Shown piece after piece: positions 1 to 64,000 of a DNA stretch of 64,000 nt. Each line of letters starts with the position of its first letter. The first letter of the stretch is position 1. Origin of the DNA: Arbacia lixula (lineage: Eukaryota; Echinodermata; Echinoidea; Arbacioida; Arbaciidae); the NCBI GenBank assembly GCA_963669155.1, contig OZ022576.1, forward strand, positions 37,851,807-37,915,806, written 5' to 3'. A program made the position numbers and the translations under genes. The notes beneath the pieces were generated by a model. That model was given only the letters and a program-made list of their open reading frames with translations, had not been told where the DNA came from and searched no databases.

Positions 1-162
1 GTTGATGCATAGTGTAGCGTCCAGACTACGAAGGTCACTCGTAGGACGTTGATAGTCTACACTCTAAAACTTTTTGTTCTCCTCTTGTTATAAACATGCT
101 CTTATCTCTTGACTACCAATGCTAACAAAATCTTGCTTCCGTGATAAAATCAAACATTTTTC

Positions 163-168
163 TTTATT
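163..168 (-). promoter_or_regulatory. Candidate poly(A) signal AATAAA downstream of copy A
   Basis: AATAAA on the minus strand about 1 kb past the copy A stop. It would serve a transcript ending in the non-homologous flank. This is motif match only. Confidence 0.2.
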
Positions 169-990
169 TGTTGGTTATCTTATTGCGATACTTGCGCTTC
201 TTTTGGATCATGCCTTATCAAAATTTTCGGAGTATAAATATTCATTGTGCCTAGAAACGTAAGACTATCAGTTGTTTCTATATCAGCAAGCGCTCTATAG
301 CGCGTTCTCATTGACATCCCATTCGCAACCGCTCTCTGATTACACTCTCGGAGTCACGTGGCTTAGTCCACGCGGGAATTGCCGGCGCCGGACTGCTCCA
401 CTACAGAAAAAGGGGACGGTGCTCTCAGAAAGAAAATATAATGTAAAAAACACTGGATTTTTGTGGGACAATAAGATAAAAGTGAGTTTGTTTATCCTTC
501 TTGTATTATTGAAGAATACATCATCTCATGAAAATGTTATTGAATGATTGAATAAGGAATATTTTTGGTAGAAATGTATTATGCACCCCTATCAAACAGT
601 CGATGACTCCAATATTTTTTTCTCTAGCGAGATTTGGGGAAAAAGAGACAGGAGATTCCATTTTGTTCTAGGGGATTTAGAGCATCATGTCGGGAGGGAC
701 AGATAAAAAAATAATAAATAGTCTGATAAAACCTAGCAAACATGAAATAATTATAAGACAAACACATATCTATTTACTCAACTTTTTATCACAACATGGC
801 ATTTGTGCACAGTAATAGGTTTTCTAGTGTCCTTATATCAACTCATTACCCACATACAATGGTACAAAGGAACAGCTGATATCGGCATGAGCGTGCTCTC
901 GCAGGCTGTGGCCGATTGCAGAGAGCAAGGATTTCTCTCTCAGCTGTGAAAAGCTCTGGCGTCTATGAGCTAGCGTGTAAAAAAAAAATG

Positions 991-1091
991 TGCCTCCTGG
1001 CCGCCTCTTTGGGCGCGCCGGCGCGAATGTTCGAACAAATTGCGCCTCCTGGCCGCCTCTTTGGCCGCGCCGGCGCGAATGTTCGACAAGC
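991..1091. repeat. GC-rich two-unit direct repeat
   Basis: Two adjacent units of about 50 bp share CCTCCTGGCCGCCTCTTTGG, then GCGCCGGCGCGAATGTTCGA, in otherwise AT-rich sequence. CpG density is high. Origin unknown. Confidence 0.75.
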
Positions 1092-1162
1092 CATACCATA
1101 GTCTTGAATATTCATTAGCACAGTAGCCAATAACAGAGGCCGTACTGAGTGAATGGCAAAAA

Positions 1163-1205
1163 AACTGGGTCAGAAAGACTAGGTCAGAAAGACTAGGTCA
1201 GGAAA
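1163..1205. repeat. Three-unit 14-bp tandem repeat at the breakpoint
   Basis: The unit GACTAGGTCAGAAA occurs three times with small changes, ending about 12 bp from where homology to copy B stops. Confidence 0.75.
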
Positions 1206-1209
1206 TGGC

Positions 1210-1249
1210 CTAACCCCACGCACGGAGAGAGTCCGCTATGGAGTTTGAT
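1210..1249 (-). CDS. Copy A exon 25, cut by a breakpoint, with terminal stop
   Basis: The acceptor CTATCAG is kept and the first 33 nt match copy B exon 25. Homology ends at about 1217 and TGG GGT TAG follows in frame. The encoded end is [12 protein letters not shown]. This cuts the helix that in copy B continues to [12 protein letters not shown]. Whether real transcripts splice around it is unknown. Confidence 0.78.
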
Positions 1250-4200
1250 CTGATAGGTCATAGAAACCAACGCACTTTTTGTTCAGTTATATATGTACTA
1301 CATTGCTTGGGAAACATAAATGCAGTTGTGGATTATTTATCATAATTCTGAAATCCTGCTTGTATCTCGTTTCAATATCTCTAAATTTGTGGGGAATATA
1401 ATACATGGGTATTTGCTGCGAGATTTACGTTGTGTTACTCGACACCACTATGGTCATATCATGATCCCGCCTCGTCGCAGTAAGGTTTCTTTCTAGTTTT
1501 CTTACACATCCCTTGCCATAAGCCCTTCCTTGGCAGCCCGGGCTGTACTAACCCACGTTGGTACCCACCTTTCTTGTTTGTTTTGCTTGTGATTACAATG
1601 GTGCCAGGAACAGACTTATAATAGTTAAAAGTATTGTTTATATATTGTTATTAAAGCACGTACTGGCAGAACATATCGCCACATTCGTCCTGACGTTTCG
1701 AAGATGATGACACTGTAGACCGTATCAAAGCTGTTATCACCCTGCAGTAGAACATTGGATAGAAATAAGTGAGCTTTGAAAAGCAAGACTTTGATAAGGA
1801 GGGATCATCGGGCAACATCTTTAAGTTATTAGTGAAAAAGTTGTTCATAATTTTCTATAGAAAATTGTGTAAATCTCTGGACAAAAGAATAAAAGCGATT
1901 TAAAAAAATCAAAACCATCTTAGGAAATAATATCCTCGACTGTAATGCAACAAACAAATGATATGATATTCACATTTATCACCCTCTTACATGTATCACT
2001 TTTGAAGAAAGAATTACTTTTGTTAATATGACGTTTTCAACTTACTCTGTAAAAAGAAGAGTGTTGCCCCCGCTCATGAATGTGATTGCTAGGAGAGATG
2101 CTATGCGCTTCCTAAAGAAGACGTGAAAGGAAAAGCGACACATTTTTTTAAATTAGCCTACTGTTCTACCGACTTTTTTTCTCAATATTTTCGATGTTAA
2201 AAATAGGCAAGATCACCTTACAAGAGTGCTGGGTGACATACAGACATCTACATATATCTGTATTTCACATCAGAGGAATATGCCTCTATCATCAATCATA
2301 ATGTAGGTTTATAACTTTGATAAGAAAAAGTGTCACTTTAATAATAGATCATTTATTACAACTGGGACAGCTTTAATGCATGAAACACAATGAAAACACG
2401 TGATTTAGCATACAGACAAGTCCAAGAGGAAGATTTGAAAGATTTCTTTTTATACCGTTCGAAATTCTACATCTTGCATTGCGAATCATATTTTTCTTTA
2501 TGTCTTCATGAAAAGTCTGGTTTTTGTTAGCGTTACTTTATTTTTTCGTTACTCAGTTCATAAGATACTACGAGCCTGAATTGATTTTCTGTCGTATTAC
2601 TTCTCAATTTTTCGCTATTCAGATCATAAATTTCTTTTTTTGCTATAACTTATTTTCTTCATTTTTGCTTATCTGTTTGGGAGACTTTGTCTTATTCACT
2701 GATTGTGGAAGAGCTTTGACGGTAAAAGGAGATTTGAAATGATTAGGACCTGTTCAGCGGAGGCAAGTCGATAATTGCTCAGTAATTTGAAATACCATTT
2801 CTTTAATCATTAAAGCAAATGCATTGTATCTAACAACACAAGCAATATGAAACGTCTGGGTTTCGGCATTACACCTTTCGCTCCTTGTAATTCGATATCC
2901 ACACAGACACCTTAAATCTCGGGATGGCGTTGTTTTATTTTTCTACCTTAGTTTCTCCTGCTTCGGCATCTTATCATCCAGTTCTTTGATGAAATCCAAC
3001 ACAAACTCTTTCTTCTTCAGGAGTGCGGTAAAGGACGCGAGGGAATCATCTATAGTATCGTACTTGAAGAAATATAGGGGGTTGATAAAGAAGGAAGCGA
3101 CAAAGAAATAAATCATGTCTACATGTCGTTGGTGATAAAACAGCCGGTTCAAAATACGTTAAATATCATTATTGGAGGAAGAGGCGAGATATGTGATCTG
3201 TGTACGATTGTGTTAAATACATGTCTCAGTGTAATGTAATCATTAATTATCCTGTATTTGGGGCCTTAACCACCAAAACACCCGTGATGATGAAATTGTT
3301 TTTAAATGAAATGTTGTGTTGGTTTTCCAAAATGTAATGTGAAACTGAACGCACACCTCAAGCTCGTCCCACTTTAAAAAACAAATTGAGAAAATGTACA
3401 ACTTCTCTGATACTAATTTCTCGTACCTGCATGAGTTATTATAATGATAATGATGACAAGTGAAATCTTCAAATCTTCTATGGGCTAAACTTATTTCCTT
3501 GTACTAATTGTCAATCTTGTCATGTACATAAAATGTGACGTCAAGATCATAAATGGAAGGCTGTAGAAACAGCATTTATATACATATACACGGTAGTATA
3601 ATCGCTGCATATAAAATAAATGAGTTTGTTACGTCTGGGTCAGATGTGTCCGGACGAACATCAAGGCCTCGGAAGAGCATCATTGTGACGTAATTGACGT
3701 AGTCTCTGGCGGGAACGCCGTGCTTCTTGATCCTTTCATGATGTACAGACATCTTTTCCCTGGCCTCACGCAGGTCCTTCTTGGTGTTCGCCACTAGATG
3801 ATGGAGGAGGGGGTGAGGGGGGGGGGAGGGGGTGACAAACCGGTATTCGTTAATACAGATTATCACGCTCCGGTGTGACAGTTTGTAACAATGCATTTCA
3901 ATTCAAATTTTGCAAGGTCCAGGCAATGCAGGCGCTTCCCTTTTCTCAGAGTAACACAGATTAACCAATGAAGAGGTTCCAAGAAAAGCTGGAATGAGGG
4001 GAAAGCCGACTGTGGAGATAAGAACGAGTTTCTTGTGACATATAATGAGACGACGGTCTGGAAAATTTAGGAATGACAGGAAAGGAAATGAGGTAGAGGA
4101 TACTGCACGTAGAGAGGGTCGGCTTACCTTCTGCAACTCGATCTTCAATATCTCGTCGCATCATGTTAATTTCCCTCTGTGCCGCCAGTGAGGTTTGGCT

Positions 4201-7200
4201 ATATTTCCTTTGCTTCCATAGAAGTAACAAGGCGAGACAGACCACAAACACTATGACCAAAGCTGTTACTGGCAGGACAATAGCAAGTAGGTTCACGTTG
4301 TCTATTGCCTGGCTTATATACCCTGGACGAAACCTCAAATTGCCGTGGTAAATCTGTAAAGGGGGGGGGGGGGGTAATGAAATGTTCAATTTATGTGAGT
4401 AAACACACACTCAGCGATAACACGTTAAATGACACCGGTTATTGACGATTGAGATACTAATACCAAATGATAAAAACAGATTACTTTTAGATATAAATTT
4501 TCATATAAATGCTGTTGTTGTATTCGCCTGATCTTTATATTTCCACTCCTCTCGTCGATTCGAATGCGCGCACATCTCTAATTCTAACCCCAGAAGTATA
4601 TGATGCAAACTTGCTTAGCACCGTCCACCTATCATGACTTGTCATTTTCTAAATATTACTATTACTTTTCTTAACACTGTGTGTACCAGCAATGTCACAA
4701 GACGAACGTAGAAGGATAAGGAGAATGTCAAGGTACTACCACAACTTCAGGAAGATTCTTCGTTGGACCTTCCCCGAGGGTGCCATTGAAATCTCCTGGA
4801 CCTGGGAGTTGCTCAGGGAGCTGACACCGTAGCCGAGAGGGTTCGAGAATCAATGGCAGACACTCGCTGTCAGGGCCTATCAAGATGCGGATATTACCTC
4901 CGCTGATGTCACTAGAACCTGAGGTCAGGTTGCTGCCCTAAAATGCCACAGAACAACAAGAATCGTATTGAGCTCACATACTGTACAAGGAGTCAAGGAC
5001 AGCCCCATCATCCACCTAAAAGGGTATTAGTGTCATGATCAACCAATGAAAATCACCACAAAATGCTGCATATTTCACTTGTATTCACAGACATTAATTA
5101 ATACTGACAAGTTAAGAAGTGTCTTTGTGTCGGTGGTATACCATACGTTTTTTAATCCGAAGAGCTCATCTCAAACACTTGTGTTTTATGGCAATATTTT
5201 ATTCTGATGTCCTCAATTACCAATTAACATTTATTTGTTATTTCTTTTCTTTCACACCATGTCATATATTATGTCGTATAGCACTCTTAATGCCTATTTG
5301 ATACCGTTTGTTCGCTATAAAGCCTTTTGGGTGAATCACTCTGGGTTGGCATCTCTTACACGTGTCCACTCCACCGGGTTTACACCCAGCTCTTCACACC
5401 GAGAAGTGAAGTGGGTTCTTTAGCGTGCATAGTGTGTGCCTCTTCTATACACGGGACCTCTATTTAACGTCCTATCCGAGGGACGGATTCGTTCTCATGA
5501 GTTTGAAATGCATTACTTTGAGCTCAAGAATTGCGTTGTCCGGAAAGGTCTTGATGTGGTTTGGTTCACTGAAGGAGTAGTAGACAGGATCAGGGTAGTA
5601 CGACATCACTCCAAGATCAAGGATGTAGGAGTCTAAATCCAGAGACAGGTCAACCTGCTCGACATCCGCGGCTCTCTTTCTCCGAGACGCTGACCCGGAA
5701 GGGTCAGCTGGGGAAGGACAGGCTAGTGACCTATCACTTTCGACGTCACAAATCTGGGGGCGCAACGAAAGAGAAGGATCTGTGTTGAAGTTCATTTCGA
5801 AGCTTGAAAGACATTATACGCACTGCAGGGTTTAGTGAATGCTTACAAACGCGAAAGGGCAAGAAGGGCAAGAAGAAAGGGCAAGAAGAAGGATGACTTG
5901 GAGATAAATGATGCATCAAAATTAAGTGAACTTTATAAGTACTTACATGCAAACGCAAAACTTAAAGGCTCGTGACACACATTTAACACCTCAATGTTCC
6001 ACTTTACTAACGTTATATACAACACATCGTTTTACCTACATCTCCACAGTCAGAGTGATTCGTGTGTTCTAGAAGTGGTTTACTGTATTCGTTTATGTTG
6101 AAAACGATACCTACTTCCTTCACTTCATTTACGCTTACCTCGATAGAACGGGCTCTAGTTGTTTGTGAAGACGCCACAATCCTGGCGTGTTGAATCAGGC
6201 TGAAGCCACTACCGATCACTCCAATGCGAAGGCCTCCCCTTCAAAAAACCGATAACATAGAAGTTAGGATATCAATATATAAGTCATACATGGCTAGGAA
6301 GGGGGAGAGAGAAAACAATACGAAATGGGGAAATGTGAGCAAAAGTTGATAACCTAGGGGAGTTTTAGTTTGAGGTTTTCGTCATAGACATTCATCAAAA
6401 AGTTTTGACGTCCTTAATATTGAGAAAGAGGAAGAGAAAGATCTAGATGTATATTTTGTATATGTACGTGTGCATATGCTGTTCTTATTGTATATAACTA
6501 ATGACATCATACCATTCGCAGTTCATTGAGGTGTGGTAACTTCATCCTCGTTTTGCTGGTTTTCTTCCTTTACTGACCTTTACAATGATTATCACAAAGT
6601 ATCTTCCAAGGCTTCGTGGCTTCCTCCATTTGCTTCTTATATAAGATTAATCACTTTCACAAAAAATGTACTTTCCAATTTTCCTATGAAAGAGATAACT
6701 TACGCCTCGATGGAGTCTGTGCGGTCAATGCTTTCAACTTGTGGATTGGGCATGTATTCAAAGGAACCTTGGGATGTCCTCAGTGCCGTGTCAAAGGTCA
6801 TTGTAAGCTGGTGAATATTCGTGTCATTTTGCTGTATACCTGTAGTTGTGCAACTGGCTTCTTTTTCAGCTACAGTCCTACAAATTAACCATTGATTCAG
6901 TACGTTAGAATACCACCGGAAATATGATATGATGATATAGGTTTATTAAAAACGACACACAACAATCTGAGTATTTGTACAACAATATGAATATTTAAAA
7001 AATATAGAACAAAAATTATCATAGATATTTGAAATGACATCACGATTTCATGATACATTATTCAAATATGCAGAGGCTTACATGCATAGAAATGAAGCAT
7101 ACACAATACCGAGACATAACTAAAATATATTTTACCACACATTGTCTGGAAACATGGTACAGATGCTGGTTCGCCGCGTAGCAGACTATGTAAGGATACA

Positions 7201-10200
7201 AGCACAAGATTACTGACTCACAGGTCTATGCATGAGTAGTTTCCGAATGCAGCCGTGATGTCCCTCCCTGTGGCCAGGAACTCTCCTTGAATGGTCACTC
7301 TGGTTCCCCCTGCTGCTAGCCCCACCGTGGGACTAAAACCAGCTATCACGGGGTCCTGCAAACACGGACATCAATATCCGCAGTAAAATATGTTTTCCGG
7401 AATTCAAGTTGCGGATCGGCCGCAGCACAGTGAGACTTGGCCGAGTGCGCTATGTGGGTGTCCATTCAAGCGCAAATAAAAGCATTTGGCAAAAAATCAC
7501 GTAGCACTTTGGCGCCATTGGTAATTAATACTCTGATTGCAAGAAAATTTGACGCCAGGAATGGTTAGTAGTTTTTCAGAGAAAGCTTGCTCTTCCAGTT
7601 TAGATATCATTGGTCAAGTGCAAAGCGTGCAATACTCTTAACCATATCATATAAAACGGATATTTCATAGCGAATGTGATAAAAGTTGAAATAATATCAC
7701 ACAATAAAATGCGGTTGGACTCATCTCTATACTTTAAAGTTCAATGATATATTTAACAGCTAGGAACAGTACAATACACATACACACAAGTTGTTCTTAT
7801 TAAAAATCTTGTGTAAATAAAGATACACAAATTGTGTGATCTCGCAACGCTATGATGACTGCTAATCTTAATACACATGATGCATATACCTTTCATATGA
7901 TGTAGGTATGTCGTGCAATCTTAGTACACACATTCTGCAACCATACATACGTTCATACATTGACATCCAGCATGTCAAGCGATTACATAACTGCGATAGA
8001 GGGAATCACTGTAAGGCCGATTGATGTTAAAATATATTATCCTATGTCCGGGGTGCAACTAAAAAGTTTGTCCTTGGAGTTGAATAACAAGATATTTCAG
8101 ATGAATAAAGTTATGAAGGATCATGCCTTTCCATGAAATCAGAAGAAATCTTAAAGACACGTACCCTGTACATGAAGCTCTGGTCACTGATTGTTGTGCG
8201 GATTTTAGTGTTATGATTCACAGTAATGATGACCTTTCCTGACGTCACCCTCTCTGAGTGGGTTGTTATACAGCTAACACTAAACAAGAGACAACAGAAT
8301 AGTGTATCTATATCCTTGTATTCATGGCACTAGCTTTTGTTAGTTTTCGTTTTGTTACCACATCTACTCAAAGAAAAAAATATATTTACACATGATACAC
8401 CAACACATAGTCACAAACACACATACACACAGTAACATACTGTACATACGAATATAGGTAATTACAATGGCGCTGAAATGAAAATCCAAATAAATAGAAA
8501 CACCATAGAATATAAGTATGTTTAACATTAGAAATACGATAAACACAGTCATCAGATCAATGTTAGAAATCATCTGTTGCGAGGTTCAAACAAGGCATTA
8601 GCAATATTGTGTCTCGCCCACTTGCGAAAATAACCAGAAATATCGCGATCTCCGTTGCTACGCAAAAGAAAACTGAAACAAACAAATAAGCAACTTTAAA
8701 CAGACAACATCAAAATCAGGTGCAAAATAGTGACTTTGAATAAATTTGCATAAATGTGCATGAGTAATGTTTGCCTAAATCTAGATCAGTAATGCTCACA
8801 CATGCTCACACAATTCTGTGCACAAGTTAGGAAGCCTTCACCAAGAGTCTTGCAAGTAAACTTTAATGTATGACCTCAAATGACCTTTGACCTTATCATG
8901 TGACCTCTTACATCACAATAACATGCAGGTGCCCCCAGTGCATCCATCATCCAAGTTTGATTGCCATTGTAGCAACATGTGATGAGTTATGTGTGATAAG
9001 AGAGTCTTGCAAGTAAACTTTAACGTATGACCTCAAATGACCTTTGACCTTATCCTGTGACCTCCAACGGTACCATAACATGAAGGTACCCCCAGTGCAT
9101 CTATGACCCAAGTTAGGTTGTAATCCAAGCAACCTATGTGAAGTTATTTGTCAAAAGAGAGTCTTGCAGGTAAACTTTAACGTATGACCTCAAATGACCT
9201 TTGACCTTATCCTGTGACCTCCAACAGCACCATAACATGTAGGTACCCCCAGTGCATCTATGACCCAAGTTAGGTTGTAATCCAAGCAACCCATGTGAAG
9301 TTATTTGTCAAAAGAGAGTCTTGCAGGTAAACTTTAACGTATGACCTCAAATGACCTTTGACCTTATCCTGTGACCTCCAACGCCACCATAACATGAAGG
9401 CACCCCCAGTGCATCTATGACCCAAGTTAGGTTGTAATCCAAGCAACCCATGTGAAGTTATTTGTCAAAAGAGAGTCTTGCAGGTAAACTTTAACGTATG
9501 ACCTCAAATGACCTTTGACCTTATCCTGTGACCTCCAACGCCACCATAACATGAAGGTACCCCCAGTGCATCTATGACCCAAGTTAGGTTGTAATCCAAG
9601 CAACCCATGTGAAGTTATGGATCATAAGAGAGTCTTGCAGGTAAACTTTAACATTTGTGACGGACGACGGACGACGGACGGACGACGGACGACGGACGGA
9701 CGACGGACGGACGACGGACGGACGACGGACGGACGCCATTTGGATCCCTTAGTCTCGCCTTCACCTCCGGTGGGCGAGACAAAAAGAACATCGATAGTCT
9801 AAGCTTCTGTTACAAACAGCTAACTCCATATATATCATTGTGTCACCGGGAAATTTAGTACGTCTGTTTCTTTCCGTGCTAACATTTGGTCAAAGATGCT
9901 CGTATCATACACGATACCAAAGCCAATCACTTATGATATAGAACTTTAGAAAAGTCAGAGAGAAAGAGCATGATTGATAAACGGTAATCTTCCAAGGGTG
10001 ATCGACGACGTAGAGACATAATAATCATTTTTAATGCACTATCACTATAGTAACATTATTCTGAATCATAACTGAAAATGACGGCAATCTACACGACTCG
10101 TTTAGAGTTGACTGACATGACTCGCTTCCTTACCTCTCACCAGGCCTGTAGTAGGCCGCCATGCCGTTCAGATCACAGATATAGTCTGCTACAGACACCA

Positions 10201-13200
10201 ATACGATGTCAGCAAAGCGCACCCCTAAGTCTGTCCCTGTGATCTCCATTCTCGTCTCTCCCTCCACGGGGCCAGACTGGGGGAAGAACTGTGGGAGAGA
10301 AACACGCAGGGTGGGAGCGGGATACTAGATACAACATACAGGAATAGGGTACTGTAGGTTCACTTCAGATCACTACAGGCGACACGATCCGATGAGTCGT
10401 ACGACTCTGCAACTGGCTGAATCGCAGGACCAGAGGGGCGTTTCATCCAAATGAAAAGAGACCTTCAGTGTTGGTTTAGTGTTTTCATGTTCATAACTTT
10501 ATAATTTGTTGCAAACAACCATTTGATTTGCACCTCTAAACGCTAATGGCGTAATAAGATAGTTCATAAATATTACCTCATGAACTGGTGTGTTCAAGTA
10601 TTGTTCCCCTCACCGTTGTTGCATATGTACTATTTTTCTCTACAGCCTAGGGCCAATAAATGTTGATAAAATATGAATTATTTTTCTCTTACATCAGTAA
10701 TCACTGGTCCGTTGCAAAGTTGCGTCTGATTCTGCCACAGGAAATTGTTTGTCTGGCAGACGTCACTCTGTAAGACGTTACAGTCTGTCTCACACCAGCC
10801 GCACTGTAGCATCGGTGGAGTCGCCTCTGGGGACAGACAACGACTACAACTGCCGCTGTTTACGGAGCACTTGTACAGAGTCACTGTCAGGTGAAAAAAA
10901 AATATGAATTATGAAATCCTTTAACTGAATTGAAACTCACAAAAGCGTCAATTTGCCAATATGATTGGGATTTGTAGATCCGCTCTCGCACAGATTGACA
11001 TGTAGCACACATCCATCAGACTTTGCACTCACTTTATTAAGGAATTTATTAACTCACTTGTCTTTTGCATCGACATATGAACGTAATATGCACAGTATAT
11101 GTAAATGCAAAGTGTAGATTACGTCAATAACTATTTGCACCTGAAAAAAGGGATGTGAGAAATCATTCGTACCATGCGTTTCCACCAAGTCGTCGATGTC
11201 ATTACCGTTCCAACTAACAGACACACTCACGTTGTTGCGGAGAATATCTTCTTCATAGTTGTACTGAAATGTAAAAGATGGGAAAAAGACGGTTTGGTAA
11301 GGTCAAGGTCGATATTCGTACGGAACATTTTTACTGAAATTTTCAAAAATCCCCAATGCCAAAACTACTGAAATATGTTAACAATCATGATAAAGGTATA
11401 TATTTGTACGGCAATGCTAACATATGCTTATTGGTCCCGTTTCCCGTTGAGGGGTTCTGCCATCACTTATGAAATTGATCACAGCTTCTCTTTATGTTTG
11501 ATTCACCGCCGACAACAAAATTATGTAGGACGTCCTCTGCTCCTGTTTAGAGGATACAATCGTTATTCTAGATGTACCACCAGCGACCAGTCCGCCATAG
11601 CACATACTCCATGTACTCTTCGAAAGTTCCTTACCAGTCTCTCCGGACAAACAACGTAGGTGTCGCTGTAATCGATGCTCTGTACTGCAACGTCATTCCC
11701 TTCCACTTGGATGATGCACTCGTAGGTTTGTACCTGGACAAATAGGACCAGGACAAGTAGATATTATGATATTAGATAATACTCCAAAATGTTTAATGTC
11801 TTTTACATTATGACACTTTTTGTTGAGATTTGGTCTGGAAAGTGTTTTCATTACTGTTAAGGATTATTGAAATGTGTACGAATATAGAAATACGTCACGA
11901 AACTAAGTATGAGTATTTTAATTTTGTTAAGAATAAATCATATTTGATGTGGGTCTTAAGTTCGCATTGCATTGCATTGTGTTTTTTACTTTATGATGCA
12001 TCGTTTCTCTTACTCTTGTCTGATCTGTAGGTAGGTTCTTTGCAAGTACGGTGTAGCCTGATGGAACATTGACTGGTAGAAGAAACTCCTCGGAAGTCCC
12101 CAGCAGCTGTGGGCAGTATTCTTGTCCTCTATTCCCAGAACCGATCGGATTCTTCAGAAACAAATATATAACATTATACATCATCATCTTCTCCTCATTG
12201 CTGACATGTATATTATGTATGAACATAAAAAGTAATCAGAACAACAAAACGAATCTGAAGTTAATGAAATTGGTTTTTAACTGTTATCTTTGTATCACCT
12301 TTCATGGTTTACATACGCATGATCATGCTTATACTTTTGCGGGTTAGAATATGGGGAAAATCATCTGAAACTTAAATCTTACTTGCATATTGTATATCTG
12401 ATTGCGACAGTCCAGTCAATTTCTTGGGCAAACTTACACTGTCTCCTATCACGATGATTTCTCCTGCCTGACATGCACTGTTGTCATGGGTACATCTGTT
12501 GTCATAGACACACCAATCACAAGGCCATGGGCTCGTCACACAGGAGGAGCATCTGGAAATGTATGACATACAAAGCGTGAATGTTACTTGCACGTGTGCA
12601 TCTTCGGCTAACACGTTTGTATATTTCTTTTCCTACATGACACACTGGCTCTGGGTTGGATATATCCCCGCCGTGATATAGTACAGGCCCAGCCATAACA
12701 AAATGCATTGAACTAACAGGGTATGAGTGATATGATATCGGTACCACATCAGCTATTACCTTTCATCAAATGCGGAGGAACAAATAAGGAGGGGTGGTAT
12801 ACGGTATCCCTACTTCACATCATGCATTATAGCGTGTACTTCGAGGGACCTGATAAGTTCTTGACATAAGAAGATGTCCTGTCATTATTGAAATAATGAA
12901 AGTACAACGTTACTGTTAATGTAAAACAGCAACAACAAAACGTACGAGTGAATGAGTCCGCAGTCAAAGAAGGTGAATTGGGTGCTGACAAAGCTTACGT
13001 CAGTTTCGGTTGCAATGACGGAAAGGGTTACACTGACAGAGCTGGCTGCATTACAAAAAGGGAGAGAAAAACATAGATGTATGTTGAAATATTAATGGGG
13101 AAATAGCATTATAGCATTATCACTTTATTACTGTATTGCACCATGGGTGTAAAATCATGTTTAAGTTGAATGCTCTAACCTAGGACAAGCTGTGTGCGAT

Positions 13201-16200
13201 GTTAATTACCTTTAAGCTATGTTTCATTGGCGTGTTTAAAGGTGATATTCATAGGAAATAAAATCAAATAAATATAGTTTATTTTATAATTGAATGAGTT
13301 ATTAAAGCAATTTATGCAGCTAACATGCCATGAAAGTGTTCAGTTATGTGTTTAATGAAAGTCAAATTTCACTAAATTGACTCTCTTCCTGACCTACGAA
13401 ATCGCCTAAGGGAAAGTGGCGATGTGTGTACGTCACAGCCGGGATATGCTTCACAATGACCATTGTGTATCACACCTGTTAATCCACTAGCAACTGCCAT
13501 CACAGTTTCATTACCAATGCCTGATGCTTCTGGCGGAAAAGAAGCTGCGGATTGGCATGTGTGATGCACAATAACGCCTCCCGTTTCTTACGTCAGACCT
13601 AAAAGCCGTTTCGGATTACAGTAGGTCAAATTTGTCCCCGAGAATACGGCGATTGTTTTCACCCTAATTTCGCTTTTTGGAAAGTGATATATTGTTAGAA
13701 TATCATCCGAGCTCATTGTATGGCTTATAAGCTTTCTGTAGATGAATATCTTCATATTTTTCGATTTTCTTTGAATATCACCTTTAAAGTAATTATTTGG
13801 GCTTTTGGCCACAGTATACCTTTAAGCTTTCATTTTCGATGAATAGTATTTTATAACGGATATGCAGTAATTGCTAGATAATTAAAGAAGCTTGTAATCT
13901 TAACTTTGGTAGCCAAAATGTTTACTCAAATGGTGCATCAGTATTGGGCCTTCAAGAGACAAAGGAGTTCAGATATTCACTTCTTTAACAATCAGACAAA
14001 ACCCAGGTTCCATTTCATCGACCTATTTTACTTTGTATTTGAAGACTAACCGCCTGCTGGTATGTGCGGTAGGTCGCTTGATGGGGGAGTCAGACACGTG
14101 ACGTCATCATTGTTAGTGGTTGCAGACACGGTGTAAAAATTGAAGGAACATAGGTACTGGTTGCTACCACTGAGAGGCGGAAGCTGCTGTACAGTGATGG
14201 TGATCTGGAGTGGATATGCCGTTTATTGAATACAAAGCACATTAGATTCACATGTGTGCTACATGTATAATGCGTGTAATGTGGACACCACTACTCCTTT
14301 TATATCTGTAGGCCTACTTCTTAGTTTTAATAAAAATGTTGAAAAATGATTTTAAAAAAAGTTACAACTCGAATCAAGCTGTGACATTTCATTACTTTTA
14401 TTGAAATAATCCTGTGAATATTAAATGAGATTTTCACTTTTGGACAATTTTGTGTGTGTGTCAGATAATTAATCCAGAACACATCAATGACCATTGTGTA
14501 TCACACGTGCATGTCAAGCCACAAGCATCATGCAGTATTAATGACACTATGATGGAAATTGATAGTGGATTGACTGGTGTGACACACAATGGTCATTGTT
14601 GTGTTCTGAATTAATTATCTGATACACAAATGTAATTATGTCCAAATTTGGCCAAAGTGAAAATATAATCAAATATTTACAAGATCATTACAAAATGATT
14701 GTCGATGAAATATCACGAAACCTGCTTCGAAAATATGTCACATCCTTTGACTTTGTAACTTATTTTTAATCCTATTTTGAAAATGTCACTTTTTTAACAT
14801 CGATTACTTAAACGTAGACTTCTCACACTGTTGATACTTTTGGTTTATACTAGGTGTTTAAAAAAAAAACTTTTGACGCTTTTGAAGAATAATGACAAAC
14901 CAGTTTCAACCCACATCAAGCTCAAGTTGACAAAGTCAAGGGATGTCAAATTTTTAGAGACAAGTTTTGTGACATTTCATCGAATACTTTTCTCATAACA
15001 ATCCTTGGAATATCAAATGGGATATTCACTTTTGGACAAATTTGGATCTAAAAATGTGTGTGAATCAAACAATTAATTCAGAATACGACAATGGTTATTG
15101 TGCATCACACATGCCAACCCGCAATTTCTTTTCTGCCGGATGCATCATGCATCATTAATGACACTGTGACTGATGGCAGTTGCTGGATTAACAGGTGTGA
15201 TATACAATGGTCACTGTTGTGTTCTTAATTACATCATACACACACATTTTGAGGTCAAAATTTGTCAAAAAGGATTATTACAAAAAATCTCACAAAACCT
15301 GTCTGTAAAAAATTGACATCCCCTGACTTTATGATATGTCATGTTCAACTTGATATGAGTTGAAACTGATTTGTAATCATTTATTAAAAGTGTCAACAGT
15401 TCTTTTAAACACCTACACTGTAAAAAATAAATGTAAATTAACAACATTTTCGACTTGTAAAATTACAAGTTTTGGTTGTTTTTCCATTATTACGGCATTT
15501 TTTTTGTAAAATGGCAGGGGAATCGTGTTGTTTTTTTTTTGGAAGTCGGCTTGAATTAACGATTACCAGCCCGTGTAACTGTTAATAAACAGGAATCGCG
15601 TATTCATACAGGCCATCCTGTTTATTTACGAATTGTTCCCATAGCTCCATTTTCAGCAACGAGAATTTTCCTGTCAAAAAGCAACAAATTTCATAATTAA
15701 TCTACATAAAACAAATATTACTGTTGATCAACATGTTTCTCTTATATCAATGGGCTTCTTTGTTCACTAACAGAAAGTTCCCGTATAGTTCTGCACACTG
15801 TAAAAAATAACTGTAAACTGCAAATGTCTTTTTGACTTGTAAAATTACAAGTTTTGGTTGTTTTTCCATTATTACGGAATTTTCCTTGTAAAATGGCAAG
15901 GAAATTGTTTTTTTCTATACACTGTAAAAAATAACTGCAAAACTGCAGGGTTTTTTGCCCGTGAAATTACAAGATACTGCCGTTGCATTAAATTTACTGT
16001 CTTTTCCATGTAAATTAACAGAAAGTTTGTTTCTCTACAGGAAGTCAGCATATGTTCTGGTATTTTAACGAGCTACTTTATTAAATTACAAATTGTTACG
16101 TCATTTTCATTTTCAATGAATATTCATTAGCATAATTCTGTTAGCAAGGGATTTAGAAAATAACAATTATCAATGAAATTGATTGCTATTTTATAGAATA

Positions 16201-19200
16201 TTACAATTGTGAATGTAATGGCATATTAATAGAAAATATTTAATCTATAAAGGATCGCTAATTGAATTGAACGTACTATCAAAATGTTAATTTATCTGTC
16301 TAATTAGTGCATCTTTCCGCAAGTACTAACCATAACGAAAGTATGTAATAATATGATGCCCTATATAAGAATGTCCAAGCAAGTTAATGATAGTTAGTGA
16401 TAATAGGTGTAGGTTAGATTAGGCTTATTGTTAGATTATGAGTAGGCTAGGATTAGGGTTAGGCTATCCAAGTATGTATTAATTAATCAATAGGATTTAA
16501 TTAAACGGGCATTCCAGTTAAAAAGCGGAAATATTTTTTACAGTGATAGGAAGTCGGCTTGAATTAACGGTTACCTTAATTAAGTCAATGTCAAAGAACA
16601 GGATTTTCATTAATTCAACAACATTTTATTGCATGATAAATACAGGAAAGGACTGTCAATTTACAGAGCACTTATTAACGGGAACCTGTATATTAATGAG
16701 GCTGTATAATAACGGGAATGCGAAACTGTTCAATAACAAGGTGGTCAATAACGGGAACCTGTAAATTTACATTAGACTGTAAAAACACTGTATGAGGATG
16801 TGAAAAAACGGGCGTTCCTGGCGTCCCGGACTGCCAGGAAATTTCCCGTAAAAAAACGGTAATATTTTTTACAGTGTAGTAGTTCGTGCCCATGTCATGC
16901 ATGTGGGCACTAACACATGAAACATGACAACAGTTCATAAGCATAAGTTACTTATTGATAAATTTCGACCTGGGAAAGGATTTCTCTATTCGAATATATC
17001 TGCCTTGTATCTTTATTATGAATGGAACATACATTTTCGTTTTGTAAAAGACTAACGTAACATTTTATTGCCATAATAGGCAAATAGAGGCATAAGAAGG
17101 TGTCTGTACTTCCCCGAAATTGATAATGGGCATGGTGGTAGTCGGTGTTTTTGTTTGCAGAACACCAATTAACACTAAATGATTGTACTTGGATAATAAC
17201 CGAAACGCAAAGTAATTAAGCACTGACTTGCTGTTCGGTCTCCTCATACGGTATCTCGTTTCCTGGTTGCACATCTGAGATGCCGACACACTGTAAGGCG
17301 TTGTAGGGCAGCCAACGGGTAGACTCACTGGCTAGAGGACACTCCTCATATCGTGTGCACCTTGAGTAGTGCAGAAGACGAAGAAGGAAGGATCAAGGGT
17401 ATGACAGCATCATGAACCCTTCCAAAGATCAAACGAAACCTACGGTCTATGCACTGATGCCTGATTTATAATTTAAAACTAAATATAGGCCTAATAAGGT
17501 CATTGTCAATGTGAGAGAAAGGTTCTCTCACTGCGCCTATGAAAAAAGTTTGGTCACAATTAAGGTGCAAATGTTCCTTCATGAGAAATCTGAAACAGGC
17601 AAATCAAAACCTTAACGTATACAACGATGTACTGACGGACAAACGGACGGACAAACGGAATTTAGATTGGCATGTCACTGTATTCGTCAGGATGACACTG
17701 TAAATGCGATTGGAAATACCTTTACTAGCTTTCTGGTACTGTTATACGTTAATGACACGGGCATGTGTAAATTAATATTATGTTTCAACAAAACGATGGT
17801 AAAAGTCTACCTCGCTTCCAGTGTACACCAGCCACAGAATGGGTCTATGTCATTCCCGCCATTATCACCTATACACGCATCACACGTCTGGTACTGACCG
17901 CAGTTCACTAAGGATAACGTCACCACCTGCAATAGGAAGGGGTCGCGACATTGACAAGCCAATCCAAGCCAATCTATGCATTGTTAATGCAAAATCGAAT
18001 TATACCAATTCCACCATTGAAGCAATATAACAGTAAATGTTTCCATTAGAGTTTGTCGAAATCACCGACAGTGTATATTTGCATTACTCCGCCCTGGTAG
18101 GCGTACAATAGAGTGCGAATCGTGAAATAGAGAAATTACTGAGTGATAAAAAAATGATGTAAATGCAACTTTCAGTCCCGATAAGTTGCACATTGTGCGA
18201 TAGCACATCTTGACAATACTGTCATGTTTCACGCTAGCTTTAAAAATGGTGAACTCGATGATAATGGTAATGACAGTACGCACATACGATGGGGATTATG
18301 GAGCAGTGGGTCACATACCTGTGATCCGCTATCATCACTTGTTGCAAGGGTGAGTTGTTCCTTCTCTTCATCAAGGAAGATGTCGCGTAGAACAGACCCT
18401 CCTTCGAGGGGGACCGTTTCATACTCAGACGCAAATGTTGCATTTATAATTAAAATCTGTGATAAAGTGAATAGAAAAACAGACCGATAAAATAAAGGTT
18501 CTTTTGTTTTCAAGTCGAGAGAGTAATGCTTAGGCCTACAGGTAACTTGTTGCACAAGGAGATTGGTTTAAATAAAATTAGATTTTGAGGGAAATCCGGC
18601 ACCCTTAGTCATGAAAGCGCCTCTTTGAGAGCACACAAAATCATATCATTAACCTGTCAAACGTTATAAGCAGACCGATACCATATCCTATGCATAGTGT
18701 GTTACACAAGGCAATTTAAAGGTGAAAATATCATAAACCTAACCCATAACATTACGTGGCTTATTACCGTGATTACGAAAGTCAACCGTCAGTTTGTTTC
18801 TGGGTATGAAACACAACCTTGTTGTAAAACTTTTTGTGGGGTGTTTCACAAGCATGTTAAGTTTGTCCTTAATTGTCTGACTCAAACATGTTTATCAGTG
18901 ATGTTTTTCTTTTGTGTTCTTTACGTACCAGATTACGGTATTGTACTCTCTTATTTAAAATTTGTTAATAACAGGTTTCGTTTCATGATGAGATGAAAAC
19001 TTTCTGAACAAGGCTATTGTTGAAATGACAATTGTCCAAGAGAATATATCTGTTTAGATTTTACCTTATGAAGATCACCATCCTGCGTGCCAAGAAGAGC
19101 CACTGTATGTTCCCTGTCTCGTGTGGTGATGATGGAGGTTACCATGGTAGCAGGGAGGGAGAGGAGGGGAGTTCCTTCAACAGGTGTCACACCAGCAGCG

Positions 19201-22200
19201 TATCTATAGAAAAGATCATCTACCCAAAAAATTGAAGCTGTACACAGGTATCCATCATCTGGTGGTTGGTAATCTGACGGGGCTCCCACCTATGAAAGAA
19301 TACAAGTACGATGTATTACGAAGTATACAGTAGTTACCACGGGCTGTCCTACCTGATTTCAGATTACACAATTTAGTAATGTCTGATTGGGAGGAGGGGG
19401 GGGGGATATGTTTGATAGTAGGTACATGTATATTGTAAGATAATGTAAATGAATACAATAGTACTACAATTTGTTATAATGACTTTTTATGATATCCTCT
19501 GCATATGATCAATAAATTTCAACAAATGCAAAAAATCCTTATTTTTTTCATTTTTTTAAATGATTTGATATTTTGTATCAACATTGTGGTGCCCCCACAG
19601 AATATACCCTCCCCCACATTTTGTTTGGTTATATGAGTCCATTCATGTACATACACTGTACAATGGTCCCCCTTGTCCATTGTGTGTGTGCTCATTTGGT
19701 GAGAATGGACTCACCCGACCACAAGAACTGGGATACCGTGCGTGGATCCTCATTCTGTTTGGCCACACATCCATGGTATCACCAGTTTCTTCATTCTCTC
19801 GTCCTACATTTTGTATTTTCCTCCTACCCCAGACCGGCAATACAAAGTAAAAGTACTCTGCATTTTATATTACTTTTACTTTAACTTATCAGGACTCAAA
19901 AAAATAATTCAACCTATTATCGGGCTTATCATGGGTATAATTTCCTTTTCATAAAAACTTACTCATTCGGTCACATCTACCACCACCCACGTAGTCTATT
20001 GGTACTGCAGAATTGTCACCATCTATGATCTGAAAACTTTGCTGGGTGTCACAAATTACTATCCCCGATAAGAGATTCAATACTTACAATGCACAGTAAG
20101 CACCATCCACGTAGTCGATTAGTACTCGATCCGGAGTCGACATTGTCGTTGATGCAGCCGAGCACGGCTGTCTGAAAGCTTTGCTGGATGTTGCACAACT
20201 CACAGAACCATGCCAAACTAAAACATGAACAGAACCTAAGTCAATACTTACATTATCACAACGCACATACAGGTAGTTGATTGGTACTCCAGAATCGTCC
20301 CCTCACAGAACCATGCCAAACTAAAACATGAACAGAACCTAAGTCAATACTTACATTATCACAACCCCCATACAGGTAGTTGATTGGTACTCCAGAATCG
20401 TCCCCGTCTCTGATGCAGCCGAGCACCGCTGTTTCAAAGCTTTGCTGGATATCACTTATTATAGAGACATAGATCCATGTCAAACTAAAACAAAAATAGA
20501 GCCGAAGTAAACACAACAGAAAATCACAGTAAATCACAGACCCCGTCCAGGTAGTCAATTGGTACTCCAGATTCGTATCCGTTGTTGATGCAGCCGAGCC
20601 CCGGAGCCAAGCACGGTCGTCTGAAAGCTTTGCCGTATGTTACTTATTTTATAGAGACACAGAACCATGCCAAACTAAAACAAAAATAGAACCTAAGTCA
20701 ATACTTACAATTTATCAAAACGCCCATACAGGTAGTCGATTGGTATTCCAGATTCGTCCCCGTCTCTGATGCAGCCAGCTTTGTTGGATGTCACTCATCC
20801 TATAGAGACATATAATAGCCATGCCAAAATGAAACAGGAATAGAACCTAAGTAAATATACTTACAATATCACAGTCCCCATCCAGGTACTCGATTGGTTT
20901 ACCAATCCTGATGTTCCTGATGTTCCTGGATGTCACTCATCTTATAGAGACACAGAACCATGCTAAACTAAAACACAAATAGAATCAAGTAAATACTTAC
21001 ACTGTCAGTGTCACAGTAAGCACCATCTAGATAGTCGATTGGTACTCCAGAGTCGTCCCCGTCTCTAATACAGCCGAGCACGGCTGTCTGAAAGCTTTGC
21101 TGGATGTCACTCATCTTATAGAGACACAGAACCATGCCAAACTAAAACACAAATAGAATCTAAGTAAATACTTACAATGTCACAGGCAGCACCAGACAGG
21201 TACCTGTTAGGTACACCAGAGTCGTCGCCGTCTCTGATGCAGCCTAGCACGGCTGTCTGAAAGCTTTGCTGGATGTCACTCATCGTATACAGATACATAA
21301 TCAGGCCAAACTAAAACACAAATAGAACCTAATCAGATACTTACAATGTCACAGCTAGCACCATCCAGGTAGTCGATTGGTACACCAGAGTTGTCCCCGT
21401 ATCTGATGCAGCCGAGCACGGCTGTTTGAAAGCTTTGCTGGATGTCACTCATCTTATAGAGACACAGAGCAGACTCTGCCGCAGATGCCCCGTCTCCAAA
21501 CACAGCGTACAGGACGCCATCGGTATTGTTGATTCCCAATGAGTCAGCTAGCTGAGATCCTGCTGGACCAATGTGAGCTGCCTGGATCACGGTGTGAGAC
21601 CCGCACTGGAGTTCTATCTCAGTGTAGGATTCAAAGTTGTAATCCAGTGAATTCGGGCACAGCCGTCCTATGTATGCTTTACCATTCCTTTGCATGAAAT
21701 AGTACAAAAAATCCTTGTAGGAAATAACTTGCAGGAACATATTTTCAGTTGTATCATGTGAATGTATACTTACTATGAGAAATAATTCTGCCATATCATG
21801 TTTTGATACAACTTGAACATCATTACTAACTCCGGTAAACAAGTACAGTGCATTATTCAGTATACCGGTAGAAATATCAGCACCCAGGACCACAGCTCCT
21901 ACAGTAGGTGCATCTCCTGTGGCTACAACGCGCTGAATCCTACTGCCAGCATAACGTGTCACATCAGCCGAGATATCCTCCAAGCTCCTCGTCTCACAAT
22001 AACCATCACAGCCCCCACACGTGATGAGTCTATTCTCAGGTGATGGGACAACAACAAGGAGCTTGTTATCATTGAAGATGCCGTCATTGTCCTCAGTGCA
22101 TGGTCCTAGAGTCACAGTCTGTTTGAGAGTCAGGTCCGAACTAAGCTGATAGAGTCTTTCACGAGCTCCGATGTAGACATCTCCTGTGACGTTATTGATG

Positions 22201-22334
22201 GCGAGGTGGTTGAAAGGCAGGGAGGGGTCGGGACTGGTGAAGGAGGACACCAGGTATGAGGAGAGGGGAGCAGACTCGGTCAAGTGGGCCAGATGCAGAA
22301 TAGTGGCAGTGAGCACCAAGATTGACATGGCCAT
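1210..22334 (-). CDS. Plexin copy A, tandem paralogue truncated in the cytoplasmic domain
   Basis: This is a close paralogue of copy B with the same 24 exon sizes and phases, then a shortened exon 25. The joined exons give 4281 nt or 1427 residues before a TAG at 1210-1212, with no internal stop or frameshift that I can find. It keeps the signal peptide, sema, three PSI domains, IPT repeats, membrane helix and the first part of the GAP domain. It lacks the Rho-binding domain and the second GAP segment. Homology to copy B ends inside exon 25 at about 1217, so the tail is [12 protein letters not shown] then stop. Intact extracellular frames argue against a long-dead pseudogene. A decoy or co-receptor role is possible but is inference only. 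Unlike copy B, its first intron holds about 10 copies of a mini-exon. Confidence 0.88.
1664..1741 (-). CDS. Copy A exon 24: GAP segment 1, around the arginine finger
   Basis: 78 nt, phase 2 to 2, residues 1389-1415. It ends CGDMFC, and its last codon is completed by exon 25 as CAA (Gln). In copy B the matching codon is Arg, aligned with the second arginine of the plexin RRTES motif. Donor GTACGT. Confidence 0.8.
2046..2111 (-). CDS. Copy A exon 23: GAP segment 1
   Basis: 66 nt, phase 2 to 2, residues 1367-1389. It reads [20 protein letters not shown], equivalent to plexin NVASLIMTALQGEMEYATG. Acceptor CTTTAG, donor GTAAGT. Confidence 0.83.
2947..3062 (-). CDS. Copy A exon 22: GAP segment 1
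   Basis: 116 nt, phase 0 to 2, residues 1329-1367. It reads [20 protein letters not shown] then VLDFIKELD, matching plexin SLTLFGQLLTKKHFLLTFI. Acceptor TTCAAG, donor AAG|GTAGAA. Confidence 0.88.
3633..3793 (-). CDS. Copy A exon 21: start of GAP segment 1
   Basis: 161 nt, phase 1 to 0, residues 1275-1328. It reads [16 protein letters not shown] and [20 protein letters not shown], equivalent to the plexin GIPFLDYRTYAMRVLFPG segment. Acceptor CATCTAG. Confidence 0.9.
4128..4353 (-). CDS. Copy A exon 20: membrane helix and juxtamembrane segment
   Basis: 226 nt, phase 0 to 1, residues 1200-1275. A hydrophobic run from [20 protein letters not shown] (about 1224-1245) is followed by WKQRK and a coiled-coil-like segment [12 protein letters not shown], as in plexin juxtamembrane helices. 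Confidence 0.9.
4740..4937 (-). CDS. Copy A exon 19: IPT4
   Basis: 198 nt, phase 0, residues 1134-1199. [20 protein letters not shown] then [17 protein letters not shown] matches the plexin GRNLL...LNYTVLIG...C region. Acceptor ATTTTAG, donor GTAGTA. Confidence 0.85.
4995..5015 (-). pseudogene. Copy A relic of the 21-nt IPT4 microexon
   Basis: The acceptor CTTTTAG and VDDGAVL codons match copy B at 43074-43094. An 8-bp insertion just after them removes the GTACAG donor, so splicing at that position would not keep frame. Exons 18 and 19 are both phase 0, so skipping keeps frame and costs seven residues. Confidence 0.4.
5517..5753 (-). CDS. Copy A exon 18: IPT3 end and start of IPT4
   Basis: 237 nt, phase 0, residues 1055-1133. 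It starts [24 protein letters not shown] is a dibasic stretch that could be a furin-type site. It ends [12 protein letters not shown]...ILELK, matching the plexin FLYYPDPV...LLELK segment. Acceptor CCCCCAG. Confidence 0.87.
6139..6238 (-). CDS. Copy A exon 17: IPT3
   Basis: 100 nt, phase 2 to 0, residues 1021-1054. [20 protein letters not shown] is the IPT core strand pair. Acceptor TTGAAG, donor GAG|GTAAGC. Confidence 0.87.
6704..6877 (-). CDS. Copy A exon 16: IPT2 end and start of IPT3
   Basis: 174 nt, phase 2 to 2, residues 963-1021. It contains [20 protein letters not shown] and [17 protein letters not shown]. Donor GTAAGT. Confidence 0.87.
7222..7355 (-). CDS. Copy A exon 15: IPT2
   Basis: 134 nt, phase 0 to 2, residues 919-963. 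[20 protein letters not shown] then TIQGEFL is a typical IPT start (P..G...GGT.VTI.G..L). Acceptor TTGCAG, donor GTGAGT. Confidence 0.9.
8165..8273 (-). CDS. Copy A exon 14: IPT1 end
   Basis: 109 nt, phase 2 to 0, residues 882-918. It reads [20 protein letters not shown] and ends SDQSFMYR. Donor GTACGT. Confidence 0.86.
8590..9784. repeat. 157-bp satellite (6 units) plus GACG minisatellite, copy A intron 13
   Basis: Units begin GAGTCTTGCAGGTAAAC at about 8843, 9000, 9157, 9314, 9471 and 9628, exactly 157 bp apart. Each holds a TGACCT cluster. The block ends in a (GACGGAC)n stretch (about 9658-9735) and a conserved tail CTCCGGTGGGCGAGAC. The corresponding intron of copy B (about 46735) lacks it, so it is an insertion or local expansion in copy A only. 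Confidence 0.9.
10134..10288 (-). CDS. Copy A exon 13: IPT1
   Basis: 155 nt, phase 0 to 2, residues 831-882. It reads [20 protein letters not shown] then [13 protein letters not shown], a standard IPT/TIG opening. Confidence 0.88.
10693..10883 (-). CDS. Copy A exon 12: third PSI domain
   Basis: 191 nt, phase 1 to 0, residues 767-830. [19 protein letters not shown] and [10 protein letters not shown] are the PSI3 core. It ends in NGPVITD, which opens IPT1. Confidence 0.9.
11173..11263 (-). CDS. Copy A exon 11: linker before PSI3
   Basis: 91 nt, phase 0 to 1, residues 737-767. [15 protein letters not shown] matches the plexin LPVNLSVVWNG-type strand. Confidence 0.87.
11635..11733 (-). CDS. Copy A exon 10: PSI2-PSI3 linker
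   Basis: 99 nt, phase 0, residues 704-736. It reads [19 protein letters not shown] and ends TYVVCPERL. Acceptor GTCCAG, donor CTG|GTAAGG. Confidence 0.87.
12014..12151 (-). CDS. Copy A exon 9: PSI2-PSI3 linker
   Basis: 138 nt, phase 0, residues 658-703. It contains [19 protein letters not shown], comparable with the CPQI...VPVGV stretch of other plexins. Donor AAGA|GTAAGA. Confidence 0.87.
12438..12552 (-). CDS. Copy A exon 8: second PSI domain
   Basis: 115 nt, phase 2 to 0, residues 619-657. [20 protein letters not shown] is a clear PSI core. Acceptor TTCCAG, donor AGT|GTAAGT. Confidence 0.9.
12946..13045 (-). CDS. Copy A exon 7: linker before PSI2
   Basis: 100 nt, phase 1 to 2, residues 586-619. 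It reads SSVSVTLSVIATETDVSF, then [10 protein letters not shown], which contributes the first PSI2 cysteine. Acceptor TGCAG, donor GTACGT. Confidence 0.86.
14051..14204 (-). CDS. Copy A exon 6: PSI1-PSI2 linker
   Basis: 154 nt, phase 0 to 1, residues 535-586. It reads [20 protein letters not shown] and ends LPHIPAG, matching the small Ig-like linker between PSI1 and PSI2 of plexins. Confidence 0.86.
14330..14800. mobile_element. Foldback element, copy A intron 5
   Basis: Long inverted repeats: TCAATGACCATTGTGTATCA near 14486 pairs with ACACAATGGTCATTG near 14583, with outer arms (TTTTCACTTTTGGACAA and TTGGCCAAAGTGAAAAT) also paired. It is absent from copy B and related to the element at 14851-15415. 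No protein is encoded. Confidence 0.7.
14851..15415. mobile_element. 565-bp foldback MITE with long terminal inverted repeats
   Basis: Starts TAGGTGTTTAAAA and ends TTTTAAACACCTA. Subterminal CAAACCAGTTTCAAC pairs with GTTGAAACTGATTTG, and arms extend to a central GATGCATCATGCATC stretch. Non-coding. Inserted in copy A only. Relatives lie at 14330-14800, about 13440-13575 (fragment) and 26970-27270 (left half). Confidence 0.8.
15416..16876. mobile_element. Nested CACTGTAAAAAATA elements, copy A intron 5
   Basis: Left ends CACTGTAAAAAATA occur at about 15416, 15797 and 15919, and right ends TATTTTTTACAGTG near 16546 and 16876. Internal blocks (GACTTGTAAAATTACAAG) recur. This fits several insertions of one short inverted-repeat family into each other. 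Copy B has a clean empty site at about 51080. A gene-free zone of microsatellite-like AT DNA fills the rest. Confidence 0.7.
17228..17360 (-). CDS. Copy A exon 5: first PSI domain, end
   Basis: 133 nt, phase 2 to 0, residues 490-534. It reads [18 protein letters not shown], completing PSI1 (EEC and a tryptophan as in other plexins). The donor is GTCAGT. Confidence 0.87.
17811..17926 (-). CDS. Copy A exon 4: first PSI domain, start
   Basis: 116 nt, phase 0 to 2, residues 452-490. [13 protein letters not shown] and the PSI signature CGWCTLEAR are visible. Acceptor TTGCAG, donor GAG|GTAGAC. Confidence 0.9.
18319..18456 (-). CDS. Copy A exon 3: end of the sema domain
   Basis: 138 nt, phase 0, residues 406-451. 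It contains [20 protein letters not shown], the last sema blade, followed by the donor CAG|GTATGT. Confidence 0.9.
19065..19289 (-). CDS. Copy A exon 2: sema domain
   Basis: 225 nt, phase 0 on both sides, residues 331-405. It contains [15 protein letters not shown] and the conserved plexin late-sema stretch EHTVALLGTQDGDLHK. Acceptor TTTCATAG, donor AAG|GTAAAA. Confidence 0.9.
21001..21114 (-). other. Mini-exon copy 3: candidate in-frame cassette exon
   Basis: 114 nt, open in phase 0 (38 residues, ending CDTDS), two codons longer than the founder. It has an acceptor-like CTCTATAAG directly before the ATG and an intact GTAAGT donor. If included after exon 1 it would add 38 sema-like residues without breaking frame. 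Of all the array members it is the best candidate for a functional alternative exon. Splicing is inferred only. Confidence 0.5.
21176..21283 (-). other. Mini-exon copy 2 in the copy A array (open, acceptor changed)
   Basis: 108 nt, open in phase 0, starting [20 protein letters not shown], with an intact GTAAGT donor. The base before the ATG has changed so that the acceptor AG reads CG (TATACG). The same change is present in the equivalent copy in gene B, so it predates the gene duplication. It is separated from exon 1 and from copy 3 by 61-nt gaps. Use in mRNA is unproven. Confidence 0.6.
21345..22334 (-). CDS. Copy A exon 1: signal peptide and most of the sema domain
   Basis: 990 nt, phase 0 at the 3' end, residues 1-330. 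It starts [20 protein letters not shown], a hydrophobic leader. The sema region includes [20 protein letters not shown], typical of plexin sema blade 1, and [20 protein letters not shown]. The donor is ATT|GTAAGT at 21344. The last 108 nt are the founder of the downstream mini-exon array. Confidence 0.92.
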
Positions 22335-24877
22335 CTCGACTGCTGAGTAGGTTGTCTAGTCTATCATAGGTGACTTGTAATGTGGTACCCGCAGGGTGCT
22401 ATAGGGTGGATGTCGATACCTGCGTGTGTGATTACAAAAACATAAAGGCCTAATGGCATTTATTTCATGTCAGTTTTTATTTTTTCACCTAAGGTGCTAA
22501 ACGAAATACATCTTTTTGTGATTTGTATATATTTCACGTTGCAAAAATGCCTCAATGACACATTGAGCGTTAACCTTCAGAAGTGGGTGCAGTATGATTT
22601 CTGTAGTTGATATTTATGTTGAAATCTCAAGGAGGCACTGTTGCAAGGGGAGGAGGGGTGGGGGTTATCGCGAGATATTAGCACATGAGCGCTGGATGAA
22701 GGAATTTTTCTAAAGACCACATCCAACCCCAGTTAAAGGGCACAATCCTGCATGCCATTGTGGGGAATCACTTTTTTTCATGATTTTGCTCTCACAGGAC
22801 AGGATACCCTAAAATGATAACCGATGTTGTTATTCCGAGTTGCAAAGAGTAGTTTGCAATTTTGATGTAGCACAGCGCTAACAGGCCGCATTATCGAATG
22901 GCACTTCCAAAGGGACATTTACCTCCGCGAGAGGGGCGCCCTTGCTTCTCAGTTCACATAGGAGCGTGGATAGTTGGAAATGGGGTGTGTAACATATCCC
23001 CCCCCCCCCCCCCCCCCGCTATATGTAGATCTTCCCCCTCATTTTCGGGTAGTAAATAAAGAAAGAGTATCATATCCCTCATTTAAATTATCCTGTCCTT
23101 TGACTGGTTAAGAGCACCGCACGTGATCAAAGATAGTTCTACTATCTTTGGAAAAGTACTATCCGTCATCCGAACCCTATGACGTCACATTTTCGGAGGG
23201 CCGAAAAGTACTCTCCGTGACGTCAGAGGGTGGATAGTACTTTTCAAGAGGCGTCAATGTCCGCGTGTCGGTCCCTGTTGTTATACAAATATTTCATGAT
23301 CATGAGGGATCTTGTGGAATCTATTTGCTCCCGAGGTGAAATGGAGGGCGTAGGATACTAGTACCGAGGGATATTTCGGAGTTGCGATATTTTGCTTCCT
23401 GCTCGGCCCATTGTAAAGTCTCGATGAGCGATATAAAACAAATAAATACCGCCTTCAGCTCGACACACTAGTGAAATCTATCCGTATGAGGTGACTTCGA
23501 TTGTATGATGGGGGGGGGGGGGGGGGCATATTCACCGCCCATACGATTCGAGACGAAAACGAGTAAGCATAATATTATACTTTACACTATTTCACACTTA
23601 CTTTGATGCTATATACTTTCAAAATTCAAATGCTAAAACATTTTGAGTAAAAACTTCCTAAAATAAATATTTTTTCAGGGAAAAGCTATTAGCCTGTCAA
23701 TATCTATCGCCAGAAATATGAGTATCCTTAAATACCGCAGTTTACGTGTATTATTAATGGGCTTTTCCTGATCGAATTTGTGTTCGATTTTTTTTTTGGG
23801 GGGGGGGGGCGGGTGGAGGTGGTGGGGCGAAGAAAAAAAAAGAAGAAAGTTGTAGTTTGTTTGTTCCTGTGTTTTATGTTTGAAGTGGACTCTTAACAGC
23901 ATAATTATATTTTCTTTAAAGGCTTCCCTAGATGTTTAGTTGAACAAGGTCTGAAAAAAGAGTGTCTTCATTTCGATTGTATTTTGTAGTGCTGACGGCA
24001 TGCACATCGTGATCAAACTGACATCTCCATGCAGTAGGCGACAGAAGCAATCACCGAGCAGGTCCACATGCAAGAAGTTTGGAGAAAGCGGACTTTTATG
24101 TCGGCACTTGTGGCATTTGACTTCTCATACGTCACTGGAGGCGTGCGGTTTTTTTTTTTTTCAAATTTTCGTCAAAATGAGACTTTATTGCGGAAAACAA
24201 ATGTGAAATTCGTTTTAGTGGATAATTTGACATAGATTAGTGAGAACTTATTTTTCTAATTTAGTAACACTTTAAGCGCAGCTTGTACCCAAATATAGAT
24301 ATAGATATTACAACATATGAAAATGTTTGATTACCTAAATAATATATAGTCTGAAGGACTAAGCATCTTAAGAACTCAACAATATTGTTTTCCTTTCTTG
24401 GTATGTAATAATCATTGAATACCATTTAGATCAACCAGAAATATCCCATTTCAAAGTCACCAAGACGGTGTTTTTTAGTCTTTTTAAGTTTTGAGTTCCT
24501 TTAAAATGACTTTGGAAACACACTTTCCACCACTGCGATACTTTTGGCATTTTTTGGAAATGCTTAGAGGACTTTTCTTAACAATATGGCGATTTCACAT
24601 TTTCTGTTGCAATTAGTGGAAGGTTGACCCATTTTTAACCTGAATTGACCACAGTGATTTAGAGTCAAATTGAATCAACTGGTAGACGTACCGGTAAAGC
24701 CGCTGGTTTCAACTGGTTCACGAATCCACTACTAAGGTCAATTGGTTTCAACTGGAATCAACTGGTCTAATGATGTTACCAGTGAGGTCACTTGGTTTCA
24801 ACCAGCTGATGCCAATTAAAACTACAATGTAGTTGCATTTTCAACTGGTATCAACTTTACATTTGACCTGGGAGTAA
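22335..24877. promoter_or_regulatory. Upstream region of copy A, homologous to 59005-64000
   Basis: The first 140 bp before the ATG are nearly identical in both copies. Homology continues, with gaps, through a poly-C run (22998-23017), a CRE-bearing inverted repeat (23151-23248) and a CAACTGGT repeat region (about 24656-24870). No TATA box or start site can be assigned. No other gene is visible. Confidence 0.6.
23151..23248. repeat. Inverted repeat with two TGACGTCA sites upstream of copy A
   Basis: AAAAGTACTATCC...TGACGTCAC faces GTGACGTCAGAGGG...GGATAGTACTTTT. The CRE palindromes are at 23180-23187 and 23218-23225, about 850 bp before the ATG. The same block lies upstream of copy B at 60829-60926. 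Confidence 0.75.
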
Positions 24878-25509
24878 AACACTGATACGTACAATATTAT
24901 TTTTTCGCTCCTAAATTCAAATGAAAAAAGCGAAACATATTGCTCTAAAACTCCAAACATTATTATTTACATACCACGAGAACTGCAAGCCCAAGAAAGT
25001 GATACAACAGCGGCGGTCGATGTGGTTGAGGAAGTGGCGTTATGATTGCTGGGACACTATCCTAACTTGATTTTGACTGCCGTAAATACATTAAAGTTTA
25101 TTTTCCTTTCAATTGCCAGTACCTGCAAGCAGGGGTGCACTGTATACCCAAGTGTGTTTGAGAGAAAGCTGATTTTCTACGCGTGATCTATTCCACTCTG
25201 TACTTAGTACTTGTACTTCGTACTTCGCTCTGTGTAACAGGCGTGCTACAAACATTTTCAACCACTACTTCCTCCTTTATGTCAACAGTCAATGTTTGCT
25301 CAAGAAATAATTTTTTTTTTGCTAAGAGGTAATGTATAATATAATTTCTTTTTGGGCTGTTGTTCTCCGTGTTACTATACAGAGAGGAAGAGCAAAACAA
25401 AGGGTATCTATATTTTGCCATTCTCGTATTGTATTGTTATACAGGGCTTGTGTCGTGACCCGAGAGGAAGAAGACATTGTGATCATGATCATACGAGCAA
25501 CGATGGCAA

Positions 25510-25614
25510 TGGGGAGAGAGTGAGAGAGAGAAGAGGGAGAGAAGGGGGAGAGAGAAAAAAAAACTGAAAAGGAAAGAATGAGAGAGGGGGGAAGAGGGGA
25601 AGAGAGAGGAGGGA

Positions 25615-25687
<73 letters not shown>

Positions 25688-25800
25688 TTGTAAAAGAGAG
25701 AATAAGAGAGAGAATGGGAGAGAGAGAGAAGAGAGGGAGAGAAAAAAAAAGAGGAGGGAAAAGAGGAGGGGGGGAGAGAAGAGAAGAAACGGGGCAGAGA
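25510..25800. repeat. (GA)n-rich polypurine tract
   Basis: Nearly pure purine for about 290 bp, with a clean (GA)n core at about 25630-25672. The long open frames here on both strands are low-complexity artefacts. Confidence 0.9.
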
Positions 25801-26969
25801 ATTATATGGTAGCGATACACTGGCAGTGAGAGTATGTGAGAGAGGGAGTGTTTGACTTCATTTCACATGATCAAGACAGTGATGAGGTGTGTGTCTATGT
25901 TTCTTATGATATCAGAGAATTATCCCTAATTATATTATAAGAATGCCGCCTTAGTATGGCAACGGTGTATTTTGAAGGGGCACATCACTACTAGCTTTAT
26001 GCCAACTGTGCATTTTGAAGGGAAACATCGTGTCATTCGGTATTAAGCAACATTTAAGTACGCGACCTTTATCACTGGGTGCAAATCATGAACTATTATC
26101 TAAAAGAAACCCTCCCAAACAGCTCTTTACAAAAAAGAAACGAAACATTTTCTTTTTATGGCTGACTGTCGAATATTAACCTCGGTAACTTGTTACCCCC
26201 GGTCAATGCGAGGCGCATCAACGGTCTATTGTTGGTCAAGTACCCGGATACGCCGGCTAGTAGTATTGGACCATTTATCGTTAGTGCGCTGCACTGACCA
26301 TAGGGTATTTAAACCCCTGCTTACTACAATTTTGTATCACACCTGACGAAGTGTTGCAGCGGCACATGAAACGTCGTGATCTTTTCGATACCGTTTACCT
26401 TACATTGCAAGACAAACGATTATCAGTAGCCATCTATCCGCAATGAGTAACATATTTAGCAATATTAACCTCGTTTGAAGTTTGTCAACATTTTAGACTT
26501 TAGCATTGCACTTTACATGACGGCGGTTGAATGTTATCTACTTCTGTGTTTTATTATGTTGTTTTTTAATAAAAAAAAAAGGGTGGAAAAGTTCCACATT
26601 GATCTGCTCTGTGCAATATATCGTGCACAACCAATCGCCGTCTTTACTGTGCATAAACGTGTATCTCTCATACGAGTACTTTAAAATCATTGTGAAGACA
26701 TTTGTCCAGAGAACAGAAAGGACTACATCAATGGCGGTTGGTGTGGTTGAGACTGATTGTTGATTGCACTCTATTTCGCACTGAACAACTATCCTAACTT
26801 CATGTTGAGTTTCAGATACAGACACCAAAGCCCCTTTTTTTTTTCAATTGCCACCCAACATTGCACGTTTGATTAGCGATTTAGCGTATGACGCAGTTGA
26901 AAGTACTAAACAAAGTTTGAAGGGAATTTGTTGTTCCACTCATTGATTCCATGAGTTGAATTGTTACGA

Positions 26970-27270
26970 TACTAGGTGTTAAACATCTCTGACACTTTGA
27001 AAAATAAAGAATCAAAAGCTTTTAAACATGACATTAAGGGATGTATATATTTGGGGGAACGGGTTTTGTGCCATTTAATCAATATCATTCTTGAAATAGT
27101 CTTTTGATTATTAAATTGGATTATAAATTTTGACAAATCAGGACCAAACATTTTGTGTGAATCAGATAATTGATTCAGAATACAATGTCCGGTGTTCATT
27201 ACACCCGTCAATCCACTAGGAACTGCCATAACAGAGTCATTAATAATTCATGTTGCTTCTGGCAGAAAAC
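26970..27270. mobile_element. Half copy of the TAGGTGTTTA foldback MITE
   Basis: The left arm begins TAGGTGTTAAACATC, with the same internal order (GACAAAT, AATTGATTCAGAATACAAT, CAATCCACTAGGAACTGCC) as the element at 14851. The right arm is missing. It lies in intergenic DNA. Confidence 0.6.
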
Positions 27271-27514
27271 GTTGATTCTGTGCTCAAGATGGTGTTGTTA
27301 TTGATCATCATCGGCATATAAACCAAATTTAAAGTGCTCTGATTTTCGGGAAACCGTTAAACTTTAAATCTGTGGAGATCTTAAAATCATGGTCTAATCA
27401 TTCGGCTGGCGCCTCGTGATAATAACATGATTTTGAGGTCAATGTAGCTCTGTGGGTAACCTCCTGTCTATAGTTTTAACCATGTCCTTCAGATGTTACT
27501 CACATACACAGACA

Positions 27515-27695
27515 TAGTCATGCAAACACACACACACACATACTTACTCACATAGAGATAAAGTCACGCAAATACACACACATACGTACTCACATACAGA
27601 CAGTCATGCAAATACATGACACACACACACGCACACACACTCCCTCACATACAGACATACAAGTAGTCACGCAAACACACACACACTTTTTTTTT
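27515..27695. repeat. CA-rich minisatellite
   Basis: Imperfect units of about 60 bp built from ACACACAC, TACTCACATACAGACA and GTCATGCAAA. Confidence 0.75.
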
Positions 27696-29397
27696 TACAC
27701 ATACACAGCAAAGTACATGTAGTAACTTCATGTACACGTTCTACATATGACAGGGAAAGTTCGTCAAAGTCTACTTTATTTCATTTTCTTTAGAAATCAT
27801 GATCTTATATACAGTGTTACATGTCATTCATTTACGGTACAAGAAGATGGCACCCAAAGCCTAAAGAAGGGACATGCACATCATCTCCTCCTGTTTCACC
27901 TCCCTGGTCTGTTTCCATGATTATGCGCTTGATTGTAGCAAACACACACTGAATAAATAGTTCTAAAATATCACCTTCTACTCAGATACATTGAAGATGT
28001 AAAAACGAGGTCAGGACGTTAACATACTGACAATAAAAACGGTCTTGACCACATCTTTGTTCATGGAGTTGGTTGGGAGTTGAACTTGTTCTTGATTTTC
28101 ACTATTCTAGCAATGTGCTACAAAGAACATGGAAGATATGAAAACGATGCACATTCTAATATTTGAATTCAAATTATATATAACAGACTACATGCTTCTA
28201 ATTACTGGAAGTTTGATTGCTTGATTTGAACTAGCAAATCTTATAAAGTCCATCTCTGAGGCAGTCCAGTTTATATGTATTGTTGTAATATTGAACGGAA
28301 CATTCTAAAAACTAGAAACGTCTCCGTCTATGAGCACAGGATGAAACCTAATAGAAATAAGTCTCTACAATAATGGAAAGAAATGAGAAAAGATGTCAAA
28401 AATAAAAAGGAAAGACACATCAGCCAGCCTAAATCAGATTAAACGCATGCAAATTATAGGCAACTTATTAGAATTTCTGTCCCAATATTCAGCAAATACT
28501 TTCAGAGGTGCATACCCCTATGCCTGGCAATACATCTACAATACATGAACCAATATACTGATAAACATACACATTCTCAAATGCAGTATCGTGAGTAATA
28601 TAAACTGAACATATTGACTGGAAATATTGCAAAAGAATGTGTTGGGAACCTGTACCATGAAAGGCATTAGAATATGAAAACTGGGCAAAATAAATTAAAT
28701 TTTTTCTATATAACTTATTTTATTTTACATTATGTAGGAATAAACAAGGAGGAAATGCGAATTAAAGCAATATCAGCACCGGTCACATAAAATCTATGAT
28801 TAATGCAAAATTTGATGCCGTTTTAAATGTAAAAATAAGTTAAAACATAACATAAGCGTAAACGATACGGGAAGAGTGTAAAGTAAAATATGATAAAGAC
28901 AACTTCAAGGAAGTACATTTATTTTTTTCTAAATAGTTTCATATTTTCAGGTCATACCTTCAAATGATGTAAGCAAAAAGAGACAAAAATGACAGAGCTT
29001 CAGAAGCGCAAAAGAGTTGATGGATATCAATTTTTAATATCCTTTTCTCTTTGCACGAAAAGGCATCTTTTTGCGGGTGCAGGAAAGTCACGGGGAAAGA
29101 AATTTTGAAATTTCAACATGTCCAAAATATATCAAACTACATAGCAATAAGGTTTCAACGTTGTGATTAACGACGTTTGCTCTACCCACATAGTTTAGAA
29201 CCAGTTGTCTCGACAACATGCTTACATGAGGGTCACACTTCGGTACCTTATTGCCGTTGATGCGTTTCGCCGATGAGGGCGACCAACACTCATCACGCGC
29301 ATTATTGCATCATTCGTTTACATGATAAACGATGAAATACTGTCGATAAGCGATTAGCGATTCGTATTACACGTACAAAGGTCCCAGAAATATGCGT

Positions 29398-29398
<1 letters not shown>

Positions 29399-29475
<77 letters not shown>
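29399..29475. repeat. (CT)n microsatellite
   Basis: About 38 CT dinucleotides with one interruption. Confidence 0.95.
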
Positions 29476-29478
<3 letters not shown>

Positions 29479-32068
29479 CGTGGGACAGGGTGCCCTTTTG
29501 TTCTACCCTTCCTTTTGTACGACATAAAATGACGGATGGAAAAGATTGATGCAAATTAGGGTTTAAATATAAATTCACTTCATTTCAACCACCACCAGTT
29601 CAGACAGATATTTTTAGTCGTACCGACGCTACGTATTGGAGAGTTTTTGAAGACGCGTCATTGGGGAACCCCAATGTGCTCATGGACGAATGTATTTTGC
29701 CCTCGTCTTGTGGAATGTAAATCGTAACAACTTGCCGCCTCTGATTTTTCCAGTCAACCCAAACGTTAGGCACATCACCTCCCCCAATAGAGTACCCCTT
29801 CAGAATTCAGTGCCCTCCGAAATGGCATTCTGACCATTAAAAATAGTAATTCCCCGCCCCCCCCCCCCCCCTTGATGTTGTGTACGTCCCTTTAAAGATG
29901 GATAACGGTCCAAAAAAAATCATACTGCTAATTTTGAAAGACAAACCAAAAATGTCCTTATGGGTGAGATGAATGTGCCCCACTTATGATAATAAAATAT
30001 CCCTTAATAATTCAGCGCCCGCTCAAAATGGCAAACTGACCTTTGTGAATAAACATACACAATGTTGATAATAAGCATAAACATAAAGAAACCTTTCCAA
30101 TGATATTCATCATAGCCAAGTTTAAATTGATACATAGTAGGATAAACATACTTTTATCTTCATCTTCTTTAAGGGCTAAATACACTGAGCATTTGATGAG
30201 AATATATTTCAATGAAATAGAATGATAACGTCTTCACTTTACAAATTTTAAAGGAAGTGTATTCCTTTTCAAGACGCATTTATATATACTTAATAAACAT
30301 TGCATAAGCCACGAGTACAACATATATGCTTACGTACATTTTTATGAAATCTAATTGTATATATCATATAAGTGCAAAACTTTGCAGTTTTCCCTTAAAG
30401 GCTTAGCTACTGTTCAATACAGAATATACGTTGGGGCTAAATATGGCAAGTTAATCACCTTGCACTTTTCCATTTTATGCGGTGAAATGGAAGGCGAGTC
30501 TCTTTTTAAAGTGTATGCTTAGTCGAGCTTTTGTTTGCTACTAAACAGATGTACGACCTATGTAATAACTAGACTGCGTTAAAGGTAGCCCGTCCCTTTT
30601 GCAGACCTTATGCTGAAAGTTCCCTGAATTTGTCATCATTTCAGATAGTGAGTGGCTATATGACCTATTCCTGGAATCTACAAAGCGTAATATTCGGTTT
30701 TGAAGAAATACTCTTCGATAATTGATCAAGCTTTCTTTTTTCGTAAAACGAAAACAATCGTAATTTCAAATTGTGTCAACTTTCAGAAATCAATTGGAAT
30801 CAAATCTCAGTGAAAACTAGTTAGGTTTTCCTTTATTCTACGGAAGTTATAGTACCTCTGACCTTAAAAATCCACAATTGGTATTCCAAAGATACGTGCT
30901 AAATATGTGCAAGCTTTCATGAAGTTTGCAGATGTTTGTAAAAGGGACAGGCCATCTTTAAACATAATCATGATGAGTACATAACCATTCTTCCTCACAT
31001 TATTGTACAATACATTGAAAACTGTTCTTGTGCTAAATACTAGATGTAAAAGACTCAAATCACATGTAGACTTTATTACGAGTTGTTATGTTGAATTTGG
31101 TAACTTATTCATGACAAGAGCAAAGCTCTATACGGAATGTTTGGTTTAATCAACTTATAAACATAAAGTGTATGTTCACTTCAGCACAAGTCTTATAGTA
31201 AAATTAATGAGGTTATTGCAATAGAATAGCGAAACAGTTAATAGATGTCTGAGTGATAGACTAAAAACCAGTTATGAATGGAACTGTAAGAGCTGTACTG
31301 CAATATATTTGAATGTGACTGTTGCTTCGTTTTATTTGCCTACTTACATGACTTCAGGAGTATTAGGGCTCAAATGCAAAACAGATGCAAGTTAACAAGA
31401 ACCTACCTGAAATAAAGTATCCGATATAAATCTGTTATGATTTCCCACGCAGAACTTAACCAAACAATTTATATCACTTTATTGTTTCCCTCTATTTCTC
31501 CAATCAGTCCTACCTTAAACCCTCTGAATCAAACACAACGTAGTTTCCTACTTGACACATTTAATGAACAGCGATAAGGGACGTATTGATCATTTGTATC
31601 GCAAGTTGATTGTACTAGTAATGCTGTGAAAAAAAATATGATTTCAGCTTGCGCTTTTGATATCTATGTCATTATCTAGCTTATCGTCATGACAACGTGT
31701 CCCTCTATAATTATTGATTACTTCTCGCTGAATCACAAGGTCTAGTCTGAAACGCTGGAAGGATTCCTCGATGGGTATGGCGTCACTTTGTTACTTCAGG
31801 TCAGCTGAATATGCTTCACTTACCATCTGTTAGGATCAAACATACTTAACTTTATCTTCAGTTTAAAACAATTACGACATGACGATATTTATTGTTCCTG
31901 TTTTGCTATATATAAACATGTCAATTGAAAGGGTGATTAAGGAACAAGAAACTTTTTCAAACACTGAGTATCAATCGCAGTAAATCGATGGTATTAACTA
32001 ACTGAATGTTTAAACAATGTCTCATTATTATAGTTAAAGAATAATAAAGGACTAATGATTAAACGTTG

Positions 32069-32074
32069 TTTAAT
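32069..32074 (-). promoter_or_regulatory. Candidate poly(A) signal ATTAAA for copy B
   Basis: ATTAAA on the minus strand about 215 nt past the stop codon. A canonical AATAAA lies further on, at 31888-31893. Neither is confirmed by a cleavage site. Confidence 0.3.
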
Positions 32075-32286
32075 TTGAGGTAATAATGGTGATTATATGC
32101 ACCAGGTAATACAATTATCGAAATAATAAAGAAACATAAAATAATTATACTTTAAGAAAATCGTTATTGCACAAATACAATGAACTATACACAGCTGCCA
32201 ATAAACATCTATATATCATTTTAGAAAAACAAGGAGAAGAAGAGGAAGAAGACAAAGATTGGATTGATGGGTACAAGACAAAATAC

Positions 32287-32373
32287 TCATCTCACCAGCT
32301 CTTCGGCGGGTCCCGTGGTGAGATTGTAGAGCTGCAGCACCGTAGACTTGTGACTGAACTTTCCCTTGTGCTC
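32287..32373 (-). CDS. Copy B exon 35: C-terminus and stop
   Basis: 87 nt including TGA at 32287-32289, residues 1807-1834. [20 protein letters not shown] then ELVR stop, aligned with plexin [22 protein letters not shown]. The usual longer vertebrate tail after this helix is absent. Confidence 0.87.
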   Translation of the reverse strand, partial: EHKGKFSHKSTVLQLYNLTTGPAEELVR

Positions 32374-35300
32374 CTTTACACAAAGCAAAGTGGCAATGAG
32401 ACTTAATGAACGTTAATATTTAAAAGTTGCTATATCATTTAAAGTTGACAAATTTACTCAAAAGATAGTAAATGATATAATCGCACAATTATGTTATAAG
32501 AATGTCACCTTAAAGAATTTATGATGATATCAATATCGTAGATTATAGAACTATGAAAGTATGCATTTGCCTAATTTACATAATACAATCAAAACTTTGC
32601 ATTGAAGGCTCGTTTGCAGAGTACCACCTGTTATATCTAAATACAGAGTAGTTTTTACAGCAGGGCCAAGTTGCATATAGGTTTTTAATTAGTGTAACTT
32701 ACCATTAATAGTAACTACCATGGTAACAACCAATGAGCTCTAATTATTGCACCTGTTTCCATGGTAGTTACCATTGATGGTAAGTTGCAGTAATTGAAAC
32801 GCTATATGCAACATGGCCCAGAACGCCATTATGCTCATCACCTTCGAGACCTCCGCGCATTCTCTGTCCAGCTTGGCAGGGAAGCTCCAGGGACGACGAG
32901 CCATGTCTGCCCAGTAGGTCTCTACCATGCGCACATGGAGCGGGAAATCCTGCAAGTATGGAAGATGCTCCGGGTCCTCGGTCTGGAGAAGAAGAGCAGA
33001 GAACACCCATGATTATTCGACATGGACTCCAGCAGTCGTGGCATATGGCGAGCTAAGACAATTTTCCCCACGGTATACAGGGGAAATCATTTCATAATGC
33101 ACCGCGCAGTAACATCCGGATTACGGTTTCAATCATGTCCGCTTCCGGTATCTTGTACGAGTATACTAGACCGGAAGCAGAAGTGACTGTACACGAAATC
33201 CGAATGTGGCTGCGCCGTACATCATGGGATGACTTTCCATCATATTACGCGGTATGAAGAATTCTACCACTTCTACCCCATGATAGGGTGTATTCGAACC
33301 CCATGACACATAATATAGATATTGAGTTCCCAGTATTGGTGTATCAAGCCTAAATTTGCGTTGTGGAAGTTTCATCTAGTCCTTAGAACAGAATTATGGC
33401 TGCCATTTCTCACCTCTCCCGGTGTGACGTTCCTAGCGGCGTTGTGCAGGGCTTCGGTGACGACTCCCAGACATTCATCAGCGGTAGAAGAACGAGGCAT
33501 GTCGAAGAGAGATGGTCCAACGGTGAGAAACGTGGTCCAAAACTCCGCCAGGCTGTACATGTGATAGCATGTGGACATCGCAGTATCGGAATTGATTAAC
33601 GGGAATGCACGTGTGTAACAATGAGAGAATCTTAAAAGTAGTATATACTGGGAATTAAGTCAGTGTATCTCAGACTGACCTGTGACGATAGATCGATTAC
33701 ACGCTCGTGCCTTTAATGGTTTCTTTGTAATCGATCAAAACATCAAATTTTACTGAGATTAACACTGGTCTAATGTCTAATGTCAAAGGGTTAAACTGTT
33801 TATTAAAGCAAATATCATTCACTAGCTCCTTTATCAGATATTCCTAAATGATGTCTTTCATAGCTCAGTTCTTTCCTTATTATTTCATTTCAATTTGATT
33901 TCTCCTACCAGTTTCGCTTCCAGATATCAGCCGTCTCAGTCGCCGAGCCAGCAGCGTACTCTGTCGCAAGGTCGTCTAGTGTGTCGAATAGGTGTTTGAT
34001 CGGGTACGGTGTGCGATGGGCCATCTTGAACATGACATCCATGACACCCTCAAGGTAGGGGCCAATGAACGCCTGATCAAAGGGGAGACAAGAAAGAGAG
34101 AGAGAGGGGGGGGGGGTAGGGGGCAGATTGTAAGACATGGAGAGCAGAGAGATGTCGAAAAGAGTGAAACAAAGTGAAAAAGAGAACGCAACATTAAGAA
34201 CACATGGTAAAAAGAGACGCCAAAGAAAAAGAACCGAGAAATTCGTTTCTTTTTATTTTATAGAGGCTAACAAAGTTACAAGTATGACATATAGGTCTAA
34301 AGTGACCTCATTCTGTAGCAGCTTAATTAGTTCTTAAAATGTGAAAAAGAATGGACAAACCAATATTTAAGTCAATTGATTGGAAGTATCATCGTATCTT
34401 CTAGGTTATGTTAGTTCTCATAACATAGCTCATTTAACTCTTTGTGTGCCACATTACACAGCGAAGTAGCTTATCTGGCACATGAGCGCTTAAAAGACGC
34501 TGCTGAAATACGCGGTCAATATGATGGAGAGGCGGCTGTCGATTCCAGTCCGGGAAAGTCTCCCCTGCCATTACTGACACACCCTTAAAAGGGAATAATG
34601 TTGTTGATATCGCTACATACAATAAAAATAATGCATAATAATAAGGTAGGCCTAATCTTCGTAATATACTGGTTACTTTTCTCCCAACAATTCTTGCCTT
34701 AGTCTGGAGCATGTGAGGAATGGTGAGGTTCCTATCTGCGTGGGCGCGCATCTGTCGGATGTTTTCTGGGGCTTTGTTGCTCTCAGTGGGGTCCACATGC
34801 GTCGCCTACAAAAAAAATAGTGTGATCAGGAAGGCACGTCAAGAAATACAAAAAGATCAGTGTTACTCAATCGACAATCGTATATCAAAGAATTGACTTT
34901 ATACCGCGTAATCCTTAGGAAAGTTAGTCTGGCAGAATATTTATCGAAGAATGACATGAATAGTGTTTGTTGCCATCTACAACAATATGTAACCATGACA
35001 ACAAGAATAACGAAACAGAGAGGGACAGAGATGTGCGTACCTTCAGGTGGATGGCATCGACCTTCTCATTCAAGACGCCTGCTTCGGATGAACCAGCAGT
35101 GGGTTTGTCCATACTAGTACCAAGCTGTAAGGTCGTGTCTATAATGACATCCACATGAAAGAGTAACATCAAAATGAATGTGGGCTGAGGAAGTGTTTAC
35201 AGTGATATTTGTAGAATGGAGTTACACAAAAGTCAGATAGCTATTACCCGTGTCACGCTCTACTCGACGTGCGTGTGGACTGTGATTCGAAAACATAATG

Positions 35301-38300
35301 TTTGTTTTTATTTCCGTATATCAATAACAAACAACGAATGATGCAGAATTTCAGATACATAATATGGCGGATAGCCCATTTCAGCGGCGGCGGCATAATC
35401 ATTACCACTGTTTTTCATGTTTGTTTTTTAATAATCGCTTGCTCTTTCTCTGCCTATATAAAAGCTACTCTATGAGGGCTATCTGTATAACTGGTGTAAA
35501 ATTGCCACGATAGAGCACAAAGTGTTAATGTGACACATCTGAAACTTTGAACCCCGCTCTCAAAACTTTCGGTCCGCCATATGCCAAAAATACTAATACG
35601 CTCCCGGGGTAGCAAGGCTACCATTTCGAGCTCCGGGATATTTTTTTCAGGGCGCCTCGTTTAGAATCTGTGAAAAGTGTGATTTAGGAATTGAATATAT
35701 TTGGAACAAACACAGATTTGTTGATGACGCTTCGATGCCAGGCAATAGGTAGCCATCTACACTGCAAGATCGTTTGGGTAGTATGGCAACTCGACATCCG
35801 TAGTGAATCTGAAAGTAGTAGCGACACCACAATGCAACACATTTGAGAAGAAAATGGGATTTTGAAACACTACGTTTATTTCTAATTCAAAAATTAAAAA
35901 TTCCAAGTGAATACTACGTTTCGATACCAAAATCGTGATTTTAATGCTGTAAACTAACCACACGAATTCGAACCTAAGAATGTTTCTGTTCGAGATGCTT
36001 CCGCACGATTGGAAACACATGTTGTGGGAATTAGGATACGTTAGCATCGCTTTTCTTACAAGTCATGTCTGATATCATTACAGTTGTCATACACACGATG
36101 TTACTATAGGTGCACAAACTTCCCAATTATGAAAAACAACCTCGACTCTTTGGAGGTTGGAAACCAGTTATAATCCTACGTGGGAAGTATCATTGTTGAT
36201 TACGTATATTGCTAGAGGACAAATATGTTGCTCTAAATCAAATGTATACAGGAAACAGGTTCACTGTTTCGTGAGATGAACACGCACTGACCTTGTAGCT
36301 TTGGAGAGTATTCAATCGTGTTGGCCCTTGACCCATGGTGTTCTCATTGACCGTCTGTAGACGGATGCCCTTCCCGCCATCCTGATGCCACACTGTATGG
36401 ATTCATTCATTAGATATGGCAGATTTATAAATGCACATACGTACACACAACTATGGAAGTAGGAGACACGGATTTACGTCGTGTAGCAATTGGAATTACC
36501 GAACGACGTAATTATTTAGGTAGTGTGGCAATTCCAATTAATTCCGTGTTTTTGACGGTCTCCTGCTTCCATACACAACTCTACACACACATACAGACAC
36601 AGATATAGACAGACAGACAGTCACATACATATGTATATAATTACATGTATATATATACATACATGTACATACATACACCCACACACACAACGCCAGGCAA
36701 CGAGAAGTTTTAACCGTAATGTGCCGCAACTTACGATTTTATGCAGCATTGAACTACCTATACATACGTTATGTCCAAGTATTCCACTACTGACCAACGG
36801 TCAAACATATGTTTAATGTATTCGAATGGGGCTTTCTGTACATATGGACCTCGGAGGAACATCGTGAGGTTGTGATGTACTGTATTTTATAAAGACACAT
36901 AGACTGCAGTACGATAATCTGATGAATTATTGACACCTACCAAAGAGGGTCACGTACATGACGTGGGATGAACTTTAACCAATATATCTCCTTTAAACGG
37001 ACACCCAACTGAAACTTGTGATTAAGAGAGATATAGTGGAATCATAGCCTAGTTAGCTGATCGTATTCTACAGAGCTGTCTCAAAATATAATTGGAACTG
37101 CCCACGGTAGAGCTGTTCAAGAGAGTCATAAGGGCTAATAAGTCAATGGCAAAGACTTATAGACACTTTCCGATACAATCGATTCAGGTGGTTTAGAAGG
37201 GAAAAACTTGGTCAGAAATATATGTAAGTGGACAACGCAACTGAGAATTGTGATTAGGAGAGTGAAATCATGTTTAGTTAGATGGTAGTGCACAAAAATA
37301 ACAAAAGAAAGATGATCCGTTTTATAGTTTGACACGATGATAAAGCGCAATGTCACGTGATTTACCCAAGTCCAGCTCATTGGGGTCACGTAGAAGGAGA
37401 GTGTAGCTTTTCTTCCAGAGTGAGTCTAAGATCTTTTGCTTTGCCTGCTCAACACTGTCAACGTCCAGAACTTTGACTTCATGGTAGACCTTGTTGTCTT
37501 CGTCCACGATGAACAGAGTCTACATCAAGAGGCAACAACCTACACCAAGCTACATAAGGTGTCAAGAACATACACCAAGCTACATAAGGTGTCAACAACA
37601 TACACCAAACTACATGAGGTGTCAACAACTTACACCTAGCTACGTATGATGGTTTAACCAATATACGACAAGCTACATAAGGTGTCAACAACATACACCA
37701 AGATACTTAAGGTGTCAACAACATACACCAAGCTACATAAGGTGTCAACAACATACACCAATTTACACAAAGTGCCAACAACATACATCAAGCTACAGAA
37801 TGTGTTCTCGGCTTTGATTCAAGTTATAATGTAACATACGATCTCCCCAAAGGTAAAGTCACAAGCCAGAAGATGGTGGTAGTTGAGAGTGTAGTACGCT
37901 TCGCCGGTGATGGCGTCTATTGGGCCTCGCTCGCACTGGGTCTTCATTGCTTGGTACAGCATGTACAGTGGATGCATGGCGTAGCGCTGTGGGATGATGC
38001 AAAGATTAAGCAGGAATATAATCTCCAAGACGTAACACTTCCGTGTGATTACCGTGAGATCGTGAAATATTGTTGGAAAGTATTGGTTATGTGCATAAGT
38101 ACGCTACAAGGAATACACAAGAACCGTTTATCATTTCATAAGTACTAAATTTAGATAGTAAATACCTTCTTTTGCAGAATATACCAACACGAGGACTCTT
38201 CATTCTTGACTACCCTCAGATGCCATTGGTATATATAGGGGCATGGTTAAACTCGATCAACCCAGATACATCACAAAGAAATGTTTGTTATTTATATTCA

Positions 38301-41300
38301 TCCAACATATGGCCAGTACGTATAACCTCCATGGCTTGACTTTAATCAGCAGAATGTCATTGGTACTGCCTTTGCAAAGTCTTGGGAGATTGAAATACAA
38401 AGACATTTGCTCACTGGAACAAGTCCATATTTACGTTTCCCAACCTTTGGATAAAGTGTTTCATTGCATTTACCTGGACAAAGCTGTACATCATCAGAGA
38501 CGTCCAGCACGCACGGAGAGAGTCCGCTATGGAGTTTGATCTGATAGGTCATAGAAACCAACGCATTTTTTGGTCAGTTATAAATGTACTACAATGCTTG
38601 GGAAACATAAATGCAGTTGTGGATTATTTATCATAATTCTGAAATCCTGCTTGAATCTCGTTTCAATATCTCTACAGTTATGGGGAATATAATACATGGG
38701 TATTGTAAACAAAAGTATTTGCTGCTAGATTTTCCTTGTGTTACTCGACACCACTATGGTCATATCATGATCCTGCCTCGTCGCAGTAAGGTTTCTTTCT
38801 AGTTTTCTTATACATCCCTTGCCATAAACCCTTCCTTGGCAGCCCGGGCTGTACTAACCCACGTTGGTACTCACCTTTCTTGTTTGTTTTGCTTGTGATT
38901 ACAATGGTGCCAGGAACAGACTTATAATAGTTAATAGTATTGTTTATCTATTGTTATCAAGCACATACCGGCAGAACATATCGCCACATTCGTCCTGACG
39001 TTTCGAAGCTGATGACACTGTAGACCGTAGCAAAGCTGTTATCACCCTGCAGTAGAACATTGGATAGAAATAAGTGAGCTTGGAAAAGCAAGATTTTTAT
39101 AAGGAGGGAGCATCGAGCAACATCTTTAGTTATTAGTGAAAAAGTTGTTCATGATTTTTTATAGAAAATTGTGTAAATCTCTGGACAAAAGAATAAGAGC
39201 GATTTAAAAAATCAAAACCATCTTAGCAAATAATATCCTCGACAGTAATGCAACAAACAAATGATATGATATTCACATTTATCACCCTCTTACATGTATC
39301 ACTTTTGAAGAAAGAATTACTTTTGTTAACATGACGTTTTCAACTTACTCGGTAAAAAGAAGAGTGTTGCCCCCGCTCATGAATGTGATTGCTAGGAGAG
39401 ATGCTATGCGCTTCCTAAAGAAGACGTGAAAGGAAAAGCGACTCATTTTAAATTAGCCTACTGTTCTACCGACTTTTTTTCTCAATATTTTCGATGTTAA
39501 AAATAGGGTAGATCACGTTACAAGAGTGCTGGGTGACATACAGACATCTACATATATCTGTATTTCACATCAGAGGAATATGCCTCTATCATCAATCATA
39601 ATGTAGGTTTATAACTTTGATAAGAAAAAGTGGCACTTTAATCATTGATAATTTATTACAACTGGGACAGCTTTAATACATGAAACACAATGAAAACACG
39701 TGATTTAGTATACAGACAAGTCCAAGAGGAAGATTTGAAAGATTTCTTTTTATACCGTTCGAAATTCTACATCTTACATTGTGAATCATATTTTTCTTTA
39801 TGTCTTCATGAAAAGCATGGTTTTTGTTAGTGTCACTTTATTTTTTCGATACTCAGTTCATAAGATACAACGAGCCTGAATTGATTTTCTGTCGTATTAC
39901 TTCTCTATTTTTCGCTATTTCTTTTTTTGCTATAACTTATTTTCTTCATTTTTTGCTTATCTGTTTGGGAGACTTTGTCTTATTCACTGACTGTGGAAGA
40001 GCTTTGCCGGTAAAATGAGATTTGAAATGATTAGGACCTGTTCAGCGGAGGCAAGTCGATAATTGCTCAGTAATTTGAAGTATCATTTCTTTAATCATTA
40101 AAGCAAATGCATTGTATCTAACAACACAAGCAATATGAAACGTCTGGGTTTCGGCATTACACCGTTCGCTTCTTGTAATTCGATATCCACACAGACACCT
40201 TAAATCTCGGGATGGCGTTGTTTTATTTTTCTACCTTAGTTTCTCCTGCTTCGGCATCTTATCATCCAGTTCTTTGATGAAATCCAACACAAACTCTTTC
40301 TTCTTCAGGAGTGCGGTAAAGGACGCGAGGGAATCATCTATAGTATCGTACTTGAAGAAATATAGGGGGTTGATAAAGAAGGAAGCGACAAAGAAATAAA
40401 TCATGTCTACATGTCGTTGGTGATAAAACTGGCGGTTCAAAATACATTAAATATCATTATTGGAGGAAGAGGCGAGATATGTGATCTGTGTACGATTATG
40501 TTCAAGACATGTCTCAGTGTAATGTAATCATAAATTATCCTGTATTTGGGGCCTTAACCACCAAAACACCCGTGATGATGAAATTGTTTTAAATAAAATG
40601 TTGTGTTGGTGTTCCTAAATGTAATGTGAAACTGAACGCACACCCCAAGCTCGTCCCAATCTAAAAAAACAAATGGAGAAAATGTACAAGTTCTCTAATA
40701 CTAATTTATCGTACCTGCATGAGTTATTATAATGATAATGATGACAATTGAAATCTTCAAATCTTCTATGGGCTAAACTTATTTCCTTGTACTAATTTGT
40801 CAATCTTGTCATGTACATAAAATGTGACGTCAAGATCATAAATGGAGGGCTGTAGAAACAGCATTTATATACATATACACGGTATATAGTCGCTGCATAT
40901 AAAATAAATGGGGTTGTTACGTCTGGGTCAGATGTGTCCGGACGAACATCAAGGCCTCGGAAGAGCATCATTGTGACGTAATTGACGTAGTCTCTGGCGG
41001 GAACGCCGTGCTTCTTGATCCTCTCAAGATGTACAGACATCTTCTCCTTGGCCTCACGCAGGTCCTTCTTGGTGTTCGCCACTAGATGATGCAGGAGGGG
41101 GATGGGGGGGGGGGGACAAACCGGTATTCGTTAATACAGATTATCACGCTCCGGTGTGACAGTTTGTAACAATGCATTTCAATTCAAATTTTGCAAGGTC
41201 CAGGCAATGCAGGCGCTTCCCTTTTCTCAGAGTAACAGAGAGTAACCAATGAAGAGGTTCCAAGAACAGCTGGAATGAGGGGAAAGCCGACTGTGGAGAT

Positions 41301-44300
41301 AAGAACGAGTTTCTTGTGACATATAATGAGATAGGACGGTCATTTAGGAATAACAGGACAGATAAAAGGAAATGAGGTAGAGGATACTGCACTTATGCCC
41401 TTTTTATAGTGCGCTCAGACTTACCCCGCTTCAGAAGCGGGGTAACTTTAGCTCGGGGTAAGTCCTTTTATACTGCTTTTTTCGACCACCCATGACGGGA
41501 GCGAGACCGCACTAGTTGCCGTGGTAACGTACTGCCCCATCAGCCGTCCTTCCCGCGAGCGCGCCCCATCTCAACTGTGCTTCCCGCGAGTGCAAAAATT
41601 GTATACGTGCACTCGCATGCGCACGTGCTAGCGTATCACCATATAGCTCCGTGTGTTCTCGTGTGAAGTTCATTGTGTACCGATCCTCGTGTTTCACTTT
41701 TGGTTTTTGTATTACTCGACTCGCGCGAAGTTGGAGCATGAATAGCTCCTCATCGCTCTCCCACTTCTTTCCTCTCGATGTTTTATCATCTTTCGACATG
41801 CTTTACGTGCGGATTTTCCTTCTTCTTTTTTTTTGCTATCTCGGCTGAAAGAGAATACAGTACACGGCACGCACAGAGCTAGCGTGAGGAGGTGTGAATG
41901 TTTACAGCTATAGCGCGCTTTGCGCTTGTAAGTGGGTAACCCGGAAACGGAAGCGGCATACATATACCGCACAGTCCGCACTTCCAGTTCATGGGTCACT
42001 GATTTTAGTCCGCGCTAAGTCGAGAGACCTTTTATAGTGACGTTAGCTCGGGTCTGATCCGGACCTGATGCGGACCTGACCCTCCTCTCAGCTAGGACTA
42101 ACTTTAGCTCGGGCTAAATATTTTTCGACCTTTTATAGTGAGAGTTACCCCGGATCAGGTCCGGACCTGATCCGGGGTAACTCTCACTATAAAAGGTCGA
42201 AAAATATTTAGAGAGGATCGGCTTACCTTCTGCAACTCGATCTTCAATATCTCTTCGCATCATGTTCATTTCCCTCTGTGCCGCCAGTGAGGTTTGGCTA
42301 TATTTCCTTTGCTTCCATAGAAGTAACAAGGCGAGACAGACCACAAACACTATGACCAAAAATGTTACTGGCAGGACAATAGGAAGTAGGTTCACGTTGT
42401 CTATTGCATCGCTCATATACCCAGGATGAAACCTCAAATTGCCGTGGTAAATCTGTAAAGGGGGGTAATGAAATGTTCCATTTATGTGAGTAAACACATA
42501 CTCAGCGATAACACGTTAAATGACACCGGTTATTGAATGATAACTAATATGAAATGATAAAAACAGATTAATCATAGATATAAACTGGCATATAAATGCT
42601 GCTGTTGTATTCGCCTGATCTTTATATTTCCACTCCTCTCGTCGATTCGAATGCGCCTACATCTCCAATTCCAACTCTAGAAATATATGATGCAAACTTG
42701 CTTAGCACCGTCCAGCTTTCATGAATTATCATTTTCTTACTATTACTATTACTTTTCTTAACTCTGTGTGTATCAGCAATGTCACAAGACGAACGTAGAA
42801 GGATAAGGACAATGTCAAGATATTACCACAACTTCAGGAAGATTCTTCGCTGGACCTTTTTCCAGGGTTGTATTGAAATCTCCTGGACCTGGGAGTTGCT
42901 CGGGGAGCTGACACCGTAGTCGTGAGGGTTCGAGAATCAATGGCAGACAATCGCTGTCGGAGCCGATCAAGATGCGGATATCACCTCGGCTGATGTCACT
43001 AGAACCTGAGGTCAGGTTGCTGCCCTAAAATGCCACGGAACAACAAGAATTGTATTGAGCTCAGATTCTGTACAAGGACAGCCCCATCATCCACCTAAAA
43101 GGACAGTAGGGTCATGATCAACCAATAAAAATCACTACAAAATGCTGCATATTTCACCTGTATTCACAGACATTAATTAATACTGACAAGTTAAGAAGTG
43201 TATTTGTGTCAGTGGTATACCATACATTTTTTTTTTCCGAAGAGCTCATCTCAAACACTTGTCTTTTATGGCAATATTCTATTCTGATGTCCCCAATTAT
43301 AGAACATTTATTTGTTATTTCTTTTCTTGTACATCATGTCATATATTATGTCGTATAGCACTCTTAATGCCTATTTGATACCGTTTGTTCGCTATAAAGC
43401 CTTCTGGGTGAATCACTCTGGGTCGGCATCTCTCACACTTTTTCCAGTATAGGCTTTCTGTCCACTCCACTGGGTTTACACACAGCTCTTCACACCGAGA
43501 AGTGAAGTGGGTTCTTTAGCGTGCATAGTGTGTGCCTCTTCTATACACATGACCTCTATTTAACGTCCTATTCGAGGGACGGATTCGTTCTCATGAGTTT
43601 GAAATGCATTACTTTGAGCTCAAGAATTGCGTTGTCCGGAAAGGTCTTGATGTGGTCTGGTTCACTGAAGGAGTAATAAACAGGATCAGGATGGTACGAC
43701 ATCACTCCAAGATCAAGGATGTAGGAGTCTAAATCCAGATACAGGTCAGCCTGCTCGACATCTGCCGCTCTCTTTCTCCGAGACGCTGACCCGGAAGGGT
43801 CAGCTGGGGAAGGACAGGCGAGTGACCTATCACTTTCGATGTCACAAATCTGGGGGCGCAACGAAAGAGAAGGATCTGTGTTGAAGTTCATTTCGGGGCT
43901 TGAAAGACATTATACGCACTGCAGGGTTTAGTGAAAGCTTACAAACGCGAAAGGGCAAGAAGGGCAAGAAGAAAGGTAAAGAAGAAGGATGACTTGGAGA
44001 TAAATGACGCATCAAAATTAAGTGAACTTGATAAGTACTTACACCCAAACGCAAAACTTTACAGCTCGAGAAACACATTTAACACGTTCGTGTTCCACTT
44101 TACTAACGTCATATACAACACATCGTTTTACCTACATCTCCACAGTCAGGGTGACTTGTGTGTTCTTGAAGTGGTTTATTGTATTCGTTTATGTTGAAAA
44201 CGATACCTACTTCCTTCACTTCATTTACGCTTACCTCGATAGAACGGACTCTAGTTGTTTGTGAAGACGCCACAATCCTGGCGTGTTGAATCAGGCTGAA

Positions 44301-47300
44301 GCCACTACCGATCACTCCAATGTGAAGGCCTCCCCTTGAAAGAACAGATGACATAGAACTTAGGATATCAATATATAAGTCATGCATGGCTAGGAAGGGG
44401 GAGAGAGAAAACAATATGAAATGGGGAAATGTGAGCAAAAGTTGATAACCTCGGGGAGCTTTGGTTTGAGGTTTTCGTCATCGACATTCATCAAAAGGTG
44501 TTGACGTTCTTAATATTGAAAAAGAGGAAGAGAAAGGTCTAGGTGCATATTTCGTATATGTACGTGTGCATAGTGATACTGTTCTTATTGTGTATAAACA
44601 ATTACATCATACCATTCGCAGTTCATTGAGGTGTGGTAACTTCATCCTCGTTTTGCTGGTTTTCTTCCTTTACTGACCTTTACAATGGTTATGACAAAGT
44701 GTCTTCCAAGCTTCGTGGCTTCCTCCATTTACTTCTTATATAAGATTAATCACTTTTCAAAAAATGTACTTTCCAATGAAAGAGAGAACTTTTTTTATAT
44801 ATATATTTATAGTGAAAGAGAGAACTTACGCCTCGATGGATTCTGTGCGGTCAATGCTTTCAACTTGTGGATTGGGCATGTATTCAAAGGAACCTTGGGA
44901 TGTCCTCAGTGCCGTGTCAAAGGTCATGGTAAGCTGGTGAATACGCGTGTCATTTTGCCGTATACCTGTAGTTGTGCAACTGGCTTCATTTTCAGCTACA
45001 GTCCTACAAATTAATCATTGATTCAGTACGTTAGAATACCACCGGAAATATGATATGAGGATATTGGTTTATTAAAAACGACACACAACAATCTGAGTAT
45101 TTGTACAATATGAATACTTAAAAAATATAGAACAAAAATTATCATAGATATTTGAAATGACATCACGATTTCATGATACATTATTCAAATATGCAGAGGC
45201 TTACATGCATAGAAACGAAGCATACACAATACCGAGACATAACTAGAATAAATTTTTACCACACATTGTCTGGAAACATGGTACAGATGCTGGTTCACCT
45301 CGTAGCAGACTAATGTAAGGATACAAGCACACGATTACTGACTCACAGGTCTATGCACGAGTAGTTTCCGAATGCAGCCGTGATGTCCCTCCCTGTGGCC
45401 AGGAACTCTCCTTGAATGGTCACTCTGGTTCCCCCTGCTGCTAGCCCCACCGTGGGACTAAAACCAGCTATCACAGGGTCCTGCAAACACGGATATGAAT
45501 ATCCGCAGTAAAATATGTTCTAAACTAACGGAATTCAAGTTGCGGATCGGCCGCAGCACAATGAGACTTGGCCGAGTGGTTGTCCGTTCAAGCGCATAAA
45601 AAGCAGTTGGCAAAAAATCAGCGCCAGTGGCAATTAATACTCTGATTGCAAGAAAATGTGACGTCAGGAATGGTAAGAAGTTTTTTTTTAGAGAAAGCTT
45701 GCTCTTACAGTATGAATATCATTGGTCACGTGCAAAGCGTGCAATACTCTTAACCATATTATATAAAACGGATATTTCATAGCGAATATGATAAAAGTTG
45801 AAATAATATCACACAATAAAATGCGGTTGGACTCATCTCTATGTAACAGCTAGGAGAATTACAATACACATACACACAGGTTATTCTTATTAAAAATCTT
45901 GTGGAAATAAAGATACACAAACTGTGTGATCTCGTAACGCTATGATGACTGCTAATCTTAATGACACATGCTGCATTTACCTTTCCTATGAGGTATGTCG
46001 TGCAATCTTAGTACACACATTCTGCAACCATACATACGTTCATACATTGACATCCAGCATGTCCAGCGATTACATAACTGCGATAGAGGGAATCACTGTA
46101 AGGCCGATTGATGTTAAAATATATTATCCTATGTCCGGGGTGCAACTAGAAGTTTGTCCTTGGTGCTGAATAACAAGATATTTCAAGTGAATGAAGCTAT
46201 GAAGTGAATTATATAATATGATCGTGCATTTCATTATACTACATGCTACCTGCAGTCATATATATAGCTGCGGTCGGGGTTAGTAGGAGAAATCAGAAGA
46301 AATTTTAAAGACATCTTAAAGACACGTACCCTGTACATGAAGCTCTGGTCACTGATTGTTGTGCGGATTTTAGTGTTATGATTCACACTGATGATGATCT
46401 TTCCTGACGTCACCCTCTCTGAGTGGGTTGTTATACAGCTAACACTAAACAAGAGACAACAGAACAGTGTGTCTATATCCTTGTATTCATGGTACTAGTT
46501 TTTGTTAGTTTTCGTTTTGTTACCACATCTACTCAAAGCAAAAATATATATATTTACACATGATACACCAACACATACTCACATACACACAATCACATAC
46601 TGTAAATACGAATGGTAATTACGATGGCGCTGAAATGAAAATCCAAATAAATAGAAACACCGTAGAAGATAAGTATCCTCAACATTAGGTAAACACGGTC
46701 ATCAGATTAATGTTAGAAATCATCTCTTGCGAGGGTCAAAAAAGAACATTGATAGTCTTAAGATTCTGTTACAAACAGCTAACTCCATATATATCACTGT
46801 GTCGCCGGGAAATTTAGTACGTCTGTTTCTTTCCGTGCTGACATTTGGTCAAAGGTACTAGTATCATACACGATGCCAAAGCCAATCACTTATGACATAT
46901 AACTTTAGAAAAGTCACAAAGAAAGAGTATGATTAATAATCGGTAATCTTCTACGGATGATCGACGACGTAGAGACATAATAATCATTTTTAATGCGCCA
47001 TCACTCTAGTAACATTATTCTGAATCATAAGTGAAAATGACGGCAATCTGTAAGACTCGCTTAAAGTTGACTGACATGACTCGCTTCCTTACCTCTCACC
47101 AGGCCTGTAATAGGTCCCCATATCATTCAGATCACAGTTATAGTCTGCTACAGACACCAATACGATGTCAGCAAAGCTCACCCCTAAGTCTGTCCCTATG
47201 ATCTCCAGTCTCGTCTCTCCCTCCACGGGGCCAGACTGGGGGAAGAACTGAGGGAGAGAAACACGCAGGGTGTGAGCGGGATACTAGATACAACGTACAG

Positions 47301-50300
47301 GAATGGGGTACAACTACTGTACATTCACTTCAGATCACCACAGGCGACAAGATCTTATCTGTGGTACGACTCTGCAACTGGCTGAATCGCAGGACCAGAC
47401 GGGTGTTTCACCAAGCTGTTCGTAAGTTACAAACGACTTTACGAACGACTGGTGATCCCTTCTTGTGCTAAATGCGAGACAACACTTTGTTCACTGAGAA
47501 TCTGATTTAGCACAAGAAGGGATCACCAGTCGTTTGCAAAGTCGTTCGTAACTTACGAACAGCTTGGTGAAACACCCGTCAGGTCGTTGGATTTGTGCAA
47601 GAAGGTGCAATGGCCTCACATTTCTAGTCGTTGACCTTTAGCATGTTAACGGCTACAGAGTCGTGAAAAATTGCATTGGCCTGTACGAAAATCAAGTGAT
47701 GTTTCGTATTTGTATTTATGTCTTCACTATAATGTCTATGATTATAGACCACCTGTCACATGCTAAGTATTCATTCGTCTGTGGTGTATGTAATGCACCA
47801 CACATCAAAATGAAAAGAGACCTTCAGTGTTGGTTTAGTGTTTTCATGTTCATAACTTTATAATTTGTTGTTGCAAACAATCATTAGATTTACACCTCTA
47901 AACGCTAATGGCGTGATAAAATAGTTTATAAATATTACCTCATGCACTGGTGTGTTTAAGTATTGTTCCCCTCACCATTGTCGCATATGTACTATTTTTC
48001 TCTACAGCCTAGGGCCAATAAATGTTGATAAAATATGATTTATTTTTCTCTTACATCAGTAATCACTGGTCCGTTACAAAGTTGCGTCTGATTCTGCCAC
48101 AGGAAATTGTTTGTCTGGCAGACGTCACTCTGGAAGACGTTACAGTCTGTCTCACACCAGCCACACTGTAGCATCGGTGGAGTCGCCTCTGGAGACAGAC
48201 AACGACTACAACTGCCGCTGTTTACTGAACACTTGTACAGAGTCACTGTCAGATGAAATAATACGAATTATGAAATCCTTTAACTGAATTGAAACTTACA
48301 AAAGCGTCAATTTGCCAATATGATTGGGATTTGTAGATCCGTTCTCGCACAGATTGATATGTAGCACACATCCATCAGACTTTGCACTCACTTTATCAAG
48401 GAATTTATTAACTCACTTGTCCTTTGCATCGACATATGAACGTAATATGCACAGTATATGTAAATGCAAAGTGTAGATTACGTCAATAACTATTTGCACC
48501 TGAAAAAAAAAGAATGTGAGAAATCATTCGTACCATGCGTTTCCACCAAGTCGTCGATGTCATTACCGTTCAAACTAACAGACACACTCACGTTGTTGCA
48601 GAGAATATCTTCTTCATAGTTGTACTGAAATGTAAAAGATGGGAAAAGGGGGTTTGGTGAGGTGAAGGTCGATATTCGTACGGAACATTTTTACTTAAAT
48701 TTTCAAAAATCCCCAATGCCAAAACTACTGAAATATGTTAACAGTCATGATAAAGGTATATATTTGTATGGCAATGCTAGCATATGCTTATTGGTCTCGT
48801 TCCCCGTTGAGGTGTTCTGCCAGTTCTTATGAAATTGATCACAGCTTCTCTTTATGTCTGCCTCATGTAGGATGTCTTCTGCTCCTGCATAGAGGATACA
48901 ATCGTAATTCTAGATGTACCACGTCCAGCGACCAGTCTGCCATAGTACATACTCTTCGAAAGTTCCTTACCAGTCTCTCCGGACAAACAACGTAGGTATC
49001 GCTGTAATCGATACTCTGTACTGCAACGTCATTCCCTTCCACGTGGACGATGCACTCGTAGGATTGTACCTGGACAAATAGGACCAGGACACGAAGCAGC
49101 AAAATATGTATTACTAGATAAGAAATCGATTCAAATATAGATTTTTGATTTCGTGGGGAAAGTGTTGTTATTCACATGATAATGTAAACGAATGTTGAAA
49201 TATGTACAAATATCGAATCATTTTTCTTACCTTTGCCTGATCTGTAGGTAGATTCTGTGCTAGTACGGTGTAGCCTGATGGGACATTGGCTGGTAGAAGA
49301 AACTCCTCCGAAGTCCCCAGCAGCTGTGGGCAGTACCCTTGGCCTCTATTCCCTGAACCGATTGGATTCTTCAGAAACGAATATACCGATTATACATCAT
49401 CTTCTCCTCATTGCTTATATTTATCTTAAGTATGGATATAACAAGATAATTCAAACAACAAAACGAATCTGGAGTGAACGAACTTGGCGACTATATGAGT
49501 TTTCCCTTTGTATCATCTTTAATAGCTTACATAAGCGTGGATTAAACTTTGGTATTATACGTGATAATGCTTATACTTGTGGTTTGCGGGGTAGAATATG
49601 GGGAAAATTATCTGAAACATATACTTAAACATAATTATCATGTATCTGATTGCTGTCCTGTCAATCCCTTTGCTTGGGCAAACTTACATTTTCTCCTATC
49701 ACGATGGTATCTCCTGCCTGACATGCACTGTTATCATGGGTACATCTGTTGTCATAGACACACCAATCACAAGGCCACTGGCTCGTCACACAGGAGGAGC
49801 ACCTGAAAATGTATGACATACAAAGAGTGAATGTCACTTGCACGTGTGCATCTTCAGCTAACTCGTTTGTATATTTCTTTTCCAGTAATATACATTGACT
49901 CTGTACATTATACTACATCTTACGAAACAAGGCTTATGTAGTAGTTCTTATCAGTTATCGGCACCACATCAGTTATTTCCTTCCATCATATTCGGAGGAC
50001 CAAATAAGGAGGGGTGTGACATGGTATCCCTACTTCACATCATGATCGCTCTATAACCGATAAGTACTTTTAATTCAAATTATAGCGTGTACTTCGAGGG
50101 ACCTGTTAAGCTCCTGATAATTTCTACTTAAGAAGATGCCCTGTCATGTAATCATGTTATGCAATCAAATTATGAAAGCATATGTAACCAGTTTTGATGT
50201 GCAATGTAAAAACAACAACAACATACGACTGGATGAGTCCGCAGTCGAAGAAGGTGAATTGGGTGCTGACAAAGCTGATGTCAGTTTCGGTTGCAATGAT

Positions 50301-53300
50301 GGAAAGGGTTACAGTGACAGAGCTGGCTGAAGGGCAAAAAGGAGAGAAATTACATAGATGCATATAAAAAAATAAAAATGAATGGAAACTAACATGATAG
50401 CATCTCATTTTATTGCTGTACTTCACCACGGGTGTAAATTCATGTTTAAGTTTATGCTTTGACCTATAAAGGCACGCTGCGTGCGATGTGAATTATTATT
50501 AAGCCAGGATCCATTGACGTGTTTAAAGCAATGTCTGGGCTATTGGCCACTGTACACCTTTTAAGCGTTCAGCTTCGATGACAAAGTAGGGTTTATAACA
50601 AATATGCAGTAATTGCTAAATAAGTTCGGATGCTTGTAATCTTAACTTTGATAGCTTTAATGTTTCCTGCTCAAATTATGCATCAGTCTTGGGCCTTTCA
50701 CGAGACCAAAGAGTTCAGATCTTAACTTCTCTAACAATCACAGAAAACCCAGGTTCCATCTTTTCTACTTGAAGACTAACCGCCTTGTGGTATGGGTGGT
50801 AGGTTGGTTGTTGGGGGAGTCAAGCACGTGACGTCATCATTGTTAGTGGTCGCAGACACGGTGTAAGAATCGAAGGCACATCGGTACTGGTTGCTACCAC
50901 TAAGAGACGGAAGCTGCTGTACAGTGATGGTGATCTGTAGTGGAAATGTGACGTTTATTGAATTGAAAGTGCACTAAATTTACACGTGTGTGCTACATGT
51001 ATGATGCCTGTAATATGAACACCGCGTCACTCCTTTTATATCGGTACTACACGCAGACTTCTCTCATTGTTGGTATTTTCGGTTATTAGTTCGTGCCCAT
51101 GTGGGCACTCTCACATACATGATAACAGTTCATAGCCAAAAGTTACTGATCGGTAAATTCCGATCTGGGAAAGGAGTTTTCTAATCGAAATGTACCTGTC
51201 TTGCATTTTGATTATGAATGAAAAATATGTACTGTTTGTAAAAGACTATATACGCAACATTCTAGTGCCATTTCTAGGCAAGTAAAAGAAGGTGTCTGTA
51301 ATTTCCCAAAATTGATGATGGAAGAGGTCAATATTTGTTTGCAAAACACCAATTAATACTAAATCAGTGTACTTGGATGATATCCGAAGCGCAAAGTAAA
51401 TCACTGACTTGCTGTTCGGTCTCCTCATATGGAATTTCGTTTCCTGGTTGAACATCTGAGATGCCGGCACACTGCAAGGCGTTGTAGGGGAGCCAACGGG
51501 TAGACTCACTGGCTAGAAGACACTCCTCATATTGTGTACACCTTGAGTAGCAGAAGACGAAGAAGGAAGGATCAAGGGTATGGCAGCATCATGAACCCTT
51601 CCACAGATCAAACGAAACCTACGGTCTATGCACTGATGCCTGATTTATAATTTAAAACTAAATATAGGCCTAACAAGGTCATTGTCAATGTGAGAGAAAG
51701 GTTCTCTCACTGCGCCTATGAAAACAGTTTGGTCACAATTAAGGTGCAAATCCTTCATGAGAAATCTGAAACAGGCAAATCAAAACCTTAACGTATACAA
51801 CGATGTACTGACGGACAAACGGACGGACAAACGGAATGTAGATTGGTATGTCACTGTATGTGCTAGGATGACACAATAAATGCTACTGAAAATACCTTTA
51901 CTAACTTTCTTGTAACATGAGGGCCATTCTCATTGGACTTAAAAAATCGAGAAGTTAGAAAAATCGCGAAGTTAGGGTAAAAGTTGCCTAGCAACCGTGC
52001 CAACAGCCGTCCGAAACTTCGCTTGAAACTTCGCAAGTCAGAGCGCGATTTTTATAACTTCGCGATTTTTTGTAATGAGAATGACCCTATGGTAATATTA
52101 TGCGTTAACGACACGGGAATGTGTAAATCAAGATTTTATTTCAACATGGAAATTGAAAAGGTCTACCTCGCTTCCAGTGTACACCAGCCACAGTATGGAT
52201 CCCCGTCATTTTCGCCGTTATCACCAATACAGGCATCACACGTCTGGTACTGACTGCAGTTCACCAAGGATAATTTCACCAACTGCGAGAGAGAGGGGTC
52301 TCGACATTGTCAAGCCAAGCCAACACGAAAATCTTTTGTATTCACGTTAATCGTGCATTGCTAATGCAAAATAAGATTGTATTAACTTGAGTTGGAAGCA
52401 ATGTAACAGATTATTTTTCCCATTACAGTTTGTCGAATCCACAGACAGTGAGTGTATGTTTGCATTTCTCCGCCCTGATAGGCCTATAATCTTGTCATAG
52501 AAAAAAAAAAACACCTTCATGATGTAAATGCAATTGTCAATTCTTATGAGGTGTACATTTTACGATATCACATATTTTTGGACAATCTTTTCAACATGTT
52601 TTACGCTAGTTATCAAAATGGTGAACTCGATGACAAAAATAGCGAGCTTTCGTTTTGAGGAGGGACGGGCTCCAGAACGGTAATCCGATACGAAGATCGA
52701 TCTGCGCATGCGCCACCCTCGGCCTCGCTATCCGCGCGGACGTGAATTTTGAGATTTTTTGTTCTCGACGAGTTGCGGACAGCAGCCAATCAGCGCCCGT
52801 ACAGATGATGTCATTGCAAATCGCACGTGCACCCGGGTCGGGGGGTGTCAGGGGGTCAGATGACGTCCCACGCACCGCCGTTCGCGTTATTTTGCGAAAG
52901 CGCCTGTGACTCCCGCGGACGGACGACTAGAACAGATTGCTCTTTTCCGTCCGCGGGGCTATAACGAAAGCTCCCTATTGTTGACAGTACGCACATAAGA
53001 TGGGGATCATAGGGCAGCGGGTCACATACCTGTGATCCGCTATCATCACTTGTTGCAAGGGTGAGTTGTTTATTCTCTTCATCGAGGAAGATGTCGCGGA
53101 GAAGAGATCCTCCTCCGAGGGGGATCATTTCATATTCAGACGCAAACGTTGCATTTATAATATGAATCTGTGATAACATGGATAAAAAGAACGCACTGAC
53201 AAATTATCATAGGTTTTAAAGGTAATTCATTTAAATAAAAGTTGGACTAAATAAAAGCAAACATAATTACATCAATCGATTAAACGTTTAGGAAAAAATA

Positions 53301-54452
53301 CAGCAAATTAGAAAATGAAATGGAATGTTTGAGAGTAAAGGTCATGTAACCATCGTGACAAACATTATTAAGGGACCGATACAGTATCCCATGCGTCGCG
53401 TGTTGCACAGGGCAATTTAAAGGCGCATATTTCCTTAAAATGGTTACATAACATTATTAGGCTCATGACCATGGTTGCGAGAGCGTCTGCAATATGAGTC
53501 AGTTTGTTTCTGAGTATGAAAATCATTCTTCTTGTAAAAACGTTTTTATGATGTGTGTCACAAAGAATGTTGCGTTTGTTCTTAGTCTGACTTCATCATT
53601 CATCACTGATGTTTCCTTTTTGGAAATGTTCTTTACGTACCAAGAATCCAAGTGTCTATGTGAATGTATATGTTTATTAGGCTTATGTACCAATTAAACT
53701 TGCTACATTTCATGACTAAAATTTTGCTTTACAGAGATAAGAAAGTTATAAGCGTATTCTTAATAGAGGTGTTATCGAGATGACAAAATGTCTGAAGGAA
53801 TTATATGCATTTCTATTTAGATATTACCTTGTAAAGATCACCATCCTGTGTCCCGACTACAGCAACCGTGTGTTCCCTGCCTCGTGTGGTGATGATGGAG
53901 GTTACCGTGGTAGCCGGGAGAGTGAGGAGGGGAGCTCCCTGAACGGGTGTCATACCAGCAGCGTACCTATAGAAAATACTACCGCTCCCTACAAGTGAAG
54001 CTGTACACAGGTAGCCATCATCTGGTGGTTGGTAACCAGATGGGGCTCCCACCTATGAAAGAATACAATTACGATGTGTTACAAAGTATACAGTAATTAT
54101 CATGGGCTGTCCTACCTGATTACAGATTCAGTTCAGTTCAGTTCACTTCACTTCACTTTATTTTAGCCCGGTGACCCACCTCAGCCAAAGGCTGTTTTTC
54201 AGGGGGCCGTGCATGATAAAAACATAACACATCACACATTTGAACATAAAAACATTCTCAAAAGAACATACTAAAATATACAAACAAAACAAACACATTA
54301 CATACCTAATACTTAATTTACAAGAAGGAAAAGCAAAGCAAAAAAGATATCTTGAAGAGAGAGAAAGACTACTTTTGTTCTATCATTAATACATGTGATT
54401 CTAGATTACACAATTTAGTCATGTCTGTGGTAGCGAAGCCAGGGGATGTGTG

Positions 54453-54497
<45 letters not shown>

Positions 54498-54662
54498 TTG
54501 CATTGCTACTAAAAAGGGTAAATGAGGGTATCATTTACAAAAATGGGAACATTATAAAGTAAATGTAAGGTGATTAATTGTATTTTGTTGGGATTACAGG
54601 GTTTCGTTAATTATTTCTTTGGTATTTAGTCGATTGTGACAGCTTTCTATATTTGCTATTCA

Positions 54663-54695
<33 letters not shown>

Positions 54696-57201
54696 TTTAG
54701 CTTAACTCGAAATGAGCAGAGGTACAGGAACGGGTGTGTGAGGAATGTGTGTGACGGGGTGATCAGTGGGATGGGGGGGGGGGGAGTGGGTTTGACGTCA
54801 GTAGCATGTCTTTATTTCCTTTTTATCTTTTTGTTAACCTCCATTATTTCATGGAATCAGGGCTTTGAATATACAGTTTTGTTTATGCATCTTAGTCAAT
54901 AATTTTTAATTTACCTAATTTTATTTAAAAATGTTATTGATATATTTTTTGTTTATAAATACTAAGTTAACATTTGAAATATTTTTGTGTCGTATATTCA
55001 ACTGTAAATGTTTTTTGCATATTTGGAGGAATAAAAATCACTTAAATAAAAAAAAAAAGTGTGTGTGTGTGTTGTGTGCATGTGTGTGTGTGTGTGCATG
55101 TGTTTGTGTGTGTGTGGATGGTGGAAACAGAGGGATTTAACTCTTATGGGCAAAGTGCATCTACTAAAAACTTATGCCTTATCGAAATTGAATTATGTCT
55201 CATCTCTTATATTAGTCCCCAAGTGGGTATATGTGGAAGTGGAAAAACTATCTTTTGAATTTTTATGGGGAGGAAATGATCGAGTAAAAAGAAATATTAT
55301 GTATCAGGATTACGACTATGGGGGTATGAAGATGACTAACTTTACGCTATTTGTTAAAACACAACGTGTAATGTGGTTGAAACGGTTAATATATGGAGAA
55401 AAAGAAATGGGCTGGAAGTTACTTTTTGACTACTGTTGCAAATCAGTAGGAGGAAGACTTATCTTTTTATGCGACTATGAGATATCCAAACTAGAATTAA
55501 ACATTCCGCGGTTTTATTCAGAGATTTTGAAAGCTTGGCAGGATTTGAAGGAAGTGCGACAAGGAAAAGGGAAAGTTTTGAATCCAATAATTTTTAATAA
55601 TAGGAACATATGCCTAAAAGGTAAGATGATATTTAATAATAATTTATATGATAAGGAAATTTACTTCATTAAGGATTTAGTGTTTCAAGGACTCATGAGA
55701 CCAGTGGAACATTTTCAGAACTTGGAGATTAACTGTGACGATTTACTTTTAATTAATGATATATTTAAAGTGATACAAGAAGTTTTAAAAGATGACACGG
55801 TTGTGGTTAAATTTCACGAGGTTGATATAGCGAATTTTGATATAGGATTAAATATTTCCGAACAAAACGTAATGTTTAGAGACATAAAATCCAGAAAGGT
55901 ATATGATTACTTGGTTAAAGAATTAAGAAAATTATTTGTATTGCAGATTAGTGATAACCAAACTGTTTTCCAGTTTACTGAAAAGCAAATTACGGAGACA
56001 TATAGTGGTTTGAGAAGCATGACTCTCATTAGGAAACACAGGGAATTCCAATATAAATTATTACATAGAGCTATATATACGAAAGAGCAGCTCTCAAAAT
56101 TTGGTTTTGTAACAGATAATCTGTGCTCGTTTTGTCACCAGGAAGTTGAGACATATATCCATGTGTTTTTAAACTGCCCAAAAGTTAAGGAAGTCTGGCA
56201 AATTGTGATTCAGTTGTTTGAATTAACAGAAGTTGCAACTTTGGATGGAAGGATATATTCGTCGGTCTTCCGGGTAAATCTATAAGAATAAAATTTGTTA
56301 ATACGCTGATAGTTATGGTAAAATATATTATATTTAAATCTAGAACAGGATCTACTCTTCCCTCATCAAGGAAAATACAACGGGATATTTTGAACTATAG
56401 AGAGGAGGAAAAGAAATTGGCAATTAAAAGGGTTAAATTGGGACTACATTTGCAAAAGTGGGAATATATTGACAGGGTAATTTAATAGACTATGTAGGTT
56501 GTTTTATGTAATAACATGTATAATTATTTACAACAACAAAATAACGGGAAAGGTTAGTTTAATAGACACTATAAGATATTTATGTAACATATGATTATTT
56601 ACACAAATATAATTGGAAAGGTTATATGATACTGCTTTGGTAGGTTATGGAAAGATTTTTTTTTAAACTATGACAGTTGTGAACGCGGGAGTAAAGAGGG
56701 GAGCGTGAGCAGGTTGGGGAAGGTAAGGGTGGGGGTTGAGGTGGAGGGTTAAAAGGAAGGGGGTATACATGTAGAAGTTAGTTTTTTTTTTTTTTTTTTT
56801 TTTTTTTTGGGGGGGTGGGTATATAGCGAATTTAAGGGAAGGGTAGTTTAAGCGGTTCTGTATATGGTTGGGGTGGGTTGGTGTCAGGGGCTTGGGGGGG
56901 GGGGTGGCTGTCCAGATGGGAGTTAAGAATGGCTAGGACTAATTTTAGGGGTGTATTATAGGTTGGGGGATTAGTGGACTTGTTTATTTAAAACTTGATT
57001 CCGGAAGCTATTCGTTCAGTTTATTTGATTAAACATCGTTACATGATTATAACAATTGAGTAATTATGTTTAATATTCTCAGCTATTTTATTGTAATTAA
57101 TTTGTACTTACAAATGCATATATATATATATAATTTGTATTATGGAATCAGAATAAAGATCATTGAAAAAAAAAGTGTGTGTGTTTGTGTGTGTGTGTGT
57201 G

Positions 57202-57235
<34 letters not shown>

Positions 57236-59004
57236 AGGTGGGAGGGATGGGATTAGCTGAGTGGTTTTGTAGGATTTATCAGCACGATGTAGTTTGGGGG
57301 AAATATGTTCGTTTGTAGGTAGGCTACAAGCATGTACTGTAAGAAAGTGTAAATTAATGCAATAATACATGTACTAATGTTTGTTATAATGATTTGTAAT
57401 GGAAACAAATCTTTAAAATCCATGCTCGTACAAATACATTATATCATATTATGTATTAAATTCATGTATTGTGCGTTTTAAAAACTTGCTGAAAGTTATT
57501 TGCCTTCAAATGAACCACATTTAGAGTAATTAGTGATTAAATCACAAATCCTCAAATTGTTCGGGCCAAACATTTGGAGGATTTGTGAATTAATAACTAA
57601 TTACTCCCAATAAGGATCATTTGAAGGCAAATAATTTTCAGCAAGTTTTTAAACTGCCCAATTCATGAATTTAAGACCATTGGTAAGAAGATTGCTCACG
57701 ATGACCTGTTTGAAGGCTTTTTATCTACCATCTACAGTACCACCACCCAGGTAATCGATTGCTACTCCAGGGTTGTCACCATCTGTGATCTGAAAGCTTT
57801 GCTGGGTGTCACAAATTACTATATATCTCCGATAAGAGCTTCAATACCTACAATGTCACAGTCGGCGCCAAGCAGGTAGTCGATTGGTACTGCAGATTCA
57901 TATCTGCTGCAGCCGTGCACGGCTGTTTCAAAGCTTTGCTTGATGTCACTCATCGTATACAGATACATAATCAGGCCAAACTAAAACACAAATAAAACTT
58001 AAGCAAATACTTACAATGTCACAGCTAGCACCATCCAGGTAGTCGATTGGTACACCAGAGTCGTCCCCGTCTCTGATGCAGCCGAGCACGGCTGTCTGAA
58101 AGCTTTGCTGGATGTCACTCATCTTATAGAGACACAGAGCAGACTCCGCCGTAGATGCCCCGTCTCCAAACACAGCGTACAGGACGCCATCGGTGCTGTT
58201 GATACCCAATGAGTCAGCTAGCTGAGATCCTGCTTGACCAATGTGAGCTGCCTGGATCACGGTGTGAGACCCGCACTGGAGTTCTATCTCAGTGTAGGAT
58301 TCAAATCTGTAATCTAGTGAATTAGGGCACAGCCGTCCAATGTATACTCCATCATTCCTTTGCATGAAATAGTACAAAAAATCCTTGTAGAAAATAACTT
58401 GCAGGAACATATTTTCAGTTGTACCATGTGAAAATATAGTTTCTCTGAAAAGTAATTCTGCCACATCATGTTTTGATACAACTTGAACATCATTACTAAC
58501 TCCAGTAAACAAGTACAGTGCATCATTCAGGCTACCGGTAGTAATATCAGCACCCAGGACCACGATTCCTACAGTGAGTGCGTCTTCTGTGGCCACAGTG
58601 CGCTGCCAGTCTAATCCAGCGTGCCTTATCACATCAGCCGAGATATCCTCCAAGCTCCTCGTCTCACAATAGCCATCACAGCCCCCACACGTGATGAGTC
58701 TATTCTCAGGTGATGGGGCAACAACAAGGAGCTTGTTATCATTGAAGTTGTCTTCATCGTCCCCAGTGCATGGTCCTAGAGTCACAGTCTGTTTGAGAGT
58801 CAGGTCCGAGCTGAGCTGATAGAGTCTTTCACGAGCTCCGATGTAGACATCTCCTGTGACGTTATTGATGGCGAGGTGGTTGAAAGGCAGGGAGGGGTCG
58901 GGACTGGTGAAGGAGGACACCAGGTATGAGGAGAGGGGAGCAGACTCGGTCAGGTGAGCCAGATACAGAATATTGGTAGTGAGCACCAAGATTGACATGG
59001 CCAT
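32287..59004 (-). CDS. Plexin copy B, complete gene (36 coding segments)
   Basis: Plexins are single-pass semaphorin receptors whose cytoplasmic part is a split GAP domain for Ras/Rap GTPases with an inserted Rho-binding domain. The exons listed separately join in phase to 1834 codons, a normal plexin length. Order: signal peptide (1-22), sema (about 25-455), PSI1 (about 458-510), PSI2 (about 612-657), PSI3 (about 769-818), IPT repeats (about 819-1220), membrane helix (about 1231-1252), GAP part 1 (about 1260-1480), Rho-binding domain (about 1494-1594), GAP part 2 (about 1623-1834). The start is the first ATG of a long open exon and is followed by a hydrophobic leader. GAP arginines are mostly lost (see findings). 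The vertebrate-style class (A-D) cannot be decided by eye. The coordinates span introns; coding bases are only in the exon entries. Confidence 0.93.
32662..32821. mobile_element. Foldback element in the last intron of copy B
   Basis: GGGCCAAGTTGCATATA pairs with TATATGCAACATGGCCC, and ACTTACCATTAATAG and CTACCATGG pair with their complements near 32756-32785. It ends 20 bp from the exon 34 donor. Confidence 0.8.
32842..32982 (-). CDS. Copy B exon 34: GAP segment 2
   Basis: 141 nt, phase 0, residues 1760-1806. [20 protein letters not shown] then DMARRPW and ECAEVSK, matching plexin ...VERYYADIAKMP... and YLAEQSR. Acceptor TCTCCAG, donor GTGATG. A foldback element starts about 20 bp past the donor. 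Confidence 0.87.
33414..33552 (-). CDS. Copy B exon 33: GAP segment 2
   Basis: 139 nt, phase 2 to 0, residues 1713-1759. [20 protein letters not shown], then [14 protein letters not shown]. It matches plexin [20 protein letters not shown], but the catalytic arginine of LPLRFW is Glu or missing. Donor GTGAGA. Confidence 0.9.
33909..34072 (-). CDS. Copy B exon 32: GAP segment 2
   Basis: 164 nt, phase 0 to 2, residues 1659-1713. [20 protein letters not shown], then [12 protein letters not shown] and DIWKRN, matching plexin KFVDDLFETIFSTAHR, IKYMFDFLDEQA and RHTWKSN. Confidence 0.9.
34698..34805 (-). CDS. Copy B exon 31: start of GAP segment 2, GC donor
   Basis: 108 nt, phase 0, residues 1623-1658. 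It ends TIPHMLQTK, aligned with plexin YLTRLLATK. The best 3' end is AAG|GCAAGA, a GC donor. A GT donor 21 nt downstream would add ARIVGRK, which other plexins lack. Confidence 0.72.
35041..35124 (-). CDS. Copy B exon 30: variable linker to GAP segment 2
   Basis: 84 nt, phase 0, residues 1595-1622. [20 protein letters not shown] then KVDAIHLK, where IHLK takes the place of plexin LWHLVK. The acceptor is CTTACAG; the alternative TTATAG at 35139-35140 depends on the exon 29 donor. Confidence 0.65.
35761..35808 (-). CDS. Copy B exon 29: end of the Rho-binding domain
   Basis: 48 nt if the GTAGAT donor is used, residues 1579-1594: [16 protein letters not shown], matching plexin VTDGSSVALVPKQTS. 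A GTGTAG donor 2 nt earlier, paired with a different acceptor for exon 30 (35138), would also keep frame. The 3' boundary is therefore uncertain. Confidence 0.7.
36292..36392 (-). CDS. Copy B exon 28: Rho-binding domain
   Basis: 101 nt, phase 1 to 0, residues 1545-1578. [20 protein letters not shown] and RLNTLQSYK, equivalent to plexin LEWRQGRMARIILQDED...RLNTLAHYQ. Acceptor ATACAG, donor GTCAGT. Confidence 0.9.
36455..36575. repeat. Imperfect inverted repeat, copy B intron 27
   Basis: GGAAGTAGGAGAC and GCAATTGGAATTA face GGTCTCCTGCTTCC and GCAATTCCAATTAATT. It is probably a decayed foldback element, followed by a CA/TA-rich microsatellite (about 36590-36690). Confidence 0.55.
37366..37519 (-). 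CDS. Copy B exon 27: Rho-binding domain
   Basis: 154 nt, phase 0 to 1, residues 1494-1545. [20 protein letters not shown] then [19 protein letters not shown] gives the ubiquitin-like fold start (LDCDTVTQAKEKLLDA in other plexins). Donor GTAAAT. Confidence 0.9.
37505..37805. repeat. 30-bp minisatellite, copy B intron 26
   Basis: About ten units of 30 bp (CTACATAAGGTGTCAACAAC then ATACACCAAG), some diverged. The period is a multiple of three, so it reads as an open repeat peptide on both strands. It lies between Rho-binding and GAP exons and is not coding. Confidence 0.88.
37840..37986 (-). CDS. Copy B exon 26: end of GAP segment 1
   Basis: 147 nt, phase 0, residues 1445-1493. [20 protein letters not shown] then ITGEAYYTL is the strongly conserved plexin motif ([22 protein letters not shown]). 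There is no counterpart for copy A in the window. Confidence 0.93.
38474..38540 (-). CDS. Copy B exon 25: GAP segment 1
   Basis: 67 nt, phase 2 to 0, residues 1422-1444. [20 protein letters not shown], matching plexin ESVAEKMLTNWFTFLLYKF. Copy A homology ends 33 nt into this exon. Confidence 0.87.
38969..39046 (-). CDS. Copy B exon 24: GAP segment 1, around the arginine finger
   Basis: 78 nt, phase 2 to 2, residues 1396-1422. It ends CGDMFC plus a split Arg codon (CG|A). This aligns CRSNS with plexin RRTES, so only one of the two C1 arginines is kept. Donor GTATGT. Confidence 0.82.
39349..39414 (-). CDS. Copy B exon 23: GAP segment 1
   Basis: 66 nt, phase 2 to 2, residues 1374-1396. [20 protein letters not shown]. 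Donor GTAAGT. Confidence 0.83.
40235..40350 (-). CDS. Copy B exon 22: GAP segment 1
   Basis: 116 nt, phase 0 to 2, residues 1336-1374, apparently identical in protein to copy [21 protein letters not shown], then [16 protein letters not shown]. Confidence 0.88.
40921..41081 (-). CDS. Copy B exon 21: start of GAP segment 1
   Basis: 161 nt, phase 1 to 0, residues 1282-1335. [16 protein letters not shown] and [20 protein letters not shown]. Acceptor CATCTAG, donor GTAACA. Confidence 0.9.
41398..42210. mobile_element. About 810-bp DNA element ending in a palindrome, copy B intron 20
   Basis: Copy B has this where copy A has none (A: GCACGTAGAGAGG, B: GCACTTA...TTTAGAGAGG). The left side carries CCTTTTTATAGTG and TTACCCCG; the right side has CGGGGTAACTCTCACTATAA. 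Possible 3-bp TTA target duplications would suit the PIF/Harbinger type, but this is weak. A 95-codon open frame (41512-41799, minus) of unknown function lies inside. Confidence 0.6.
42115..42210. repeat. Perfect 96-bp palindrome without spacer
   Basis: The 48 bases from TAAATATTTTTCGACC to CCGGATCAGGTCC are followed immediately by their exact reverse complement. It ends 16 bp before the exon 20 donor of copy B. It can form a 48-bp hairpin in RNA. Confidence 0.93.
42227..42452 (-). CDS. Copy B exon 20: membrane helix and juxtamembrane segment
   Basis: 226 nt, phase 0 to 1, residues 1207-1282. The helix [20 protein letters not shown] lies at about 1231-1252, followed by WKQRK and the helical [14 protein letters not shown]. 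The donor lies 16 bp from the end of a palindromic insertion. Confidence 0.9.
42827..43024 (-). CDS. Copy B exon 19: IPT4
   Basis: 198 nt, phase 0, residues 1141-1206 if the microexon is used. [20 protein letters not shown] and [20 protein letters not shown]. Donor GTAATA. Confidence 0.85.
43074..43094 (-). CDS. Copy B tentative 21-nt microexon in IPT4
   Basis: Acceptor CCTTTTAG, then VDDGAVL, then a weak donor GTACAG, phase 0 on both sides. Inserted between LELK (exon 18) and GSNL (exon 19), it nearly restores the spacing seen in other plexins (LELK, about 8 residues, GRNLL). The region between it and exon 19 has a stop in that frame, so it cannot be a simple extension of exon 19. Confidence 0.45.
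43613..43849 (-). CDS. Copy B exon 18: IPT3 end and start of IPT4
   Basis: 237 nt, phase 0, residues 1055-1133. [18 protein letters not shown], the basic stretch SRRKRA, and [19 protein letters not shown], ending LELK. Confidence 0.87.
44235..44334 (-). CDS. Copy B exon 17: IPT3
   Basis: 100 nt, phase 2 to 0, residues 1021-1054. [20 protein letters not shown]. Acceptor TTTCAAG, donor GTAAGC. Confidence 0.87.
44830..45003 (-). CDS. Copy B exon 16: IPT2 end and start of IPT3
   Basis: 174 nt, phase 2 to 2, residues 963-1021. It contains the [20 protein letters not shown] stretch. Donor GTAAGT. Confidence 0.87.
45347..45480 (-). CDS. Copy B exon 15: IPT2
   Basis: 134 nt, phase 0 to 2, residues 919-963. 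[20 protein letters not shown] then [14 protein letters not shown]. Donor GTGAGT. Confidence 0.9.
46330..46438 (-). CDS. Copy B exon 14: IPT1 end
   Basis: 109 nt, phase 2 to 0, residues 882-918. [20 protein letters not shown], ending SDQSFMYR. Donor GTACGT. Confidence 0.86.
47093..47247 (-). CDS. Copy B exon 13: IPT1
   Basis: 155 nt, phase 0 to 2, residues 831-882. [20 protein letters not shown] then [16 protein letters not shown]. Donor GTAAGG. Confidence 0.88.
47399..47579. mobile_element. 181-bp foldback MITE, copy B intron 12
   Basis: Arms of about 75 bp, starting ACGGGTGTTTCACCAAGCTG and ending in the complement CAGCTTGGTGAAACACCCGT, around a loop of about 30 bp. The matching copy A intron lacks it. 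Confidence 0.85.
48055..48245 (-). CDS. Copy B exon 12: third PSI domain
   Basis: 191 nt, phase 1 to 0, residues 767-830. [20 protein letters not shown] and [16 protein letters not shown]. Donor GTAAGA. Confidence 0.9.
48534..48624 (-). CDS. Copy B exon 11: linker before PSI3
   Basis: 91 nt, phase 0 to 1, residues 737-767. [20 protein letters not shown]; copy A has Trp where this has Leu before NG. Confidence 0.86.
48971..49069 (-). CDS. Copy B exon 10: PSI2-PSI3 linker
   Basis: 99 nt, phase 0, residues 704-736. [19 protein letters not shown], ending VVCPERL. Donor GTAAGG. Confidence 0.87.
49231..49368 (-). CDS. Copy B exon 9: PSI2-PSI3 linker
   Basis: 138 nt, phase 0, residues 658-703. 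[20 protein letters not shown], ending NLPTDQAK before AAG|GTAAGA. Confidence 0.87.
49688..49802 (-). CDS. Copy B exon 8: second PSI domain
   Basis: 115 nt, phase 2 to 0, residues 619-657. [20 protein letters not shown]. Acceptor TTTTCAG, donor GTAAGT. Confidence 0.9.
50227..50326 (-). CDS. Copy B exon 7: linker before PSI2
   Basis: 100 nt, phase 1 to 2, residues 586-619. [20 protein letters not shown] and [11 protein letters not shown]. Donor GTATGT. Confidence 0.86.
50781..50934 (-). CDS. Copy B exon 6: PSI1-PSI2 linker
   Basis: 154 nt, phase 0 to 1, residues 535-586. [17 protein letters not shown] with conserved cysteines. Donor GTTAGT. Confidence 0.86.
51409..51541 (-). CDS. Copy B exon 5: first PSI domain, end
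   Basis: 133 nt, phase 2 to 0, residues 490-534. It reads [18 protein letters not shown], then [18 protein letters not shown]. Donor GTCAGT, as in copy A. Confidence 0.87.
51918..52091. mobile_element. Foldback MITE with RFX-like site, copy B intron 4
   Basis: The left arm AGGGCCATTCTCATT pairs with the right arm AATGAGAATGACCCT, and inner arms AATCGCGAAGTTA and TAACTTCGCGATT also pair. It contains GTTGCCTAGCAAC at 51983-51995. Absent from copy A. Confidence 0.8.
52167..52282 (-). CDS. Copy B exon 4: first PSI domain, start
   Basis: 116 nt, phase 0 to 2, residues 452-490. [13 protein letters not shown] and CGWCTLEAR. Acceptor CTCGCAG. Confidence 0.9.
52636..52978. mobile_element. CpG-rich foldback-like insertion, copy B intron 3
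   Basis: The ends ATAGCGAGCTTTCGTT and AACGAAAGCTCCCTAT are inverted copies. The interior is far more GC- and CpG-rich than its surroundings and contains TGCGCATGCGCCA, CCAATCAGCG and GATGACGTC. Copy A lacks it. Confidence 0.7.
53030..53167 (-). CDS. Copy B exon 3: end of the sema domain
   Basis: 138 nt, phase 0, residues 406-451. It contains [20 protein letters not shown] and ends [10 protein letters not shown]. Donor GTATGT. Confidence 0.9.
53828..54052 (-). CDS. Copy B exon 2: sema domain
   Basis: 225 nt, phase 0, residues 331-405. It reads [20 protein letters not shown] and ends [16 protein letters not shown]. It is separated from exon 1 by an intron of about 4 kb that holds a LINE. Confidence 0.9.
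54129..54400. mobile_element. Short interspersed insertion with TTCA tail, copy B intron 1
   Basis: Starts with a GTTCA/CTTCA tandem run, then TTTATTTTAGCCCGGTGACC and a non-coding body. Copy A has continuous sequence at this point. It may be the antisense 3' end of a LINE or SINE with a TGAA-type tail. Family not identified. Confidence 0.5.
54454..54494. repeat. (TG)n microsatellite
   Basis: About 20 TG units in copy B intron 1. Similar runs abut the LINE at 55061-55116 and 57174-57234. Confidence 0.92.
55120..57170 (+). mobile_element. 5'-truncated L1/Tx1-type LINE fragment, copy B intron 1
   Basis: This is the 3' part of a LINE ORF2, antisense to the plexin gene. It begins after a (TG)n run with [20 protein letters not shown], the stretch that follows the reverse transcriptase palm in L1-like elements, and includes [14 protein letters not shown] and a C-terminal zinc-finger-like [19 protein letters not shown]. 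The frame closes at 56285, and the natural C-terminus continues in another frame to about 56485, so one frameshift is present. A G/T-rich 3' region and a short A run follow. No endonuclease or catalytic RT motifs remain. It is inert. Confidence 0.85.
57174..57234. repeat. (TG)n microsatellite at the LINE 3' end
   Basis: An A run followed by about 30 TG units, with two interruptions, directly after the LINE 3' region. A matching A-run plus TG junction lies before the LINE at about 55046-55116. Confidence 0.9.
57473..57655. mobile_element. Foldback MITE, copy B intron 1
   Basis: Left arm TTTTAAAAACTTGCTGAAA and TTTGCCTTCAAATG; right arm CATTTGAAGGCAAA and TTTCAGCAAGTTTTTAAA. The centre holds further inverted copies (ACAAATCCTCAAAT and ATTTGGAGGATTTGT). 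Non-coding. Confidence 0.8.
57728..58122 (-). repeat. Mini-exon array in copy B (3 units)
   Basis: Unit 1 is the exon 1 end (ATG at 58120-58122). Unit 2 (57852-57953) is a 102-nt open copy, [17 protein letters not shown] at its start, with a GTAGGT donor and the TATACG altered acceptor. Unit 3 (about 57728-57830) is degenerate. Copy A has matching proximal and distal units plus about seven more between them. Confidence 0.85.
58015..59004 (-). CDS. Copy B exon 1: signal peptide and most of the sema domain
   Basis: 990 nt, residues 1-330, the same size and phase as in copy A. Leader [20 protein letters not shown]; sema stretches [20 protein letters not shown] and [20 protein letters not shown]. 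Donor ATT|GTAAGT. Confidence 0.92.
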
Positions 59005-59192
59005 CTTGACTGCTGAGTCGGTTGTCTAGTCTGTCATAGATGGCTTGTAATGTGGTACCCGCAGGGTGCTATAGGTTGGATGTCGATACCTGCGTGTGTG
59101 ATTACAAAAAACATAAAGGCCTATGAATGGCATTTATTTCATGTCAGTATATTCCAAGCGTTTGTGTTAATATACAAATATTTCATGACCAT

Positions 59193-59345
59193 GAGGGATC
59201 TTGTGGAATCTATTTGCACCGAGGTTAAGTGGAGGGCGTGCGGTACTATTTTCCCGAGACCGCAGGTCGAGGGAAAATGGTACTGCACGCCCTCCACTTC
59301 ACCGAGGGGACCAATAGATTCCACAAAGTTCCCGAAAAAAGACCA
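59193..59345. mobile_element. Foldback element upstream of copy B
   Basis: ATCTTGTGGAATCTATTTGC and AGTGGAGGGCGTGCGGTAC face GTACTGCACGCCCTCCACT and AATAGATTCCACAAAGTTC. Half copies of one arm also occur near 23290 and 60965 in the shared upstream DNA. Confidence 0.75.
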
Positions 59346-62300
59346 TGAAATATTTGTTTTATATCCTTCATTAATATATTCTTTGTCCATTAATTTAATC
59401 TTTACGATGGACGGTGTAATACAGTGCGCATACTCTAAGCTCCGCCAACGCAGGAGCCCGATTCAGATGTTTTGTTATTTCCTGCGGCTTGAGCAAACCA
59501 ACGGAAATTGAAGTTGCACCTCGGCCGCAACACCGCGGGAGTTCCGGCAGCGCGCCCAATGAATTTCCGCTAAAACGCCAAAAACCAGCTGGAAAGAAAT
59601 GTGTCGCGTAGATTTTGCGTGTCGTGCATTTACCTGGGATGAATCAATGAAAATTGTATCGATCACCGATAGCCCGGATATCGATAGTCCAGAGGGAAAA
59701 AGAGGACTATTTTTGACATGACGTCACGAAATAGTACTTTTTTTCCCTCTGACGTCATGAAATAGTACTTTTCTTCCCTCTGAGCTCTCTTCCTTCAAAT
59801 AGTTCATCTATTTGTGGTCATGTGACACCCTTTCAACCAATCAATGAACTGGAATATATTAATGAGGGATATAACTTCATATATTAATCTCCTGGAATCT
59901 CCTGGAATCTGCTCTCACCTCCTGGAATATATGTTGCCTATGTATGTTAAACATTTTTACCAGTGGAATAGCCTCCCTATTGGGCGGTGTATATTAGAAA
60001 TACTTTATATTAAGGTATTAAGGGAAGGTTGGGGGTGGAGCGTGATTTTTTTCACCTAAGGTGCTAAACGAAATACATCTTTTTGTGATTTGTACATATT
60101 TCACGGTGCAAAATATGCCTCAATGCATGACATAGTGAGCGCTAACCTTCAGAAGTGGGTGCAGTATGATTTCTGTAGTTGATATTTATGTTGAAATCTC
60201 AAGGAGGCACTGTTGCAAGGGGAGGAGGGGTGGGGGTTATCGCGAGATATTAGCACATGAGCACTGGCTGAAGGAATTTCTCTAAAGACCACATTCCAAC
60301 CCCAGTTATAGGGCATAATCCTGTCATTGTGGGGAATCAACTTTTTTCATAATCATTTTGCTCTCAAAGGACAGGATACATTAAAATGATAACCAATGTT
60401 GTTATTTCGAGTTGCATTGGCATTTGTATTCTTAGAGGATTGGTTTCCGTTTAAAGATGTGGACAATATTAATTTCCATACAAAGGTGACTTTAAAAAAA
60501 GGTGGTTTGCAATTTTGAAGTAGCACGTACAGCTCTAACGGGCCGCATTCTCGAATGGCACTAAGGGACATTTACCTCCGCGAGAGGGGCACCCTTGCTT
60601 CTCATTTCTATGTCATTCATACAAGGGATCACACAGGAGCGTGGATAGTTGGAAATGGGGTGTGTATTCCCCCCCCCCCCCCCCCCCCCCCCCCGCTGTA
60701 TGTAGACCTTCCCCCTCATTTTCGGGAAGTAAATAAAGAAAAAGTATCATATCCCTCATTAAAATAATCCTGTCCTTTTGATTGGTTAAGAGCACCGCAC
60801 GTGATCAAAGATAGTTCTACTATCTCTGGAAAAGATATTGTTCCGTCCTCCGAACCCTCTGACGTCACATTTTCGGAGGGCCGAAAAGTACTATCCGTGA
60901 CGTCAGAGGGCGGATAGTACTTTTCAAGAGGCGTCAATGTCCGCGTGTCGGTCCCTGTTGTTATACAAATATTTCATGATCATGAGGGATCTTGTGGAAT
61001 CTATTTGCGGAGGACGTACAGTACGAATACCGAGCGCCCTACACTTCCTGTTGTTTTGCTCGAACAGCAGAAAAAATAAGTGTCTTTCTCTGCATTACAA
61101 CTAATGTTAGAGGGATATTTCGAAGTTGCGATATTTTGCGTCCTGCTTGGCCTATTGTAAAGTCTCGATGAGCGATATAAAACAAATATATACCGCCTTC
61201 AGCTCGACACACTAGTGAAATATATCCGTATGAGGTGACTACGATTGTATGATGGGGGGGGGGGGCATATTCACCGCCCATACGATTCGAGACGAAAACA
61301 AGTAAGCATAATATTATACTCTTACACTATTTCACACTTACTTTGATGCTATATACTTTCAAAATTAAAATGCTAAAACATTTTGAGTAAAAACTTCCTA
61401 AAAAGCTATCAGCCTGTCAATACCTATCGCAAGAAACGTGAGTATCCTGAAATGCCGCATCGTTTACGTGTATTATTAATGGGATTTTCCTGATCGAATT
61501 TGTGTTCGATTTTAAGGTGGGGGAAGGGGGGGGGGGTGGGGGAAGAAAAACAAGAGAAGAAAGTTGTAGCTTGTTTGTTCGTATCTTTTATGTTTGAAGT
61601 GGACTCTTAACAACATAATTATATTTTCTTTAAAGGCTTCCCTAGATGTTTAGTGGAACTAGGTCCGAAAAAAGGGTGTCTTCATTTCGATCGTATTTTG
61701 TAGTGCTGACGGCATGCACATCGTGATCAAACTGACATCTCCAGTAGGCGACAGAAGCAATCACCGAGCAGGTAAACATGCAAGAAGTTTGGAGAAAACG
61801 GACTTTTATGTCGGCGTATAATTTTGACATTCGCCGAAAATGTGATTTTGTTATAGCTTAGAATTTCAAGACGATAATTGAAACTTGCCATTTTTGACTC
61901 GCAGTTGCGTAGCTTGACCCAAAGTGTTGTGCCGACGGTGATGTACAGTATGTAGTCACACATGTGATACGCTGCATTGCGTTCTACTACGCATTTTTGC
62001 CACTGCGCCGAGTAAGGAGACCGCAGTGAGAATGGGCCTTTTCTGATGGGGCTACGCCCCTCAAAAAATAGTGACAATCGAAGTCACCTCATGCGGATAG
62101 ATATCACTGGGTTGTCTGGCTGCTGTATATATTTGCATAACAGTTATTATGGTTAAAACTATCCAATGTTGCTAATATCATATGAGTAATCCTGTATATT
62201 TTGTGAAATTTATTAAAATCATATTTCGTGTTTTTCATTTTATTTTGAAACAGCATGACAGTGCGGTGTGTGTGTTTCTTTTTTTTAATTCAATTCAATT

Positions 62301-63729
62301 CAAAAGCATACTGAAAAAGAAAGTCCGGAGACTCATAACATTCAGTTTACAAATAAAATACAATCATTTACCTAGATAAATCATGTACATAACAGATAAC
62401 TACAAAACTTAATTGTAACAAACTAAAAAAAAAACCAGACTAGCAAATAATTATAGGTTTGAATTTGATCAGCGATTGTTCATAGATTGTTTAAGGAAAG
62501 TGAGGAGACTTATAACATTTAGTGTGCAAATCAAATACAATTATCTAAATGAGTAAATTATATATAATGTACATACAGATAATAACTAAAACCTTTGACC
62601 TTTCTTGTATGTTTATGTCTAGGTCTTTTGGGAGTTAGAGGACGTGATCAATGTAAAATGGATATTAATTGTTAACAGGTTCCATCGTTTCTTATTGGAA
62701 GATTTATTTTTTCCTTGAATATGTTGAGTGTCAGATTAAATAATGTTCATGACTTTGCAGCCCAACAATTCAATTTGCAGCAAGTACTAATGAAGCGTAT
62801 ACTGTAATATAATCCCACATATGTTGTGTACTGTATGATTTTCCCCCTTTTCTGGTTTTGATGAAAGAAAAATCTTTTTCATAGTAGAATGTGTGTAAAA
62901 GCACAGAAAAAGGTATACCTGTATATTCCCTTTGAGAAAACCAAATCTATATTCCTTTGAGAAAATCAAATATTTAAAATGAAATAGTCCACAACTTATA
63001 GCAGAGTATCTCGCAGGTCACAGTTAAAACTTAAAAAAAAAACTTTCGTATCCTTTGACGGATTTTCGTCAAACCTCTACTAATGTTTTTCTTTCGTATT
63101 TCTCTTTTTATTAAAACCCACTTAACTTCAGGGTTCATTTTAACCAAATTCCTGTTTTTATCTTTGTTTCCTAAAATACAAAATAAAAAGGACTCTACGA
63201 GTTTACTTCGCTATAAATTCATTACTTGTTGGCCTACACGTGAAATTGTGCAGTTCATTCAAACAAGAGTGTGTTGTTAACAAAAGAAGAAAAAGAAATT
63301 TTCAAATATTTTTCAAAATATTTTACCGTTACAGTTTACTTATTTTGTTGTATTAAGCGCAACTTGTACCCAAATATAGATAATACAACAGATGAAAATG
63401 TTTGATTACCTAAATAATATATAGTCTGAAGGACTAAGCATCTTAAGAACTCAACAATATTGTTTTCCTGTCTTGGTATGTAATAATCATTGAATACCAT
63501 TTAGATCAACCAGAAATATCCCATTGCAAAGTCACCAAGATGGTGTTTTTTAGTCACTTTAAGAATTTTGAGTCCCTTTAAGAATGACTTTGGAAAAACA
63601 CTTTCCACCACTGCGATATCTTTGGCATTTTTTGAAAATGCTATAGAGGTCTTTTCTTAATAATATGGCAATTTTACATTTTCTGTTGCAATAAGTGGAA
63701 GGTTGACGCCTTTTTAACCTCAATTGACC

Positions 63730-64000
63730 AGAGTAATTAAGTGTTAAATTGAATCAACTGGTAGATGTACCTGTAATGCCTGCTGGTTTCAACTGGTTCA
63801 CGAATCCACTACTAAGGTCAATTGGTTTCAACTGGAATTAACTGGTCTAATGATGTAACCAGTGAGGTCACTTGGTTTCAACTGGACCTTGCCAGTCTCT
63901 ATGATATTTATCAGTTGAGCAAGTGGGTTCAACTGATACCAGCTGATTCCAATTAAAACTAGTTGCATTTTCAACTGTTATCAACTTTACTTTTGACCTG
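63730..64000. repeat. CAACTGGT-rich repeat at the window end
   Basis: Many direct and diverged copies of TTTCAACTGG and CAACTGGT. It matches 24656-24870 upstream of copy A and is cut by the window end. Confidence 0.75.

Follow-up and report, generated by a model that had tools for sequence, protein, structure and literature searches.

The window analysed here, a 64-kb stretch of DNA, carries two plexin genes in tandem on its minus strand, hereafter copies A and B, and comparison of the window with itself gives matching pieces between 1217–24802 and 38508–63882. Lytechinus, Strongylocentrotus and Diadema plexins make up the best 12 database matches, at 40–52% identity, so that the host is very probably another echinoid; plexins in the PDB are matched by sequence too, and the Pfam Sema family PF01403 matches at 3.2e-7 and 7.9e-7. 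Exon 1 of copy A (21345–22334, minus strand, as for all gene and unit coordinates below) is an open frame of 330 codons that encodes the protein start and the first part of the sema domain, ending in ATT followed by the donor GTAAGT; exon 2, with 75 codons in phase 0, lies at 19065–19289. Copy B has an open exon 1 of the same 330 codons (58015–59004), an exon 2 of 75 codons (53828–54052) and further plexin exons within 32293–53167, identified by similarity and with boundaries that are partly predicted; tblastn with four echinoid plexins follows successive exons down to 32293. Copy A extends past the window edge. Five introns of copy B, as given by predicted exons, measure 161, 474, 660, about 800 and 3962 nt, the value of about 800 nt resting on an uncertain exon start.

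Within intron 1 of copy B, a plus-strand frame of 411 amino acids with a zf-RVT match (PF13966) at 55050–56282 is probably a LINE remnant, and may be part of the reason for the longer intron of this copy. Other repeats in the window are a tandem repeat inside copy A (8844–9652; period 157 bp, 5.2 copies, 93% matches), a 30-bp tandem repeat of 9 copies that adjoins a predicted cytoplasmic exon of copy B (37533–37805) and GA-rich simple repeats at 25512–25787, approximately 0.7 kb beyond the point where the duplication last matches on its upstream side. The accessible part of PMC8634487 proposes that GA repeats form the edges of SpTransformer duplications.

The end of exon 1 is followed in both copies by an array of its own copies. 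The live segment comprises the last 36 codons of the exon, ending in CDI, and lies at 21345–21452 in copy A and 58015–58122 in copy B. Tandem Repeats Finder (TRF) detects a period of 169 with 3.2 copies and 86% matches at 20926–21468, together with a 103-bp pair (98% matches) at 20199–20405. A profile built from the units matches ten times past the live exon end in A, with E-values from 3e-52 to 7e-4, and twice in B; merging two A matches that flank a deletion leaves nine A units, so that A consists of the exon-1 end plus nine units and B of the exon-1 end plus two. With the exon-1 copy counted, these profile matches bear out the roughly ten copies in A and three in B of the preliminary description, which also correctly recognized the piece as a plexin sema exon end in phase 0 and the two arrays as alike at both ends and different in the middle. 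Its unit of 108 nt of exon plus 61 nt of intron needs adjustment: 169 nt is the exact step in the first three A copies, the other steps being approximately 103–190 nt, and the 61 nt can be split by eye into an intron part of about 45 nt and a 16-nt copy of exon-1 sequence (TCTGTGTCTCTATAAG). A unit is thus made up of 108 nt of coding sequence, a donor with intron, and 16 nt copied from exon 1 just upstream of the segment.

Two acceptors are possible in the array, TATAAG before an ATG and TTTTAG 27 nt upstream. Starting from exon 1, unit 1 of copy A (21167–21330) keeps an open phase-0 frame of 135 nt from TTTTAG, and has TATACG, with no AG before the ATG, in place of the TATAAG that a 108-nt exon requires. 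Unit 2 (20993–21160) is intact by both acceptor definitions, giving open exons of 114 or 141 nt (the latter in phase 0 from TTTTAG) with a GT donor, and is on these sequence features the best mini-exon candidate. Of the following units, unit 3 (20857–20986) has a frameshift and stops, unit 4 (20700–20847) a deletion, stops and TATAGG, unit 5 (20533–20694) TATAAA and no aligned donor, and unit 6 (20346–20503) an open 105-nt frame and a GT donor without the AG. Unit 7 (20243–20340), which sits within the 103-bp duplication at 20199–20405, is the one merged from two matches (20304–20340 and 20243–20302) around an internal deletion. Unit 8 (20079–20237) retains AG, GT and an open frame, is divergent, and clusters in the tree with the first unit of the paralogue L010 (support 100/96; L-numbers denote exon-1 loci fetched from the assembly, A and B being taken from the window). 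Unit 9 (19961–20055) is partial, has lost the GT of its donor and is the probable counterpart of unit 2 of copy B (57734–57815), also partial. Unit 1 of copy B (57843–57998) resembles its counterpart in A, with TATACG, an open phase-0 frame of 129 nt from TTTTAG and the donor GTAGGT.

The repeated segment in the plexin fold

An AlphaFold model of exon 1 only, and hence of part of the propeller, has a mean pLDDT of 81, falling to 54–65 in the loop of the segment, and its best Foldseek match is Drosophila Plexin A (6fkm_A; TM 0.72 of the query). In the model, a strand at residues 288–294 is followed by a helix at 295–310 and then by a loop flanked by cysteines; in an alignment of 32 sequences, Cys309 never varies and Cys328 almost never. 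The extrusion of sema domains is described, in the accessible part of PMC4308982, as inserted between the C and D strands of the fifth blade. By our own strand count on the model, the segment is placed at the start of this extrusion; Pfam, PDB and Foldseek agree with a sema propeller that has its extrusion in blade 5, the blade assignment being ours.

Twenty-six non-redundant copies of exon 1 share a conserved helix (pN 0.039, pS 0.325), followed by a variable loop between Cys309 and Cys328 (pN 0.293, pS 0.466). With a pN/pS of 0.63, the loop gives no demonstration of diversifying selection. Further variable stretches lie at residues ~75–84 and 129–200, with a pN/pS of 1.24 in the residue window from 189. 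Again by our own count on the model, residues ~75–84 would occupy the 1D-2A position, and the accessible part of PMC3405059 names the 1D-2A loop as a determinant of specificity for two related proteins, RON and Met.

Splice sites, reading frames and selection in the units

We labelled 91 units next to exon 1 of the paralogues described below, 41 of them complete in the sense of having both ends of the 36-codon segment, with near-duplicate loci counted separately; a non-redundant recount keeps 77 of the 91, 35 of them complete. In a Dscam-type array, most units would be expected to combine functional splice sites with an open frame. Here, acceptor, donor, frame and openness for a 108-nt exon coincide in 6 of 41 complete units (6 of 35 non-redundant), and 13 of 41 have a GT donor together with some acceptor, up to 75 nt away, that gives an open exon in frame; most complete units have stops, frameshifts or lost splice sites. 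Complete segments labelled as exon 1 are in frame and open in 31 of 33 cases, in a set that includes some broken or downstream exon-1 pieces. The TATAAG motif is also coding in exon 1, and its presence there therefore needs no splicing.

Five units, namely units 1 and 2 of copy A, unit 1 of copy B and units 1 and 2 of L011, retain TTTTAG or TTTCAG, a GT donor and an open frame, and their acceptors have a pyrimidine fraction of 0.64–0.79, compared with 0.64–0.86 in 11 predicted acceptors of copy B. In both A and B, the TTTTAG exon start of unit 1 is 34 nt from the exon-1 donor, as opposed to at least 161 nt for the five measured introns of copy B, and joining of unit 1 to exon 1 is therefore unlikely. 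Inclusion of unit 2 of copy A, which begins ~200–230 nt from the exon-1 donor, is possible on the strength of its sites and frame. Fourteen of 17 echinoderm homologues contain the segment once and three lack it, as judged by one motif pattern; these homologues are cluster representatives and may for that reason hide isoforms. An apparent extra conservation of unit donors (GTAAGT in 19 of 39, 11 expected) was set aside, since the ends of the alignments favour matches there.

Stops occur at 44 of 2478 codons in the 91 units, compared with 41.8 ± 5.9 expected under drift from the consensus, and at 31 of 2083 codons in the 77 non-redundant units (35.1 ± 5.7 expected), whereas the exon-1 copies have none in 1214 codons. 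For the helix, pN/pS rises from 0.15 in exon ends to 0.52 in units. At the level of sequence, these counts show constraint on the live exon ends and, in the intron copies, a gathering of stops as drift predicts. Amino-acid changes in units are below the drift expectation, both in the full set (876 against 1042 ± 16) and in the non-redundant one (725 against 859 ± 14), a deficit that we read as a memory of earlier life as live ends. Weak present constraint on a few units is possible. Unit pairs within the A/B clade mostly have a pN/pS of 0.3–0.9, with 1.35 and 1.25 in the two pairs least diverged by pS (L011 unit 2 with L012 unit 1, and L012 unit 1 with L014 unit 1). A 'last in, first out' stack, with decay increasing away from exon 1, was considered and found no support (rho -0.16, p 0.15, for 77 units with four near-duplicate loci dropped); the last unit alone is more decayed (p 0.002).

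Probable exchange within the paralogue family

A search of the same assembly (607 Mb, 590 contigs) matches exon 1 over 600 nt or more at no fewer than 34 places. They form clusters on contig C1 at 35.97–36.08, 37.83–38.07 and 49.96–51.64 Mb, with one further place at 21.6 Mb on C1 and two on C57. Exon 1 is open and has its donor in 29 of the 34; the other five are a second copy in L015 with a frameshift and a stop in the exon end, a second copy in L016 with no donor aligned, a split match with a frameshift (L019), a partial locus (L039) and a broken one (L040). A match to exon 2, partial in some cases, lies downstream of 28 of the 29 open copies, L018 having none within the fetched stretch. 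At least one unit lies beside 26 of the 29, that of L018 being a 46-nt match only, and the profile search of the fetched loci found no unit in L021, L022 and L037. Because units accompany so many of the paralogues, the array predates the duplication that gave A and B and is older than first proposed, although the long array of copy A may be its own expansion.

Conflict between the two parts of exon 1 points to exchange. The exon-end alignment, which includes 45 nt of intron, rejects the tree of the exon body by 260 log units (AU p = 0.0005), the exon-body alignment likewise rejects the exon-end tree, and a PHI-type test on exon 1 (own script) is exceeded in 0 of 3000 permutations. The exchange is not total, since a weak correlation persists between body and end distances (Mantel r 0.26, p 0.017). 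The clustered paralogues on C1 thus have mosaic sequence from recombination, and the 29 open exon-1 paralogues appear, from their sequences, to be a plexin clade with a conserved framework, several variable loops and a recombination mosaic.

Exon ends of some genes correspond to units of others. The exon ends of L028 and L032 cluster with unit 1 of L025 (99/91), and that of L031, which the tree omits, matches the same unit at 91%. The bodies of L025 and L028 are 90% alike and their ends different, and the L028 end through its next unit is collinear with L025 from unit 1 onward (91.6% over 310 nt), from which it follows that L025 has an extra block of ~230–245 bp. L030 and L034 have a layout resembling that of L025 and L028: the exon end of L034 is 92% identical to a unit of L030, with bodies at 79% and moderate tree support (93/60). 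The exon end of L013 is closest to unit 1 of L011 (93.8%, bodies 82%), with support again moderate (90/87). The comparisons show three such unit/exon-end correspondences between paralogues, whose direction and mechanism we infer.

Exchange between genes may also have taken place just upstream of the exon end. L033 (C1:51598500–51605500) and L027 (C1:51213600–51220600) have 81% identical exon-1 bodies; from position 2221 of L033, ~135 nt upstream of the segment, and on through the array to the end of the fetched stretch they are 95–100% identical in 60-nt windows over 4.7 kb, with two exceptions at 85 and 90%. By this pattern, L033 is a putative young chimera, with a divergent exon-1 body on a near-identical downstream gene and the join just before the exon end. 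The stretch directly before the repeated segment, residues 243–291, is a 'seam' of low variation, at 58132–58278 in copy B and, by derived coordinates for the same residue numbers, 21462–21608 in copy A. Its codon heterozygosity among 26 paralogues is 0.093 compared with 0.210 (p = 5e-5), and a block as low anywhere arises in 5 of 2000 permutations, for a block picked after seeing the variation profile. In L025, L026, L030 and L040, further pieces of exon 1 follow the live end; they start at residues 221–277, near the seam. The likeness of the seam may come from gene conversion or from synonymous constraint.

Origin of the array and its meaning for the family

We consider it probable that the array consists of duplicated, mostly retired ends of exon 1. 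In this large, mosaic plexin family, unequal recombination would have struck the 3′ end of exon 1 again and again, leaving a run of copies in which each unit is the copied first part of the extrusion (the helix and the Cys-loop-Cys) with its donor and a piece of intron. Selection keeps the live exon end, and the intron copies collect stops; over evolutionary time the live loop would be replaced by recombination between an exon end and a unit, or between paralogues near the similar seam just upstream. Such exchange, presumably by unequal crossing over or conversion, could turn exon ends into units or units into exon ends, and transcripts would join exon 1 straight to exon 2.

Neutral tandem-repeat turnover within each intron, without any exchange with live exons and with the likeness across genes due to ancestry and noise, is an account that we find rather improbable. 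The near-neutral rate of stops fits it, as does the grouping of units by place (L025_3559 with L038_2314 and L011_2798 with L012_2543, both 100/100); the collinear layouts of L025 and L028 and of L030 and L034, and the conflict between exon-end and exon-body trees, do not. Neutral expansion, named in the preliminary description as the main alternative to its isoform array, thus does better than that array and is mostly right, but it leaves out that the units are part of a recombining family and in places match live exon ends. The isoform array itself, in which one or more units would be spliced in frame between exons 1 and 2 to give isoforms with a second extrusion start, is unlikely and not supported as first proposed. 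Unit 2 of copy A, the other four units with acceptor, donor and open frame, their pyrimidine fractions and a pN/pS below 1 in most unit pairs of the A/B clade would all suit it. Against it, few complete units are intact, stops are near neutral, the intron before unit 1 would measure 34 nt, pN/pS exceeds 1 in the two pairs that have diverged least, none of the homologues (as cluster representatives) has more than one segment, and an included unit would give the extrusion another helix and Cys loop beside those of exon 1.

Two further readings concern the variable loop. That the plexin family is a hypervariable receptor system, in which silent extrusion cassettes template germ-line rewriting of an exposed Cys loop, relevant to populations and perhaps acting in immune cells, is highly improbable. 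Also highly improbable is a silent store whose units act as donors for templated change of the live loop, whether somatic or programmed in the germ line: the loop does vary among genes (pN 0.29) and lies in the extrusion, and units do resemble live ends of other genes, but most complete units have stops, frameshifts or lost splice sites, and recombination over evolutionary time accounts for the data.

The array can be compared with several known systems. Dscam-type tandem alternative exon arrays likewise repeat a phase-0 segment between two constant exons; in the plexin genes, however, a copy is already part of exon 1, damage affects most complete units, the first unit lies very near the exon-1 donor and stops accumulate without sign of selection. 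New introns or exon ends can arise when an exon–intron border is duplicated, and the 169-nt plexin unit likewise spans such a border, but here the copies lie beside 26 of 29 paralogous exons and some resemble live ends. The SpTransformer (Sp185/333) genes of the purple sea urchin are, like these, a clustered echinoid family with mosaic sequence; they encode a different protein, and their repeats are inside a coding exon, whereas the plexin repeats are in the following intron. Expansion of plexins, with which the present genes share the sema fold, is known in echinoderms: the accessible part of PMC6374515 gives 11 plexins in Acanthaster planci and cites an expansion in S. purpuratus too. Compared with the expansions described in that part, the present one is a single clade with at least 34 exon-1 places and a variable Cys loop, and has a mosaic exon 1 and an exon-end array. 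A literature search, covering mainly papers outside subscription, found neither an exon-end array in plexins nor a hypervariable family of plexins described.

The array is a caution that repeated exon ends need not be alternative exons. Plexins are best known as guidance receptors. The mosaic exon-1 part of the sema domain, with loops that vary among some 30 genes, the extrusion included, suggests from sequence a possible recognition role of this family beyond guidance, and the family would offer a visible route for the exchange of one exposed receptor loop.
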